A DNA stretch of 64,000 nucleotides from Agrobacterium sp. RAC06 (GTDB taxonomy: Bacteria; Pseudomonadota; Alphaproteobacteria; Rhizobiales; Rhizobiaceae). How positions within the stretch are numbered: position 1 is the stretch's first letter; each line of letters begins with the position of its first letter. The translations under genes were made by a program, and so were the position numbers. The DNA lies in assembly GCF_001713475.1 (NCBI RefSeq), contig NZ_CP016499.1, forward strand, positions 620,001-684,000, read 5' to 3'. Shown here one piece after another: positions 1 through 64,000 of the stretch. A model generated the notes under the pieces. The model searched no databases, had not been told where the DNA came from, and saw only the letters and a program-made list of their open reading frames with translations.

Positions 1-69
1 TGTCATATCTGGGAAGAAAGCCCGGCAAAATCAAGGGATGGTGTGTGACAGCGTGGCCGGATGCCACAG

Positions 70-990
70 CTAGGCCGTTTTTCGCCCAGGTGCGGTTGCA
101 AGGATAAGTCCGCCGGTCACCAGGACGATGCCTATCGCGTGATAGTGTTCGAAGCGTTCGCCGAGGAAGACGACGGCCATCAGGATGGACATCGGCGGCA
201 TGAGGTAAAGGGTCATTCCGGCGATCCCCGGTCCGAAGACCTGGACGGCATGCTGGAAGCAGTAGAAGGCCGCCAGCGAGGCAAAGAGAATGATCCCGGC
301 GAGCTTGGCGAACTCCATCCAGGTATCGGGCAGGGGGCCGCCCGAGGCCATTTCGATCAGTCCCGGCGGGATCAGGACAATCGCGCCGGACAAAGCCAAA
401 AGAGCGAACAGAGGCAGCGGTGGCATTGCGCGGACGGAGGGGCGCCGCAGCAAGAGGGAATAGGCGGCAAAGGCGACTGCAGCCACGAGGATGGCGAGAT
501 CACCGATGTTGAAGGTGAGTTCGAGAAGCGCTTCGGGGTGTCCCTTCAGCACGATCGCAACGACCCCGCCGAAGGCGATGATCATGCCGAGAAGCTCACG
601 ACCGGTGATCGCGCGCTTCTGAAACAGCCATTGGAACAGGATGATGAAGAGGGACGAGGTCGTATAGATCAGCGTCGCGTTCGAGGCGGTGGTGAGGGTC
701 AGCGCCCAGTAGACCACGCCGCCGCAAATACCCATGCCGAGAATGCCAAGCGTCAGCCAGAGCGCGGTGTGTTGCCGGACAAAGGCCATGCAGGCCTGCC
801 GCTGCTGCCAGATGAACGGCGACATCAGGATCGCGGCTCCGACCCATCGCAACAGCGCCGTGGTGAAAGGCCCGACCTCACCGGTGATCCCGCGACCGAA
901 GATCAGGTTCGACGAGAAGAACAAGGGCGCCAGGAAGAACAGCAGCCAGTCGTAGAGGCGCGGATCGGTGGTCTGGTGGGGAGCGGGCAT
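70..990 (-). CDS. DMT-superfamily (EamA) inner-membrane transporter
   Basis: Predicted 306-residue polytopic membrane protein with about ten hydrophobic segments and two internally similar halves, the EamA/RhaT pattern of the drug/metabolite transporter superfamily. A conserved-looking stretch in the second half (PGIAGMTLYLMPPMSILMAVVFLGE) matches the EamA signature of a Pro/Met-rich helix ending in a glutamate. Substrate cannot be inferred; relatives export amino acids or metabolites. It is convergent with nothing in the window and lies downstream of glnA on the same strand, separated by the glnA terminator, so it is probably its own unit. Start at 990 chosen as the longest ATG reading that keeps a short cytosolic N-terminus. 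Confidence 0.85.
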   Translation of the reverse strand: MPAPHQTTDPRLYDWLLFFLAPLFFSSNLIFGRGITGEVGPFTTALLRWVGAAILMSPFIWQQRQACMAFVRQHTALWLTLGILGMGICGGVVYWALTLTTASNATLIYTTSSLFIILFQWLFQKRAITGRELLGMIIAFGGVVAIVLKGHPEALLELTFNIGDLAILVAAVAFAAYSLLLRRPSVRAMPPLPLFALLALSGAIVLIPPGLIEMASGGPLPDTWMEFAKLAGIILFASLAAFYCFQHAVQVFGPGIAGMTLYLMPPMSILMAVVFLGERFEHYHAIGIVLVTGGLILATAPGRKTA

Positions 991-1086
991 GGAGGATCGC
1001 TGTCGCGGAGGGAAGGGTTATCCAAGTGCTAGCGCGTCACTGTCCTTCGTGAAAGCGGCATTTCCTCGAAACCGTACCCATGTGAA

Positions 1087-1117
1087 CGAAAAACGCCGGC
1101 GGATCTCTCCGCCGGCG
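1087..1117 (-). terminator. Intrinsic terminator of glnA
   Basis: A 10-bp perfect GC-rich stem (cgccggcgga / tccgccggcg) with a 4-base loop lies just beyond the glnA stop. On the minus strand it is followed by a run of five T, the standard Rho-independent layout. Confidence 0.85.
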
Positions 1118-1142
1118 CCTCGTCATTGTCAGGCTCGGATAA

Positions 1143-2552
1143 TCAGGCCGAGTAGTACATGTCGAATTCGACCGGATGCGGGGTCATTTCGAAGCGCATG
1201 ACTTCCTGCATCTTCAGTTCGATGAACGAATCGATCTGGTCGTCGTCGAAGACGCCGCCGGCGGTCAGGTACTTGCGATCCTTGTCCAGGCTTTCGAGCG
1301 CTTCGCGCAGCGAACCGCAAACGGTCGGGATCTTCTTCAGTTCCTTCGGCGGCAGGTCGTAGAGATCCTTGTCCATGGCCTTGCCAGGATGGATCTTGTT
1401 CTTGATGCCGTCGAGACCGGCCATCAGCATGGCAGCGAAAGCGAGGTAAGGGTTCGCGGTCGGATCCGGGAAGCGGACTTCGACGCGCTTTGCCTTCGGG
1501 TTGGAGCCGAACGGAATGCGGCACGAGGCCGAACGGTTGCGGGCCGAATAGGCGAGCAGAACCGGTGCTTCGTAGCCCGGGACCAGACGCTTGTAGGAGT
1601 TGGTCGACGGGTTGGAGAAGGCGTTGATCGACTTGGCGTGCTTGATGATGCCGCCGATGAAGAACAGGCAGCTTTCCGAAAGACCGGCATATTCGTCGCC
1701 GGCGAAGGTCGGCTTGCCGTCCTTCCAGATCGACATGTGCACGTGCATGCCCGAGCCGTTGTCACCGAAGATCGGCTTCGGCATGAAGGTCGCGGTCTTG
1801 CCATAGGCATTGGCAACCTGATGCACGACGTACTTGTAGATCTGCATCTTGTCGGCGTTGCGCACCAGCGCGTCGAACTTGATGCCGAGCTCGTGCTGGG
1901 CTGCTGCCACTTCGTGGTGGTGCTTTTCGACGACGACGCCCATTTCGCCGAGAACCGTCAGCATTTCGGAACGCATGTCCTGCAGGCTGTCGATCGGCGG
2001 AACCGGGAAATAGCCGCCCTTGACGCGCGGACGGTGACCGAGGTTGCCGGTCTCATAATCGGTGTCGTCGTTCGACGGCAGTTCCGTCGAATCGAGCTTG
2101 AAGCCGGTGTTGTAGGGGTCGGCCTTGTACTTCACGTCGTCGAAGACGAAGAATTCGGCTTCCGGACCAACGAAAATGGTGTCGCCGATGCCAGACGCCT
2201 TGAGATAGGCTTCGGCCTTCTTGGCAGTGCCGCGCGGATCGCGGTTATAGGCTTCGCCCGAGACAGGATCGAGGATGTCGCAAAGGATGACCATCGTCGA
2301 CTGGGCGAAGAAGGGGTCCATGTGGACGGTGGCCGGATCCGGCATCAGCACCATGTCGGACTCGTTGATGGCCTTCCAGCCGGCAATCGAGGAACCGTCG
2401 AACATGACGCCATCGGCGAACATGTCTTCGTCGACGCAGGCGATGTCCATCGTCACGTGCTGCAGCTTGCCCTTCGGATCGGTGAAGCGCAGGTCGACGA
2501 ACTTGATGTCGTTGTCCTTGATCTGTTTCAGAATATCGTTTGCGGTCGTCAT
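1143..2552 (-). CDS. glnA: Type I (GlnA) glutamine synthetase
   Basis: ATP-dependent condensation of ammonia with glutamate; the cytosolic dodecameric GSI of nitrogen assimilation. The 469-residue length is standard. Visible signatures are the N-terminal beta-grasp region ([14 protein letters not shown]), the catalytic region with [10 protein letters not shown] and the NRSASCRIP arginine motif, and the adenylylation site DLYDLPP with the target tyrosine at residue 398, so it is of the GlnE-regulated subclass. It lies 62 bp downstream of glnB on the same strand, the common rhizobial glnB-glnA arrangement, which implies joint nitrogen control. A strong terminator follows the gene. Confidence 0.98.
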
Positions 2553-2614
2553 ATTCTTATATTCCTCGCGTGAGCTGACGATTGAAACCCGACCTCCCTT
2601 GGTGTCGGGTCCGA

Positions 2615-3238
<624 letters not shown>

Positions 3239-3245
3239 TCAATTG

Positions 3246-3261
3246 CCTTTGCCTAAAATCG
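3246..3261 (-). promoter_or_regulatory. Possible degenerate NtrC-type site upstream of glnB
   Basis: On the minus strand, about 300 bp before the glnB start, TGCACGATTTTAGGCA resembles the NtrC dyad (TGCACC-N4/5-GGTGCA), with one half-site good and the other poor. It is between the divergent glnB and nnr genes. I could not find a clean sigma-54 -24/-12 element at a sensible distance, so this is only a suggestion. Confidence 0.25.
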
Positions 3262-3304
3262 TGCAGCGTTGCGCAAGGCGTGGATTCTGCTCTAACCTTG
3301 ATCC

Positions 3305-4795
3305 ATGACCCGCCCCAGCAAGCAAGTCCCCCCCGAGATCCTTCTGACACCGGATGCCATGGCCCGTGTGGATGCGGCCGCTGCTTCGTCTGGGATCGAC
3401 AGCTTTGGGTTGATGCTGCGTGCGGGGGAGGCGGTCGCGGCGGCAGCCCTTCGTCACTTTCCCGGAGCCTTGAGGTTCGTGATCTTCTGCGGGCCGGGAA
3501 ACAATGGCGGAGACGGATATGTCGCGGCTTCTGCCCTGGCGCGCTCGGGCGCCGATGTCCACGTCTACAGTCTGGTGGAGACGGCGGCGCTCAAGGGAGA
3601 TGCCGCTCGCGCGCATGCCGCCTGCCCACTTCCGGTGATGGTCATCGAGCGGTTCCACCCTGATGCAGGCGAGGTGATCATCGATGCACTGTTCGGGGCG
3701 GGCCTGACGCGGGATCTTCCGGACGCCGTGCAGGCGCTCATCCGCATGATCCGCGAGGCGGGACTGCCTGTGCTTGCCGTTGATCTTCCGTCCGGCATCG
3801 ACGGTGCAACGGGGGAAATCAGGGGAGAATCCTTCGAAGCTAGCCACACTGTGACCTTCATGACGAGGAAGCCTGGGCATGTGCTCCTGCCAGGGCGTCT
3901 CCAATGCGGGCCCCTTGAAGTTTTCGACATCGGCATTCCCCGGCGGATCGTCGAGGCGGACGCCCGACCGCTCTGGACCAACGGTCCTGCGATCTGGGCC
4001 GGGCATGCCCGACACAGTTCGGCGCACGACCACAAGTACCGCCGTGGCCATGTGACTGTGTTTTCCGGTCCGCAGACGGCGACCGGGGCAGGGCGCCTTT
4101 CCGCGGAGGCTGCGTTGCGGGCTGGTGCCGGACTGGTGACGCTTGCGTCGCCATCGGAGGCGCTTGCGACCAATGCCGCCCACCTGACGGCCGTGATGCT
4201 GAGTTCGGTCGACGGTGTCGATGACTTGTCCGAATGGCTGTCCGACACGCGCCGCACCACATTCGTGCTTGGCCCGGGTTTCGGTGATCGGCAGCGCGCC
4301 TGCGCTTTTGCGGAGATGATCGGCCGGGCCGGACGCAAGCTCGTCCTCGATGCGGACGGTATCACTGCCTTTGCGGGTGCCGCCGAGCAACTGAATGCGC
4401 ACTTCAGTTCCGATGAACCGAGGCTGGTCGTCACGCCGCACGAGGGCGAGTTTTCACGCCTCTTTCCGGAGATTGCGGCGGACCACAGCTTGGGCAAGTT
4501 GGAAAAGGCGCTGGCCGCTGCCAAGTGCCTGGGTGGCATCGTCGTCTACAAGGGAGCGGATACCGTGATTGCGGCGCCGGACGGGCGCGCAGCCATTGAG
4601 GAAAAGGCGCCTGCGACCCTCGCTACTGCCGGATCGGGTGATGTCCTTGCCGGCATCATTGGTGCAAGGCTGGCCAATGGGATGCCGGCGTTCGAGGCGG
4701 CCTGTGCGGCTGTCTACCAGCACGGTCAGGCGGCGCTCCGTGCCGGTCGCACGCTGACGGCCGAAGACCTGATCACCCAGATCCAGGCGGACTAG
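3305..4795 (+). CDS. nnr: Bifunctional NAD(P)H-hydrate epimerase / ADP-dependent dehydratase
   Basis: Repairs hydrated NADH and NADPH. The N-terminal YjeF_N domain epimerises R-NAD(P)HX and the C-terminal ribokinase-like domain dehydrates S-NAD(P)HX using ADP. Residues 63-71 hold the epimerase motif GPGNNGGDG, followed by the FGAGL and DLPSGIDG elements. The C-terminal half carries the GPG-F loop and, from residue 443, the GSGDVLAG nucleotide-binding motif. The 496-residue length is normal for the fused enzyme. Divergent from glnB and convergent with the next minus-strand gene. Confidence 0.95.
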   Translation: MTRPSKQVPPEILLTPDAMARVDAAAASSGIDSFGLMLRAGEAVAAAALRHFPGALRFVIFCGPGNNGGDGYVAASALARSGADVHVYSLVETAALKGDAARAHAACPLPVMVIERFHPDAGEVIIDALFGAGLTRDLPDAVQALIRMIREAGLPVLAVDLPSGIDGATGEIRGESFEASHTVTFMTRKPGHVLLPGRLQCGPLEVFDIGIPRRIVEADARPLWTNGPAIWAGHARHSSAHDHKYRRGHVTVFSGPQTATGAGRLSAEAALRAGAGLVTLASPSEALATNAAHLTAVMLSSVDGVDDLSEWLSDTRRTTFVLGPGFGDRQRACAFAEMIGRAGRKLVLDADGITAFAGAAEQLNAHFSSDEPRLVVTPHEGEFSRLFPEIAADHSLGKLEKALAAAKCLGGIVVYKGADTVIAAPDGRAAIEEKAPATLATAGSGDVLAGIIGARLANGMPAFEAACAAVYQHGQAALRAGRTLTAEDLITQIQAD

Positions 4796-4820
4796 GCGTC
4801 AGCAACCTCGACTTTAGCGC

Positions 4821-6482
4821 TCACAACTCCGCCGGTTGCATGAGGCGGCTGCGCCGCAACATGCCTTCGCCCTCGAGCAAGGGATAGGCGATCGAGACGA
4901 AGAGGGAATTGATCTCCTTCAGATCGCGCATGGTGTCGATATGCAGCGAGCTCGATTCGAAACTTGCGGCATTGCCCTGGCGCAGGCGCTGAAGATGGCT
5001 CTCCTCGCTGGTCTTCACCAGGTTACGGATCGCTTCCTTGCGGGCGACGAGCTGGCGGGCATGCTCGAGATCGCGGGTGACGAGCAGGTTGAAGGCGAGA
5101 TGGGCATTCTTCACCACCTCGTTGTGCATGGCGCAGAGCTCCGCCCAGCCCTCGGCCGAGAAGCCGACGTTGCGCTCCTTCTTCTTGCGGGCGCGTGTCA
5201 GCATGTTCTGCGAGATGATGTCTGCCGCCTGCTCGATCTTGATCGTCGCGCCCAGGAGGTTCTGGCATTGCGCCGCCGACGTCTGGTCGAGTGCGGTTGC
5301 GGAAATGCGGGCGAGGTAGAACTTGATGTCGCGATGGATCGTGTCGATCTGGTCGTCGAGCGTTTCAATCCGCTCCATCTTCTTTGGATCCCAATGCTCG
5401 AAGAGATCGAAGATGCCGTCCAGCATGACCTCGGTCTTGTCGCAGACAGCCAGGACCTCGCGGGTGGCATTGGAGATCGCCTGTTGCGGATTGCCGAGAT
5501 CCATCACGTTCAGGGCCGAAAGACGATCGTCATTGGCCGGCCGCTCCTCGCTGCGGGCGAGCATGCGCTCCAGAAGGCCTGCAACGAGCCCGGCAAAGGG
5601 TAGACCGAGCACGAGCACGGCGCCGTTCATCGCCAGATGCACCATGACGACGGCATCCCCGGGAAGGGCGGCAAAGACCGTCGGGCTGATCGCAAACACA
5701 AACTGGGCCCCGAGCGCGATCAAAGTCATCATCCCGCGGATCACAACATTGCCGAGCGGCACGATCCTGGCGTTCGGCGCGGCATTCTTGGTGAGCAGTG
5801 CAGCGATAATGGCGGCGCCGAAATTGATGCCGAGCACCAACGGAATGATCAGCGCATCCGGCAAGAGATGCTGGTCGGCGAGCGAAGCGACCAGGAGGAC
5901 GGCGGCGACACTGGAATGGAAGGCCCAGGCGAGCAGGGCTGCGAGCGCAAAGGCGCTGATCCAGTCGCTGGCGAGATAGTTGAAGAGCACGGGCAGGATC
6001 CGGCTCTCGCGCAGCGGTTCCGACGCCTCGCCAATCAGTCTGAGCGACAGGAGCAGCAGGCCGAGACCGAACAGGATGCGGCCAATCTGCCGCCAGCCGC
6101 GCGCCTCGGATGTCCGGAAGGCGACGGTGCCCGCGAGAAGCAGAACGGGAACAAGCAGCGAGAGATCGTAGCGCAAAATGCGCACGACAAAGGCCGAGCC
6201 GAAATCGGCACCAAGCAGGGTCGCTACACCGATGGCCGGCACCACATAACCGGCTGCGGAAAAGGACGAAACGATCAATGCGACGGCGGTTGCACTTTGC
6301 AGCGCTACCGCGAACAGAAAGCCTGCGAATGCAGCCGAAAAGCGGTTGCCGACGGCATGCCGGAGCTTGTCCTTCAAAACGCCGCCATAGGCGCGCTCGA
6401 TCCCGGTGCGTACCATGCGGGTCGCCCAGAGAAGCAGCGCAACGGCGCCGGCGAGATGAATGAAGACGGCAATGCCCGACAT
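4821..6482 (-). CDS. Na/Pi-cotransporter family protein with PhoU-like C-terminal domain
   Basis: 553-residue inner-membrane protein. The N-terminal half has eight or so hydrophobic segments with two inverted repeats containing the family signature (QSATA near residue 62, and FHSSVAAVLLVASLA in the second repeat). After about residue 320 the protein becomes hydrophilic and helical, matching the PhoU-like domain found in bacterial YjbB/NptA-type proteins, which are thought to move phosphate. Substrate direction cannot be decided from sequence. Its C-terminus is convergent with nnr. Confidence 0.9.
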   Translation of the reverse strand: MSGIAVFIHLAGAVALLLWATRMVRTGIERAYGGVLKDKLRHAVGNRFSAAFAGFLFAVALQSATAVALIVSSFSAAGYVVPAIGVATLLGADFGSAFVVRILRYDLSLLVPVLLLAGTVAFRTSEARGWRQIGRILFGLGLLLLSLRLIGEASEPLRESRILPVLFNYLASDWISAFALAALLAWAFHSSVAAVLLVASLADQHLLPDALIIPLVLGINFGAAIIAALLTKNAAPNARIVPLGNVVIRGMMTLIALGAQFVFAISPTVFAALPGDAVVMVHLAMNGAVLVLGLPFAGLVAGLLERMLARSEERPANDDRLSALNVMDLGNPQQAISNATREVLAVCDKTEVMLDGIFDLFEHWDPKKMERIETLDDQIDTIHRDIKFYLARISATALDQTSAAQCQNLLGATIKIEQAADIISQNMLTRARKKKERNVGFSAEGWAELCAMHNEVVKNAHLAFNLLVTRDLEHARQLVARKEAIRNLVKTSEESHLQRLRQGNAASFESSSLHIDTMRDLKEINSLFVSIAYPLLEGEGMLRRSRLMQPAEL

Positions 6483-6634
6483 GAAAGTGCCCCGAAAATT
6501 CGCAATGGTGGACGCGCACGTCCAAAACGGGAACCATGCCGGCCGAAGTCGCGGTCTTGTCCGCGACTCTGCGACCGAGCCTAGTCCAAATTCGCCATTG
6601 TCACAAATCGATGACTGTCAGTCGGCTGGACCGC

Positions 6635-7438
6635 TCAACCAACCTTCTTTTGCAGTTCCATCGCGCCGCGCGGTGCATTGACCTTGCCGCCGGAGATGAA
6701 GAAGGCAAAGACGTCGCGAGGTTTTTTGGTCGCCGCACTGTCTTTGGCAATCAGCGGGAGATCGTCGGGCACACCGCCGCCAGCGTAGGTTTTCAGCCGT
6801 TCTGACCAGGCATCGAGTTCCGCCGGTGGGTAGCAGGTCGGCGTCTCGTCCGTGCCCTTTTGCAGCCGTGCATAGACGAAATCGGCCGTCGGATCGGCGA
6901 ACATCGGGTAGTCGTGATGATCGGCGCAGACAGCGGCCACGCCATGGCGCCTCAGCATCTCGATGAATTCTGGCACCTGGAAGGAAGCATGACGCGGCTC
7001 GACGACATGGGTGAGGGGACGGCCCTCCATGGTCTTCGGCAGGAGCGTCAGAAAGACTTCGAAATCCTCGAGCTCAAACTTCTTCGTCGCCATGAACTGC
7101 CAGAGGATCGGTCCGAGATGATCCCCGAGTTCGGCAATTCCCTGGTTGACGAATTTTTCGATCGACGGACCGGCCTCGGCCAGCACCTTACGGTTGGTGC
7201 AATAGCGGCTTGCTTTCAGCGAAAAGACAAACCCCTCCGGCACCTCCGATGCCCATTTGGCGAAGGTCGCCGGCTTCTGGCTGGAATAGTATGTGCCGTT
7301 GACCTCGATCGCAGTCAGCTGCCGGCTGGCATAGTCTAGCTGCCGCTTCTTCGGGAGGTCGGAGGGGTAGAAGCTGTCGTCCCAGGGATCGAAGGTCCAA
7401 CCACCGATGCCGGTGCGGATCGTGCCGGATTTGGTCAT
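6635..7438 (-). CDS. DUF72 family protein
   Basis: 267 residues. The N-terminal GIGGWTFDPWDDSFYP and the internal EVNGTYYSSQKPATFAKWASEVP block are hallmark segments of the DUF72 (YecE-like) TIM-barrel family, whose biochemical role is not established. The following ELGDHLGPILWQF and EPRHASF blocks are also typical. It is cytosolic, with no signal peptide. It sits downstream of uvrA on the same strand with about 100 bp between, so read-through from uvrA is possible but unproven. Confidence 0.88.
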   Translation of the reverse strand: MTKSGTIRTGIGGWTFDPWDDSFYPSDLPKKRQLDYASRQLTAIEVNGTYYSSQKPATFAKWASEVPEGFVFSLKASRYCTNRKVLAEAGPSIEKFVNQGIAELGDHLGPILWQFMATKKFELEDFEVFLTLLPKTMEGRPLTHVVEPRHASFQVPEFIEMLRRHGVAAVCADHHDYPMFADPTADFVYARLQKGTDETPTCYPPAELDAWSERLKTYAGGGVPDDLPLIAKDSAATKKPRDVFAFFISGGKVNAPRGAMELQKKVG

Positions 7439-7534
7439 GAAACCTCTCTTGCGAAAGAAATTTAGGCAACTGGCTAAACAAAGAAATACCAGCTTAGTAG
7501 CCGAGACGCCCCAGCGTTCGAAAGCGCGGGCGGA

Positions 7535-10456
7535 TCACTCCGCCGCCTGCACCTTCTTCACCGGCCGCCGCTGCAAAAGCTCCTTCAGAAACTGCCCGGT
7601 ATATGACGTTTCAACCTTTACCACCTCTTCCGGCGTGCCCTGGGCGACGATCTGGCCGCCGCCATCGCCACCTTCGGGGCCGAAATCGAGGATGTAGTCG
7701 GCCGTCTTGATGACCTCGAGATTGTGCTCGATCACGACGACAGAATTGCCCTGGTTCACCAGTTCCTGCAGCATTTCCAGAAGCTTGGCGACGTCGTGGA
7801 AATGCAGACCGGTGGTTGGCTCGTCCAGGATATAGAGCGTGCGGCCGGTCGAGCGCTTCGACAGTTCCTTGGCGAGCTTGACGCGCTGCGCCTCGCCACC
7901 CGACAGCGTGTTCGCCTGCTGGCCGACCTTGATATAGCCGAGGCCAACATCAAACAGCGCCTGCAGCTTGTCGCGCACCGCCGGCACCGCCTGGAAGAAT
8001 TCGACACCTTCCTCGACCGTCATGTCGAGAACGTCGGCAATCGACTTGCCCTTGAAGGTTACGTCGAGGGTCTCGCGGTTGTAGCGCTTGCCGTGGCAAA
8101 CGTCGCAGGTGACGTAGACGTCGGGCAGGAAGTGCATCTCGATCTTGATCACGCCATCGCCCTGACACGCTTCGCAGCGGCCGCCCTTGACGTTGAACGA
8201 GAAGCGACCCGCCTGGTAGCCGCGCGCCTTGGCTTCCGGCAGACCGGTGAACCAGTCGCGGATTGGCGTAAAGGCACCGGTATAGGTCGCCGGATTGGAG
8301 CGTGGGGTGCGCCCGATCGGTGACTGGTCGATGTCGATCACCTTGTCGATGAATTCGAACCCGTCGATCCGCTCGTGCTCTGCAGGATTTTCGCGCGCAC
8401 CCATGACACGGCGGGCCGCCGCCTTGTAGAGCGTCTCGATCAGGAAGGTCGACTTGCCGCCACCCGACACGCCGGTGACTGCCGTGAACACGCCGAGCGG
8501 GATCGAGGCGGTGACGTTCTTCAGATTGTTGCCCTTGGCGCCGACGACCTTGATCTGCTGGCCCTTTTTCGGCTTGCGCCGTTGGGCTGGGACACTCACA
8601 CCCATCTCGCCGGTCAGGTACTTGCCCGTCAGGGATTTCGGATTGGCCATCACGTCCTGCGGCGAGCCCTGCGCGATCACCTGGCCGCCATGGATGCCAG
8701 CCGCCGGGCCGATATCGACGACGTAATCGGCGGTCAGGATCGCATCCTCGTCATGCTCGACGACGATCACGGTGTTGCCGATGTCGCGCAGGTGTTTCAG
8801 CGTGTCGAGGAGCCGCGCGTTGTCGCGCTGGTGCAGGCCGATCGACGGCTCGTCCAGCACATAGAGCACACCCGTCAAGCCGGAGCCGATCTGCGATGCC
8901 AGACGAATGCGCTGGCTTTCGCCGCCAGACAGTGTGCCGGAATTTCGCGACATGGAGAGATAGTCGAGGCCGACATCGTTGAGGAAGCGCAGTCGCTCGC
9001 GGATTTCCTTGAGCACGCGCACGGCGATTTCGTTCTGCTTATCGGTCAGCTTCGCCGGCAGCTCCTCGAACCAGGAGCCGGCATTGCGGATCGCCATGTT
9101 CGTCACCTGGCCGATATGCAAGCCATTGATCTTGACAGCGAGTGCCTCCGGCTTCAGGCGGAAACCATTGCAGGCCGGGCAGGGGGCGGCCGACATGAAG
9201 CGCTCGATCTCCTCGCGCGCCCAGGCACTGTCGGTCTCTTTCCAGCGCCGCTCAAGGTTCGGCACGATGCCCTCGAAGGTCTTGGTCGTGGTGTAGGAGC
9301 GCGCACCATCGGCATAGTGGAAGTCGATCTTCTCCTCGGTGCCGTGCAGAATGGCCTTCTGCGCCGCCTCCGAGAGGTCCGACCACTTTGATGTCAGCTT
9401 GAAGCCGAAGGCCTTGCCCAGCGCTTCCAGCGTCTGGTTGTAATAAGGCGAGCTGGATTTGGCCCAGGGCGCAATCGCCCCGTCATTCAGCTTGCGATGC
9501 ACTTCCGGAACGATCAGCGCTTCATCGATCTTCTGCTGCGAACCAAGGCCATCGCAGGTCGGGCAGGCGCCGAAGGGATTGTTGAAGGAGAAGAGGCGCG
9601 GCTCGATTTCCGGAATGGTGAAGCCGGAGACGGGGCAGGCGAATTTCTCCGAGAACAATACGCGTTCATGCGTTTCGTTCAGCGACTTGTTGGCCGAACC
9701 GCCGGCAGATGTTTCCTCTGGCGGCAGCGGCTTGTCTGCAAATTCCGCGACCGCCAGGCCGTCGGCCAGCCGAAGGCAGGTCTCCAGACTGTCAGCCAGG
9801 CGGCTCGCGATGTCAGGCCGTACAACCACGCGGTCTACGACCACATCGATATCGTGCTTGTATTTCTTGTCGAGCGTCGGGGCCTCGGCGATTTCGTAGA
9901 ACTGTCCGTCGATCTTGACGCGCTGGAAGCCCTTCTTCATCAGCTCGGCGAGTTCCTTCTTGTACTCGCCCTTGCGGCCGCGGATCATCGGCGCGAGGAT
10001 GTATAGACGGGTGCCTTCCTCGTAAGCGAGTATCCGGTCGACCATCTGGCTGACCGTCTGGCTCTCGATCGGAAGGCCAGTTGCTGGCGAATAAGGCACG
10101 CCGACACGCGCAAACAGCAGGCGCATGTAGTCGTAGATCTCGGTGACCGTGCCGACCGTCGAGCGCGGGTTGCGCGAGGTCGTCTTCTGTTCGATCGAGA
10201 TCGCCGGCGACAGACCCTCGATCTGGTCGACGTCTGGCTTCTGCATCATCTCGAGGAACTGGCGGGCATAGGCCGAGAGGCTCTCGACGTAGCGGCGCTG
10301 CCCCTCAGCATAGATCGTGTCGAAGGCGAGCGACGACTTGCCGGAGCCGGACAGCCCGGTCATCACGATCAGGCTGTTGCGCGGCAGATCGAGGTCGATG
10401 CCCTTCAGATTGTGCTCGCGCGCGCCACGGATGGAAATGGTCTTGAGTTCGCTCAT
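7535..10456 (-). CDS. uvrA: Excinuclease ABC subunit A
   Basis: Damage-recognition ATPase of nucleotide excision repair, 973 residues, full length. Two ABC modules are visible: Walker A GLSGSGKS at residues 34-41 and a second (GVSGGGKST) in the C-terminal half, each with its LSGGE signature. The zinc modules are present (CPVSG near residue 277 and CEACQGDG in the C-terminal half). Transcribed divergently from ssb across a 268-bp gap that carries a perfect LexA box, so SOS induction is expected. Confidence 0.98.
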
Positions 10457-10597
10457 GTCAGGCTCTGATCGGCAAAGGGAAGGGGACGGTCCTTGGGAGA
10501 ACTGTCCTTATGTAGGCAACGGCGCCCTTGAGTCGAGGCACAAGGCGCAACGGCTGTGGAATTTCGATTCTGTTGACAGGATCATAGGGAAATACTA

Positions 10598-10612
10598 GAA
10601 CAAATAAAGAAC
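10598..10612. promoter_or_regulatory. LexA (SOS) box between uvrA and ssb
   Basis: GAACAAATAAAGAAC is an exact match to GAAC-N7-GAAC, the direct-repeat LexA site of alphaproteobacteria. It lies 142 bp before the uvrA start and 113 bp before the ssb start. Placement next to uvrA is the usual one for the SOS regulon. Confidence 0.88.
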
Positions 10613-10724
10613 ATTTTCGCTGTGGATTTAGCCGCCTGTTCTCCCACTCGCGGGAACGGATGGGATAAGGTGGCATTTGATTGGATTTTGAACGCCGCGG
10701 CGGCGCGGCAGTAAGGTGAGTGTC

Positions 10725-11270
10725 ATGGCTGGTAGCGTCAACAAGGTCATTCTGATCGGCAATCTCGGTGCCGATCCCGAAATTCGCCGGACCCAGGACG
10801 GCCGGCCGATCGCCAACCTGCGCATCGCGACCTCGGAAACCTGGCGCGACAAGAACAGCGGCGAACGCAAGGAAAAGACCGAATGGCATTCGGTCGTGAT
10901 CTTCAATGAAGGCCTCTGCAAGGTTGCCGAACAGTATCTGAAGAAGGGCTCGACCGTTTACATCGAGGGCCAGCTGCAGACCCGCAAGTGGCAGGACCAG
11001 AGCGGCGCGGACCGTTACTCGACGGAAGTCGTGCTGCAGGGCTTCAGCGGCAACCTGACCATGCTTGGCGGTCGCGGTGATGGCGGCGGCGCCTCGCGTG
11101 GCGGCAATGACTTTGGCGGTGCCGATTACGGCGGCGGCGGCGGTGGCTACGACGGCGGCTACGGTTCGCCTGCACCTTCGCGTGGCGGCGCCTCCGGTGG
11201 CGCAAGCCGAGGCGGCAGCGCCCCTTCCGGCGGCTTCTCCCGCGATCTCGACGACGACATCCCGTTCTAG
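10725..11270 (+). CDS. ssb: Single-stranded DNA-binding protein
   Basis: 181-residue SSB. The N-terminal OB fold begins [19 protein letters not shown] and ends near residue 110. A glycine/serine-rich, repeat-like linker follows, and the protein ends in the acidic tip DDDIPF that docks partner proteins. The ATG at 10725 is preferred over the in-frame GTG at 10716 because AAGGTGAG lies at good spacing before it. Shares a LexA box with divergent uvrA. It is the last core gene before the island; only a weak hairpin (agaga-gcg-tctct) follows its stop. Confidence 0.97.
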
Positions 11271-11286
11271 CAGAGAGCGTCTCTAC

Positions 11287-11400
11287 TTTTGTAAACTGGC
11301 TCACCTATCGTTTTGAGACAGAAAGGGAATCTGGAAAGTTTACAGATTTGGGAAGCGTTGTAGGCGTTGACTGTTAAAGGAATGCTGAAAACTGTAAACT
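11287..11400. repeat. Left-end recombinase-type motif cluster
   Basis: Three copies of the 8-base motif: tgtaaact at 11290-11297, its complement agtttaca at 11337-11344, and tgtaaact at 11393-11400. The matching set at the right end makes these likely recombinase or accessory-factor binding sites. Nothing coding is seen between 11271 and 11553. Confidence 0.65.
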
Positions 11401-11433
11401 ACCTCTGCGTCTCTAAATATAGGTCTGAAAAAA

Positions 11434-11471
11434 ATGAACACTGTTCAAAAAATAACTTGAACAGTGTTCAT
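11434..11471. promoter_or_regulatory. Tandem palindromic operator over the integrase-operon promoter
   Basis: Two 13-bp palindromes, TGAACACTGTTCA (11435-11447) and TGAACAGTGTTCA (11458-11470), lie 23 bp centre to centre and together form a perfect 15-bp inverted repeat with an 8-bp spacer. A plausible promoter overlaps the second site: TTGAAC at 11457-11462, 17 bp, then TATATG at 11480-11485. It is 70-80 bp before the first recombinase. A repressor that keeps the element silent is the obvious inference. It is not the alphaproteobacterial LexA pattern. Confidence 0.6.
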
Positions 11472-11553
11472 AAGAAATATATATGTTGTCTATTGCATTG
11501 ATTTGATTCGTAGGTGATGGTCCTGCTATTCTGAATAGCCGGGATGTCATTAC

Positions 11554-12836
11554 TTGAGAAAAAATCCTTATGTCGTTCGATGGCGTCGCTTTTCATCTGG
11601 GGAGCGGGTGCCGTTCATTATTTCGACGACCAGCGGCCTTCCGCTTGAGGCCCCCACATTTTGGATCACCGCCCACCGCAGGGCGCTTGGAATTCAACCG
11701 AATACCCTTTTCAACGAGCTCCGCTCGTTGATTCACCTCTATCTTTGGGCTGACCTCCGGGAGATTGATGTCGACGATCGCCTCAGGGGGGAGTATTCCT
11801 TTCCCTGAATGAAATCATCGATCTGGTTGCATTCTGTGGCCGATACCTTGCGGATATACTTCCCGAATTTGAGCAACGTCGCTCGAACGTTGTCACTCTG
11901 GTAAACCGGGGGAAGCCGCCGAGAGAGGGGACAGTTAAGTCCGGCGAGAAGCGGAAGCGACTTTACGATATCCGGTCGTTCATAGAGTTCACCAGTGCCG
12001 ATCACCTGTCCCAGCTCCAGCAGTGGCCCAAGCGCTGGTTGATATACGACAAGGTGCGCCGGGAATGCCTTGACCGGATTGGCGAGTACATCGGAGCGAT
12101 CCCGGCGCCCAACCGCGACGATGTCGGACATCGAGAGGGGCTTGAAGCACAGGTGATCAAGAGGCTGCTGGAAGTCCTTGAGCCTGATCATCCAGAAAAC
12201 CCTTTCCAGGCCAATGTCCGTTTCAGGAACTATCTCATTGTCAGGCTGCTGATCGAGCTTGGCATACGGCGCGGCGAGCTTCTTGCTCTTTACATAGAAG
12301 ATATGGCGCTCACGGGCGCGAAGGGCACCGTCACAATTCACCGGCGGCCAGATGACATACATGATGACCGCCGCGAAAAACCCGCCGTCAAGACTGCGGC
12401 GCGTTTACTGCCGTTGAGCGGTCGCGCGACGGAACTAGTTCACGAATGGGTTGTCGAGTATCGATCCAAATTGCCGTTAGCTAAGCGGAATCCCTTCCTC
12501 ATTGTCACCATCCCAGACGGCAGACCAATGTCGTTGTCGAACATCAACAAGATTTTCCAGGCAATACGCAAGCGTGTTCCCGGTCTGCCCGAGGAACTTG
12601 GGCCGCATCTGCTCCGGCACTCTTGGAACGACGCATTCTCGGAACAGATCGACCGCATGGGAAACATATCGCAGGAAAATGAGACCAAGTGGAGGACGCG
12701 GCTCATGGGATGGAGAGGCGCTTCGACAGCACAGCACTACCTGCGCCGCACCACTCGGCGCAGGTCCAACGAGTTCCTCGCTAAGATACAGGAAGGTTTG
12801 GATATCAGGATGGCCGACGACGGGGATAACTCATGA
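11554..12836 (+). pseudogene. Tyrosine recombinase 1 of the trio, frameshifted
   Basis: Reading from a TTG at 11554, the frame stops at 11806-11808. Homology-like sequence continues one frame over (LSLNEIIDLVAFCGRYLA), open from about 11769 to 12836. Adding one G to the six-G run at 11786-11791 would join the two into a product of about 427 residues. The C-terminal catalytic domain looks intact: IRRGELL with the first Arg at 12267, HLLRHSW, then GW and the nucleophile Tyr at 12738 (AQHYLRR). It overlaps the next recombinase by 4 bases (ATGA). The break may be real decay, ribosomal slippage on the G-run, or a homopolymer sequencing error. Confidence 0.7.
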
Positions 12837-14338
12837 GACCGATTGATGGTGATACGGGTTTGGGAGATTTGCCCCCGCTTCCCGACGGTGTGACCACCCG
12901 CGATGGAATGGTGTTCGACCCGCGCCATGATCACTGGCCACTTGGAGGTCTCTCGCACACAAGGATCTTGAGGTTCGATGAGCTCGACCGTCTTTCTCCC
13001 GGGATTATACAGCGGCTCAAATGGCTTTTGATCATACAATTTGGAGAGAAGTCATTCTCGTATGGGGACAACCTTTTTTCTAATTTCCTGTGGTTTTACC
13101 GCTCTGTGCTTTCGATGCTGAACTCGCCCCTCGAGCGTATCGAGCTTTCCCATATTCTCTCATACAAGACGATGCTCAACGATACGACAGAATGGAAGTT
13201 AGGTGTCCTGCGTATTGCTCTTACCGACATGAGCAGGCTTGGTTTTGGCATCGCCTCGGACGAAGTTCTGGAATATCTCGCTAGCGCTACTATACGAGGC
13301 AATATCAAGGGGACTTCGATCCGCACAAGGGATCCGAGGAAGGGAGCATTTAGCGATCCCGAACTTCTGACCATTCAGTCGGCGCTTAACGAGGCATACG
13401 CACATGGTGAGATCAACCCCTACAACTTCGCGCTTGTCTGGCTGTTTCTTGCCTTCGGATGTCGCCCCATCCAGATCGCGGCAATGAAGGAAAAGGACCT
13501 TCTGGTATCGGAGACCAGTGAAGGGAAGGCCTATGCGCTTCGAATACCTCGAGCGAAGCAAACAGGAAGTGGTCACCGTGACGTCCTCAAGGCGCGATAT
13601 TGCAGCAAGCAGATTGGCGCACTACTAGAGCGGGTGATTGAAAACAATGCGCTAAAGCGCGAAATGCTGCATCTCGAGCTGGGCGAAGCGCCGTTGTTTA
13701 TCGGACGAAAAAAGGGGCGGTTGTCGGGGCTCGCCTATCATCGCACCTCGTCCAGTATCGGAAGTTCGATAGACTACACAATCGAACGCATCAGCGGCCT
13801 TAAGGGAAATTCCAGGCGATTCAGAATAACGCTCGCCCAGCGTGCGGTCGATGACGGGAAGGACAAATGGAGCGTGGCCGAGCTTCTCGATCATTCGGAC
13901 ACGCAGAATGTTGAAGTCTACTTCGAGGCCAGTCCTGCAATGGTTCTGCGTCTCGACCGCCATCTCGCGATGGAACTGGCGCCTATCGCTCAGGCTTTTG
14001 CTGGTGTCGTCGTCGAGTCTGAGGAGGAAGCTCGGCGCGGCGGCGATCGGACTAGCCGCATTTACGACAGGACGCTAGTTGACAATATCACCGATCCCCT
14101 TGGGACATGCGGGCAGATGAGCTTCTGCGGTTTGGCTGCGCCGTACGCATGCTACACTTGCCGTCACTTTCAGCCATGGATCGACGGGCCTCACGAGGCG
14201 TTCATGGCCGCGATGATCGCCGATCGCAAGCGCCAAGAGGATGATGCAATATCCCCCAAGATATTCACCATCAGGGATCGCTCGATTTTGGCAGCGGCGG
14301 AAGTGATCCAGCTCTGTTCCGCAGAGAGAGCGACTTAA
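12833..14338 (+). CDS. Tyrosine recombinase 2 of the trio
   Basis: 501 residues. The C-terminal half resembles a phage-integrase catalytic domain: GCRPIQIAAM with Arg211, a RRFRIT segment where the usual His-x-x-Arg would be (the His position is Arg here), then ELLDHSDTQNVEVYF with His and nucleophile Tyr363. A cysteine cluster follows (CGQMSFC and CYTCRHFQPW), likely binding zinc; ordinary integrases lack it. Translationally coupled to recombinase 1 (ATGA overlap), with 11 bp before recombinase 3. Presumed to act with the other two at the island ends. Confidence 0.8.
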   Translation: MRPIDGDTGLGDLPPLPDGVTTRDGMVFDPRHDHWPLGGLSHTRILRFDELDRLSPGIIQRLKWLLIIQFGEKSFSYGDNLFSNFLWFYRSVLSMLNSPLERIELSHILSYKTMLNDTTEWKLGVLRIALTDMSRLGFGIASDEVLEYLASATIRGNIKGTSIRTRDPRKGAFSDPELLTIQSALNEAYAHGEINPYNFALVWLFLAFGCRPIQIAAMKEKDLLVSETSEGKAYALRIPRAKQTGSGHRDVLKARYCSKQIGALLERVIENNALKREMLHLELGEAPLFIGRKKGRLSGLAYHRTSSSIGSSIDYTIERISGLKGNSRRFRITLAQRAVDDGKDKWSVAELLDHSDTQNVEVYFEASPAMVLRLDRHLAMELAPIAQAFAGVVVESEEEARRGGDRTSRIYDRTLVDNITDPLGTCGQMSFCGLAAPYACYTCRHFQPWIDGPHEAFMAAMIADRKRQEDDAISPKIFTIRDRSILAAAEVIQLCSAERAT

Positions 14339-14349
14339 GGAGTGCTGGC

Positions 14350-16464
14350 ATGAGCGGCACTGTTCTCAAGTTTAGCAGCAGCAAGACGGTATACCCTTCC
14401 GACCGTGTCGCCGAGTTCGTTGCCATGGCTCGTAAAGTCGAGGCTCTGATATCGAATGAACAATGGGAATTAGACGCTTGGCCAGTTGGCGATTCCTTTA
14501 TCACAAAGGGACAGAACCGGGATAACCGAATTTTTGCGTTCTACAATCGGGATACCACTCTGACCCCTAGCCACGAACTAATCGGGGGAGCTCCGCTCGC
14601 TGCTACGTTCAAGGAGTTTGCCAAGGCCTACATCCGGTACCTCCATTCGGCGTCTCCTGTCACGTTTGAGGCCACAACCAAGCGGCTCGGCGCTTTGCGG
14701 CTTATCGAGGCCAGTTTCCGGTCACTGAACCTCCAGCCGCTGATTGAAAACCTGAACGTCACGGTTCTAAACACGGCTGTTTCTATGGCCAAGGGAGGCA
14801 TTGGTGCAGGGCGTCACTATCAGCTCGCGAGCGGCATCCAGCAGATTCACCGCTTCTGCCTCGACCGAAGCTTCCTTTTCGCGCCATTCCAGTGGAAGCA
14901 CGGGGTCAGAAAACCTAAGGATAAGACAGAGGAGATTGGTAAGGAAGCAAGAAAGTGGCGTGACAAAAAACTCCCTAGCCCGCGGGCCTTTCATGCGCTG
15001 GCCTTTATTTACCGGCATTCTAAGACTTTTGTGGACCGTCTCTACTCCGCGATATCAGCCATATTGGTGGCGATTCCTATCCGGATCCATGAGGTGCTGC
15101 AGCTTCGCAACGATTGCGAGGTCTACGGGACAGTAAATGATCCCGAAACCGGACAGACGGTGGACGGGTACGGGATTCGGGTGTTTCCCGGAAAAGGAAA
15201 TCCACCGCAGGTCAAATGGGTGCCCACCGGGATGGCGTCGCTTGTGCGGGATGCCGTGGCCCGGATCCGCGAGATGTGTGCCCCGGCACGCGCCCTTGCA
15301 GCTTGGTACGAAGCCAATCGCGGTCAATTGTACCTGCCCGAGCATCTGGAGCGCTTTCGCGACAGCGACTGGATACCCATTGAACACCTTCCCTCATTAC
15401 TTTGCGGTCAGGATGTACGGGCTGCCGCAAGGTGGATTCGCCAGAATGGTGTCGAATGTCGCTGCGAGGGGCCGCGCAACAGCGTGAAAGAGGTGCGCCT
15501 CTCGTCATTGACCGATCGGCTCCTCCAGGATCTTCCTAAGCGCTTTCCAAAGTTCAATGGGGAAGATGACCAGACCTATTCGCAGACCTTAGCCGTGCTG
15601 TTTGTAAATCAGGCCCACGGCCGAAGAAGCGCCTATTGCACCCTAGTCGAGCAGGTGACTATCCAGTCGTACCATAACTGGCTTGCGGGCAGCAACAATG
15701 GAAGGAAACTGAGCGTCTTTGAGGAATGGGACTTCGCGGAGGCCGATGGTACTCGTATTGAACTTGGCAGTCACAACTTCCGTCACTGGCTAAACACGGT
15801 CGCCCAACTCAAGGGTATGAGCGAAGTCGATATCGCCATGTGGAGTGGACGCGAGATCCAGCAGAACAGGGCTTACGACCATGTCACGCCGGAAGAGACA
15901 CTGAGCCAGATCAGGGCCGCGTTTGACGACGGGACCGGGATCGGCCCCATGTTCGAGGCGGGCAGAATGGTCGGCATCAACCGCCCCGTAGACCGAGAGG
16001 AGTTCGTAGACGCCCAGATTGGCGCCGCCCTGACGACAGAACTCGGGATCTGCCTCCACGACTACTCGCTGCTTCCGTGCCAGACCCACGCGGCCTGCCT
16101 AGACTGTTCCGAGAATGTCTTCATCAAGGGTGACACGAAGCATCGCGACAATATAGAAAAGCGCCTTACCCTCACCCAGAAGCAGCTCGACGATGCGCTC
16201 TGGGCCATGGGGTCCGACTACTTCGGCGCCGATAAATGGGTCCTATCCCACACTGCCAGCATCGCAAAGATGCGGGAAATGATCGCGATCCATGACGATC
16301 CGTCGGTACCCGATGGCACTGTGGTCAACCTTCGGGGCGCATCCCGCGACAGCGAGGTGGCGATGGCCGTCCGCGACAGGGATGAGCGTGGCGGCGGTCC
16401 TGCGACCGGTCATGCAGATAACGATGAGGCGGACGAGCTTCTCGCCGACATGTGGAAGGACTGA
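14350..16464 (+). CDS. Large tyrosine recombinase 3 of the trio
   Basis: 704 residues, much longer than a normal integrase. Catalytic residues can be read: Arg245 (IPIRIHEVLQL), His475 and Arg478 in SHNFRHWLNT, the WSGRE motif, and nucleophile Tyr509 (NRAYDHV). The region after residue 550 holds a cysteine cluster (GICLHDYSLLPCQTHAACLD), a probable zinc site comparable to that of recombinase 2. The N-terminal 230 residues are probably the core-binding and arm-binding parts. It forms one operon with its neighbours. Confidence 0.8.
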   Translation: MSGTVLKFSSSKTVYPSDRVAEFVAMARKVEALISNEQWELDAWPVGDSFITKGQNRDNRIFAFYNRDTTLTPSHELIGGAPLAATFKEFAKAYIRYLHSASPVTFEATTKRLGALRLIEASFRSLNLQPLIENLNVTVLNTAVSMAKGGIGAGRHYQLASGIQQIHRFCLDRSFLFAPFQWKHGVRKPKDKTEEIGKEARKWRDKKLPSPRAFHALAFIYRHSKTFVDRLYSAISAILVAIPIRIHEVLQLRNDCEVYGTVNDPETGQTVDGYGIRVFPGKGNPPQVKWVPTGMASLVRDAVARIREMCAPARALAAWYEANRGQLYLPEHLERFRDSDWIPIEHLPSLLCGQDVRAAARWIRQNGVECRCEGPRNSVKEVRLSSLTDRLLQDLPKRFPKFNGEDDQTYSQTLAVLFVNQAHGRRSAYCTLVEQVTIQSYHNWLAGSNNGRKLSVFEEWDFAEADGTRIELGSHNFRHWLNTVAQLKGMSEVDIAMWSGREIQQNRAYDHVTPEETLSQIRAAFDDGTGIGPMFEAGRMVGINRPVDREEFVDAQIGAALTTELGICLHDYSLLPCQTHAACLDCSENVFIKGDTKHRDNIEKRLTLTQKQLDDALWAMGSDYFGADKWVLSHTASIAKMREMIAIHDDPSVPDGTVVNLRGASRDSEVAMAVRDRDERGGGPATGHADNDEADELLADMWKD

Positions 16465-16467
16465 TCG

Positions 16468-16878
16468 GTGGCCAAGGCGCGCCTCACGAGGGATGAAATC
16501 GATCGGATAGTCGAGCTTCTGACATCCTGGCGCGGAAAGCTGAGCTGGGAGCTGTTGCTGAAACGTGTAGAGGCGATTCTGCGCCGCCCATTCACGCGGC
16601 AGGGGTTGGCGAAGCAGGAAAACATCCAGACCGCATACCAGCAGGCGAAGAACCGGATTCGGCTGGTCAAGCCGACATCCTCCAAGTCGCCTGAGATTGA
16701 ACTCATGCAAAGCACCATCGACAGTCTGCGAGCGAAGATCGCCGTTATGGAGGCGGAGCGAGGTCGCTACGATGAGAAGTTCGCCACCTGGCTGTATAAT
16801 GCGCGGAGCCGCGGAATCTCAGAGCTTGATCTGAACAGACATCTGCCGGAAGTGGACCGGGACCGGAGCACGAAGTAG
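16468..16878 (+). CDS. Small coiled-coil accessory protein of the recombinase operon
   Basis: 136 residues from a GTG start three bases after the preceding stop. N-terminal helices (TRDEIDRIVELLTSW) with a possible winged-helix or HTH (FTRQGLAKQENIQTAYQ), then a heptad-like stretch (EIELMQSTIDSLRAKIAVMEAER) likely to form a coiled coil. No catalytic motif. Position suggests an accessory factor for the recombinases, like TnpC of Tn554 in role, though I see no proof of homology. Confidence 0.75.
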   Translation: MAKARLTRDEIDRIVELLTSWRGKLSWELLLKRVEAILRRPFTRQGLAKQENIQTAYQQAKNRIRLVKPTSSKSPEIELMQSTIDSLRAKIAVMEAERGRYDEKFATWLYNARSRGISELDLNRHLPEVDRDRSTK

Positions 16879-16880
16879 CG

Positions 16881-17267
16881 ATGAGCGTCAATTCCTTCCA
16901 GCAGATAAGCGAGGAAAACTTCCTCCGGCTTCAGGCCTACATCGAGAAAATGCGTGCTGCTGGCCTGAAACTCCCTAGCCGGGGCGGCAAGGTCAACAAG
17001 ACGGCTGTTGCTACCGCCTGTGGCTTCAATCGAGAGACGTTCACCCAGAACAAGCGCTTCGAGCAGCGGCTGGATGATGCCGTCGCCATGCTGGGTCTGG
17101 AAGGTCCGGTCACACCCGAGCCACCGCGCCGGGACAGAGCCGACAAAGCGCGTATCACCATGCTTGAACAGCAGCTCGCAGCGCTGAGGGGCGAGAACTA
17201 TGAACTGCGGCGAAGGCTCGCAAGATACGAGCATGCGACGCTAACGGGTAGGCGGGTGATCGCATGA
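16881..17267 (+). CDS. Small HTH/coiled-coil accessory protein
   Basis: 128 residues. The N-terminal 70 residues look like a DNA-binding helical domain (SRGGKVNKTAVATACGFNRETF is a credible helix-turn-helix). After a Pro-rich linker comes a leucine heptad segment (ITMLEQQLAALRGENYELRRRL) predicting a coiled coil. The layout recalls TnpC-type transposition accessory proteins. Overlaps the next gene by 4 bases, so translation of both is likely coupled. Confidence 0.75.
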   Translation: MSVNSFQQISEENFLRLQAYIEKMRAAGLKLPSRGGKVNKTAVATACGFNRETFTQNKRFEQRLDDAVAMLGLEGPVTPEPPRRDRADKARITMLEQQLAALRGENYELRRRLARYEHATLTGRRVIA

Positions 17268-19150
17268 TTGAAGTCCCGAGTGGCCGCTACATCGTCGAAT
17301 TCCTTGCGACGCGACCGGAGTTCGTTGGTGTGGGCAAAGCGACGGCTGTACGCCTCTGGGAGCGTTTCGGACAAAATCTCTACGCCATTCTCGGCGATGG
17401 CGACATCGACCGCCTCTCGGAGTTGCTCGACCGCAATCAGGCAGCGATTGTCATTGAGGCTTGGCGGAACCAACAGGCGCTCGCCGACTGCGTCGTATTC
17501 TTTGACGAGCATGGGATCGAGATCGGCATATCCCGAAAGGCAATCGACTTCTGGGGCATTGAGGCCGTCCAGAAGATGAGAGACAATCCGTATCGTCTAC
17601 TGACCGTATGCACGTGGCCCCAGGTCGACCGGGTCGCGACCGCTCTCGGCATCCGCAATGACGATCCCCGGAGGCTTGTCGCTGCTGTCGAAAGCGTTCT
17701 CTACGACCGTCTCGACCGGAAGCATACCTGGTGCGACGGATCTCTTATGAGGGGCCTAGTGGCGAAGCGTCTCGGAACCGCGGTAGAGCACGCCTCCGCC
17801 GCGGTCGAACTGGCGGTCGCCGACGGCGCAGCAATCCCCATAGAAGGCGGGTTTCAGCCTGCTGGTGCCGCCTACATGGAGCGGTTTATCGAAGCCCGTA
17901 TCCGTGGGCATCTCCGAAAGTTATCCGACCGCGACCTGTTCCTTGATGGCATTCGCACGGAGGATGTCGCCAGCTTCCTCGCGGGGTTAGGTCCGTCCGC
18001 ATCCCTGACGGTCGAGCAGCAAAAGGCTGTCGAGATGGTCATGCAGAACCCTTTCTCGCTGCTCATTGGCGGTGCTGGCGTCGGCAAGACCACCACACTT
18101 CGAGCCATCAATGCGGCTGCCAAGCACTTCGGTATGAACGTCTACCAATTGGCCATCGCCGGTCGTGCCGCCGGGCGGATCGCCGAAGCCACGCAGCAGC
18201 CCGCTCAGACTGTCGCGTCGTGGCTGAAGGGGCTAAGTGACGGTCGCATCGAACTTGGGAGGCACACACTCGTTGTTGTCGACGAAGCCTCGATGCTCGA
18301 CTTACCGACGCTATATCGCATCCTGTTCTATCTTCCAACAGAGGCCCGTTGCCTTCTGGTTGGCGACACGGCGCAGCTACCACCGATCGGGTTCGGGCTC
18401 ACTCTTCATAGCCTTGTCCTCGATGAGCGGATTGCGAAAGCGGTCCTCACCCAGATCTTCAGAGCCTCGAAAGCTTCCGGCATTCCCCAAGTGTCGCTAA
18501 GCATTCGCAATGGCCATGTTCCGGAGCTTCTCGCGTACCAGAATGGAAGCCTCGGCTGCAGCTTCATGGAATGTTCCGAGGCTGGTATCATCGGATCTAT
18601 CGAGGATATTGTCCAAGACCTCCGCCACGAGGAGGTGCAGATTGTTGCTTCGGTATATGCCGGAACTGCAGGCATCGACACCATCAATGCGTACTTCCAT
18701 GATCTCCGAAAGCGGGCTGGACTCAATTCGATGCATGGGTTCGCCGAAGGTGACCCGTGCATATGGACCGTCAACGACTATGACCGCCATCTCTGGAATG
18801 GATCGATGGGAACCGTTGCCGCGTTCGATGGCGACAGCGTAGTAACGATGTTCGATGGGAAATGCCACCGGGTCGGACCAAGCGAGATTCAGAAACTCAG
18901 CCTTGCGTACTGCATCAGTGTTCACAAGGCGCAGGGCAGTCAGTTCAAGAACGTCGTTCTGCCCGTTTTACCGACCGCCAATATGGATCGCGCCATGATC
19001 TACACCGCTGTGACTCGGGCCACTGATCGGATTATTCTGGTCGGTTCTAAAGCCGGATTTTCCCAGGGTATTCAGCGATATCCTAGATCTCTGAGGCGGG
19101 AGGTTGCCCTAATGCTGAGATCTGCGGATACGGCCGACTGTGCGGTCTAA
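17264..19150 (+). CDS. RecD2-like SF1B helicase / AAA ATPase
   Basis: 628 residues. The N-terminal 200 residues resemble the helix-hairpin-helix and alpha-helical region of RecD2 (FVGVGKATAVRLWERFG). The helicase core has Walker A GGAGVGKT at residues 269-276, DEAS at 340-343 (motif II), GDTAQLPPIG (motif III), and C-terminal VHKAQGSQF (motif V-like) and YTAVTRA (motif VI). These fit an ATP-driven 5'-3' DNA helicase. It is the last gene of the six-gene recombinase operon, suggesting a role in processing or moving the element; it could also be defence cargo. Confidence 0.85.
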   Translation: MIEVPSGRYIVEFLATRPEFVGVGKATAVRLWERFGQNLYAILGDGDIDRLSELLDRNQAAIVIEAWRNQQALADCVVFFDEHGIEIGISRKAIDFWGIEAVQKMRDNPYRLLTVCTWPQVDRVATALGIRNDDPRRLVAAVESVLYDRLDRKHTWCDGSLMRGLVAKRLGTAVEHASAAVELAVADGAAIPIEGGFQPAGAAYMERFIEARIRGHLRKLSDRDLFLDGIRTEDVASFLAGLGPSASLTVEQQKAVEMVMQNPFSLLIGGAGVGKTTTLRAINAAAKHFGMNVYQLAIAGRAAGRIAEATQQPAQTVASWLKGLSDGRIELGRHTLVVVDEASMLDLPTLYRILFYLPTEARCLLVGDTAQLPPIGFGLTLHSLVLDERIAKAVLTQIFRASKASGIPQVSLSIRNGHVPELLAYQNGSLGCSFMECSEAGIIGSIEDIVQDLRHEEVQIVASVYAGTAGIDTINAYFHDLRKRAGLNSMHGFAEGDPCIWTVNDYDRHLWNGSMGTVAAFDGDSVVTMFDGKCHRVGPSEIQKLSLAYCISVHKAQGSQFKNVVLPVLPTANMDRAMIYTAVTRATDRIILVGSKAGFSQGIQRYPRSLRREVALMLRSADTADCAV

Positions 19151-19402
19151 CGACGCAAGTCAGGAAAGCAGAATTTGAGCCGGTACACATTTCATCACAT
19201 GATCTGGCGCGGACATCGTGAACTAACACGTTGCCACACTTAAAGTTTCGCCTTCTCACCTGACCCGAGGCACGACTTGAGGCGCGCGAAGCCATGCGTA
19301 GCGCAGCGCGCCGTCTTGGATAGCAATTACAGGTCGACAGTCGGAATGGTTGCCAGAAGCGTACATTGCCGCAATTGATAGCCCTAGGCGCCAAACGAAT
19401 TG

Positions 19403-19666
19403 TCAACCCTTGGGCTTTTCGATGGATGCAGTTTCCGAATTATCGAAGACACCCCATCCGTTTCCACCTTTAGGCTGAACGAACAGGATTCCTCTTTGCT
19501 CATAGTAGCGCTGTAGCAGCACATAGCCATTCGGCCAGTCGCGCCGGCCTGTCTCAAGTCGCTGTATTGTACTTCTCGATAGGCCTGCAGCGTCCGCCAC
19601 CTCGGCCTGTTTCATACCGAGTAGTTCTCTGGCGGCTCTTAAGGTTCTGGGTGGGGCTATCATCAT
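19403..19666 (-). CDS. XRE-family HTH regulator (small)
   Basis: About 87 residues from the first of two adjacent ATGs (19666 or 19663). An N-terminal Cro/CI-type helix-turn-helix is clear: LRAARELLGMKQAEVADAAG followed by LSRSTIQRLE. The tail (GILFVQPKGGNGWGVF) is like that of many small rhizobial XRE proteins. It is divergent from the gene at 19835, with two perfect palindromes between them that are its likely operators. Start not certain, since no strong Shine-Dalgarno is seen. Confidence 0.8.
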   Translation of the reverse strand: MMIAPPRTLRAARELLGMKQAEVADAAGLSRSTIQRLETGRRDWPNGYVLLQRYYEQRGILFVQPKGGNGWGVFDNSETASIEKPKG

Positions 19667-19751
19667 CAAATACCATTGCCTGTGCGACATCAATCACCGC
19701 CACTCCAAGGACTCAAGGGAGAAATGTCCCAACACGAAATTCACAAAATTG

Positions 19752-19790
19752 GTGGACGCCTTAGGCGTCCACTGGACGCCTAAGGCGTCC
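19752..19790. promoter_or_regulatory. Tandem perfect palindromes (operator pair)
   Basis: GGACGCCTTAGGCGTCC (19754-19770) and GGACGCCTAAGGCGTCC (19774-19790) are both perfect 17-bp palindromes with an odd central base. The first extends to 21 bp. Centres are 20 bp apart, close to two helical turns, so bound dimers would sit on one face. They lie between the divergent HTH gene and 19835, the expected place for an autoregulated operator. Confidence 0.7.
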
Positions 19791-19834
19791 TGCGCTACGA
19801 CCCTTATAAAGGGCAATAGCGAAGGATTGAGCAT

Positions 19835-20137
19835 ATGACATTCGTCTTCGATGATCCGAGAATCATGCGGCGTGTGCTCCATGATCTGGAGGACCTGCAA
19901 GCGGGAACGCTGGACACTGCGGAAATTCTGGCTAAGGCGCCGCTTCTGGAAGACCATAGGCTGGTCCTCGGCTGGTGCCATGCGATGAAAGGAATCGTCA
20001 CAGGCCACCCATTGCTCCCAGACGGAAACGAGGTCGTTACCAGCCAACTAATCTACATGAACCCTGATATCGGTCTCGCCCGGACCCTCAGCCGCTGGTA
20101 CCGCCTTGGTGCGCCGCGACCAAAGCGGGGGCACTGA
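19835..20137 (+). CDS. Small conserved rhizobial-type hypothetical protein
   Basis: 100 residues, cytosolic, no signal peptide. The C-terminal block (GHPLLPDGNEVVTSQLIY and TLSRWYRLG) is one I recall from a small-protein family common in rhizobial accessory DNA (possibly the one called DUF6634; from memory, not checked). Preceded by AAGGA at a usable distance and by the tandem palindromes. Ends one base before the preferred start of the FtsH-like gene, so the two are very likely one operon. Function unknown. Confidence 0.7.
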   Translation: MTFVFDDPRIMRRVLHDLEDLQAGTLDTAEILAKAPLLEDHRLVLGWCHAMKGIVTGHPLLPDGNEVVTSQLIYMNPDIGLARTLSRWYRLGAPRPKRGH

Positions 20138-20138
20138 C

Positions 20139-22016
20139 ATGCAGCGCGATCAGCTTCGTGAACGCTTCCGAGATCTGAAGAAGGATCCGAGTGGACTACT
20201 CGCGTACTTCGCACTTCGGCGCATCATTAAAAAGGATGGTGTCAACTTTCGTCCAGCCGATGGATTTATCATCGCAACTGTCCCGCCCGACTTTCGCCCG
20301 CTCTCATATAAGAAGGCGTGGCACGTGCTCTTGAATGTCGATGGAGACGAATGGGGACTGCATCGCGAAGCCGTGCGACTGGCCAACACAACCAACCGGA
20401 AGAGAACCATTGAACACGAGCCTTCGATTTTTGAACTGCGAGGTCTGCGTATCCTTTTGGCAACCCACATAAACGAGGTCGCCAACGAAGTGCGTTTCGC
20501 CGCAGAGCGGATCTTATCTTTAAGCCCGCCGTCCGCGGATGATGTCCACGCTACCCGACGCATCCTTGGCTTACCGAGATTAAGTAACGAGCAGGTGAGT
20601 GTCCTTGTAGGCAAGCCGGAGACCACAATGCTTGCTGGGGTGATGAAGCCGCAATGGTGCGCTGATGATACACGAGCGCTGCTTGAGCTTGAGCACTTGG
20701 ACGAAGAAGGGCCGAGTCTATTCGATTTGCCAGGCTTCGAAGAGCAAAAGGTTTGGGCCCAGGGATTGGTCAAAGACATCGGTCTTTGGCGACAAGGGAA
20801 GTTGGGTTGGAAGGATATCGGGCAGAGTGCGCTCGTATCCGGTCCGCCGGGTGTGGGAAAGACGTATCTCGCATCCGCCCTTTCCACGGCGCTTGGCTTC
20901 CGCTTGGTCCAGACCACGGTCGGTGTGTGGCAAACGGGAGGTTACCTCAACGACATGCTTGCAGCGATGAGACGCAGTTTCGACGAGGCCAAGGCAACTG
21001 GTGGAGCAATCTTGTTCATCGACGAATTCGATGGCATCGGATCGCGCCCGAGCCGACCGACGGGGCGCCCCAACGAGACGTACTGGCAAATAGTCATCAA
21101 TGAGTTCCTCAGCCTGATGAATGCCCCAGGAGAGGGCGTGATTGTCATCGGTGCCACGAATTATCCGGAATGGATCGATCCCGCTATCATGCGGGCCGGC
21201 CGCATCGAGAAACACTTCAAGTTGGGTCTGCCAGACGCTACGACTCGGGCGGAAATCTTGCGCTACTATACTGGCGGGGCTCTACTGTTCGAATCCTTGA
21301 CCGAGCTTGCCGACGATCTCGAAGGGAAGTCTGCGGCGGCACTTGAGGAACTCGTTCGATCGGCCCGTCGGCTAGCAAGGAATGAGGAGCGGGAACTCCA
21401 GTTGAGCGACTTGCGCGCTGTGATGCCGGAGAGGAAGAGCTACGCTCCCGAAGAGCAGTTCAGGCTGGGCGTCCACGAAGCGGGCCACGCCTTAATCGCA
21501 CTAACGCTTAATTGCGCGCGCTCCGCGACGATCGAGATAAAGGATAGTTTCGACATTTCACCGGGTTCATATCTGCGGGGCCGGACCTCGTATGATCTGT
21601 TCGATGATAACCTGCCAACCGAAACCGTTCTTCTAAATCGAATTGCGATGTCCCTCGCTGGAATGGCTGCCGAGGCGGCCGTCTTCGGAGATCGATCCCT
21701 GGGTTCCGGAGGTCTAGTCGGTAGCGACGTCGAACATGCGACAGCGATCGCTCGACGACTGGTTGGATCGTATGGTTTGGGCGAGACGCCATTCTTCTTC
21801 GCCACGCCAGAGGAGCTGGATGAAGAACGAATGCCTCCCGCCCTTGAGGCTGAGGCGATGGAGATCTTGCGCAAACAGTACGAACGCGTGCTTGGCATCC
21901 TCTCCCGTGAGAAGGACCAGCTTATCGCCCTTGCTTCCGAGGCCGTGGCACATGGGAAAGTCATGATCGAAAGAGATGCAGGACTGGTTAGCGCAAATTC
22001 AGCGGCGGTCGACTAG
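20139..22016 (+). CDS. Soluble FtsH-like AAA+ ATPase with zinc-metalloprotease motif
   Basis: 625 residues from the ATG at 20139 (an in-frame start at 20106 would overlap the upstream gene). AAA+ core: Walker A GPPGVGKT at residues 235-242, Walker B ILFIDEFDG with Asp295 and Glu296. A protease domain follows: HEAGH at residue 446 (the M41 HExxH motif) and GSDVEHATAIARRLV, aligning with the FtsH region that supplies the third zinc ligand. Unlike FtsH it has no N-terminal membrane helices; the first 200 residues are hydrophilic. Likely an ATP-dependent cytosolic protease. Downstream of an HTH gene and a small protein, which could be regulator or substrate adaptor. Confidence 0.85.
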   Translation: MQRDQLRERFRDLKKDPSGLLAYFALRRIIKKDGVNFRPADGFIIATVPPDFRPLSYKKAWHVLLNVDGDEWGLHREAVRLANTTNRKRTIEHEPSIFELRGLRILLATHINEVANEVRFAAERILSLSPPSADDVHATRRILGLPRLSNEQVSVLVGKPETTMLAGVMKPQWCADDTRALLELEHLDEEGPSLFDLPGFEEQKVWAQGLVKDIGLWRQGKLGWKDIGQSALVSGPPGVGKTYLASALSTALGFRLVQTTVGVWQTGGYLNDMLAAMRRSFDEAKATGGAILFIDEFDGIGSRPSRPTGRPNETYWQIVINEFLSLMNAPGEGVIVIGATNYPEWIDPAIMRAGRIEKHFKLGLPDATTRAEILRYYTGGALLFESLTELADDLEGKSAAALEELVRSARRLARNEERELQLSDLRAVMPERKSYAPEEQFRLGVHEAGHALIALTLNCARSATIEIKDSFDISPGSYLRGRTSYDLFDDNLPTETVLLNRIAMSLAGMAAEAAVFGDRSLGSGGLVGSDVEHATAIARRLVGSYGLGETPFFFATPEELDEERMPPALEAEAMEILRKQYERVLGILSREKDQLIALASEAVAHGKVMIERDAGLVSANSAAVD

Positions 22017-22193
22017 GGTCGAGTACAAGAAGACCGTCGCATATCGGCATTTGGGGGCGTTCTGGTAATATCCCTCAATCCATAGGTTTGATGGCAATTC
22101 GATGACAGCTTCGTCAAAACCCCTCTAGTTCTATGGGAGATTAGTCTTAGTAATTTATGGTAAAGTCTACATGCGGCGAGAGTGGGGGCTGTC

Positions 22194-22352
22194 ATGAAAC
22201 ATGACGAGTTGATCGCTGACATGCTGCAAGCTGCTTTGAAACTTGCGAAGGAAAGCAGGTACGAATTCGTATGCTATCTGATCGAAATGGCCCTGCTTCA
22301 TCTCCGCAAGGATGGACAGCAGAAGAGCGGGTGCAAGCTATCAGGCGGCTAG
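22194..22352 (+). CDS. Small hypothetical protein (52 aa)
   Basis: ATG at 22194 preceded by GGGGG-rich sequence. The product MKHDELIADMLQAALKLAKE continues into YEFVCYLIEMALLHLRK, an amphipathic helical protein. Its YLIEMA segment resembles YLINMA in the overlapping next ORF, which suggests related small helical proteins encoded side by side in different frames. No function can be named. Confidence 0.5.
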   Translation: MKHDELIADMLQAALKLAKESRYEFVCYLIEMALLHLRKDGQQKSGCKLSGG

Positions 22353-22492
22353 ACGAAGTTGCTCAGCGCTTGCAGAGCCTAATGGAGGTGGCCGATGATA
22401 ACGGCCACACTCTCCTTGCATATCTTATCAACATGGCCGAGGTCGAAGCTCGCTACGTTGCTGACGAACATCGCAAGCATCTCAAAAACTAG
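22271..22492 (+). CDS. Small helical hypothetical protein (73 aa)
   Basis: Overlaps the end of the 52-residue ORF in another frame. The body (AEERVQAIRRLDEVAQRLQS and LLAYLINMAEVEARYVADEH) has strong helical, charged-heptad character and ordinary residue use, so I think it is coded. The N-terminal 15 residues are less convincing and the true start may lie further in (a GTG near 22330). Ends just before the convergent SRAP gene. Function unknown. Confidence 0.55.
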   Translation: MLSDRNGPASSPQGWTAEERVQAIRRLDEVAQRLQSLMEVADDNGHTLLAYLINMAEVEARYVADEHRKHLKN

Positions 22493-23127
22493 CCAGCAAG
22501 AGGAAGCAGGATCATGTCTGCTGCCGGAAGCGGTCGTTGCAATTTGAGTGCGTCGTCCCACGGTGCTGTCATCCAGGTCTCGCGCTCTTCTTCTGTAGTG
22601 AGAATGACTGGCATCGCCTTCGGGTGAATGGGGGCGACAACTTCGTTCGGTTCACACGTCAAGAAACCGAACAGCTCGTGGGTGCCTGGCCGCGGCGTTT
22701 TCTGTGAACCGCGGACACCATTCCATGTCGTCCAGATGCCGGCAAAGAAGGTCAGTGGCTTGTCCTCGTTGATCGCGAACCAGCGCTTTGTCTTCCTGGG
22801 CTTCGTGTCTTCCCATTCGCAAAACGTCGTCCAAGGGACAAGGCAGCGGTGCTCGACACTTCGCCAAGGCTGCCAATGTCTGGATTCAATGTTCCGGATA
22901 TTGGTGACACCCGTGTCCGGGTTCCCTTTGGTCACGAAACTTGGTGACGGCATTCCCCACGTCAAAGCGGCGAGTTCGCGGCCGCCGGGCGTATTGCGCA
23001 CGACGGGTGCTGGACGGTCCGGATAGACATCGATCGATGGCTCGAGATTGCCGAGGATATCGTTCGCAACCCTGCCCAGCGCACGCATGGCCTCTTGGTT
23101 GGTACTAATGTTGTAGAGATTGCACAT
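22489..23127 (-). CDS. SOS response-associated peptidase family protein (SRAP, YedK/HMCES-like)
   Basis: 212 residues starting MCNLYNIS. In the SRAP family Cys2 becomes the N-terminal residue after Met removal and crosslinks to abasic sites in single-stranded DNA, shielding them. Other family blocks are present: LTWGMPSP, RCLVPWTTFCEWE (catalytic Glu region) and HPKAMPVIL (the His block). The start at 23127 is set by the need for Cys2 and by a perfect GGAGG five bases before the ATG. The frame stays open upstream to 23427 without a stop, so a longer fused product cannot be excluded. A LexA box lies about 110 bp beyond that extension. Confidence 0.9.
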   Translation of the reverse strand: MCNLYNISTNQEAMRALGRVANDILGNLEPSIDVYPDRPAPVVRNTPGGRELAALTWGMPSPSFVTKGNPDTGVTNIRNIESRHWQPWRSVEHRCLVPWTTFCEWEDTKPRKTKRWFAINEDKPLTFFAGIWTTWNGVRGSQKTPRPGTHELFGFLTCEPNEVVAPIHPKAMPVILTTEEERETWMTAPWDDALKLQRPLPAADMILLPLAG

Positions 23128-23427
23128 GCCGTCCTCCGCTGGCCTCCACCATCCCAGGTGATCGATTTCGGATAGTTCGATCATTTCGCCCCGATGACAA
23201 GCACGGAAGCGAAGAGCGATGTCGCGGTCGGCGAAGCTGTGCAGCAGCCAGGTCGCATCCGATTCATAGGAAATGAGCCGCGTGTGTCTCACGCCCAATG
23301 CAGTAGCTTCGTAGATGATCGGCAGTCGTTCCTGAACGCTGCGGCTTTCAGGCCAGGGAATGATGACGTGGTGGGGAAAACGTGCGTTCAGAAGGGTTTT
23401 TGTCCAACGCTGTTTGCGGCTTGCCAT
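23128..23427 (-). CDS. In-frame 100-residue ORF upstream of SRAP (separate or fused)
   Basis: MASRKQRWTKTLLNARFPHH through GWWRPAEDG reads directly into the SRAP Met with no stop codon. Composition is that of a real protein (ALRFRACHRGEMIEL), with no family I can name. Either SRAP has a translated N-terminal domain, which would bury its catalytic Cys2, or the ribosome makes both a long form from 23427 and a short active form from 23127. The end coordinate given is the junction, not a stop codon. Confidence 0.55.
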
Positions 23428-23537
23428 GGCTACTCTCGTTCGCGCCCCCGCCGAGGGGCAAAGGATTTAATTTTCCCACCGCCCAAGGAGCCGCTCCCCT
23501 TCAACGATGAATAGTTGACACTACATCAGGAGAGTGA

Positions 23538-23552
23538 GAACATAAAGAGAAC
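23538..23552. promoter_or_regulatory. LexA-type SOS box in the island
   Basis: GAACATAAAGAGAAC matches GAAC-N7-GAAC exactly, the same pattern as the uvrA/ssb box in this window. It is 15 bp before the small gene at 23567 and 110 bp before the SRAP transcription unit reading the other way, so it could control either or both. Confidence 0.7.
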
Positions 23553-23566
23553 ATATGAGGTGAAAC

Positions 23567-23749
23567 ATGACCACTGCAAGCACGAATGACGTCGTTGCGA
23601 ATGCCCTTGCCGAGGTAGCCAAAGCGCGAGCGTGGAGGGAGAGAAATGAAGCCCAGAGGCATCGCACTTTTGGCGGCATGGCTACTCGCCAGTCGGTCTA
23701 TGTGCTCGCCCGGAAGAAGCCGGAGGAGAAAGAGTCATGCAAGCAGTGA
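23567..23749 (+). CDS. Small hypothetical protein (60 aa)
   Basis: ATG at 23567 is preceded by GAGGTGAA at good spacing. The product (NDVVANALAEVAKARAWRER) is charged and helical and ends lysine-rich. It lies directly downstream of a LexA box, so DNA-damage induction is likely if the box is used. Overlaps the next small ORF by 13 bases. No function recognised. Confidence 0.6.
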   Translation: MTTASTNDVVANALAEVAKARAWRERNEAQRHRTFGGMATRQSVYVLARKKPEEKESCKQ

Positions 23750-23943
23750 CCGCATGTGTCGAAGAGCAGCCTGACGAGGTCGAAGAAGTTCTCTCGCTGT
23801 TCGGCGGAGATGCGCGAAAAGCGCTGCGCGCGGTCCTGAGAGATTGCCATCATTTGCATGAGCAACTGAGGCTGACATCCGGTGCCATGAGTGTCGGCTT
23901 CACAAGAGGTTGGCTGCCTAAAGATCGAATAATCGATGGCTGA
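23737..23943 (+). CDS. Small hypothetical protein (68 aa)
   Basis: Overlaps the previous gene in another frame, suggesting coupled translation. The core (ALRAVLRDCHHLHEQL and GAMSVGFTRGW) resembles small proteins I recall from rhizobial plasmids and islands, but no function is attached to them. Cytosolic, helical, no signal peptide. Confidence 0.6.
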   Translation: MQAVTACVEEQPDEVEEVLSLFGGDARKALRAVLRDCHHLHEQLRLTSGAMSVGFTRGWLPKDRIIDG

Positions 23944-24045
23944 CCTCAAAGGGCTCGCGGCGTCCATTGCTCGCTAGTGCTCTAGGTTTCACTGCGGAGA
24001 GGTCAAATTCGTCTCCCACGCACGGACTAATTTAGAATAGCATTT

Positions 24046-24849
24046 TTACGGAACTACGAGGTATTGTGGCGATGAAGCGATGCTGGTGTCGTCTCCGTAA
24101 TTCACCAGATACGGCTTGATCCAAATTTTTTTGCGCTCCTGCCAGCCAGGACCCACAGCCTGATTCTTATAGTGACCAGCGCGGATATGTGGTTTGACGT
24201 GACCTCGGCCTTCCTCATACGCGTGATCCTTGCCCTGCCTATCAGTGCTGTAGCCGATATGTACTTTTACATAGTCTTTCGTGATCGGCGGCTTGCCCTT
24301 TTTGATGCGTGCCGCGTCTAGCTTAGGGCTGATCTGAGCGGGTTCTCGTGTGACGATTCCACGTACGTGGAGCGTCATTGCAAGACAGAGGGATATGGCT
24401 GCGGAGGGAGCATAGCTATCAATAAATTGTCTTGTAATTGGCGATGGAACCCAGCCTTGGTATGGTTGGACTATTGCGCTTCCATCTGATGCAAACGAAG
24501 CCGGAAAATAGTCCCCAAAGATCATGCTGCGCTTGGCGCGTGGGATGTGAAATGCTGGCCAGATCCGGTAACTATTCGGTCCAACGGCATCGACAAGCCA
24601 GAAGATTAGCTCATCTGTATCGTGCCCCCACTCTACAAGCATGGTCTCATATGGAAGTTCCGTGCGCCCCGCCTCAATTGCAACGGCCACGGCATGGTCG
24701 TAGTCTGCCGCATGCTCTTTTAGCCAATCCATAATGTCCCGCGAGAAGACAAATTTGGGTGCTCCCTGCATGCGCCTATATAGATCGGCTGCTCCCGGAA
24801 AGTTGGGATGCTCAACGAGGCGTAAGTCGTGAAAACGGCTGACGGACAA
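24046..24849 (-). CDS. Hypothetical protein with phage/plasmid-type C-terminal motif
   Basis: 267 residues, not recognised as an enzyme. The C-terminal region (LDAARIKKGKPPI, then GHVKPHIRAGHYKNQ and ERKKIWIKPYLVN) has the basic HxRxGHxR...KIWIxPxxVN pattern seen in uncharacterised proteins of phages and plasmids. The N-terminal part is ordinary globular sequence with several Trp. It stands alone on the minus strand between the small-protein cluster and the trypsin-like gene. Confidence 0.65.
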   Translation of the reverse strand: MSVSRFHDLRLVEHPNFPGAADLYRRMQGAPKFVFSRDIMDWLKEHAADYDHAVAVAIEAGRTELPYETMLVEWGHDTDELIFWLVDAVGPNSYRIWPAFHIPRAKRSMIFGDYFPASFASDGSAIVQPYQGWVPSPITRQFIDSYAPSAAISLCLAMTLHVRGIVTREPAQISPKLDAARIKKGKPPITKDYVKVHIGYSTDRQGKDHAYEEGRGHVKPHIRAGHYKNQAVGPGWQERKKIWIKPYLVNYGDDTSIASSPQYLVVP

Positions 24850-25012
24850 ACGCCTCTCCTACTTCGGCATGCTGATTGGTCAGTGGCGAGACCTAACCGC
24901 TTTGTGGATTTGAGTTCAAGGCCTGCTGTGATCTCTGGGCGGAGAGAGCCGCCCGAAATTACGCATGCGCGAGCTAAACCGATTTTCGCAAGGGGCCGCG
25001 AGTGAGTGACTG

Positions 25013-25052
25013 ATGACTAAATGATAGACGGCGGAGTCCGACATTCAGTCAT
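25013..25052. repeat. Imperfect inverted repeat upstream of the trypsin-like gene
   Basis: atgactaaatg (25013-25023) pairs with cattcagtcat (25042-25052) at 10 of 11 positions around an 18-base loop. It could be an operator or transcript hairpin for the gene at 25117. The rest of the 24850-25104 gap shows nothing else. Confidence 0.35.
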
Positions 25053-25116
25053 CTGGCGCGGCAGTCCGAGTTTGGGCGAATGCGGTCACTAAAGGTGTGC
25101 TATATTGTCGGCCACG

Positions 25117-26025
25117 ATGTTCGAGTTCCGCCAACGAGGGCTTACCATCTCAAGTGCCTCTGACCTCCATGTTGTGTGGAAATGCGATTCGAGTGTGCAG
25201 CAAAGGACAATGCTTGCAGCTATGCGGCTGTCATCGAAGCTGTTTGTCAGGACCGAGAACTGCATGAAGTACCCAATTTGCAACGCACTTAGCGCCAATG
25301 CCGCAAAGCACTGTGCAGCTTTGGTAGTGACGGAGAACTTCGAGGTCGGCACAAGGACATTGTCCAAGCTCGCTCAACCCAAAGAGACGCTCCGGAACGG
25401 GACACTCACATTTGTCTCTAGTAAGGGGCGTACGTTCGGCATCACCTGTAAGCATGTGGTGCAGCACTATCGCGACCTTACTGCTGCATCTGACAAAAGC
25501 GCGTACTCCATGCGCACTATGCTGAACGGTTTCTACGTCGTCATGGATCGCTTCAAAACCCCACAGCCACAGTACGGCGATGGTCCGCTGGACATTGCCG
25601 TAAGGGAAGTCATGCCCGAATTCATCGCGAAGCTCGGTAAAGAGCCTTTTGATCTCGACGCTTGCCCAGACCTGCCTTCGCAGATACGGCATGGTTACGC
25701 AGTAGGGTTTCCCGAAACCCTTAAGCGCCGCGTTCAGTCTGACCCACTTGGCTATAAGGTTTCTATGCCACAGCTCGAAGTCCTCGCGGAACTTCGGCAT
25801 ACGCCAACTAGGCGATTTCAGCTCGTCAGCGAAATCGGTGAGCCTCCAAAACATTCGGACTTTAGCGGAATGAGTGGTGGGCCGATCTTCTGGAGCACAG
25901 AAACCGAGTATGGAATGCTTGGCATCACATATGAAGGAGACGTTGGAAGTGACGGCAGAAGTATTCACATCTTTGGTGAGTTCGCTGCACGCGACACCAT
26001 TCTGGACTGGATCGATCAGTTGTGA
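25117..26025 (+). CDS. Trypsin-like serine protease domain protein
   Basis: About 302 residues from the ATG at 25117; an in-frame TTG at 25105 or ATG at 25264 are alternatives. A chymotrypsin-fold triad can be read in the right order and spacing: His113 (GITCKHVV), Asp159 (GPLDIAV) and Ser253 (GMSGGPIFW). No signal peptide or PDZ domain is seen, so a cytosolic protease is likely. Similar stand-alone trypsin-like proteins occur in anti-phage and mobile-element contexts. It lies alone upstream of the methylase operon, on the same strand but 248 bp away. Confidence 0.75.
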   Translation: MFEFRQRGLTISSASDLHVVWKCDSSVQQRTMLAAMRLSSKLFVRTENCMKYPICNALSANAAKHCAALVVTENFEVGTRTLSKLAQPKETLRNGTLTFVSSKGRTFGITCKHVVQHYRDLTAASDKSAYSMRTMLNGFYVVMDRFKTPQPQYGDGPLDIAVREVMPEFIAKLGKEPFDLDACPDLPSQIRHGYAVGFPETLKRRVQSDPLGYKVSMPQLEVLAELRHTPTRRFQLVSEIGEPPKHSDFSGMSGGPIFWSTETEYGMLGITYEGDVGSDGRSIHIFGEFAARDTILDWIDQL

Positions 26026-26273
26026 GTGGTTAGATGTCGGCCCACCGCGAGATGGCTAAGCTTCATCGTCGGGGAGCGGCGCCAAAATTCTAATACGCGT
26101 TGTGACGATTCATAGCTGCACCCCAAGTGAGAAGATCGTTATCCGCGACTTTGGTTGCGGTAGTCACATTCATTTATTATTAGTTGACAGGTTGAAATTA
26201 TAAACGTGAGACTGGCGCGTAACCGAGCAAGTCCTGCGCCGAAATGCACATGCTTTGAAAGTCATAGAGCACC

Positions 26274-27416
26274 ATGTTTCTCGAAAGGCTGGTCGGTGAG
26301 CGGCCGATTGCGATCCCGATTTCCCATTCTGAAAGTGACGCTGCGATTCGACCAGCAGCACCGATCTTCGTGTACGATTTCTTCTCGGGTTGTGGTGGTG
26401 CGAGCGAGGGTCTCAGGGCGGCAGGGATGAAACCTGTGCTCGGGCTTGATGTCGATCACGAGGCCATGGCGACTTTCGCTCACAATTTCGTGGGCGCCAC
26501 CGCGTTAATTAAGAATATCTGTCACCTCACCACGTCGGAGATTGAGTATCTATTTGAAAAGGAGCGGGTTTCACCTGTGCTATTCAGCGCCTGTGCTCCA
26601 TGCCAGCCGTTCTCTCGCCAGAACCGCCAGCGCAAGGAGAAGGACAGCAGAGTATCGCTTCTGAAGGAGCTGGCGCGATTTGTGCTCCGGTTCCGTCCCG
26701 AGCTGATCTTCGTCGAGAATGTTCCAGGTCTACAGACCTTTTCGGAAGCCGAAGACGGGCCCCTGCAGGAGTTGCTCGAACTCCTGGACGCCAACGGCTA
26801 TAAGCATTCTGTACGCATCGTAGAGGCAAGGGAGTACGGAGTTCCCCAGAACCGCCGGAGGCTCGTGCTTGTTGCAAGCCTCTTCGGCGAGTTCGAATTC
26901 CCAGCGCCGACCCACGGCAGTGGTGAAGGGCTTCATGCTGTTAAGACCGTTCGCGACGCGATAGGACATTTTCCTCCGATTGCGGCTGGTACTTTGGATC
27001 AGAGTATACGAAACCACTATGCTTGCGCGCTTGCGCCCCAAAATCTCGAAAGAATCCGGGCCGTGACGGAAGGCGGGGGGAGGCGTACATGGTCAGAGCA
27101 TCTGAAGCTGGACTGCCACAAAGGCCTCAAGGGCTACACTGATGTATATGGGCGGATGAGCTGGGATCGTCCATCGCCGTCGCTCACGACCCGCTGCATC
27201 AGTCTTTCGAACGGTCGATTCGGCCATCCTGAGCAGGATCGGGCGATCAGTGTTAGGGAAGCCGCCTCGCTACAGTCCTTCCCTGATAGCTTCGAGTTTT
27301 TCGGAAGTCTGAATTCTCAGGCCCGTCAGATCGGGAACGCGGTGCCGCCACGTCTTTCCGAAATCATCGGACGCGCAATGATTTTGCATGTCCGAAAATA
27401 CCTGGGTCAATCCTGA
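26274..27416 (+). CDS. C5-cytosine DNA methyltransferase
   Basis: 380 residues with all main Dcm-type motifs in order: I DFFSGCGGASEG (residues 35-46), IV PCQPFS (109-114, catalytic Cys110), VI ENVPG (148-152), VIII QNRRRLVLV (192-200), and X RQIGNAVPP near the C-terminus. The target-recognition region is short, so specificity cannot be guessed. Its stop overlaps the next start by one base (TGATG), so it is coupled to the dual-GHKL protein. No Vsr or recognisable restriction nuclease sits beside it. Confidence 0.93.
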   Translation: MFLERLVGERPIAIPISHSESDAAIRPAAPIFVYDFFSGCGGASEGLRAAGMKPVLGLDVDHEAMATFAHNFVGATALIKNICHLTTSEIEYLFEKERVSPVLFSACAPCQPFSRQNRQRKEKDSRVSLLKELARFVLRFRPELIFVENVPGLQTFSEAEDGPLQELLELLDANGYKHSVRIVEAREYGVPQNRRRLVLVASLFGEFEFPAPTHGSGEGLHAVKTVRDAIGHFPPIAAGTLDQSIRNHYACALAPQNLERIRAVTEGGGRRTWSEHLKLDCHKGLKGYTDVYGRMSWDRPSPSLTTRCISLSNGRFGHPEQDRAISVREAASLQSFPDSFEFFGSLNSQARQIGNAVPPRLSEIIGRAMILHVRKYLGQS

Positions 27417-30403
27417 TGGCGAAATTCGGCATTGGAGCGCGGGCGATTGACCTGCTCGGCCGCCAGCAGGTGGCGGGAACTCCCACCGCGATATCGGAGC
27501 TTTTCAAGAATGCTCATGATGCGTACGCGCGCAATATCGTCGTTGATTTCTACCGCGTTAAAAACCTGCTCGTCTTGCGCGACGACGGTGTCGGAATGTC
27601 CCGCCGCGACTTTGAGACTAGATGGCTGACCGCCGCGACGGATAGCAAGCGGGAGAGCGGATACATGCCGCCGCCGGAAGCCGACCCTGATCAGCCGCTG
27701 CGGCCCGTGATGGGCGAGAAGGGTATTGGCCGGCTTGCCATTGCGGTCCTCGGCAAGCAGGTTCTAGTTCTCACGAGGCAAAAATCCCCCGATGCTTCCA
27801 AGCCCCTGGTGGTGGCTCTGCTCCACTGGGATGTCTTCAGCCTGCCGAATATACAGCTCGGCGATATCGAGATCCCTCTGAGGGAGCTCGAGGGTGGCAC
27901 ATTGCCTGACCGGGTAATAGTATCAGAAATGGTGCAGGAGGCCGTTCGTAACCTCGAGCATCTTTCTAAGGACACAGATCCAAAGCTGGCGGAGCAGATT
28001 ATCGAAGACCTCCGCAGGTTCGACGTAGACCCAGCGTCTCTCGCCTCAGTTATGCTGGAAGGCCCGGATCTGCGCGGCAAGGGTTATGGTACCCACTTCT
28101 ACATCCTTCCAACGAACGAGACGCTGGCTCTCGATGTGGACGAGGTTGCCGAGGATGAGAAAGCGACGCCCATGCAGAAGGCCTTGCTTGGGTTCTCAAA
28201 CACAATGGTGCCCGGCCATACTCCGCCGCCGATGCGCACAGCCTTCCGAGACCACAAGGGAGGAGGTCTGTGGGAGGACATAATCGGCTCGAACCAATTC
28301 TTCACGCCGCAGGATTTTGAGAGTTCGGATCATCAGGTGTCCGGCGCTTTCGACGAGCACGGCCAGTTTTCCGGTTCTATCCGTGTCTTTAACGGCGAAG
28401 TCCGTCCGCTGCGTATCCACTGGCCGAACGGCAAAGGACAGCCGACCAAATGCGGCCCTTTCACGCTCTCGTTCGCTTATGTGCAGGGGACAGCGAGGGA
28501 AACGCTTCTACCCCGCGATCGTTGGAACGAGATGATCGGGAAACTCAATAGGATCGGCGGTCTTTACCTTTACCGCGACAATATCCGGATCCTTCCCTAC
28601 GGTGACTCGGACTACGACTTTCTCGACATAGAACGACGAAGGACTAAGCACGCGGGCTACTACTTTTTTTCTTATCGAAGGATGCTGGGCGTTATCGAGA
28701 CGACTAAGCGCGCCAACGCCAATCTCGTCGAAAAAGCTGGACGGGAAGGGTTCCAGGCAAACGCAGCGTACAAAGAATTTCGGGCCATCCTTGAGAACTT
28801 CTTTATCCAGCTAGCCGCCGAGTTTTTCCGGGAGGGCGGCACTTCGAGCGACGAGTTCTTTGCTCTCAGGGAGGAGAATGCGAAGAATTTTGAGATTCTC
28901 AAGAAACGCGAGCAGCAGATTGCAACCCAGCGTCGTAAGCTCTCCAGGAGCCTTGAGTGGTTCTTCGAGAAGATGGCTGAACGTTCTTTTGAAGACGGTG
29001 TGCACGACGTCGTTGCATCTATCGAAAGCAGGCTGGCCCGTCTTTCCGAGGGAGAAATCGATCCGGGCGAGATACGCCGCATGGAAAGCAGCGCGCTCGC
29101 CGAAATCGCGGCGATTTCTCGAGACTCGCGGATCGTCCGTCCCAGAGCTGTTGGCCTCACCAAGGAGCAGTCGAGGCAATGGGCGAGCTATGAAGCTCAG
29201 CGTAGCCAGCTTGAAAACAGCGTATACCTCCCGGCGATGGACAGAGTTCGATCTGCGTTCGCAGCCGCCAAGGACCGGTTGGGCATGGCTGACCAAGCCC
29301 GACAACTCGCTTACGAGACAATTTCAGAAATCTCGTTAGACAGCCAGCGACAGATGCGGAAGCTGTCATCCGACGTCCGCTCCGATGCGGACGGATTCCA
29401 CGAGCGTGTGGTGCAACTGACCAAAGATAGCATCAGGACGGTGCGAGAGGCGATCGAGGGAAAGCTGATAGCTTTCGAACGAGAGGCGTCCGCGAACATG
29501 ACACCGGAGCAGATTTCGCGGATCCAGAGTTCGATCGAGGCCGAGATAAGGTCAGTAACTGAGCGGCAATCCGAGATCCTCCAGAAGATCGCCTCAGATA
29601 TCGCTTCAGTCGCCTCAGACGGCCCTCGTATGGACGAGCTGCTAACGGCGATGGAAACAGATCTGGAGGATCGCCGCGATCGTGAAGAACTAAGCATGCG
29701 TCTGGCGCAAATGGGACAGGCTATCGGCATCGTCCATCATGAGTTCAGCGCCGCGATTCGAACCGTAAGGCGTAACGTGCGCCGTCTCGAGAGCTGGGCC
29801 GACAGGAACGAGAAGTTCCGAAAGGTCTACGATGACATTACGCAGAGCTACGCACACTTGGACAGTTATCTGTCTCTGTTCGCTCCACTCAGTCGCGGTC
29901 TCGACCAGACGAAACGGGTCATACGTGGATCCGAGGTCACCAGCTATCTAATGGAATTGTTAGGCGATCGCCTGCGCCGCCACAATGTGGAACTCATTGC
30001 GACTTCGGATTTCCAGGGCACAGAGATCGAGGCCTTCGTGTCGACTATATATCCGGCATTCGTAAACCTGGTCGACAACTCGATTTATTGGCTGAATCAC
30101 GGTCAGTATCTCGATACGGGCACTGCGTCGAACCAACGTCCAAAGCGAGTGATACTCGACCGACAAGACAATTCGCTTCTTATTTCAGACAGTGGTCCAG
30201 GTGTTCTTCCGGGCGACGAATATGCAGTTTTCGAGACGGGATTTTCTCGAAAGCCTGGCGGAACCGGTCTTGGCCTGAGCATTACGCATGATGTTCTGAA
30301 TAGGCAGGGCTTTCAACTAACGCTAGATCTCTACGAGAAGGGCGAGGGTGCCACATTCCGAATTAGGATCCCTGACGACGCAATTCTGGAAGACAGTCCA
30401 TGA
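27416..30403 (+). CDS. Dual GHKL ATPase: N-terminal MORC/Hsp90-like plus C-terminal histidine-kinase-like module
   Basis: 995 residues. N-terminal GHKL domain: N-box ELFKNAHDA (residues 29-36, Asn32), G1 DDGVGM (56-61), G2 GEKGIGRLA (100-108), in MORC/Hsp90 style. The middle (about 450-750) is long, charged and helical, probably coiled coil. The C-terminus has an H-box-like GIVHHEFSAAI with His774/His775, then a second GHKL domain: N-box Asn888 (VDNS), G1 DSGPG (925-929), G2 GGTGLGLS (948-955), as in sensor kinases. No membrane segment, so it acts in the cytosol. Overlaps the receiver gene by 4 bases. It may couple DNA or methylation sensing to phosphotransfer. Confidence 0.88.
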   Translation: MAKFGIGARAIDLLGRQQVAGTPTAISELFKNAHDAYARNIVVDFYRVKNLLVLRDDGVGMSRRDFETRWLTAATDSKRESGYMPPPEADPDQPLRPVMGEKGIGRLAIAVLGKQVLVLTRQKSPDASKPLVVALLHWDVFSLPNIQLGDIEIPLRELEGGTLPDRVIVSEMVQEAVRNLEHLSKDTDPKLAEQIIEDLRRFDVDPASLASVMLEGPDLRGKGYGTHFYILPTNETLALDVDEVAEDEKATPMQKALLGFSNTMVPGHTPPPMRTAFRDHKGGGLWEDIIGSNQFFTPQDFESSDHQVSGAFDEHGQFSGSIRVFNGEVRPLRIHWPNGKGQPTKCGPFTLSFAYVQGTARETLLPRDRWNEMIGKLNRIGGLYLYRDNIRILPYGDSDYDFLDIERRRTKHAGYYFFSYRRMLGVIETTKRANANLVEKAGREGFQANAAYKEFRAILENFFIQLAAEFFREGGTSSDEFFALREENAKNFEILKKREQQIATQRRKLSRSLEWFFEKMAERSFEDGVHDVVASIESRLARLSEGEIDPGEIRRMESSALAEIAAISRDSRIVRPRAVGLTKEQSRQWASYEAQRSQLENSVYLPAMDRVRSAFAAAKDRLGMADQARQLAYETISEISLDSQRQMRKLSSDVRSDADGFHERVVQLTKDSIRTVREAIEGKLIAFEREASANMTPEQISRIQSSIEAEIRSVTERQSEILQKIASDIASVASDGPRMDELLTAMETDLEDRRDREELSMRLAQMGQAIGIVHHEFSAAIRTVRRNVRRLESWADRNEKFRKVYDDITQSYAHLDSYLSLFAPLSRGLDQTKRVIRGSEVTSYLMELLGDRLRRHNVELIATSDFQGTEIEAFVSTIYPAFVNLVDNSIYWLNHGQYLDTGTASNQRPKRVILDRQDNSLLISDSGPGVLPGDEYAVFETGFSRKPGGTGLGLSITHDVLNRQGFQLTLDLYEKGEGATFRIRIPDDAILEDSP

Positions 30404-32085
30404 CCTTTGAGGAGCAGTGTAGTTCTGCCGCAGCGAATTTCCTTCAGACCGCCGTCCTCGTCGACGACCAAGCGGAGTTTGGGATGCCAGCAGACATGGT
30501 GTCAGACCCAGACGGAGGGGCATTCGAGGATCCAGACGAACTATCTGCGGTGAGCGTGACGGGCGCGACTCCGGCAGCGCAGCCGATTAGGGAGCGTCTG
30601 GACGCCGGAGCGATAACACGCGGCTTTGCTGAGAAGGGGTTGATCTGCAGCGTCCTGAAGCCTCAGTCGGCAGCTTCCATATCCATGGAAGTGCTCCGGC
30701 TGGCGCCGAAAAGTGACATCATCGTTCTCGACTGGCAGATGGGGAGCGTGGATAACGGTGACATTGCCCTTGGGATCATCTTTAAAGTTCTTGAAATGGA
30801 TCGTCGGGCTGGCGGTCGATTAAGGCTGTTTGCCATCTACACGGGCGTGCGGGATCTCAGCACGGTTTCGGTCCGCATTGCGGACGAGCTTCCATCGCTC
30901 AAGGCTTCGTCGAATCCTTTCGAGTTCTACAACGAACCAGCCACTGCCAAGGTTGTCGTTCTCGGCAAGGGAATTGCAACGGATCACGAGGCTGGGCAGG
31001 AGGAGCGTTGCACGGAGGAAGAAGGACTCGCAACGAGGCTAATCACTGAGTTCGCAAAATTCTCTGGTGGCATACTCAGGAACGCTACGCTAGCTTCTAT
31101 GGGGCATCTGCGCAGCAACACTCATCGCCTACTTGCGCGTCTGAATGGCGATCTCGACGGCCCAGTCGTTACCCAGTTCGCACTCCTGAATAATCCGGCT
31201 GATGCGCAGCAGTATATCGCCGACTTGATTCTTCAGGAAATAGAGGCTCAGGTCCCACTCGAGGAGATCGTTGCAAGATATGCAGGTCCAGACAGCATCA
31301 AGAAGCGCATTACTCAACTCTTCGCAGAGGGAGGGAAGTCGAGGATACCCCTGGATGCCGAAGGAAAGACAATGTACGAGTTGCCGGAAGCTTCCGCATT
31401 GTCGCTGGTCGACGGACCGCTTGAGACGCTTAAGTCGCATATAGGCGACTTCGCGAATACACTTGGTAAAATGCCAAAGGAAATTTCCGGACAGTTTGGA
31501 CCAGATTCTATTCCTCAAAGGTTGTATGGGGTTCTAGGCGATGATTTCGCGGAGGGCGTCCGCAAACATGAGGATTTCGCGATTGCTTCGGCGATCCGGC
31601 TGACTAACCTGGAGGCGCAGAGCTTTAGAGATCGCAAACTTCCGACGATACGGCTTGGATCGATCATCCATGACGCGGACGGTTACCATATTTGTCTCAC
31701 TCCTGTTTGCGACAGTGTTCGCCTCCCGAGAGAGAAGGCTCAGTTCCTGTTTGGTCGTCTCGTGGAGGACGAGAGAAAATTCAACGTCATTGTGGACGAT
31801 GACGGCGTCCGCCGGCGGCTTCTCATCGATCGGAAGAACGTGTTCATTAAGACGCTTGAACTGATCCCAGCAGCAGATCGCACGATCCGCGTCGAGAGGA
31901 GGTTGTTCGACTATCTCGTTCCTGTTTTTTCTCCAGATGACGGAAAATTGTTCGTTCGGTGGGTTGCCGAAATGAAGCCCATGCAGGCGCAGAGGGTAGT
32001 TAACTCAGTAACCTCGAACCTATCGCGCATCGGGCTCGATGAATTTGAGTGGCTGCGACAGCTTGGCGTGAACTGGACCGGTTGA
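30400..32085 (+). CDS. Receiver-domain protein partner of the dual GHKL ATPase
   Basis: 561 residues. The N-terminal 190 residues form a receiver: acidic pair Asp22-Asp23 (AVLVDDQ), phospho-acceptor Asp111 (DIIVLDWQMG), Thr148 (FAIYTG) and Lys190 (VVVLGKG). All five signature positions are kept, but an insert of about 45 residues follows the first strand. The remaining 370 residues match no effector domain I know. ATGA overlap with the preceding gene implies 1:1 production, and the obvious inference is phosphotransfer from its His774/775. The C-terminal part is the likely output, possibly nuclease or DNA-binding. Confidence 0.82.
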   Translation: MTFEEQCSSAAANFLQTAVLVDDQAEFGMPADMVSDPDGGAFEDPDELSAVSVTGATPAAQPIRERLDAGAITRGFAEKGLICSVLKPQSAASISMEVLRLAPKSDIIVLDWQMGSVDNGDIALGIIFKVLEMDRRAGGRLRLFAIYTGVRDLSTVSVRIADELPSLKASSNPFEFYNEPATAKVVVLGKGIATDHEAGQEERCTEEEGLATRLITEFAKFSGGILRNATLASMGHLRSNTHRLLARLNGDLDGPVVTQFALLNNPADAQQYIADLILQEIEAQVPLEEIVARYAGPDSIKKRITQLFAEGGKSRIPLDAEGKTMYELPEASALSLVDGPLETLKSHIGDFANTLGKMPKEISGQFGPDSIPQRLYGVLGDDFAEGVRKHEDFAIASAIRLTNLEAQSFRDRKLPTIRLGSIIHDADGYHICLTPVCDSVRLPREKAQFLFGRLVEDERKFNVIVDDDGVRRRLLIDRKNVFIKTLELIPAADRTIRVERRLFDYLVPVFSPDDGKLFVRWVAEMKPMQAQRVVNSVTSNLSRIGLDEFEWLRQLGVNWTG

Positions 32086-32393
32086 ACATAGAACGCCGAA
32101 ATAGACGTCTAACCAGGCGCGAGAAGACGATTGCTGCATACCTACTGCATGCGACGCGTCGCCCTGGAGCGTCAGGGGCTGTGCTCTTAGATGAACCAGG
32201 CTTCTGGTGGCCGCGGCTATCTGCTCACCAAGAAATTCCGCCCTATAGGCTTTAGCGAACTTGTTCTCCGATTCCGACACGAGCGATACTACACTGGTGA
32301 AACTTGATAGTGCTCGCTTTTGGGGTCTTGTTGCTTTTTCAAGCCAGCGGCTACAACGGGCGTGTGCCGTTAAGTGTGAGGGCGCTACGCCGA
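32086..32393. other. Intergenic gap between convergent receiver and DUF3800 genes
   Basis: 308 bp between the convergent stops. I see no convincing gene, no RNA gene and no clear terminator hairpin. Short open frames here run across both neighbours' ends and look accidental. Confidence 0.5.
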
Positions 32394-33560
32394 TCAATCG
32401 AGGTTCAGACGGAACTGGCCAGTGTCGAAACCGTTTTCGGCAACTCGGTAGTAGACCTCGATAGGCAGCCCGGTACCTTTCCCTGATGCTGTCATCGCTA
32501 ACTCATACAGAACCGCATAGTTCACGGCCGCGGACCTGTTCCGAAGATCAAGTCTTTCGATGTCTGGAAAAACTGAATCGCGAAGCATGCCGGCATCGAG
32601 AATGGTCGTGATTGATCGCATGTCCTCGTGCAGGCCGTGCTGGAAAGCACTAGCTGCTGTACTCGCTAAAACATCGGCGATTTGCACCGAAGCGTGCGAT
32701 TTAGAATTAACAAACTTGATGGGCCCGACAAGTTCCCAGCCCGGTTCGTCAACGCCAACAATCTCCCTAATGCGGCGTATGATTTGCTCCTGACTTTGCC
32801 CACCCAGATCTCCTGCTATCGCCCGGAGGGGTTTGCTGTCGTCACACTGAACTGAAAGGGGAACTCTCTGCTTGCCCCAATGATTGAGGTGGCTCCAGAG
32901 CGAGGAAGCAGAAAGATCCAGCATCCACCGACCTCCGTCCGCCATGCGATCCACGACAGAGGCATTGTCCGCCGCAATGACGTCGCGAAAGCCGGTAGCG
33001 AAAATCTGGAGCAAAGAAAAAGGTCGCAGCGAGGCCGCTTCACTGGTGTCCTTGAACTCAAAAAGTAGCGGCGCAACCGCAGGATTCTTCGTGCGCATGT
33101 ACGCCTGAAACTGCGCAAGGAAGCCCTCTGCGTGCTCGTCCATACCTATTGCGTAAGTATAACAGAACATGGCGACAAAGCGGTGAAAGTCTTTCCGGTA
33201 GAAAATTCGCGGGTCGTTCTGGAAAACAGGTTCGAATATATACTCAAATACCCATCCGCAGAGAGCGAGCAGCTTGTCAGAAGCGGTAATTGCAAACCGC
33301 CCCTCCAGCTTTTGAACAAGGGTACATATCAATTTCCGACCGCGGGGGGATGAGAGGAGCTTGGCGGCCTTCAGCTCTGGCATTTGGACCGGGTGGAGTC
33401 GTCGCGCGGCAGCCATGAGATCTGCAGCTTCGGCGTCACCTATATTGATTGAAGCGAACGCGAAGAACGGCTGTTCCTTAGCTAGCAGATCAGGCCCCGT
33501 ATGCCCCGCTTCGTCGCATGCAATTTCCAAAAAGTCCCCCGTCGATCGGCGCGATGCCAT
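32394..33560 (-). CDS. DUF3800 domain protein
   Basis: 388 residues. The N-terminal IACDEAGHTG (Asp16-Glu17) matches the DUF3800 D-E-S/A-G start. A later SHASVQIADVLAST block matches the conserved Gln-Ala-Asp segment near the family's C-terminal core. The fold is thought to be RNase H-like, so a nuclease function is plausible but not shown. It is longer than many family members. Convergent with the methylase-ATPase-receiver operon and last gene before the right end. It may be a separate defence gene or supply the nuclease missing from that operon. Confidence 0.78.
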   Translation of the reverse strand: MASRRSTGDFLEIACDEAGHTGPDLLAKEQPFFAFASINIGDAEAADLMAAARRLHPVQMPELKAAKLLSSPRGRKLICTLVQKLEGRFAITASDKLLALCGWVFEYIFEPVFQNDPRIFYRKDFHRFVAMFCYTYAIGMDEHAEGFLAQFQAYMRTKNPAVAPLLFEFKDTSEAASLRPFSLLQIFATGFRDVIAADNASVVDRMADGGRWMLDLSASSLWSHLNHWGKQRVPLSVQCDDSKPLRAIAGDLGGQSQEQIIRRIREIVGVDEPGWELVGPIKFVNSKSHASVQIADVLASTAASAFQHGLHEDMRSITTILDAGMLRDSVFPDIERLDLRNRSAAVNYAVLYELAMTASGKGTGLPIEVYYRVAENGFDTGQFRLNLD

Positions 33561-33733
33561 TACTTTTTATCACCAGAAATACGACAGGCATTGTTCTGTC
33601 AGGAAAACGGGAGAGGCGAGTGGAGCGGATTTTTACAATGCTCGGAGGCACCGTCAAGATCGAGGCTTTTTTGGAGGTGGGGAACTGCGGGGAGATCATC
33701 TCAACCGACACAAGCCACGTTGTGCAGAGGTGA
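33554..33733 (+). CDS. Possible small protein divergent from the DUF3800 gene
   Basis: 59 residues from ATG 33554 (MPLLFITRNTTGIVLSGKRE), with ordinary amino-acid balance. It overlaps the DUF3800 start by a few bases on the other strand and lacks a good Shine-Dalgarno. An in-frame upstream start at 33518 exists. It may be chance; included because no other gene covers this stretch. Confidence 0.25.
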   Translation: MPLLFITRNTTGIVLSGKRERRVERIFTMLGGTVKIEAFLEVGNCGEIISTDTSHVVQR

Positions 33734-34160
33734 AGATTTGCGAACGCAACTGCGAGCAAGCTTCTCTTCGCCAGTTCTGAAGCTTCCCGTGCGGCCTAAC
33801 AGGCATGAATGCAACCATCGAACACGACTGGCGGTCTGTCGGTCAGGAGCCGCTCCGGCGGTCAGACACATGCACGTCAACGCAGGCCGGACTTCCGCAT
33901 CCAGAACACCATGGGTCCGCTCTCCCATCGAGTTGGGGGGGGCGGGTCGGGTAGGGGCCATGAGTAACCTTGAGCGTCCAGCGGCGGCCGTTTTGTAAAC
34001 TAATTGTTCGTTTTTTCGCGGATTTCGACCATTTGTTTACAGACTAACGATCGAGCGCGACTGTTTCTCGTTTATCATATTGAAATCGCCCTTGTTCTCT
34101 CTCTCAGTTTACAATTCTGCTCCCTCTTACCGTTCTGAGAACAGGCCGGATCAGATGAAA
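33734..34160. other. Non-coding right margin of the island
   Basis: About 430 bp with no credible gene. It holds the right-end motif cluster described separately. Several open frames cross it on the plus strand but have Arg/Ser-rich shadow composition. Confidence 0.55.
33991..34114. repeat. Right-end recombinase-type motif cluster
   Basis: Motif copies: tgtaaact at 33994-34001 (within the 11-base ttttgtaaact also found at 11287-11297), tgtttaca at 34034-34041, and agtttaca at 34106-34113. The outermost copy is part of cagtttacaa (34105-34114), the exact reverse complement of ttgtaaactg at 11289-11298. Number and spread of copies mirror the left end. Confidence 0.65.
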
Positions 34161-34182
34161 AATGGGGGCCTCGGCCCCCATA
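34161..34182 (-). terminator. Intrinsic terminator of the MarC gene
   Basis: Stem tgggggcc / ggccccca with a two-base loop, followed on the minus strand by a run of T. As it belongs to marC, the island end must lie to its left. Confidence 0.8.
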
Positions 34183-34261
34183 ATCATTTGCGGTCAATGC
34201 TGGTCTGCAAGTCGCCCGCCCGAAGGGAATTCGGCAATTGGCGAATTACCTTCCGGGCCTG

Positions 34262-34891
34262 TCAGCCAGCGAAGGCGGACTTCACGCCATCGACGACAAA
34301 CTGGACCGAAAGCGCGGCCAGCAGCACGCCCAACAGACGCGTGAGCAGCGCGCGGCCAGTCACTCCGAGGAACTTGTTCAGCCTTTCTGCGAGGTAGAGC
34401 GATACCAAGACGAGGCCGAGGACCACGGCGATGACGGCAATCAGCTGCAGCTTTCCAATCCATCCGTCCATCGTACCCGAGATCAGCACGGTGGCCGATA
34501 TGGCGCCGGGGCCGGCGATCAGCGGGATGGCGAGCGGGAAGACGGCGAGGTTGTGGATGTGATCCTTGGTGATTGCATCGCCTGTCGTCTTTTCCTTCCG
34601 CTCGTTGCGCTTCTCGAAGATCATCTCGAAGGCAATGGCAAACAGCATCAAGCCGCCGGCGATGCGGAAGGCGCCCATGGAAATGCCGAGCGCGCCGAGA
34701 ATGGTGGCGCCGAACAGCGCAAAGACGGTCAGGATGGCGAAACCCATCACGGAGCCGCGAATGGCAACCTGCTGGCGCTGCTCGCGCGTCATGCCCTGGG
34801 TCAGTCCGAGAAAGAGCGGGGCAAGCCCCGGCGGATCGACGGTGACCAGCAGGGTCGTCAGCGCGCTGATCATCGTTTCTGTCATCGCCAT
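34262..34891 (-). CDS. MarC-family integral membrane protein
   Basis: 209 residues from ATG 34891, with six hydrophobic segments and the MarC/YhgN features VDPPGLAPLFLGLT near the N-terminus and GPGAISATVLIS in the middle. The family's function is unsettled; the early link to multiple antibiotic resistance was not upheld. The frame is open upstream to 34948, but AGGAG lies ahead of the ATG chosen. Divergent from gyrA. With ssb on the far side of the island it marks the core context that was interrupted. Confidence 0.88.
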   Translation of the reverse strand: MAMTETMISALTTLLVTVDPPGLAPLFLGLTQGMTREQRQQVAIRGSVMGFAILTVFALFGATILGALGISMGAFRIAGGLMLFAIAFEMIFEKRNERKEKTTGDAITKDHIHNLAVFPLAIPLIAGPGAISATVLISGTMDGWIGKLQLIAVIAVVLGLVLVSLYLAERLNKFLGVTGRALLTRLLGVLLAALSVQFVVDGVKSAFAG

Positions 34892-35086
34892 GGTGTATCT
34901 TTCTCCTGTCCAGGCACGCATAAAGCCGAAGCCTTGGTGGCCTTGCAAGGCTGGCCCCCAAGATATTGACGAAAATGCCTTTCCCAGGCCGTAAAAGCCT
35001 GTTTATAACCGGCCTCGAAATTGGCGCGCGCGCGCGTGTTCCGCTATAGATTTCCCAGTGATTCCGAACAGAGATCGTGACCTGAT

Positions 35087-37888
35087 TTGACTGAGCAAAG
35101 CACTCCCGGCGGCGGCAAGTTCCCGCAAGGCATCGAGCCTATTTCCATCATGGAGGAAATGCAGCGGTCCTATCTCGATTACGCGATGAGCGTGATCGTG
35201 AGCCGCGCACTTCCCGATGTGCGTGACGGGCTCAAGCCCGTGCATCGCCGTATCCTTTACGGCATGAACGAGCTCGGCCTCGACTGGAACAAGAAATACG
35301 TCAAGAGCGCCCGCGTCACCGGTGACGTCATGGGTAAGTATCACCCGCATGGCGACTCCGCGATCTATGACGCGCTCGCCCGTATGGCGCAGCCATGGTC
35401 GCTGCGCATGCCGCTCATCGACGGCCAGGGCAATTTCGGCTCCGTTGACGGCGACCCGCCGGCAGCACAGCGTTACACGGAATGCCGCCTGCAGAAGGTC
35501 TCGCATGCGCTGCTCGACGACCTCGACAAGGAAACGGTCGACTTCCGCGACAACTATGACGGCACCATGTCGGAGCCGGTCGTCGTTCCTGCCAAGTTCC
35601 CGAACCTGCTGGTCAATGGTGCGGGCGGTATCGCGGTTGGCATGGCCACCAATATCCCGCCGCACAACCTGGTGGAGGTTCTCGACGGCTGCACGGCGCT
35701 GATCGACAATCCGGCGATCGAGCTGCCGGAACTGATGCAGATCATTCCGGGTCCCGACTTCCCGACCGGCTCCATGATCCTCGGCCGCTCGGGTATCCGG
35801 TCTGCCTATGAGACGGGTCGCGGTTCCGTGGTCCAGCGCGGCGTCGCCCGCGTTGAGCCCATGCGCGGTGACCGCGAGCAGATCATCATCACCGAGATCC
35901 CCTACCAGGTGAACAAGTCGACGATGATCGAGAAGATGGCCGAACTCGTGCGCGAAAAGCGCATCGAGGGCATCTCCGACCTGCGCGACGAATCCGACCG
36001 CGATGGCTACCGCGTCGTCATCGAGCTGAAGCGCGACGCCAATGCCGATGTCATCCTGAACCAGCTCTACCGTTACACGCCGCTGCAGACCTCCTTCGGC
36101 TGCAACATGGTGGCGCTGAACGGCGGCAAGCCGGAACAGCTGACCCTGCTCGACATGCTGCGCGCCTTCGTCAACTTCCGCGAGGAAGTCGTCAGCCGCC
36201 GCACCAAGTATCTGCTGCGCAAGGCACGTGACCGGGCCCATGTCTTGGTCGGTCTCGCGATTGCCGTTGCCAATATCGACGAAGTCATTGCGCTCATCCG
36301 CAAGGCGCCGGATCCGGCAACCGCCCGCGAACAGCTGATGACGCGCCGCTGGCCGGCCCATGATGTCGAATCGTTGATCCGCCTGATCGACGATCCGCGC
36401 CACCGGATCAACGAGGACCTCACCTACAACCTGTCGGAAGAGCAGGCACGCGCTATTCTCGAACTGCGTCTCGCTCGCCTGACGGCACTCGGACGCGACG
36501 AAATCGATGAAGAGCTGAACAAGATCGGCGCGGAGATTTCGGACTATCTCGACATCCTCTCGTCGCGCGTTCGCATCCAGCAGATCATCAAGGATGAATT
36601 CACCGCGATCCGCGACGAATTCGGCACGCCGCGCCGTACCCAGATCGTCGATGGCGGTCCCGATATGGACGACGAGGATCTGATCGCCCGGGAAGAGATG
36701 GTGGTCACCGTTTCGCATGCCGGCTACATCAAGCGCGTACCGCTGACGACCTACAGAGCCCAGCGCCGTGGCGGCAAGGGTCGCTCCGGCATGGCGATGA
36801 AGGACGAGGATTTCGCTACCCGCCTGTTCGTCGCCAACACTCACACGCCGGTTCTGTTCTTCTCCTCGCGCGGCATCGTCTACAAGGAAAAGGTCTGGCG
36901 TCTGCCGATCGGTACGCCAACCTCGCGCGGCAAGGCGATGATCAACATGTTCCCGCTGGAGCCCGGCGAGCGTATCACCTCGATCATGCCGCTGCCTGAG
37001 GACGAGGCAAGCTGGGGCAATCTCGACGTCATGTTCTCGACGACCCGTGGCACGGTTCGCCGCAACAAGCTGTCCGACTTCATCCAGGTCAACCGCAACG
37101 GCAAGATCGCTATGAAACTCGAGGAAGAGGGCGACCAGATCCTCGGCGTCGAGACCTGCACCGAACATGACGACGTGCTGCTGACAACGGCGCTTGGTCA
37201 GGCAATCCGCTTCCCGGTCGACGAAGTGCGCGTCTTTGCCGGCCGCAACTCGATCGGTGTCCGTGGTCTGACCTTGGCCGATGGCGACCGTCTCATTTCG
37301 ATGACCATTCTTGCGCATGTCGATGCCGAACCGTGGCAGCGTGCGGCCTATCTCAAGCGTTCGGCAGCCGAGCGCCGGGCCATGGGCGTCGACGAAGACG
37401 ATATCGCCCTGGTTGGCGAAGAAGTCGGCGCCGAAGGCGAGTTGTCGGAAGAGCGCTATCAGGAGCTCAAGGCCCGCGAGCAGTTCGTGCTCACGGTCTC
37501 CGAGAAGGGCTATGGCAAGCGCTCTTCGTCCTACGATTTCCGTACCTCCGGACGCGGCGGCAAGGGCATCCGTGCTACCGACACGTCTAAGACGGCGGAA
37601 ATCGGCGAGCTGGTTGCGGCCTTCCCGGTCGAGGAAACAGACCAGCTGATGCTCGTCTCGGATGGCGGCCAGCTGATCCGCGTACCGGTCAACGGTATCC
37701 GCATCGCCAGCCGTGCGACCAAGGGCGTGACGATCTTCTCGACCGCGAAGGATGAGAAGGTTGTTTCGGTCGAGCGCATCACTGAACCGGAAGCGGATGA
37801 CGAAGTCATTGAGGCTTCGGAAGGCGTCGATGGCGAGGGCACTGCTGCTCCGGTCGAAGACGCAGGCGGCGAGGCCCCTACGGAATGA
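35087..37888 (+). CDS. gyrA: DNA gyrase subunit A
   Basis: 933 residues, starting at TTG 35087. The catalytic tyrosine is Tyr130 ([10 protein letters not shown]). The quinolone-resistance region reads [10 protein letters not shown], with Ser91 and Asp95 at the positions of E. coli Ser83 and Asp87, so the sequence is of the sensitive type. The C-terminal beta-pinwheel with its GyrA box (QRRGGKG near residue 562) is present. An insert in the C-terminal domain and an acidic tail are typical of rhizobial GyrA. Two terminators follow. Confidence 0.97.
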
Positions 37889-37895
37889 CATCTGG

Positions 37896-37916
37896 CCGGC
37901 CCGCAAGGGCCGGTTT
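37896..37916 (+). terminator. First hairpin terminator after gyrA
   Basis: Seven-base perfect stem ccggccc / gggccgg with GCAA loop, followed by a short T tract. It lies 8 bp beyond the gyrA stop. Confidence 0.65.
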
Positions 37917-37939
37917 CTCCATTCATCAATCGACAAACG

Positions 37940-37975
37940 AAAAGCCCGCCGGATTGTGATCCGAGCGGGCTTTTT
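37940..37975 (+). terminator. Second, strong terminator after gyrA (possibly bidirectional)
   Basis: Stem aaagcccgc / gcgggcttt with T-runs on both sides: A-rich before and five T after. It would end gyrA rightward and the small-protein genes leftward. Confidence 0.8.
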
Positions 37976-38059
37976 GCTGGAGGTCTGCATCAAGTTTGAC
38001 GCGGTCTTGTTTTTGGGCCGGTGTGTGGATCCACCGACTGTGACCGCTTGGGATCGGTC

Positions 38060-38194
38060 TCAGAAAGCCTTGCGGCGCTCCATCATGGCCCGGAAATCGT
38101 CGTTTTCGCGCTTCAAGGCCGTGAGCGCCGAGGCGACCGAGGCGACGAACATGCCGCTGATCAGAGCAGCCAGAACAGACAGGGTGATAAACAT
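38060..38194 (-). CDS. Tiny single-pass membrane protein (44 aa)
   Basis: MFITLSVLAALISGMFVASV then ASALTALKREND and a charged tail. One N-terminal hydrophobic helix followed by a basic/acidic cytosolic end. AAAGGAA precedes the ATG at good spacing. It is the first of three short membrane ORFs on this strand between gyrA and coaD. Function unknown. Confidence 0.65.
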   Translation of the reverse strand: MFITLSVLAALISGMFVASVASALTALKRENDDFRAMMERRKAF

Positions 38195-38253
38195 GTCATT
38201 CCTTTCTTTCTCAGCGTGTCGTTGCGTTTCTAGCGGCGAAAACTCGTATCCGA

Positions 38254-38406
38254 TTAGTGGCCGAAGCTATGGTAACGGGCCGTCATCGGGGGGCCGTAGA
38301 ATGCAGCGTCACTGCTATCCTTGATGTAAAAGGTTGCAGAGGTGGCAACCATGGCAGTCATCATCATCATCCATACGAGGTTGATCAGGGTAACTTTGTC
38401 ATGCAT
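38254..38406 (-). CDS. Tiny membrane protein (50 aa)
   Basis: MHDKVTLINLVWMMMMTAMV continuing into ATSATFYIKDSSD and a Tyr/His-rich end (MTARYHSFGH). One predicted membrane helix with a striking run of four Met. An AAAGGA-like Shine-Dalgarno lies before the ATG. Same strand as the two flanking tiny ORFs. Function unknown. Confidence 0.6.
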   Translation of the reverse strand: MHDKVTLINLVWMMMMTAMVATSATFYIKDSSDAAFYGPPMTARYHSFGH

Positions 38407-38527
38407 TGCTTTAGTCCTTTGAATGCTGGCATTCGCTGCCGTAAAATGCTTGCGTGCGGAAATAGTTCCCGCACAGTGTAGGAAGACGTTTAGCGGGATG
38501 CGCCTGAAGTCCTCTTGAACGTGTCGT

Positions 38528-38647
38528 TCATCTCCCGTTCATCTTCGCAGTCCAATGCGACAGCTCCATCCAGTCCCGCGCGACCATCAGCCCAAGCTCG
38601 ATGAGCAGAGACGCGGCGATGGCGGAAGCGATCAGAAGAGCGAGCAT
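38528..38647 (-). CDS. Tiny membrane protein (39 aa)
   Basis: MLALLIASAIAASLLIELGL then MVARDWMELSHWTAKMNGR. One membrane helix and a short Trp-containing tail. The ATG at 38647 with AAGGA upstream is preferred to the in-frame start at 38713, whose extension is hydrophilic. Third of the tiny-protein series. Function unknown. Confidence 0.6.
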   Translation of the reverse strand: MLALLIASAIAASLLIELGLMVARDWMELSHWTAKMNGR

Positions 38648-38857
38648 TGGAACGTCCTTGAACTGTCTCGGTTTGGTTGATGATTCGAACTTAGTTCTCT
38701 CGGCCTGAAGCACGCTTGAATGGCGCGTTCATCTGCGGTTCAGCGGTCTGACCCGGAGCGCCATTTGGGAAATACGTGAAAAAGACGCGCGCTCAGAGTG
38801 CTTGCGATCAGCCGCCTTCCGTGACAAAAGGCGAGCGAAACCAACCGACGGGTTCTC

Positions 38858-39352
38858 ATGGCGACCGCATTTTATCCTGGCTCTTTCGATCCGATGACCA
38901 ACGGCCACCTGGACGTAATCGTTCAGGCGCTGAACATCAGCGATCGCCTGGTGGTCGCAATCGGAACGCATCCGGGAAAGACGCCGCTGTTTACCTACGA
39001 AGAGCGTGCCGATCTGATCCGTGCGTCGCTTGTTGCAGTTCTGCCGGACAGGGCAGGGGACCTTGAGGTCGTGTCCTTCGCCGACCTCGCCGTCGATGCC
39101 GCCCGCAGGCATGGCGCCCGGATCATGGTGCGCGGTCTGCGCGACGGAACCGATTTTGACTACGAGATGCAGCTTGCCGGCATGAATGCCACCCTGGCGC
39201 CGGATCTGCAGACCGTCTTTCTGCCGGCGGCAACCGCCTCGCGGCCCATAACCGCCACATTGGTCCGCCAGATCGCCGCCATGGGTGGCGATGTCGGCTC
39301 CTTCGTGCCGGCCCCGGTGCTGGCTGCCCTCAATTCCAGATACGGCCGCTGA
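38858..39352 (+). CDS. coaD: Pantetheine-phosphate adenylyltransferase
   Basis: Converts 4'-phosphopantetheine and ATP to dephospho-CoA, the penultimate step of coenzyme A synthesis. 164 residues, standard length. The nucleotidyltransferase signature [12 protein letters not shown] contains the TNGH (TxGH) motif, and the [13 protein letters not shown] block is also typical. First gene of a plus-strand run with two cyclophilins, queA and tgt. Confidence 0.97.
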
Positions 39353-39379
39353 GCCGCAATTTTCAGAACGGGAGTGATC

Positions 39380-39949
39380 ATGAAGCTCGTCCAACTCGCA
39401 ACCGCATTCCTTCTGGCTGTAGTCGGTTTCGGCTCCGCCCAGGCCCAGTCCAACGAAGACTTCCTGACCATCCAGCTGAAGGAGGGTCCGGTCGTGATCC
39501 AGCTGATGCCGGACGTGGCACCGAAGCACGTTGCGCAGATCAAGGATCTCGCCGCCAAGGGCGAATATGACAATGTCGCCTTCCACCGCGTGATCGAAGG
39601 CTTCATGGCCCAGACAGGCGACGTGCAGTTCGGAGACATGGAAAACGGCTTCGAGCCGGGTCGTGCCGGTACCGGCGGCTCCAGCCTGCCCGACATCGAG
39701 GCTGAATTCTCGAGTGTGCCCTTCGAGCGCGGCACCGTCGGCATGGCGCGCAGCCAGGACCCGAACTCTGCCAATTCGCAGTTCTTCATCATGTTCGCCG
39801 AAGGCGGCTTCCTGAACGGCCAGTACACGGTCGTCGGCAAGGTCGTGTCCGGCATGGAATATGTCGACAAGATCAAGCGCGGCGAAGGCGGCAACGGCGA
39901 AGTCACCGACCCAGACCGCATGGTCAAGGTCACCGTCGGTCGCAACTGA
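39380..39949 (+). CDS. ppiA: Exported cyclophilin-type peptidyl-prolyl isomerase
   Basis: 189 residues with a clear Sec signal (MKLVQLATAFLLAVVGFGSAQAQ), so it folds proteins in the periplasm. The cyclophilin core is intact: FHRVIEGFMAQTGD with the catalytic Arg, then GTVGMARSQDPNSANSQFFI. The ATG at 39380 with GGAG at ideal spacing is preferred over an upstream GTG. A cytosolic paralogue follows after 40 bp. Confidence 0.93.
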   Translation: MKLVQLATAFLLAVVGFGSAQAQSNEDFLTIQLKEGPVVIQLMPDVAPKHVAQIKDLAAKGEYDNVAFHRVIEGFMAQTGDVQFGDMENGFEPGRAGTGGSSLPDIEAEFSSVPFERGTVGMARSQDPNSANSQFFIMFAEGGFLNGQYTVVGKVVSGMEYVDKIKRGEGGNGEVTDPDRMVKVTVGRN

Positions 39950-39989
39950 TATCAAAAGGGCGCTACGCCCCAATCCAAGGAGAAACACC

Positions 39990-40499
39990 ATGGCCGAGAT
40001 CAAGGATCCGGAAAACACCATCCTGATGGAAACCACCAAGGGCAAGGTCGTCATCGCGCTCTTCCCGGATCTGGCCCCCGGCCATGTCGCCCGCATCAAG
40101 GAACTGTCGCGCGAAGGCGCCTATGACGGCGTTGTCTTCCACCGCGTCATCCCCGACTTCATGGCCCAGACCGGCGACGTGAAGTTCGGCAAGAAGGGCG
40201 GATCCGACTTCAACCCCGGCCGTGCCGGCATGGGCGGCTCCGACAAGCCGGACCTGAAGGCTGAATTCTCGGCCACTCCGCATGTCCGCGGCACCTGCTC
40301 CATGGCGCGCTCGCAGAGCCCGAACTCGGCCAACTCGCAGTTCTTCGTCTGCTTCACCGACGCACCGTGGCTGAACAAGCAGTACTCCGTCTGGGGCCAG
40401 GTCATCGAAGGCATGGACATCATCGACCAGATCAAGAAGGGCGAGCCTGTCAGCGATCCCGATTCGATCGTCTCGATGAAGGTTGCCGCCGACGCCTGA
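39990..40499 (+). CDS. ppiB: Cytosolic cyclophilin-type peptidyl-prolyl isomerase
   Basis: 169 residues, no signal peptide. Start at 39990 is set by AAGGAG seven bases upstream and by similarity beginning MAEIKDPENT; the frame stays open further up only as an overlap with ppiA. The core has FHRVIPDFMAQTGD and the GTCSMARSQSPNSANSQFFV block. Very like its exported neighbour, so the pair probably arose by duplication. Confidence 0.94.
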   Translation: MAEIKDPENTILMETTKGKVVIALFPDLAPGHVARIKELSREGAYDGVVFHRVIPDFMAQTGDVKFGKKGGSDFNPGRAGMGGSDKPDLKAEFSATPHVRGTCSMARSQSPNSANSQFFVCFTDAPWLNKQYSVWGQVIEGMDIIDQIKKGEPVSDPDSIVSMKVAADA

Positions 40500-40520
40500 T
40501 CGGCTTAAAGCCACACGAAG

Positions 40521-40553
40521 CCCGCCTCGGTGCCTGGCACCCGGGCGGGTTTT
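40521..40553 (+). terminator. Terminator between ppiB and queA
   Basis: Long GC stem (cccgcc...ggtgcc pairing with ggcacc...gggcggg) followed by four T. It separates the cyclophilin genes from queA-tgt. Confidence 0.8.
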
Positions 40554-40591
40554 CGCGTTTAGATCTTCCACCCACATTCTGACAGACAGCG

Positions 40592-41686
40592 ATGCGTGTA
40601 GACCTCTTCGACTTCGATCTTCCGGACGACAATATTGCGCTCAGGCCCGCAAGCCCGCGCGACCATGCCCGCTTCCTGGTGGTACGGCCGAATGCCACGC
40701 AGGTGCTCGAAGACCACCATGTTTACGACCTGCCGTCGTTCCTGAGACCTGGCGATGCGCTTGTGTTCAACGACACAAAGGTTATCCCGGCCCAACTCGA
40801 AGGCATCCGCCATCGTGACGGCGCGGAAGAGATCGCGGTCTCCTGCACGCTGCATATGCGGGTTGGTGCCTCCAGATGGAAGGCCTTTGCCAAGCCCGGC
40901 AAGCGCATCAAGCAGGGTGATCGCATCGATTTTGGTCTAGGGCAGGGCGAGGGCGCCGCCTGCCTCACGGGTTCCCTCGTCGCGACCGTCGCCGAAAAGG
41001 GCGAGGCGGGCGAAATCGACCTCGCCTTCGATCTCTCGGGCCCCGACCTCGATCAGGCGATCGCTACCGTCGGCCACATTCCGCTTCCGCCCTATATCGC
41101 AGCCAAGCGGCCGGAAGATGAAATGGATCGCGCCGACTACCAGACCATTTATGCCCGCGAGGAGGGTGCGGTTGCGGCCCCGACCGCCGGCCTGCATTTC
41201 ACACCCGACCTCTTCGCGAAACTCGACGCATCAGGCATCGAGCGCCATTTCGTCACCCTGCATGTCGGCGCCGGCACCTTCCTGCCGGTCAAGGCGGACG
41301 ATACCGCCGAGCACAAGATGCACGAGGAGATCGGCTATATCTCGCCCGCGACGGCCGCCGCCCTCAATGCCGTGCGTGCCCGTGGCAACCGCATCATCGC
41401 CGTCGGCACCACCTCCCTGCGCCTGCTCGAAAGTGCCGCCGAGGACAATGGCCACATCCCCGCCTGGTCGGGTTCGACAGGCATCTTCATAACGCCCGGC
41501 TACCGCTTCAAGGCGGTGGACATGCTGATGACCAATTTCCACCTGCCCAAATCCACGCTCTTCATGCTGGTCTCCGCCTTTGCCGGCCTCGACACGATGC
41601 GGGACGCTTATGCCCACGCCATCGAGACCGGGTACCGCTTCTATTCCTACGGCGATTCCAGCCTGCTCTTCCGGAAAGACGACTGA
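40592..41686 (+). CDS. queA: S-adenosylmethionine:tRNA ribosyltransferase-isomerase
   Basis: Transfers and isomerises the ribosyl group of SAM onto preQ1-modified tRNA to give epoxyqueuosine. 364 residues. Family blocks visible: N-terminal [17 protein letters not shown], the [13 protein letters not shown] region and the [20 protein letters not shown] block. It is followed after 3 bp by tgt, which makes its substrate, so the two are co-transcribed. Confidence 0.97.
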
Positions 41687-41689
41687 CCG

Positions 41690-42820
41690 ATGTCCGAGAA
41701 TTTCACGTTCAATCTGAAGGCCACCAGCGGCAAAGCCCGTCTCGGCGAGATCACCATGCCACGCGGCACGGTCCGCACACCGGCCTTCATGCCCGTCGGC
41801 ACCGTCGGCACGGTCAAGGCCATGTATCTCGACCAGGTGAAGGAAGGCGGCGCCGATATCATTCTCGGCAATACCTACCACCTGATGCTGCGCCCCGGCC
41901 CCGAACGCGTCGCGCGCCTTGGTGGCCTGCATGAGCTGATCCGCTGGCCCGGCCCGATCCTGACCGACTCAGGCGGCTTCCAGGTCATGTCGCTGTCAGG
42001 CCTGCGCAAGCTCGATGAGCAGGGCGTGACCTTCAAGAGCCATGTCGACGGTAGCTTGCACCATATGTCGCCGGAACGCTCGATCGAGATCCAGGGCCTG
42101 CTCGACAGTGACATCCAGATGCAGCTCGACGAATGCGTGGCGCTGCCCAACGAACCGCGCGAGATCGAGCGCGCCATGGAACTGTCGCTACGCTGGGCCG
42201 AACGTTGCCGCGTCGCCTTTGGCAATCAGCCCGGCAAGGCCATGTTCGGCATCGTTCAGGGTGGCGACCAGCCGGCGCTTCGCATCCGCTCGGCAGAGGG
42301 CCTGAAGCAACTCGACCTCAAGGGTTACTCGATCGGCGGTCTCGCCGTCGGCGAACCCCAGGCCGTCATGCTCGACATGCTGCGCATCACGCTGCCAGTG
42401 CTGCCCACCGAAAAGCCGCGCTACCTTATGGGCGTTGGCACGCCGGACGATATGCTGAAATCGGTCGCTGAAGGCATCGACATGTTTGACTGCGTCATGC
42501 CGACCCGCTCTGGTCGCCATGGCCTCGCCTTCACTCGTCGCGGCAAGGTCAACATCCGCAATGCCCGACATGCCGAAGACATGCGCCCGCTGGACGAGCA
42601 GTCGTCCTGCCCGGCGACCCGCGACTACTCGCGCGCCTATCTGCATCACCTCGTGCGTTCCAATGAAGCGCTCGGCGGCATGCTCTTGTCCTGGAACAAC
42701 CTCAGCTACTATCAGGAACTGATGCAAGGCATCCGCCAGGCGATCGCGGAAGACCGGTTCGAGGATTTCAAGGCCGAAACGATCGAGATGTGGGCACGCG
42801 GCGACATCGACCCGGTCTGA
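41690..42820 (+). CDS. tgt: tRNA-guanine transglycosylase (zinc site altered)
   Basis: Exchanges guanine-34 for preQ1 in tRNAs for Tyr, His, Asn and Asp. 376 residues. Catalytic features are present: [10 protein letters not shown] with the general Asp, and the [10 protein letters not shown] block with the nucleophile. The zinc site is not normal: where E. coli has Cys302, Cys304, Cys307 and His333, this protein has Ser305, Cys307, Thr310 and Asn336, a constant offset of three, so only one ligand is kept. Co-transcribed with queA. Confidence 0.96.
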
Positions 42821-42834
42821 TAAAGGTCAGGGCA

Positions 42835-42851
42835 GGGCGGTCATGCCGCCC
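42835..42851 (+). terminator. Hairpin after tgt
   Basis: gggcgg / ccgccc stem with a five-base loop just past the tgt stop, followed by a weak T-rich stretch. It may also serve the convergent DUF4864 gene. Confidence 0.4.
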
Positions 42852-42865
42852 ACCCATCTTTCAGA

Positions 42866-43312
42866 TCAGATGCCCTGACTGTTCGTTTCGCGCTTGATGC
42901 GGACACCGTTGATGGCGAACTGCCCATCGCGCTGGCGCTTCAGCTCGTAATAGACGGCCCAGTCCTTGCCGTCAGGCGCCGAGATCAGCACTTCCTGATA
43001 GGCGACTGTACCGTCGGGTGAGACCTGGTTGCGGCCGAAGGCGTAGTTGCCCGGTCTGTAGACGGGGCCATAGCTTTTCTTCACCATATCGAAGAAGCGC
43101 TCGGCATTGGGGAACACCGACTTGATCTCCGGCGAGGCAAAGGAATAGGCGGTCGTCGCATCGTCATTGAGGAAGGCTGCGATCTGCTGCTCGATCACGT
43201 CCTTGGCGAGACCCGCGGCCTCGGTCTTAGCATCCTGCTGGGCAATGGCCGGGGCAGCGAGCAGGCCGGCCATGAGAAATAGGGCAACTCCAATCCGCAT
43301 GCGCATCATCAT
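42866..43312 (-). CDS. DUF4864 family exported protein
   Basis: 148 residues with a signal peptide (MRIGVALFLMAGLLAAPAIAQ). The rest (VIEQQIAAFLNDDATTAYSF, then SPEIKSVFP) matches the DUF4864 family, small periplasmic proteins of an NTF2-like fold and no settled role. Convergent with tgt. The first two Met codons are equally possible starts. Confidence 0.85.
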   Translation of the reverse strand: MMMRMRIGVALFLMAGLLAAPAIAQQDAKTEAAGLAKDVIEQQIAAFLNDDATTAYSFASPEIKSVFPNAERFFDMVKKSYGPVYRPGNYAFGRNQVSPDGTVAYQEVLISAPDGKDWAVYYELKRQRDGQFAINGVRIKRETNSQGI

Positions 43313-43412
43313 CCCCTTGTTTCAGGAAGTCCGAAATAAAAGGATAGGCCGATTCGTGACAATGGGAAGTCCGTTCAAGCGGATGTGAGCGGGGCATGCT
43401 CACATCCGCCGC

Positions 43413-44687
43413 TCAGCGGTACCAAAGTGTGGGCAGCCAGAGTGTCAGATCGGAAAACACCGTAATCAGCATCAAGACGGCGAAGAGAGGGATGAGAAAG
43501 GGTGCGGTCGCTTTCACCGTTTTCTCGATCGACAGGTTGGACACCCTGGCCAACACGAACAGAACCATGCCGATTGGCGGCGTGATCAGGCCAATCATCA
43601 GGTTGAGCACCATCACCACACCGAACTGAACCGGGTCGATCCCGACATGCAGGACGGCCGGCATCAGGATCGGCACAAGGATCGAAATCGCTGCGATCGT
43701 CTCCATGAAGCAGCCGACGATCAGAATGATCACATTGATGATCAAAAGCAGCATGATCGGGTCATCGGTGATCGTCAAAAGCAGTGCCGTGAACTGCGCC
43801 GTGACCTGGGTTACCGTCAACACCCAGCCGAACAGCGAGGCAGCCGCGACGATGACCAGGACAGACGCCGTCGTTTCGATCGTCTGGATCGAAATCTGGT
43901 AGAAGCGTTTCACCGACAGTGTCCGATAGACGACAAAGCCGAGGATCAGCGCCCAGGCACAGGCCGCAATCGCAGCCTCCGTCGGCGTGAAGGCCCCTGT
44001 GGCGATCCCGCCGATGATGATTGCCGGTGTGAGCAGCGCGGGTACGGCGTTAATGAAACTCGTTGCCAGCACGCGCAAACGAAAGGCCTGATCTGCGCCG
44101 ATCTTGTGCCGCCACGAATACCAGGTGATGTAAAGCATCAGGGAGCCGGCCATCAGCAGGCCCGGAATGAAGCCTGCGGCGAACAGCTGTCCGATCGAGA
44201 CATTCGCCATCACCCCGAAGATCACCATCGGCAGGGACGGGGGGATGATCGGTCCAATCGTCGACGATGCGGCAGTCACACCGACGGCGAGGTGATCATT
44301 GTATCCGCGGTCCCGCATGGCCTTCACTTCGATCGTACCAAGCCCGCCCGCATCCGCGACGGCCGCCCCGGACATGCCGGCAAAGATCACCGATGCAATC
44401 ACGTTGACATGGCCAAGTCCGCCCTTCAGCCAGCCGACGGCCGCCGTGGCAAAGTCGAAGATCCGGTTGGTGATCCCGGCGGAGTTCATCAAATTTCCCG
44501 CCAGGATGAAGAAGGGCACGGCAATCAGCGGAAAGCTGTCAACGCCCCCCACCATCCGGTGCAGTACGACGAAGTCCGGAAGATTGCCGATGAAATGCGT
44601 ATAGGCCAAGGAGGCTCCGCCGAGTGCGACAAAGACCGGGACGCTGATCAGGAGCAGGACGAAGAAGACGACAAGAAGAAGGACCAT
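43413..44687 (-). CDS. TRAP transporter large permease (DctM-like)
   Basis: 424 residues with about twelve membrane helices, the size and pattern of the 12-TM subunit that carries solute with Na+ or H+. The segments GMSGAAVADAGGLGTIE and GPIIPPSLPMVIFG are hallmark DctM motifs. It is followed by no gene on its strand and preceded by the small permease at 10 bp, so the three TRAP genes form one operon. Confidence 0.95.
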   Translation of the reverse strand: MVLLLVVFFVLLLISVPVFVALGGASLAYTHFIGNLPDFVVLHRMVGGVDSFPLIAVPFFILAGNLMNSAGITNRIFDFATAAVGWLKGGLGHVNVIASVIFAGMSGAAVADAGGLGTIEVKAMRDRGYNDHLAVGVTAASSTIGPIIPPSLPMVIFGVMANVSIGQLFAAGFIPGLLMAGSLMLYITWYSWRHKIGADQAFRLRVLATSFINAVPALLTPAIIIGGIATGAFTPTEAAIAACAWALILGFVVYRTLSVKRFYQISIQTIETTASVLVIVAAASLFGWVLTVTQVTAQFTALLLTITDDPIMLLLIINVIILIVGCFMETIAAISILVPILMPAVLHVGIDPVQFGVVMVLNLMIGLITPPIGMVLFVLARVSNLSIEKTVKATAPFLIPLFAVLMLITVFSDLTLWLPTLWYR

Positions 44688-44696
44688 AGCCAGACC

Positions 44697-45254
44697 TCAA
44701 TCGAACATCTGCGAGGGATCCGACACAGGATCCCAGCGACGCTTGGCATTGGAGATGAAGGCCTGAACAGCCCTCCAGAGGATCAGCAGGCAGCCGACGA
44801 GCACGCCGCCATAGACCACGCTCATCGACACATCGATCACGGTCATCCGCTGGATCATCATGCGCTGGGTCAGGTTCCAGGCGAACCAGACGAGCAGAAT
44901 CACGAAGCCGAGCGTGATGACATCCGCGATGCAACGCATGATCCTTGCCTGCGGACGGGGAAGCATGTCGACGATCACCTCGACGGCGATATTGGTTCGT
45001 CGCCTGAAGACGATGGCGGCGCCAAAGAAGGTCACCCAGATCAGCAGATAGCGCCCGATTTCTTCCGTCCAGGCAACGGAATCATTCAGGACGTAGCGGC
45101 TGAAGAATTGCAGAAAGGTGACGCCGCCGAGCAGCCAGAACAGGCAGAAAGCGAGGACATCATCAACGCGGAAAACGATGGGTGGATCGGCCTCGTCTTC
45201 CAGATGCAGCATGGTGGCTGCGCTCACAGGCTCGTCAATCGGCTCGTGTGTCAT
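44697..45254 (-). CDS. TRAP transporter small permease (DctQ-like)
   Basis: 185 residues with four membrane helices. FSRYVLNDSVAWTEEIGRYLLIW is the DctQ signature with the conserved Trp-Thr-Glu-Glu. ATG at 45254 chosen over the in-frame 45308, whose extra residues are Ala/Arg-rich. Forms the membrane complex with the large permease next to it. Confidence 0.93.
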   Translation of the reverse strand: MTHEPIDEPVSAATMLHLEDEADPPIVFRVDDVLAFCLFWLLGGVTFLQFFSRYVLNDSVAWTEEIGRYLLIWVTFFGAAIVFRRRTNIAVEVIVDMLPRPQARIMRCIADVITLGFVILLVWFAWNLTQRMMIQRMTVIDVSMSVVYGGVLVGCLLILWRAVQAFISNAKRRWDPVSDPSQMFD

Positions 45255-45335
45255 GCGCCTTGCTCCGCGCTGGCTGGCCACTGAAGCGGCTGCGGCGCCG
45301 GGCGCCACAGCCAGAGATCTTGAACGCGCGAAGTG

Positions 45336-46322
45336 TCAGAGCGCCTGCAAGGCGTCGTATTGCTCCTTAGACCAGCCGGCGCCGGACTCCGGATCGTTGT
45401 GCAGAGGCACAGCCGCATCGATGAATGGTTGGCGATCCACCTCGACAACCGTCTTTCCGAGGCCCCGGAACTCGTCGGCAAGACGGCCTTCTGCGGCACG
45501 GATCTCATCCGTCGCGCGGGAGGCGGCCTCTTTCAGGACCTCATCCATGACAACCTTCTGCTCATCGGACAACTGCCCCATGACATGGCCACCGACGATG
45601 GTCAGGAGCGATTCCGTGATATGGCCGCTGAGCATGATATGGCTCTGTACCTCGTAGAACTTCTTGGCCATGATCGTCGGCAAAGGGTTCTCCTGGCCAT
45701 CGACCGTGCCCTGCTGCAGGGCGAGATAGACTTCGGCAAAGGCGATCGGGGTGGCATTCGCACCGACAGACTTGGTGAACATCAGGAAGAGCGGAGCGGG
45801 CGGGACGCGAAGCTTCATGCCCTTCATGTCATCGGGCTTGGTCACTTCCCGGTTCGCTGTCAGATGCCGCTGGCCGTAATAGGTCAGCGCATGCACCTTG
45901 TGGCCGGTCGCAGAGTCGTAGCCGCCCGCAATGCCCTTGAAGAGGTCGCTGTCGCGATAGGCTTGCCAGTGGTCGAAATCCCTGAGAATGAAGGGGGCAT
46001 TGGAGATCGCGATCGGCTTGTGGATGGCGCCGGCGAAGGCAACGCCGGTGTAGATGATGTCGACGGTCCCGAGGCCAAGTCCCTCGTTGATCTGGTTCTC
46101 ATTGCCGAGTTGCGAGGCCGGAAAGACAGAGATCGAGATCTCGCCATTGGTCCGCTTCTTGATCTCCTCGGCCGCCCACATCGCTTGCGTGTGATAGGGC
46201 TCGCCGGTCTCGTATACATGCGCCCATTTGAACTCCATGGCCGCCTGTGCCGGTGCTGCGAAAATGCCTGCCAATGACAGTGTGGCGAGCGCCAAGGTGG
46301 CGCCTCTGCGGGTCAGTTTCAT
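45336..46322 (-). CDS. TRAP transporter periplasmic solute-binding protein (DctP-like)
   Basis: 328 residues. Signal peptide MKLTRRGATLALATLSLAGI followed by an Ala-rich cleavage region. The mature protein has the DctP features: FKWAHVYETGEP near the start, the conserved KLRVPPAP arginine that salt-bridges a carboxylate ligand, and GTVDGQENPL. The substrate is thus probably an organic or sugar acid. The start at 46322 is fixed by the signal peptide. A GntR-type palindrome lies 153 bp upstream. Confidence 0.94.
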   Translation of the reverse strand: MKLTRRGATLALATLSLAGIFAAPAQAAMEFKWAHVYETGEPYHTQAMWAAEEIKKRTNGEISISVFPASQLGNENQINEGLGLGTVDIIYTGVAFAGAIHKPIAISNAPFILRDFDHWQAYRDSDLFKGIAGGYDSATGHKVHALTYYGQRHLTANREVTKPDDMKGMKLRVPPAPLFLMFTKSVGANATPIAFAEVYLALQQGTVDGQENPLPTIMAKKFYEVQSHIMLSGHITESLLTIVGGHVMGQLSDEQKVVMDEVLKEAASRATDEIRAAEGRLADEFRGLGKTVVEVDRQPFIDAAVPLHNDPESGAGWSKEQYDALQAL

Positions 46323-46474
46323 GATCAGTCCTCCCAATGCCGGGGATCCCGGCCGTTCCTCCGAATGATCGTCCAGCCGCGCAAGACAGTATGCCCGCCT
46401 TCCGCCGACGTGCCGCATGCCTCCACATGCGCCGTCGCTCTGTCCGAGGCTGAAACGCGACCTCCATCACGCCA

Positions 46475-46489
46475 ACCTGTCGTACAGGT
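46475..46489. promoter_or_regulatory. GntR/FCD-type palindrome upstream of the TRAP operon
   Basis: ACCTGTCGTACAGGT has perfect six-base arms around CGT and contains TGTCGTACA, close to the TGT-N3-ACA core bound by FCD-type GntR repressors of sugar-acid transport genes. No GntR gene lies in the window. It is between the divergent TRAP operon and GH3 gene, so it could regulate either. Confidence 0.45.
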
Positions 46490-46677
46490 AGTTTCTGATA
46501 AGTCGATGGTCAACAGACAACTTTGAGCGAACTCAAATTTGCGCGGCCGGGCGCTCTAAACAGCCATGACGTGCATATTGCCCTTGTATTCTTGGCGCCT
46601 TTGTCGTTGGCTCCTGACAAAAGCATCATCTTGGGGATCACCGCGTGCCCCGAGACATGAGATCAGGAGGAAGACGC

Positions 46678-49164
46678 GTGCTCGACGAATTGCTCGACCA
46701 GATGACCCTTGAGGAGCAGGTTGCGCTGCTGGCGGGGGCAGATTTCTGGACCACGGTTGCGGTTGAACGCCTCGGCATTCCCAAGATCAAGGTGACCGAC
46801 GGGCCGAACGGCGCACGCGGTGGTGGATCGCTGGTCGGCGGCGTCAAATCGGCCTGCTTCCCCGCAGCCATCGGCATCGGCGCCAGCTGGAACCCCGCGC
46901 TGGTGCGCGATATGGGCGTGGCACTGGCTGAAGAGGCGAAGACAAAGAGCGCGCGGGTCCTTCTCGCGCCGACCGTCAACATCCACCGCTCTGGCCTCAA
47001 CGGCCGCAACTTCGAATGCTATTCGGAGGACCCGATGCTGACCTCGGCGCTGGCGGTCGCCTATATCGAGGGGGTGCAGTCGCAGGGCATCGCTGCCACG
47101 ATCAAGCATTTCGTCGCCAATGAAAGCGAGGTCGAGCGGCAGACCATGTCGTCGGATCTCGACGAGCGCACCCTGCGCGAGATCTACCTTCCGCCCTTCG
47201 AGGCGGCCGTGAAAAAGGCTGGCGTCTGGGCGATCATGTCCTCCTACAACCGGTTGAACGGTGTCTGGACCAGCGAAAATCACTGGCTGCTGACCGAACT
47301 GCTGCGCGCGGAATGGGGCTATGACGGAATCGTCATGTCCGACTGGTTCGGCTCGCATACGACAGAAGCCTCTGTCATTGGTGGGCTCGATCTTGAAATG
47401 CCCGGTCCGACGCGCGATCGTGGCGAGAAGCTGGTCGCAGCCGTCCGCGAGGGCAGGGTGCCGGCCGAAACCGTCAAGGCTGCCGCACGCCGCATGCTCT
47501 TGCTGCTCGAGCGAGTCGGAGCATTCGAAGACCCGAAGATGGAAGAAGAGAAGGCCGTCGATCGCCCCGAACACCGTGCGCTCATCCGCAAACTTGGCGC
47601 CGAGGGCATGGTTCTCTTGAAGAATGATGGCATCCTGCCGCTCGACAAATCTGCCCTCGACCGTATCGCGGTACTCGGCCCCAACGCCGCCGAACCGCGT
47701 GTGATGGGCGGCGGCAGCGCCCAGATCAACGCGCATTACAAGGTGAGCCCGCTCGAGGGCATTCGCACAGCGTTGTCGGGTACCAATCGCGTCATCCACC
47801 TCAAGGCCTGCCGGAATAACCGCCTGACGCAGATGATCAGGGGCGAGGTCTCCGTCGACTTCTTCCATGGACGTGACTGGTCCGGCCCAGTCGTGCAGCG
47901 CTCCACGGCCGAGGAAAGCCAGTTCTTCTGGCTCGACATGCCGGATGCTTCCCTCGACCCTCGGAATTTCTCGGCGCGCATCACCACGCGCTTCCGCCCC
48001 GAGGAGACAGGCAACCATATCTTCGGCCTCACCAATGCGGGCTTCGCCAAGCTCTATGTCGACGGCGAACTTGTCGTGGATGGCGAGACCGGCTGGGCGA
48101 AAGGCGACAATTTCTTCGGCCTCGGGAATACCGAAGTGCGGGTCGAAAAGCCGCTCGAAGCCGGACGCAGCTATGAGATCCGCGTCGATTACCGCGCCAT
48201 GCCCGAGGGTTATGAGGGCATCGAGATCCGTGCCGTGCGCTTCGGCGTGGAACTCCCGACGTCCGATGCGGCGATCGCCGAGGCCGTCGAGCAAGCCAAG
48301 GCCTGTGACCTCGCCATCCTACTTGTTGGCCGGGAAGGGGAGTGGGATACCGAAGGCCTCGACCTGCCCAACATGCGCCTGCCCGGACGGCAGGAGGAAC
48401 TGATCGAGAAGGTCGCAGCCGTCAATCCGCGCACCGTTGTCGTCCTCCAGACCGGCGGCCCGGTGGAAATGCCATGGCTCGACAAGGTCTCGGCCGTCAT
48501 CGAGGCCTGGTATCCGGGCCAGGAAGCGGGCAATGCGATTGCCGACGTGCTCTTTGGCGATGCCGAGCCTGGCGGGCGTCTGCCGCAGACCTTCCCGCAG
48601 CGTCTTTCCGACAATTCCACCATGACAGGTGATCCCAGAACGTATCCGGGCGAAAACGGCCATGTCGTCTACGCGGAAGGCCTCGCGGTCGGCTATCGCC
48701 ACCATGATGCGGATGGCGCAAAGCCGCTCTTCCCATTCGGTTACGGCCTGTCCTACACGACATTTGCCTGGTCCGTGCCGCGTGCCTCGAGCGTCGATAT
48801 GGGGGCTGACGGCGTTGCTATCGAAATCGAAGTGACGAACACAGGCGACCGGGCAGGGGCCGAACTGGTCCAGCTCTACGTCAAGTCAAAGGCGTCGCGC
48901 CTGCGGCGTCCGGTAAAGGAACTGAAGGCCTTCGCCAAGCTGCATGTCATGGCCGACGAGACTGCGACGGCAAGGCTTTCGCTCGCCGTCCGCGACCTCG
49001 CTTACTTCGATCCGCAAGCCCGCGCCTGGATTGCCGAAGCCGGCGAATACGAGCTCGTCATTGCCGCCAATGCCGAGGATATCCGCGCCACGCTGCCGCT
49101 GAAGTTGGCCAGCGAGTGGCGGGAAGTGGTATCGGCCCCGCCTCTGCCTACGGTCGTCGACTGA
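46678..49164 (+). CDS. Glycoside hydrolase family 3 beta-glucosidase with PA14 domain
   Basis: 828 residues from GTG 46678, which has AGGAGGAAG at ideal spacing; an in-frame GTG at 46645 is less good. The N-terminal barrel contains the GH3 nucleophile in GIVMSDWFGSHTT (Asp222) and the KHFVANE block. A PA14-like insert (about residues 390-530, with FSARITTRFRPEETG) follows the first part of the C-terminal domain, and the protein ends in a fibronectin III-like domain. No signal peptide, so it is likely cytosolic and acts on imported beta-glucosides. Divergent from the TRAP operon. Confidence 0.92.
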   Translation: MLDELLDQMTLEEQVALLAGADFWTTVAVERLGIPKIKVTDGPNGARGGGSLVGGVKSACFPAAIGIGASWNPALVRDMGVALAEEAKTKSARVLLAPTVNIHRSGLNGRNFECYSEDPMLTSALAVAYIEGVQSQGIAATIKHFVANESEVERQTMSSDLDERTLREIYLPPFEAAVKKAGVWAIMSSYNRLNGVWTSENHWLLTELLRAEWGYDGIVMSDWFGSHTTEASVIGGLDLEMPGPTRDRGEKLVAAVREGRVPAETVKAAARRMLLLLERVGAFEDPKMEEEKAVDRPEHRALIRKLGAEGMVLLKNDGILPLDKSALDRIAVLGPNAAEPRVMGGGSAQINAHYKVSPLEGIRTALSGTNRVIHLKACRNNRLTQMIRGEVSVDFFHGRDWSGPVVQRSTAEESQFFWLDMPDASLDPRNFSARITTRFRPEETGNHIFGLTNAGFAKLYVDGELVVDGETGWAKGDNFFGLGNTEVRVEKPLEAGRSYEIRVDYRAMPEGYEGIEIRAVRFGVELPTSDAAIAEAVEQAKACDLAILLVGREGEWDTEGLDLPNMRLPGRQEELIEKVAAVNPRTVVVLQTGGPVEMPWLDKVSAVIEAWYPGQEAGNAIADVLFGDAEPGGRLPQTFPQRLSDNSTMTGDPRTYPGENGHVVYAEGLAVGYRHHDADGAKPLFPFGYGLSYTTFAWSVPRASSVDMGADGVAIEIEVTNTGDRAGAELVQLYVKSKASRLRRPVKELKAFAKLHVMADETATARLSLAVRDLAYFDPQARAWIAEAGEYELVIAANAEDIRATLPLKLASEWREVVSAPPLPTVVD

Positions 49165-49274
49165 AGCGATACGCGATGCGGCGGAGATATCGAGCCCTCC
49201 GCCGTCTCTTGCCGTGCCGTGAAATTCGATTAGAAGGCTACCATGTCTTCGAAACCGCAGCGGATCCCTTGAGC

Positions 49275-50030
49275 ATGCGCCTCTTCCTCGGATCCGATTT
49301 TCACGTCGATTATCGTCAGAACCTCGACTGGCTGCGAGCGCTGTCCCGCGCCGATTTCACCGATGACGTGCTCATCGTTGCCGGCGATCTCTCCGACGAA
49401 CTCGATCTGGTGAAAGCCTGTTTCGACGAACTGGTTCCGCGCTACGCCAAGGTGCTCTTTCTGCCGGGCAATCACGATCTCTGGACGGCGAGAAGCGGGA
49501 AGGGGCCGTCCTTCGAGAAATTCGAAACTCTGAATGCCCTCTGCCACGGCTACGGTATCGAGACCCGACCGGTTGCCATCGGCAAGACCCTGATCGTGCC
49601 GATGCTCGCCTGGTATGATTATTCCTTTGGCGAGCCAGGTCCGACCATCCGCCGCGGCTGGATGGATTTCTACAAATGCAACTGGGAAGGCTTGGACCCC
49701 GCCGAGGTCGCGGCCCGTTTCGACGCGATGAACGTGATGCCGGATACGTCAGGCTTTGATGCCATCTACAGCGTCTCGCATTTCGTGCCGCGCATCGACC
49801 TGATGCCGGCGCGTTATCCCGAGAAGCACAAGGCGCTGTTTCCGGTGCTCGGCACAGACCGCCTGGAGCGCCGCATTCGTTCGCTTGGATCCTCGAAGCA
49901 TTTCTATGGACACAGCCATCTGAACCGCAACAAGGAGATCGACGGCGTCACCTACATCAACAATGCCTTCGGCTATCCCAAGGAAACCGAGATCTCGGCC
50001 AAGACCATCCTGCAGGTCGCTGATCTCTAA
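49275..50030 (+). CDS. Calcineurin-like metallophosphoesterase
   Basis: 251 residues. Metal-binding blocks in order: GSDFHVDY, VAGDLSD, LPGNHDLW, a His in YSVSHFVPR, and YGHSHLNRN. These define the two-metal phosphoesterase fold; the substrate is unknown. ATG 49275 begins directly at the conserved first strand (MRLFLGSDFH). The open frame upstream overlaps the end of the GH3 gene and looks non-coding. Confidence 0.9.
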   Translation: MRLFLGSDFHVDYRQNLDWLRALSRADFTDDVLIVAGDLSDELDLVKACFDELVPRYAKVLFLPGNHDLWTARSGKGPSFEKFETLNALCHGYGIETRPVAIGKTLIVPMLAWYDYSFGEPGPTIRRGWMDFYKCNWEGLDPAEVAARFDAMNVMPDTSGFDAIYSVSHFVPRIDLMPARYPEKHKALFPVLGTDRLERRIRSLGSSKHFYGHSHLNRNKEIDGVTYINNAFGYPKETEISAKTILQVADL

Positions 50031-50068
50031 GCATGGGGAAGCGCCCGACCGAGCGCCTCGACCATACA

Positions 50069-51711
50069 AACAATGTGGCGGAGGAGTTGGAATGTCCGCT
50101 GTGCTGCAAAGTTAAAATGTCCGCAGCAGTCGCCACACAGCACCACGATCAGCCCCGATCTGAGCGGCAGACCCGCTTGCAAGATCAGATCGGGGCGGGT
50201 GGGGGCACACCGCTTCGGCTTTAGCTTTGAGACCATTGTACGGCACTTCATTCCGCAGCCTCCTGCCGCGACAATGCCTTCGTCCGCTTGGCAATCACCA
50301 CCGGATCACTCATGAAGTCCGTCCGCCGGCCAGGCTTCCCAACGCGCTTGACGTAACCATTCTTGCCGCTGTTGCTCTTTACTTTCGGCTTGTCCTGCTG
50401 TTCCTGGCGCTCCCTGATATAGGCCAATACGTCACCCAGCCGCTTGTTCTCGGTGATCGCCGCATGCGTTACCCGCTGCTCCTTGTCGAACACCGTGTAG
50501 GGCAGGGAATGGCCTTTCCAACGAATGTCCAGGTGGCCGTCTGCATAGGCGTAGGTCTCGACATATTTGCCAACTAGACCACGCGTGACTTCGCTCTCCT
50601 CCAGCATGATCCGCTTGCCCTCGAACGAGAACGTCAGTTGCGATCCGACATAGCGCTGCTCGCGCTTGCACAGGATCTCCGTCAACCGATCCGGCGCCAG
50701 ATTCAGCGGCCGGTGCAGGTCGTCCGAACGGGCAGGGGTAACCGCAAAACGCGCATTGTAGTCCTCCATGAAAACAGGCAGAAACGCATTGCCCGCCTCC
50801 ATGGTCGCGATCCCTGCGAGCCGCAGCTCCTTGACCAACCGATCCTGCAGCGTCCGGTTCATCCGCTCAACACGGCCTTTGGCCTGGCTCGAGTTTGCAC
50901 AAAGAATCTCGATATTTAACTCGCAAAGCGCACGTCCGAACTGCGTCATGCCCTGGCCACCTTTGGCATCCTTCTTCGCCACCCGAAACACCGAATGCTT
51001 GTCCGAATAAAAGGCAATCGGTGCGCCGTGACGCTTGAGATAGAGCTCCAGCGCATCGAAGTAGGTGAAGGCACTTTCGGAACGCACAAAGCGCAACTGC
51101 ATCAACTTGCCGGTCGCATCGTCGACAAACACCAGCAGCGAACACGATGGTCCACGATCCTCGAACCAGCGGTGCTCTGACCCGTCGATCTGCACCAGCT
51201 CGCCATAGGCTTCGCGCCGCAGTCGCGGTTGATGAAACGTCCGGCGCTGCTTGCGCGACAACCACAGCCCAGCATCGGACATCCAACCGCGCACCGTCTC
51301 GCGCGACACACGCAAGCCATCGCGCTCAGTCAGCTTCTCGGCTGCCAACGTCGGACCGAAATCTGCATAACGTTCGCGGACCAGCGTTATCGCATAATCG
51401 CGAACCCCGTCACTGATCCGATTGTTTGAGGGCCGGCCGATCGCCTTGTGACGGATCGACGCCGCGCCGCCGGTCCGGATACGCTCCAGCAGCCGGCGTA
51501 CCTGACGCTCGCTCAGGTCAAGCACATGCGCCGCTGAAACCGTGGTCATCCGCCCGGCAACTACCCTCGACAGAATCTCGATCCGCTGCAGATCACGCTC
51601 GCTCATCGCTATCAATCCCATCTGCAATCTCCCACGCATCGTTCAGGACCGGGGAGTGTGACATTCCAACTTTGCAGAAACAGGACATTCTAACTTTGCG
51701 GCTACAAACAA
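50069..51711. mobile_element. Insertion sequence with ISNCY-like transposase, IRs and 5-bp target duplication
   Basis: Element proper 50074-51706 (1633 bp), flanked by AACAA at 50069-50073 and 51707-51711. The ends begin TGT and end ACA. Inverted repeats extend inward over more than 40 bp with mismatches; each end has two copies of a block like AAAGTT-R-R-AATGTCC (left 50086-50122, right 51658-51694). One complete transposase gene lies inside. It interrupts the gap between the metallophosphoesterase and MBL genes, so no gene is obviously broken. Confidence 0.82.
50248..51639 (-). CDS. Transposase, ISNCY-type DDE family
   Basis: 463 residues. N-terminal helix-turn-helix (VSAAHVLDLSERQVRRLLER) followed by an integrase-type rve core: LVQIDGSEHRWFEDRG with the first Asp, FYSDKHSVF with the second, and ANSSQAKGRVERMNRT with the final Glu. 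C-terminal basic tail (KNGYVKRVGKPGRRTDFMSD). Full length with no frameshift, so it may be active. Start could be MRGRLQM at 51639 or the later MSERDL. Confidence 0.9.
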   Translation of the reverse strand: MRGRLQMGLIAMSERDLQRIEILSRVVAGRMTTVSAAHVLDLSERQVRRLLERIRTGGAASIRHKAIGRPSNNRISDGVRDYAITLVRERYADFGPTLAAEKLTERDGLRVSRETVRGWMSDAGLWLSRKQRRTFHQPRLRREAYGELVQIDGSEHRWFEDRGPSCSLLVFVDDATGKLMQLRFVRSESAFTYFDALELYLKRHGAPIAFYSDKHSVFRVAKKDAKGGQGMTQFGRALCELNIEILCANSSQAKGRVERMNRTLQDRLVKELRLAGIATMEAGNAFLPVFMEDYNARFAVTPARSDDLHRPLNLAPDRLTEILCKREQRYVGSQLTFSFEGKRIMLEESEVTRGLVGKYVETYAYADGHLDIRWKGHSLPYTVFDKEQRVTHAAITENKRLGDVLAYIRERQEQQDKPKVKSNSGKNGYVKRVGKPGRRTDFMSDPVVIAKRTKALSRQEAAE

Positions 51712-51812
51712 AGATCGCATAAGATAGATTATGGAACTTATGTGCACATTGTAGTGGGCCTAGTCCGGTCACAATGCATTGAATATCACCGCCTCGCAGC
51801 AAACTCAGCTTC

Positions 51813-52640
51813 TCAGGAAACACAGATATCCAATTCAAATTCCATGACAAACTGATCGTAGCCTGGCTCGACATGCGGCGGCGTCTCACCCATCACGGTT
51901 TCATAGTCGAGCGGCGTATGCATATGCGTGAGCACCGCATGTTTGGGCGCCAGACGCTCGATCCAGCCGAGTGCCTGTTCGAGCGTCAGATGGCTCGGAT
52001 GCGGCCGGTACTGCAGTGCGTCGATGTAAAGCAGCTCAAGCCCTGAGAGCTTGGCGACCGTCTCTTCGGGAAAGTCGGAGACATCGCAACAGTACGCCAC
52101 ATCACCGATCCGAAACCCGAGCGATATGATGTCACCATGCTGCTGGACCAGCGGCAGAAGCATTATGGAACCACCGGCGCCATCAATTACGATGGGTTGG
52201 TCCATGTCCTCGACAATGACCGGCGCCACGATCGGCGGATAGCTGCTACCCGGCGGTGTCTTCAGGCAATAGCCGAAACCTTCCTCGATACGGGCCATGG
52301 TGAACGGCTCCGCATAGATCGGGATTCGGTTTCTCTGCGTGATGAAATAGCCTCTGACATCGTCGATGCCATGCAGATGATCCGCATGGGCATGGCTGTA
52401 GACGACGGCATCGAGATGCTCGACCTTGGCGCGGATCATCTGCTCGCGAAAATCCGGGCCGGTATCAACGACGACAGTCGTCTTGCCGCCATCGGGTCCG
52501 ATCTGTTCGATCAGGAAGGACGCGCGGGTCCGCCGGTTGCGCGGATTTTCAGGGTCGCAATTGCCCCAGTCGCCGTTGATCCTGGGGACGCCGGGAGACG
52601 AGGAACAACCGAGCAGCGTGAACCGGCGCGTGACCTGCAT
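51813..52640 (-). CDS. MBL-fold metallo-hydrolase
   Basis: 275 residues of the metallo-beta-lactamase fold, in the PhnP-like group. The metal motif is SHAHADHLHGIDD, with later YCCDVSDFPEE and AVLTHMHTPLDYE supplying further ligands. Likely a phosphodiesterase; substrate unknown. Just 10 bp separate it from the upstream TatD gene on the same strand, part of the tmk-holB-metG-tatD-mbl cluster well known in rhizobia. Confidence 0.9.
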   Translation of the reverse strand: MQVTRRFTLLGCSSSPGVPRINGDWGNCDPENPRNRRTRASFLIEQIGPDGGKTTVVVDTGPDFREQMIRAKVEHLDAVVYSHAHADHLHGIDDVRGYFITQRNRIPIYAEPFTMARIEEGFGYCLKTPPGSSYPPIVAPVIVEDMDQPIVIDGAGGSIMLLPLVQQHGDIISLGFRIGDVAYCCDVSDFPEETVAKLSGLELLYIDALQYRPHPSHLTLEQALGWIERLAPKHAVLTHMHTPLDYETVMGETPPHVEPGYDQFVMEFELDICVS

Positions 52641-52650
52641 CAGGGTTCCC

Positions 52651-53436
52651 TCAGCCCAGCCTGGGCATCTTCGAGAAGCAGCGGAAGGCGTTCTCTGTCG
52701 TCACGTCTGCCATCTCCGCGTAGCTCACGCCTTTGACCTCGGCAAGAACCTCGGCCGTGTTGACCACATAGGACGGTTCGTTGCGTTTTCCACGCCAGCG
52801 CTTCGGCGCCAGATACGGCGCGTCTGTCTCGACCAGCAGCCGGTCCATCGGCACGCTTTTCACGATCTCGCGTAGCTCTTCCGACTTCGGGAAGGTCACA
52901 ATGCCGGAGAAGGAGACGTAACCGCCGAGCGCCACACCGGTATCGGCAAGCGCCTGGCCGGACGAGAAGCAGTGCAGAATGAAGGGGAAGGCGCCCTTCC
53001 CTGTTTCCTCGGTCAGGATATCGGCCATATCTTCGTCAGCGCTGCGGCTGTGAATGACGAGCGGCAGGCCCGTGCGCCGCGCCGCCTCGATATGGCGGAT
53101 CAGGCCCGTCTTCTGGTCCTCGGGCTTCTGCGTGTCGTAGAAATAGTCGAGACCAGCCTCGCCGATCGCCACGATCTTCTCGTGGCTTTCCGCAAGTTCC
53201 ACCAGTTCATCTGCCGTCACATCCAGCTCGTCGCCGGCATTGTTCGGATGCGTACCAACCGAGCAGAAGACGCTGGGGTAACGCTCGGTGAGCGCCAGCA
53301 ACGTCGGAAGCTTGCGAACCCGCGTCGAGATCGTCACCATCTGTTTCACGCCGGCCTGATGCGCGCGCGTGACAAGCTCGTCACGCTCAGCGTCGAAATC
53401 GGCGAAATCCAGATGGCAATGGGTATCGATCAACAT
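52651..53436 (-). CDS. TatD-family metal-dependent hydrolase
   Basis: 261 residues beginning MLIDTHCHLDF, the first metal motif (HxH). Further signatures are AIGEAGLDYFYD, HSRSADEDM, ILHCFSSG and VETDAPYL. Family members are 3'-5' DNases or related hydrolases. The start at 53436 is fixed by the motif at the N-terminus; the longer open frame overlaps metG and is spurious. It is 4 bp downstream of metG. Confidence 0.94.
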   Translation of the reverse strand: MLIDTHCHLDFADFDAERDELVTRAHQAGVKQMVTISTRVRKLPTLLALTERYPSVFCSVGTHPNNAGDELDVTADELVELAESHEKIVAIGEAGLDYFYDTQKPEDQKTGLIRHIEAARRTGLPLVIHSRSADEDMADILTEETGKGAFPFILHCFSSGQALADTGVALGGYVSFSGIVTFPKSEELREIVKSVPMDRLLVETDAPYLAPKRWRGKRNEPSYVVNTAEVLAEVKGVSYAEMADVTTENAFRCFSKMPRLG

Positions 53437-53440
53437 CGTC

Positions 53441-54994
53441 TCAAGCCTTGCCCGCGTCCGGGGCAACGTAGCGCGGATAGACCGGCGAGGGTGCAGGCAG
53501 TTCGGTGCCCGGCTGCAGACGTCCTGCAGCGCCGAGCTTGGCGAAGACGCGGTCTTCCTCAGCCACGGCGACCAGATCGAGGATCTTCGCCGAGGTTTCC
53601 GGCATGATCGGTTGGAAGAGGACCGCGATCTGGCGCACAACGTCCGCCGTCACATAAAGCACCGTGCCCATGCGCGCCTCGTCGGTCTTCTTCAGAACCC
53701 ACGGTGCCTGGGCCGCGAAATAGCGGTCGGCCTCGTTGACGATGTTGATGATGGCAGCGACCGCCTTGTGGATCTGCTGCTTGCCCATTTCCTCGCGGCA
53801 GATGTCGATCGCCTCGTCGGCAATCTTCAGGATCGCCTCGTCTTCCGGCGTCAGCGGGCCGGGTGTTGGCACCCTGCCCTCGCAGTTCTTGTTGATCATC
53901 GACAGCGAACGGGAAGCCAGATTGCCGATGCCATTGGCGAGATCGGCATTGATGCGTGTCCCAATGCCCTCTTCCGAATAGCTGCCATCCTGGCCGAAAG
54001 AAACTTCGCGCAGGAAGAAATAGCGGACCTGGTCGAGGCCGAAATGGTTCACGAGGTTCACCGGATCGACGACATTGCCGAGCGACTTCGACATCTTCTC
54101 GCCCTTGTTGAGCAGGAAGCCATGGGCATAGACTCGGCGGGGCAAAGGCAGACCCGCCGACATCAGGAAGGCCGGCCAGTAGACGGCGTGGAAGCGGATG
54201 ATGTCCTTGCCGATGATATGCACGTCGGCCGGCCAGTATTTGGCGCGCGGGCCGTTTTCGTCTTCGACATAACCGGTGGCTGTGATGTAATTGGTGAGCG
54301 CATCGACCCAGACATACATCACATGTTTGTCGTCGCCGGGCACCTTAATGCCCCAGTCGAAGGTGGTGCGCGAGATCGACAGGTCCTTCAGACCCGACTT
54401 GACGAAGGAAATCACCTCGTTGCGGCGCTCGTTCGGACCGATGAAATCAGGCTGGTCCTCGTAGAGCTTGAGAAGCTTGTCTTCATAGGACGAGAGCTTG
54501 AAGAAGTAGCTTTCCTCTTCCACCCATTCGACCGGCGTGCCCTGGGGACCGTAGCGCACGCCATCGGGCCGCACTTCGGTTTCCTCTTCCTGGTAATAGG
54601 CCTCGTCGCGCACCGAATACCAGCCGGCATATCCGCCCTTGTAGACGTCGCCGTTCTTCTCCATCCGGCGCCAGACTTCCTGCACCGTCTCGTGATGGCG
54701 CTTTTCGGTCGTGCGGATGAAGTCATCATTCGAGGAATTGAGCAACTTGCCCATTTCGCGGAATTCGTTGGAATTGCGCTCGGCAAGCTCTTCCGGCGAA
54801 ATGCCCTCGGCGCGTGCCGTCTGCTGCATCTTCTGCCCGTGTTCATCCGTGCCCGTCAGGAAGAACACATCCCGGCCGTCGAGCCGCTGAAACCGCGCCA
54901 TGGCGTCGGTCGCGATCAGCTCATAGGCATGGCCGATATGCGGCTTGCCGTTCGGATAGGAGATGGCAGTCGTGATGTAGAAGGGATCGCTCAT
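53441..54994 (-). CDS. metG: Methionyl-tRNA synthetase
   Basis: 517 residues. Class I signatures: HIGH at residues 19-22 ([10 protein letters not shown]) and KMSKS in [12 protein letters not shown]. It is the short type without the C-terminal dimerisation EMAP domain. Start at 54994 ([10 protein letters not shown]) matches the family; the longer frame adds a basic stretch. In one run with tatD. Confidence 0.97.
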
Positions 54995-55181
54995 GGCTTC
55001 TTGTTGTCTTTTCGTCGGTTGCGATTGTCGTGTGCTGTTGTCTCGGCGCCTGACCATGGCGGCGCGCAGCGGCCTGCCATGAACAGCGAAAACAAATGGG
55101 GTCGAACGCTCTTAAAACATTCCTCAGGCTTTAGGAACATCCGTTTTGCTGCAGCGCCATGAAGACGGGTAATCGCGCCCG

Positions 55182-56207
55182 TCAGCGCACGATCGCCGCG
55201 AGCACGTCGAGCATGGTCTGCTTGCGATCGAGATTGTAGGCCGCGGCAATGCCGAGCTGCTGATTGATGACAGACGAAAGCCGCGCATAGTGCTCGGCGC
55301 CAGAGAGATCGCCCGTCAGCGCGAGGCTTCTTGCGGTTTCGGCCAGGTGGTCGCCCAGATGTTCAACGAAGAAGCCGAAGGCGACCTCGCTGTCCTTACC
55401 CGAGAGCGCATCGGCGATCTTGAACATCATCTTGCGCTGCGCGGGGCCGGATGCAGCCAGCATCTGCTCAAAGGCGTCGAGAATGTCGGCGCCACCGTAA
55501 TTGACGAGCTTCAACGCGCGCGCGACGCTGCCCTTGGCGAGCGTCAGCACGGCTTCGCGCTTTTCGGCCGGGATCGTGAGACCCAGTTGTCCGAGCGCCT
55601 GATCCATCGCCTGAGGTGGCAGTTCGTGCAGCCGGAGCGGCAGGCAACGCGAGCGAATGGTCGGCAAAAGCTTGCCCGGCGCATGGGAGAGCACCAGGAA
55701 CATTGCCCGCTTCGGCGGCTCTTCGAGGATCTTCAGGATCGCATTCGCCGCGTTGCGGTTGAGATCGTCGGCCGGGTCGATGATCACGATGCGCCAGTTT
55801 CCGGTGCCCGAGGTCTGGGCGAAGAAATGTCCGGCCTTGCGGACCTCGTCGACGGTGATCGCGGTTTTGACCCGTCCAGTCTTTTCATCGACCGGCCGCG
55901 AAAGGTGCAGAAGGTTGTGACTTGCCCCGGAAGCGAGCTGGCGGGTGACCGGATGCTCGGGATCCGGATCAGAAATCACCTCCGGTGCGCTTGCCGGATC
56001 AGGATGGCGCAGGATGTGGTTGGCGAAACGGAAGGCAAGCGTTGCCTTGCCGATGCCTTCCGGCCCCTCGATCAGCACGGCGTGGTGGCCCTTGCCCGAA
56101 CGGTAGCTGCGCGCCAAGAACGCCTCTGCGGCTTCGTGACCGAAGAGATGCCGATTGCTGACGGGTGCAATCGCCCCGTCAAGAAGCCCCGCCCTCTCCT
56201 CGCTCAT
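55182..56207 (-). CDS. holB: DNA polymerase III clamp-loader subunit delta'
   Basis: 341 residues. The AAA+ fold of the clamp loader is visible: [19 protein letters not shown] (P-loop-like), [24 protein letters not shown] (the conserved clamp-loader block) and [17 protein letters not shown] (SRC motif). The start overlaps the tmk stop by 4 bases, a conserved pairing that implies coupled translation. Confidence 0.94.
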
Positions 56208-56899
56208 GAGCGTGCCGCCTGTCCGCCGTCGCCGGGCGTCGCCGCCTTGCGCGTTATGACCTGCAATACCTCCGACAGTATACCGCTGGCGATCCTGGCC
56301 TGGTCGTGCGACGCATCGATCACGCGGCAGCGTTCCGGTTCACGGCTGGCAATATCGAGGAAGCCCTGCCTGCGCTTCTCGTGGATCTCGAGCTTTTCCT
56401 TTTCGAAGCGATCGGGGGCAGCAGTTGCCGCCTCCTCCCCTGCCCGTTTGCGGGCGCGCTGGAGGCCGACATCGGCTGACAAGTCCAGCACCAGCGTTAC
56501 ATCGGGCATGGTGGTGCCGATCGAAACGCGCTCAAGGGCCGCCATAAGCGGCGGCTCGATATTGCCGGTGACACCCTGATAGACGCGGGAGGAATCGACA
56601 AAGCGGTCGCAGAGCACGATATCGCCGCGGGCGAGCGCCGGCCGGATCACGCAATCCAGATGATCGGCACGGGCGGCGGCAAACAAGAGCGCTTCCATGC
56701 GCACTCCGAAGGCCTCGGCGGCGCCGGACAGGAGCACATGGCGGAGGGCTTCAGCACCCGGCGATCCGCCCGGCTCGCGTGTGGTGACGACCGTGTGGCC
56801 CTTCGCGCGCAGGTTCTCGGCCAGCAGGCGGATCTGGGTCGATTTCCCGGCCCCCTCGCCTCCCTCGAAACTCACGAACAATCCGCGCGCCGTCGTCAA
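56204..56899 (-). CDS. tmk: Thymidylate kinase
   Basis: Phosphorylates dTMP to dTDP. 231 residues with P-loop [12 protein letters not shown], the [11 protein letters not shown] motif, and [13 protein letters not shown] lid region (RARKRAGEE) completes the family pattern. First gene of the tmk-holB unit. Start at 56899 keeps the short N-terminus normal for the family. Confidence 0.96.
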
Positions 56900-57017
56900 T
56901 GCCTTGCTACTTCCCGCCTGAAGCGTTTCAGAACCAGCCCCTCGGGCTTTCCTAAGGCTCTAAACCAAGATGGCAGCCTGCGAAACCGCTGATGACCTGG
57001 AGGCTCCAAATTTTCCG

Positions 57018-58196
57018 TCAGATCCAGAAAAACAGGAGCTCTATCAAGGCATCCCAGGCCCGCTGACTGAGCGTTCCGACTTCGACGGCTTCGGCACTCT
57101 TCAAGGGCACGCTGACCAGCGGTCGATCGCCTGAGAAGACATTGAGCGTAGCGATCGCGGCGTCGGCTGCAACCGGCGGATTGAGCGGCCAGCGATAGAC
57201 GATGCGTGCCTGCAGACGTTCCGGATTGTTGACGGGGACATAAACTTCCACTGGCTGCGCGGCGACCAGCGGGACCTTGGACTGCGCCCCGCCATAGATG
57301 CTCGCCTCACCGATGATCTCGCCGGTCTGGAACAGGGTGCGCATCTCGAAGCTGTCAAAACCCCAGTTCAGCAAACGTCTTGCCTCTTCCGTCCGCTCCT
57401 TGTCGGTTGCAACGCCGCTCAGCCCCAGAAACAGCCGTCGCCCGTCGCGCTGGATCGAGGCGACGATGGCAAAGCCGCTGCCTTCGGCAAAGCCGGTCCC
57501 AAGCCCATCGGCGCCGAACGACAGAAGCGGATTGCGGTTACGCTGCAGGATCTTGTTCCACTCGAATTCCGGCAGGCCGAAGGTCTGGTAGAGATCGGGA
57601 TAGGTTGCGACCAGATGGCGCGAGAGCTTCACCAGGTCATAAAGGGTCGACCGGTTGTCTGGATGCGGCAAACCGGTGGCATTGCCGAAACGGCTTTCGA
57701 AAAGTCCGAGTTCGGCCGCCCGCGCATTCATCCGCTCGACGAACTTCGCCTCCGAGCCAGCCATGCCCTCAGCGATGATCAGGCAGCCGTCATTGGCGGT
57801 CTGCACCGCGATGCCCCTGATCAGATCGGCGACCGGAACCTGGCTTTTCACGGCAGCGAACATCGTTGAGGTGCGGGACGGTGCGCCGCCTGTCCGCCAG
57901 GCGTATTCCGAGACTGGATAGATCGTATCCGGCCTGATTTCGCCCTTCTTGAGCGCATCGAAGACCACTTCCAGCGTCATCAGCTTGGCAAGCGACGCCG
58001 GCGCAAAACTCTGTCGCTCGTTCTTGGCGAGCAGAACCGTGCCGGTCGACGCCTCGACCAGATAGGCCTGGGCCGCCTTGGTTTCGATCAACTGCGGTGT
58101 CGGAACTGCTTGCGCCCGTGCGGTGCTCGTGATGGACCCGTTTGGTGACAGCAATGCCAGCAGCAGGACGGCGGAGAGGATAAGACGCATGTTCAC
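57018..58196 (-). CDS. D-alanyl-D-alanine carboxypeptidase-type PBP (DacA/DacF-like), altered KTG motif
   Basis: 392 residues with an N-terminal signal and a C-terminal hydrophobic end as in low-mass PBPs. Serine motif SLAK at residues 68-71 is intact. The SxN equivalent reads TAN (133-135), a tolerated variant. Where KTG is expected the sequence is GADGLGTGF, with Gly233 instead of Lys. This may weaken or change activity. A C-terminal beta-rich PBP5_C-like domain follows. Its neighbour is rlpA on the same strand, so both probably act on the cell wall. Confidence 0.88.
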   Translation of the reverse strand: MNMRLILSAVLLLALLSPNGSITSTARAQAVPTPQLIETKAAQAYLVEASTGTVLLAKNERQSFAPASLAKLMTLEVVFDALKKGEIRPDTIYPVSEYAWRTGGAPSRTSTMFAAVKSQVPVADLIRGIAVQTANDGCLIIAEGMAGSEAKFVERMNARAAELGLFESRFGNATGLPHPDNRSTLYDLVKLSRHLVATYPDLYQTFGLPEFEWNKILQRNRNPLLSFGADGLGTGFAEGSGFAIVASIQRDGRRLFLGLSGVATDKERTEEARRLLNWGFDSFEMRTLFQTGEIIGEASIYGGAQSKVPLVAAQPVEVYVPVNNPERLQARIVYRWPLNPPVAADAAIATLNVFSGDRPLVSVPLKSAEAVEVGTLSQRAWDALIELLFFWI

Positions 58197-58252
58197 ACTT
58201 CGGCTGGCCGGCTCAACAGTGATGCGCCTTTTCCAGCACGGTCGCTGCGGGT

Positions 58253-59326
58253 TCAGCGCCCGCTGGAGAGCGTGATCCCGCCCTTTGCGACCGAAGCGAG
58301 AATCGAACGCTCGGTGAGACCGTCATTGCGCACGAGAATAGCCTCGAAGGCAAGCGCGCCAGCTTCCGGACGTTCCTGTGCATAGGCTGCCGCGTAGCCG
58401 GATCCGTCGTAACCGTCGATATGGTGAGGACGCGCCATCGGCATCGGCCCAAAGTCCGGAAGGGCCGCGAAGCTTTCGCCTGAGACCACGGCACCCGGGG
58501 CGGCCGTGCCCGCCTGCATCAGCAGCTGCGCATCGAGCGTCTGAGGCGTCGTATTGCCGCTCGGTGTCGGCCCTGCGAGCGCCGTCTGGTAGGTCGTGGC
58601 CACTGGCGGCTGATAATCGGGCGTATTGGTCTCATTCGACGCCACCATCACGCCGGAGGCGATCTGGCCGCCCGGATCGATGACCGGTCCGCGCTCGCCC
58701 TTGCGGATGTAGGAGGCCATCAGATAGGGCATATCGTGGCCGTCCATGCGTGCCGGCCCGATATACTGCACCCGCACCTCGCCTGTACCGCTGTGCTTCA
58801 TGTCGAGCATGTCAGCCGTCTTGCGCGACAGATCGATGATCCGCCCCTTGTGAAACGGTCCACGATCATTGATTCGCACGATGACAGAGCTGCCGGTGTT
58901 GAGATTGGTGACACGGGCATAACTCGGCAGAGGCAGTGTCGGATGGGCGGCCGACAGATGTTCCTTGTCGTAGAGCTCGCCATTGGCGGTCAGCCGGCCG
59001 TGGAAGGCATCGCCATACCAGGACGCGACACCCACCTTGTCGTAGCGCGGATTTTCCTTCGGCACGAAGGTCTTTCCCTTCACCACATAGGGCTTGCCGA
59101 CCATATAGCGGCCACCGCCCTTCGGGATCGGACCGCTCGCCACAACCCTCGGGCTCGCCTTCACGCCATAAACGGACTCGGCGAAATATTCCTTCGAGCG
59201 CTTCGGCTTTTCAGCCGTGTCCTTGGTGGTCGAGCAGGAGGCGGTAAAGGCACAGAGCAGGGTTAGCGCCAGCCACTTCCCGGAATTGGCCAAGAGGCCG
59301 CGCGTCGTCAGATGCATGTGTCCCAC
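58253..59326 (-). CDS. rlpA: RlpA-family lipoprotein (septal-ring lytic transglycosylase type)
   Basis: 357 residues. N-terminal signal with a lipobox-like LLCAFTASCS, so a lipoprotein. The RlpA double-psi beta-barrel is read from GVASWYGDAFHGRLTANGE through VIVRINDRGPFHKGRIIDLS. There is no clear C-terminal SPOR repeat; the tail is long and low in complexity. Either MGHMHL (59326) or MHL (59317) can be the start. Upstream of the dacA-like gene, 57 bp away. Confidence 0.9.
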   Translation of the reverse strand: MGHMHLTTRGLLANSGKWLALTLLCAFTASCSTTKDTAEKPKRSKEYFAESVYGVKASPRVVASGPIPKGGGRYMVGKPYVVKGKTFVPKENPRYDKVGVASWYGDAFHGRLTANGELYDKEHLSAAHPTLPLPSYARVTNLNTGSSVIVRINDRGPFHKGRIIDLSRKTADMLDMKHSGTGEVRVQYIGPARMDGHDMPYLMASYIRKGERGPVIDPGGQIASGVMVASNETNTPDYQPPVATTYQTALAGPTPSGNTTPQTLDAQLLMQAGTAAPGAVVSGESFAALPDFGPMPMARPHHIDGYDGSGYAAAYAQERPEAGALAFEAILVRNDGLTERSILASVAKGGITLSSGR

Positions 59327-59609
59327 TTCAGATCGCGGACGCTGATCATCTGCGCCCTGTCCAAGAGGCCCCCATGCCTCCGCTCACTTGCGCGCAATGA
59401 AGGCTGTGCAAAAATGGCCAAAATGGGAAAAGTCACAATTTCAGTGATCATTCCGTTCCGGATTCGATGAGCATGGTTAACGCTTCGTTGCCGCTCGGCG
59501 CTGTCGAAAACAGGTTTTGAGCACCAGCCAAGGCGCCCGCGTATGCCTTACAATTTGCTAGAGCACACCCTTGCCAAATCCTGCAGCTTTGCGCATAACG
59601 CAGCCGTCC

Positions 59610-59699
59610 GGATGGGTGTCCGAGTGGTTTAAGGAACCGGTCTTGAAAACCGGCGTGCGGGAGACCGTACCGTGGGTTCGAATCCCACCCCATCCGCCA
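59610..59699 (+). tRNA. tRNA-Ser (anticodon UGA)
   Basis: 90 nt including an encoded CCA. Acceptor GGATGGG pairs with CCCATCC before the discriminator G. The anticodon stem ccggt/accgg holds the loop CTTGAAA, giving anticodon TGA at 59644-59646. A long variable arm and a T arm (gtggg ttcgaat cccac) fit tRNA-Ser. The 3' flank has foreign remnants. Confidence 0.95.
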
Positions 59700-59910
59700 T
59701 TATTCTCACCAAGTTACAGAATTCATTGTTTTTTCTTGTGGGTCGAAAATTCTGGCCCGCCACGCACAACTGACGCCAAACCGACGCGGAGACCTGTGGA
59801 TCACGGGGCAGACTCAGCATTGCCAAATGCGATGACATTCGATTACACCGCACTGGTATAGGCATAGAACCTTTGCGCAAGACCTGCTCAGTCCTTCAGA
59901 AGGGACTTCC

Positions 59911-60144
59911 ATGTCTGAATGCAGCTCTCCCTCGCTCCCCTCTTCCACGGATCTTCTCGAATCGAGTTCACCTTGCGAGGAAGTGCGGACGGAGGTGCCG
60001 GCACCTTCGGCTGCGCCACTAGCTGGAACGCCCGAAGCAACATCTTCCACAAAAGCTGCCCGCACGTTGAAACCCGGCTTCGAGGGCGGAGTTGAAGACG
60101 AGCGCTTCCTGTCGGCTCAGGACGTTACGTTGCGATTGCGGTAA
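59911..60144 (+). CDS. Doubtful small ORF after tRNA-Ser
   Basis: 77 residues, rich in Ser, Pro, Glu and Ala (MSECSSPSLPSSTDLLESSS), preceded by AAGGGA at fair spacing. No family. It may be a decayed piece of the foreign patch that follows the tRNA. Included as the only open frame here with a ribosome site. Confidence 0.25.
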   Translation: MSECSSPSLPSSTDLLESSSPCEEVRTEVPAPSAAPLAGTPEATSSTKAARTLKPGFEGGVEDERFLSAQDVTLRLR

Positions 60145-60241
60145 GTGTCGCCACCATTTGGCGCCAAACCAAGGAAAACACGGCATTCCCGAAGCCGCTG
60201 AAGATCCTCAACGGATCAACGGGCGACGAATTGCCGGAGGC

Positions 60242-60536
60242 GGTGGAACGAGGGAACTGCCGAGTTGGTGGGTTGAGGCGACTCTGGACCAGCTTGGTTC
60301 CTGGCAAGGCGGAGGCACGCCCGACAAATCAAGCGCGGCGCACTGGACCGGTGGCAGTATCCCTTGGGCATCTCCCAAGGACATGAGGCGCTTTCACGTC
60401 TCAGAGGCTGAAGATCAGATTACGGAAGCAGCTTTGGCTGGATCGTCGTCGAATTTGGTCGCCGAGAATTCTGTGCTGTTGGTCACGCGAAGTGGCATCG
60501 AATCCGCGCCGGGCGCGAGGCGGCACCGAAGGTAAA
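60242..60536 (+). pseudogene. hsdS remnant (type I restriction specificity subunit, N-terminal piece)
   Basis: In the frame ending at 60535, LPSWWVEATLDQLGSWQGGG then TPDKSS, GGSIPWASPKDM and VLLVTRSGI form the classic start of an HsdS target-recognition domain. The sequence then loses similarity and ends within about 90 residues, where a full HsdS has about 400. No hsdM or hsdR is nearby. It marks an old island at the tRNA-Ser site. Confidence 0.75.
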
Positions 60537-60557
60537 ACGCGGGCGGGGAGCGAAGGG

Positions 60558-60719
60558 ATGACAACGCTCTATAAGCTGCGGCTGGGGCGCCTCTCGCCTC
60601 TACCCCTGGACGCTGGGATGCAGGCAGTAGTTTTCATCAAGACGGAAGACCGAACGCCCCTGCAGTTCTTCCTGAAGCCTGTTCAGGATCAATTCACGCG
60701 GGCCTTCCGAGAAAGGTGA
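60558..60719 (+). pseudogene. C-terminal fragment of a HlyD-type secretion adaptor
   Basis: About 53 residues ending RTPLQFFLKPVQDQFTRAFRE, preceded by GMQAVVFIKTEDR. This is the conserved C-terminus of the membrane fusion protein of type I secretion systems. The rest of the gene is absent, so it is a fragment. It follows the hsdS remnant by only 22 bp, so two unrelated truncated genes lie side by side. Confidence 0.7.
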
Positions 60720-60819
60720 CGAAGCAGCGCTTGGAGCGGCGGTGGCCGAGCCATGGTTTTGGTTTGAGCCTGGCGAAGACCAAGACATGTTGACGCTTGT
60801 CTCGTGAACACATCTGCCA

Positions 60820-61155
60820 TCAGTGACTGATCATCCAGGGGCGTGCGGAAGGAAAGGTCTTTGCGCCATCGGCCCGAAAGATTGTTTTGGATTTTTTCGG
60901 TGCACCACTGCAGCAGACACATCCAGCGCCGTGACCAAGCGACTTCGATGTCTTCGGCTCATGGGCAGATCGCTCGTTGGTGCCGATCGCACTGCGGGTC
61001 GCATTGTCCATCAATGCGAAGAAGGGGGTCGAGAAGAAGGCCCTGGGCGAGGCCGCGCCGCAATGTGGGCAGTCGCAAGGATCACCGGACATCGCCATTG
61101 GGCGGTTCTGAGTGAATCCGCCACAGTCCGTGCAGTTGTAGTCGTAGTTCGGCAT
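60820..61155 (-). CDS. FmdB-like zinc-ribbon protein
   Basis: 111 residues. The N-terminal MPNYDYNCTDCGG and CDCPHCG cysteine pairs form the FmdB/CxxC zinc ribbon; a further CVCC lies near the C-terminus. FmdB was named as a possible regulator in formamidase operons, and here it follows fmdA on the same strand. Start at 61155 set by the zinc ribbon. Confidence 0.85.
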   Translation of the reverse strand: MPNYDYNCTDCGGFTQNRPMAMSGDPCDCPHCGAASPRAFFSTPFFALMDNATRSAIGTNERSAHEPKTSKSLGHGAGCVCCSGAPKKSKTIFRADGAKTFPSARPWMISH

Positions 61156-61230
61156 GCTCTGTCTCTCCATCAGGGGGCTGCAGAAAGGTGCGGAGGGCGC
61201 GGATGGTCCATCGACGCCCTCCCCTCCATC

Positions 61231-62463
61231 TCACAGGTCATGGGCTAGCGGTACGTCGATCTTGCCGTCGAGGAACTTCTTCGGCCCATCGGAACCGGGC
61301 TTCATGTCGAATTCGAAGATGTCGAGCGGCAGCCAGAGCGTCGCGCAGGCATTTGGGATGTCGACGACGCCCGAGATGTGACCCTGGACCGGGGCTGTGC
61401 CGAGGATCGCATAGGCTTGCGCCCGGGTGTAACCGAACTTGGTCATGTATTCGATCGCGTTCAGGCACGCCTGGCGATAGGCGATGTGGACGTCGAGGTA
61501 GTGCTGCTTGCCGCCCTCATCGACGGAGATGCCCTCGAAGATCAGGTAGTCGTCGTATTTCGGCGTGATCGGTGACGGCCGGAAGATCGGGTTCTTGATC
61601 CCATATTTCGCCATGCCGTCCTTGATCAGCGAAACCTTGATATGCAGCCAGCCTGCCATTTCGATCGCACCGCAGAAGGTGATCTCGCCGTCGCCCTGGC
61701 TGAAATGCAGGTCGCCCATCGAAAGACCCGCACCGTCGATATAGACGGGGAAATAGATCTTCGAACCGCGCGACAGGTCCTTGATGTCGCAATTACCGCC
61801 ATGCTCGCGCGGCGGCACGGTGCGCGCACCTTCGGCTGCGGCCTTGTCGCGCCCCTCCCCCTTGAGGCTGCCCATATGGGCGGTCGAACCACCATCCGGC
61901 AGGGCGGCGAGCGGTGGAACGCGGGCCGGATCCGTGTCGAACAGCGCCTTTTCCCGGCTGTTCCACATCTCAAGCATCTTGTGATCCGGCAGGCAGCCGA
62001 TCAGGCCTGGATGGATCAGCCCGGCATATTTGACGCCTGGCACGTGGCGCGAGGAAGTGAACATGCCGTGGAAATCCCAGATAGACTTTTGCGCCTCGGG
62101 GAAGTGCTCGGTCAGGAAGCCACCACCGTTCTTCTTGGAAAAGAAGCCATTGAAACCCCAGAGACTGTTGTCGAAGGCTCCAATGTCGAGAATGTCGACG
62201 ACCAGCAGGTCGCCGGGTTGAGCGCCCTTGACGCCGATCGGCCCGGACAGGAAATGCACCTGGCTGAGGTCCACATCGCGCACATCAGCGGCATCGTCGT
62301 CATTCTTGATCTGGCCGCCGGTCCAGTCATAGGTCTCGACCCGGAAGTCGTCGCCCGGCTCGACCCAGCAGGCCATCGGAATATCAGGGTGCCAGCGGTT
62401 GTGGATCTTCTCGTTGGTATAGGGCGACTCGCTGAGGTCGACCTTGATCAGGGTATCGGGCAT
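61231..62463 (-). CDS. fmdA: Formamidase (acetamidase/formamidase family)
   Basis: Hydrolyses formamide to formate and ammonia. 410 residues, starting MPDTLIKVDLSESPY. Conserved blocks include HNRWHPDIPMACWVEPGDDF, the GVKGAQPGDLLVVDIL segment and HGGNCDIKDLSRGSKIYFPV. It sits in an operon after urea/amide ABC transporter ATPases, so imported short amides or urea would supply the cell with nitrogen. Confidence 0.95.
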   Translation of the reverse strand: MPDTLIKVDLSESPYTNEKIHNRWHPDIPMACWVEPGDDFRVETYDWTGGQIKNDDDAADVRDVDLSQVHFLSGPIGVKGAQPGDLLVVDILDIGAFDNSLWGFNGFFSKKNGGGFLTEHFPEAQKSIWDFHGMFTSSRHVPGVKYAGLIHPGLIGCLPDHKMLEMWNSREKALFDTDPARVPPLAALPDGGSTAHMGSLKGEGRDKAAAEGARTVPPREHGGNCDIKDLSRGSKIYFPVYIDGAGLSMGDLHFSQGDGEITFCGAIEMAGWLHIKVSLIKDGMAKYGIKNPIFRPSPITPKYDDYLIFEGISVDEGGKQHYLDVHIAYRQACLNAIEYMTKFGYTRAQAYAILGTAPVQGHISGVVDIPNACATLWLPLDIFEFDMKPGSDGPKKFLDGKIDVPLAHDL

Positions 62464-62507
62464 GGCTTGGCTCCTTCCTTGGGTGTGAAGTGACTTGGTT
62501 TGGTGGG

Positions 62508-63197
62508 TCAGACGGAGAGGAAGCTGGAGACGCGCGCCTCGTCGATGCCGGCGCGCGGCGCCTCATGGACGATCTCGCCCTTTTCGATCACCAGCACCCG
62601 GTCGGCCATGTCGAGCGCAAAGCTCAACACCTGTTCAGAGACGACGATAGAGAGACCGATCTCGTCGCGGATCCGGCAGAGCGTTCGCGCCATCTCCTTG
62701 ATGATCGACGGCTGAATGCCTTCGGTCGGCTCGTCGAGCAGCAGCACCTTCGGCTTCGACGCAAGCGCGCGGGCGATTGCCAGCTGTTGCTGCTGGCCGC
62801 CGGAGAGATTGCCGCCGCGCCGCCCCTTCATCTCGAGCAGCACGGGGAAAAGCTCGTAGATCTGCCCCGGCACGGACTTTTCGCCGGTAACAGTGAGCCC
62901 CGTCTCGATGTTTTCCTGGACGGTGAGTGTGGAGAAGATCATCCGCCCCTGCGGCACATAGGCGAGCCCTTTGGCCACACGTTCGTAGCTTTCGAGCCGC
63001 TCGACCGGGGTCTCGCCGATCCGGATCGATCCGGCGGCGGAGGGCACGACCCCCATCAGCGACTTCATCAGCGTCGTCTTGCCCATACCGTTGCGACCCA
63101 TGATCGCAACGATCTCGGCGGGTTTGACGTCAAAGGACAGACCGTGAATGACCTCGCTCTGGCCATAACTGACCTTCAGTTTTTCGACAGACAGCAT
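62508..63197 (-). CDS. urtE: Urea/short-chain amide ABC transporter ATPase, UrtE-type
   Basis: 229 residues, branched-chain-amino-acid-type ABC ATPase (LivF group). Walker A GRNGMGKTTL, signature NLSGGQQQQL, Walker B VLLLDEPTEGIQPSI. The sequence VKPAEIVAIMGRNGMGKTTLMKSL and the formamidase next door point to UrtE or the FmdF-type paralogue. It is 44 bp upstream of fmdA. Confidence 0.9.
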   Translation of the reverse strand: MLSVEKLKVSYGQSEVIHGLSFDVKPAEIVAIMGRNGMGKTTLMKSLMGVVPSAAGSIRIGETPVERLESYERVAKGLAYVPQGRMIFSTLTVQENIETGLTVTGEKSVPGQIYELFPVLLEMKGRRGGNLSGGQQQQLAIARALASKPKVLLLDEPTEGIQPSIIKEMARTLCRIRDEIGLSIVVSEQVLSFALDMADRVLVIEKGEIVHEAPRAGIDEARVSSFLSV

Positions 63198-63206
63198 GAC
63201 GATCTC

Positions 63207-63980
63207 CTAGTGACCGAGATAGACTTCGATGACCCGGGGGTCGTTCTTGACGCGCTCCATGCTGCCTTCCGACAGGACCTTGCCCTGGTGCAGCACGGTG
63301 ACGCGGTGGGCGATGTCCTCGACGAACTTCATGTCGTGCTCGATGACGATGACCGACTGGTTCTTCGTGATCGTGTTGAGGAGCTCTGCTGTCTTGATGC
63401 GTTCGGCCACACTCATGCCGGCGACCGGCTCGTCGAGCATCAGAAGCCGTGGCTTCTGGATCAGCAGCATGCCGATCTCCAGCCACTGCTTTTGGCCATG
63501 GCTGAGGATCGCCGCGTCGGTATTCAGGTGATCCTTGAGGAAGATCAGTTCGGCCACTTCCTCGACCCGCTCGATCACCTCGCGGTCGCGTCGGAATGTG
63601 AGCGCGCCGAAGACGGAGCGGCCCCGCGGAAAGGAGAGTTCGAGGTTTTCGAAGACGGTGAGATCTTCGTAGATCGATGGATTCTGGAACTTGCGACCGA
63701 CCCCCGCATGCACGATCTCGTGCTCGCGCATTCGGGTGAGCTCGCGCCCATCGAAACGGATCGAACCGGACGTCGCCTTTGTGCGTCCGCAGATGAGGTC
63801 GAGGACCGTGGTCTTGCCGGCCCCGTTCGGGCCGATGATCACCCGGATCTCGTTCTCATCGACATAGAGCGAGAGATCGTTCACCGCCTTGAAGCCGTCG
63901 AATGACACGGTGAGCGCATCAATGCTGAGGATGAAGTCTCGGGCGGGCTGGGCAGCAACTTGCATGATCGCCTCCATCAT
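63207..63980 (-). CDS. urtD: Urea/short-chain amide ABC transporter ATPase, UrtD-type
   Basis: 257 residues, LivG group. Walker A IIGPNGAGKTTVLDLI, signature ILSHGQKQWLEIGM (a variant LSHGQ characteristic of UrtD), Walker B RLLMLDEPVAGMS. Start may be MMEAIMQ at 63980 or MQVAAQ at 63965. It precedes urtE by 9 bp. The permease and binding-protein genes would lie beyond the right edge. Confidence 0.9.
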   Translation of the reverse strand: MMEAIMQVAAQPARDFILSIDALTVSFDGFKAVNDLSLYVDENEIRVIIGPNGAGKTTVLDLICGRTKATSGSIRFDGRELTRMREHEIVHAGVGRKFQNPSIYEDLTVFENLELSFPRGRSVFGALTFRRDREVIERVEEVAELIFLKDHLNTDAAILSHGQKQWLEIGMLLIQKPRLLMLDEPVAGMSVAERIKTAELLNTITKNQSVIVIEHDMKFVEDIAHRVTVLHQGKVLSEGSMERVKNDPRVIEVYLGH

Positions 63981-64000
63981 TCGGCTGCTTGCGGCTGCGT

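Follow-up and report, generated by a model that had tools for sequence, protein, structure and literature searches.

The stretch analysed here, called the window throughout, comprises 64,000 nucleotides of Agrobacterium sp. RAC06 (assembly GCF_001713475.1, contig NZ_CP016499.1, positions 620,001 to 684,000 of the forward strand), and at 26274..32085 on its + strand lies a three-gene operon that encodes, in this order, a DNA methylase, a MORC-kinase and a receiver protein (Table 1). The methylase and kinase genes share a single base (27416) and the kinase and receiver genes overlap by 4 bases, so that the gene order and overlaps described in an earlier note on this DNA are borne out, together with its basic observation of an operon of methylase, dual GHKL protein and receiver. 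The two GHKL modules that it proposed for the 995-aa protein correspond to HATPase_c_3 (PF13589) and HATPase_c (PF02518), and the HEF_HK/Response_reg_2 pair scores 87.3 and 109.2 bits against cut-offs of 24.1 and 27. The absence of a classical restriction nuclease, which the note had also reported, agrees with a Pfam scan in which none of eight genes in and around the operon showed a restriction-nuclease domain, and the cognate restriction endonuclease gene that a Type II restriction-modification (R-M) system has beside its methylase is not among them. Directly upstream of the operon, 25105-26025 encodes a protein of 306 aa that matches trypsin weakly and the PADLOC LmuA (Lamassu) model at E=1e-6.

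Table 1. Features of the operon and of the island that carries it (window coordinates; residue numbers refer to the encoded protein)
Feature	Position	Strand	Evidence
Inserted island carrying the operon, 22.9 kb	11269..34129		Clear and weak tyrosine-recombinase match near left end
C5-cytosine DNA methyltransferase, 380 aa	26274..27416	+	PF00145, E=5.5e-54
MORC-type GHKL ATPase fused to HEF_HK histidine-kinase module, 995 aa	27416..30403	+	HATPase_c_3, HEF_HK, HATPase_c; residue conservation
N-terminal MORC-type GHKL ATPase, residues 1-125	27416..27790	+	PF13589 at 24-124
HEF_HK DHp domain, residues 765-829, phospho-acceptor candidate H775	29708..29902	+	PF19191, E=1e-24
Histidine-kinase catalytic ATPase, residues 879-987 (N884, N888, D925, G949, G951, G953)	30050..30376	+	PF02518, E=1.9e-13
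Receiver-effector protein, 561 aa	30400..32085	+	PF19192, E=3.3e-31
Response_reg_2 receiver domain, residues 14-190, phospho-acceptor candidate D111	30439..30969	+	
Helical region of receiver protein, residues 205-400	31012..31599	+	Without Pfam match
Predicted MazF/PemK-like fold domain, residues 416-543; invariant C432, C437, R441	31645..32028	+	

The 995-aa protein has the organization by which paraMORCs are recognized, an N-terminal GHKL domain whose motifs are intact and, after it, an S5-like region, the latter assigned by motif and not by fold (K440, kept in all 147 kinases compared). These were distinct proteins, 34 from the loci described below (the window's included) and 120 from a protein search with identical ones merged, and the split kinases of two loci (L009 and L015) were excluded from the counts. 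Within this alignment E28, D35, D56, G58 and G60 are present in 144/144 ungapped rows and K102 in 145/145, and the MORC motif residues checked occur in every ungapped row save one row at G100. The GHKL part is the most conserved region of the protein, with a mean commonest-residue share of 0.78 vs 0.57 for the kinase ATPase, and its residues 9-124 match the NCBIfam model for BbrUII/HgiDII restriction enzymes at E=3.6e-17, but at 62 bits against a cut-off of 550.

In the kinase tail, H775, N884, N888, G951 and G953 are found in 147/147 proteins and G949 in 146, and as read from the alignments the residues for phosphotransfer, His on the kinase and Asp on the receiver, are both present in the window proteins. 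The exception is residue 925 of the G1-box, where the Asp normally contacts adenine: it is Asp in 70 kinases, that of the window among them, and Asn in 77, and it changes at least four times on a quick tree of 40 rows. Because HPK10 kinases work without this box, Asn925 is no proof of a dead kinase; because about half of the kinases compared carry it, phosphotransfer may nevertheless not be universal in the family. Asn replaces the Asp at receiver residue 23 in 9 of 36 loci, and all 10 rows with Asn23 carry Asn925, but covariation between the two positions was set aside as a test because the change at residue 23 is one event on the tree. In L015 (7009-10001) the MORC ATPase and kinase parts are two open reading frames with a 4-base overlap, either a natural split or a frameshift.

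The receiver is intact, as the earlier note had supposed, with a PF19192 match, a predicted receiver fold and both D111 and K190 kept in 36 of 36 receiver loci. Its C-terminus had been put forward as a possible effector, and structure prediction lends this some substance: residues 416-543 are predicted to adopt a MazF/PemK-like fold, the kind of fold that defines the MazF/PemK superfamily, with matches to PDB entries for MazF, PemK and Kid toxins. The model of the C-terminus used 50 sequences. By sequence no such relation was found: in 31 receiver C-terminal regions Pfam gave neither a PemK match nor any family shared by two or more members, and hhalign gave a probability of 0.1 against nine PemK proteins (from a shallow profile). 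Foldseek by itself returned no match at E<=0.001 for either receiver model. The catalytic residues of MazF are Arg and Thr; the MazF-type catalytic Arg appears not to be conserved among the 31 receiver proteins aligned, only 15 of which have an Arg in the strand 1-2 loop, at no fixed position. What is invariant in this region is C432, C437 and R441, with D438 in 29/31. The helical region preceding it was touched by one fold-match row only, a Pfam scan of the window receiver protein found Response_reg_2 alone and hence nothing of the nucleosidase type of effector of Detocs, and a homologue search with a wider receiver alignment added no protein to those of the earlier homologue search.

In the methylases of the block P109-C110-Q111, E148-N149-V150 and Q192/R194/R196 are invariant in 32 aligned sequences. 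Their target-recognition stretches were compared with those of control C5 methylases at matched identity of the catalytic parts; the comparison took 28 of the 38 module methylases against 29 controls, with L084 excluded because it is a module member. At a catalytic identity of 45-55% the target stretch was 46.5% identical among module methylases (87 pairs) and 24.4% among controls (20 pairs); the corresponding values were 30.2% (250 pairs) and 19.0% (177) at 35-45%, and 26.4% (16) and 16.2% (157) at 25-35%, while at 55-70% the difference vanished (49.9%, 23 pairs, vs 53.9%, 12 pairs). This hints that the module methylases as a family have few target sequences, but the controls are more gapped and of mixed make-up. 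A 1365-aa protein (P0122) that would join methylase and kinase was treated by eye as a frameshift artefact and not as a natural fusion, because its methylase part differs around the PC motif and at its end.

The three genes recur together, a point that the note had proposed to check. When genome contigs were scanned with the receiver alignment, 35 loci came up; in every one of them a kinase relative adjoins the receiver (in L009 and L015 it is split in two) and in 31 there is a C5 methylase, the other four (L021, L032, L035 and L039) running into a contig end. In most loci the methylase gene is upstream and has the same orientation as the other two. It is downstream in L025, L033 and L034, still in that orientation, and downstream but oppositely oriented in L013, L016-L019 and L028; in L036 it is set apart. 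A family-led survey of 385 genomes belonging to the class turned up five carriers, the window included, all with the kinase; four of them, the window, L094, L096 and L095 (a decayed copy), show a methylase, and L093 starts at a contig edge. Across the 29 loci that remained once nine closely related ones, both split kinases and any locus lacking a methylase had been removed, distances correlate at r=0.897 for kinase and receiver, 0.602 for kinase and methylase and 0.528 for receiver and methylase, and none of 5000 permutations was as high for any pair. Such correlations show shared history, not function. Judged by its recurrence in these loci, the block is inherited as a unit.

The family is widespread. 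The protein search scored 7993 candidates, 4208 of them at E<=1e-10, and the 120 listed all carry HEF_HK. A DNA relative occurs in 196 of 5426 E. coli genomes, covering 17% of the 3.8-kb query at 70.7% identity among the 15 matches listed; in E. coli D8 genes annotated as cytosine methyltransferase, ATP-binding protein and response regulator receiver protein stand consecutively between IS remnants and a CDI locus, and no restriction nuclease is annotated among the 13 features of that region. Methylase, kinase and receiver occur together on seven viral contigs, which can contain host flanks; two of the seven are nearly identical, and in one the receiver frame is shorter. Phage records held no receiver relative and plasmid records two partial ones. 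A Vsr gene is present in 19/35 loci, in one of them as a short and weak match, and on 3/6 distinct viral contigs; none lies near the window operon, and the host's only Vsr adjoins its other C5 methylase about 1.7 Mb off. The neighbour scans took in 56 of the 61 genes downstream and 48 of the 65 upstream, together with one additional gene. The DUF3800 protein, which the note had offered as an alternative effector, had no relative in any of the 35 other loci, and the same was true of the trypsin-like gene, a 267-aa gene and the AAA/M41 gene, all of which were rejected as parts of the system.

The operon sits in a 22.9-kb insertion, as follows from the same-genus genome G002 (relative L097), in which window positions 7529-11268 run directly into 34130-35577, the two overlapping by 7 bp. 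Near its left end a Phage_integrase match lies in 12039-12833 (E=3.4e-12), with a second, below the cut-off, in 12833-14335. The flanks are ssb (named by eye) and uvrA on one side and marC on the other; among 24 other genomes of the genus, 22 as read from the scans have uvrA and marC within 3 kb of each other, and in G001 the two are on different contigs. In G007 they are about 15 kb apart, and the site may therefore be an insertion hot spot. A scan of 200 genomes of relatives found the window and one fragment only, a 126-aa stretch in G025 (L058, 8653-9033) that comprises the receiver C-terminus alone, adjoins an integrase-like gene and is a relic. Comparison of genomes shows the operon to be mobile. 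Elsewhere on the island, 20106-22016 encodes a 636-aa protein with AAA and M41 peptidase domains (FtsH-like) that matches PADLOC IetA models and is possibly a further defence gene, 22489-23427 is a SRAP (HMCES-like) family gene, and 32394-33560 on the - strand, outside the conserved block, encodes the DUF3800 protein (PHROG 12991, E=9.4e-33).

The block is not new. The earlier note had presented it as a candidate system and had named a previous description as grounds for giving that up, and in the portions of the paper available to us the HEF_HK/Response_reg_2 block with a C5 methylase is already described (Bellieny-Rabelo, 2021; PMC8011034). Starting from Pectobacterium genes up-regulated in potato tubers, these portions report the two genes linked at 91.6% in 644 regions, C5 methylases upstream with Vsr and HNH as neighbours, a group 1 architecture of HATPase_c_3, HEF_HK and HATPase_c in 174 of 222 kinases, and kinship of the pair's kinase to paraMORC ATPases. 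Among the literature matches listed, most subscription papers lying outside the search, no functional study of the block and no proposed effector was found. The one further paper listed for the two domains concerns natural-product clusters and mentions them a single time.

The reading we favour is of a mobile, DNA-methylation-linked two-component system built of methylase, MORC-kinase sensor and phospho-switched MazF-fold effector; it is held tentatively, as something short of probable, partly because roughly half of the compared kinases deviate in the G1 box. The methylase would mark the host's own DNA, and the 995-aa protein, as a soluble, dimeric ATPase clamp whose tail is a histidine kinase, would use its MORC module to monitor DNA or its methylation state. 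Phosphate would then pass from H775 to the receiver protein's D111, and this phosphorylation may free the C-terminal MazF-fold domain to arrest growth or block an invader. More specifically, the receiver may be a phospho-gated MazF-fold effector whose switch is a MORC clamp reading methylation, the C432/C437/R441 patch (with D438) replacing the MazF active site, although so detailed a proposal is doubtful. Were it true, it would be without known precedent both as a receiver-MazF fusion and as a histidine kinase with a MORC ATPase input that reads DNA marks. In a family that is widespread and has been known since 2021, the MazF-like domain on the receiver points to a concrete and cheap test of output, and the Asp/Asn split at kinase residue 925 tells which members suit phosphotransfer tests first.

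Four other explanations deserve consideration. The speculation of the 2021 authors, a signalling role around R-M systems in which the pair tunes the expression or activity of R-M genes and the MazF-fold domain would be a binding domain, draws on the over-representation of R-M domains near the pair in the available portions of that paper (PMC8011034), and the apparently poor conservation of the MazF-type Arg is in keeping with it. A local R-M target is, however, not always there to regulate, since neither the eight genes scanned in and around the operon nor the annotation of the E. coli D8 region shows a restriction nuclease, and Pfam found no DNA-binding domain in the window receiver protein or the 31 C-terminal regions; we regard this account as unlikely. 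If instead the clamp and methylase carried out a MORC ATPase defence, with a structural or decaying kinase part and a non-essential receiver phosphorylation, the strong conservation of the GHKL part, its match far under cut-off to the N-terminus of BbrUII/HgiDII and the repeated change of the G1 Asp to Asn would all be accommodated. Drift, though, would not preserve H775, N884, N888 and the three glycines in essentially every kinase, or D111 and K190 in every receiver, which disfavours decay, and the activity of HPK10 kinases tells against it also; the idea seems distinctly unlikely.

The frequent company of Vsr, and a link of MORCs, Vsr and MutL drawn in the available parts of Iyer 2008 (PMC2292703), would suit a role in 5-methylcytosine upkeep, the MORC-kinase acting like MutL and, with Vsr, handling the T:G mismatches that arise by deamination at the methylase's sites. 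But the window operon has no nearby Vsr, and repair needs neither kinase nor receiver. Vsr, moreover, tracks C5 methylases in general, and we find such a role improbable. Island mobility, the predicted MazF-like fold and the presence of a methylase within the same block could likewise be those of a selfish addiction module, in which loss of the methylase or its mark would trigger the MazF-like domain and kill cells that lose the island. Against this stand the receiver relic in one same-genus genome and the decayed copy in another genome of the class, whose persistence suggests that loss of the block is survivable; addiction appears very improbable.

Set beside known systems, the window operon shares with the pair of PMC8011034, in the portions available, both Pfam domains, the group 1 architecture, the adjacency of the two genes and the upstream methylase, whereas neither Vsr nor HNH adjoins it; the receiver proteins there are given without another known domain, to which a predicted MazF-like fold is added here. 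The paraMORC families in R-M operons (Iyer 2008, PMC2292703, as far as the accessible text goes) likewise have an N-terminal GHKL domain with intact motifs and then an S5-like region, and are also accompanied by C5 methylases and Vsr, and the methylase/paraMORC link named in the earlier note is supported; several of them end in nuclease, TIR or other C-termini, where the window protein ends in a histidine-kinase tail. VcSduA, a GHKL-containing Shedu whose phage defence has been tested (PMC12137116), similarly couples a GHKL ATPase to an effector, but it does so within one polypeptide that carries a PD-(D/E)xK nuclease domain, and the accessible parts of that source show neither a kinase module nor a receiver. 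The two-component control of CRISPR-Cas in Marinomonas (PMC8523701) again ties a histidine kinase and response regulator to phage resistance, although by the title of that paper it regulates CRISPR-Cas, in contrast to the same-operon effector proposed here. With the MazF/PemK/Kid toxins the predicted receiver C-terminus has the fold in common, yet it differs in its invariant residues, in the apparent lack of a conserved catalytic Arg and in having no sequence-level relation that could be found. Detocs, to our knowledge, has other domains and another effector, and neither a methylase nor a MORC ATPase; its likeness to the window pair lies in a histidine kinase that signals to a receiver and so drives the effector to which that receiver is fused.
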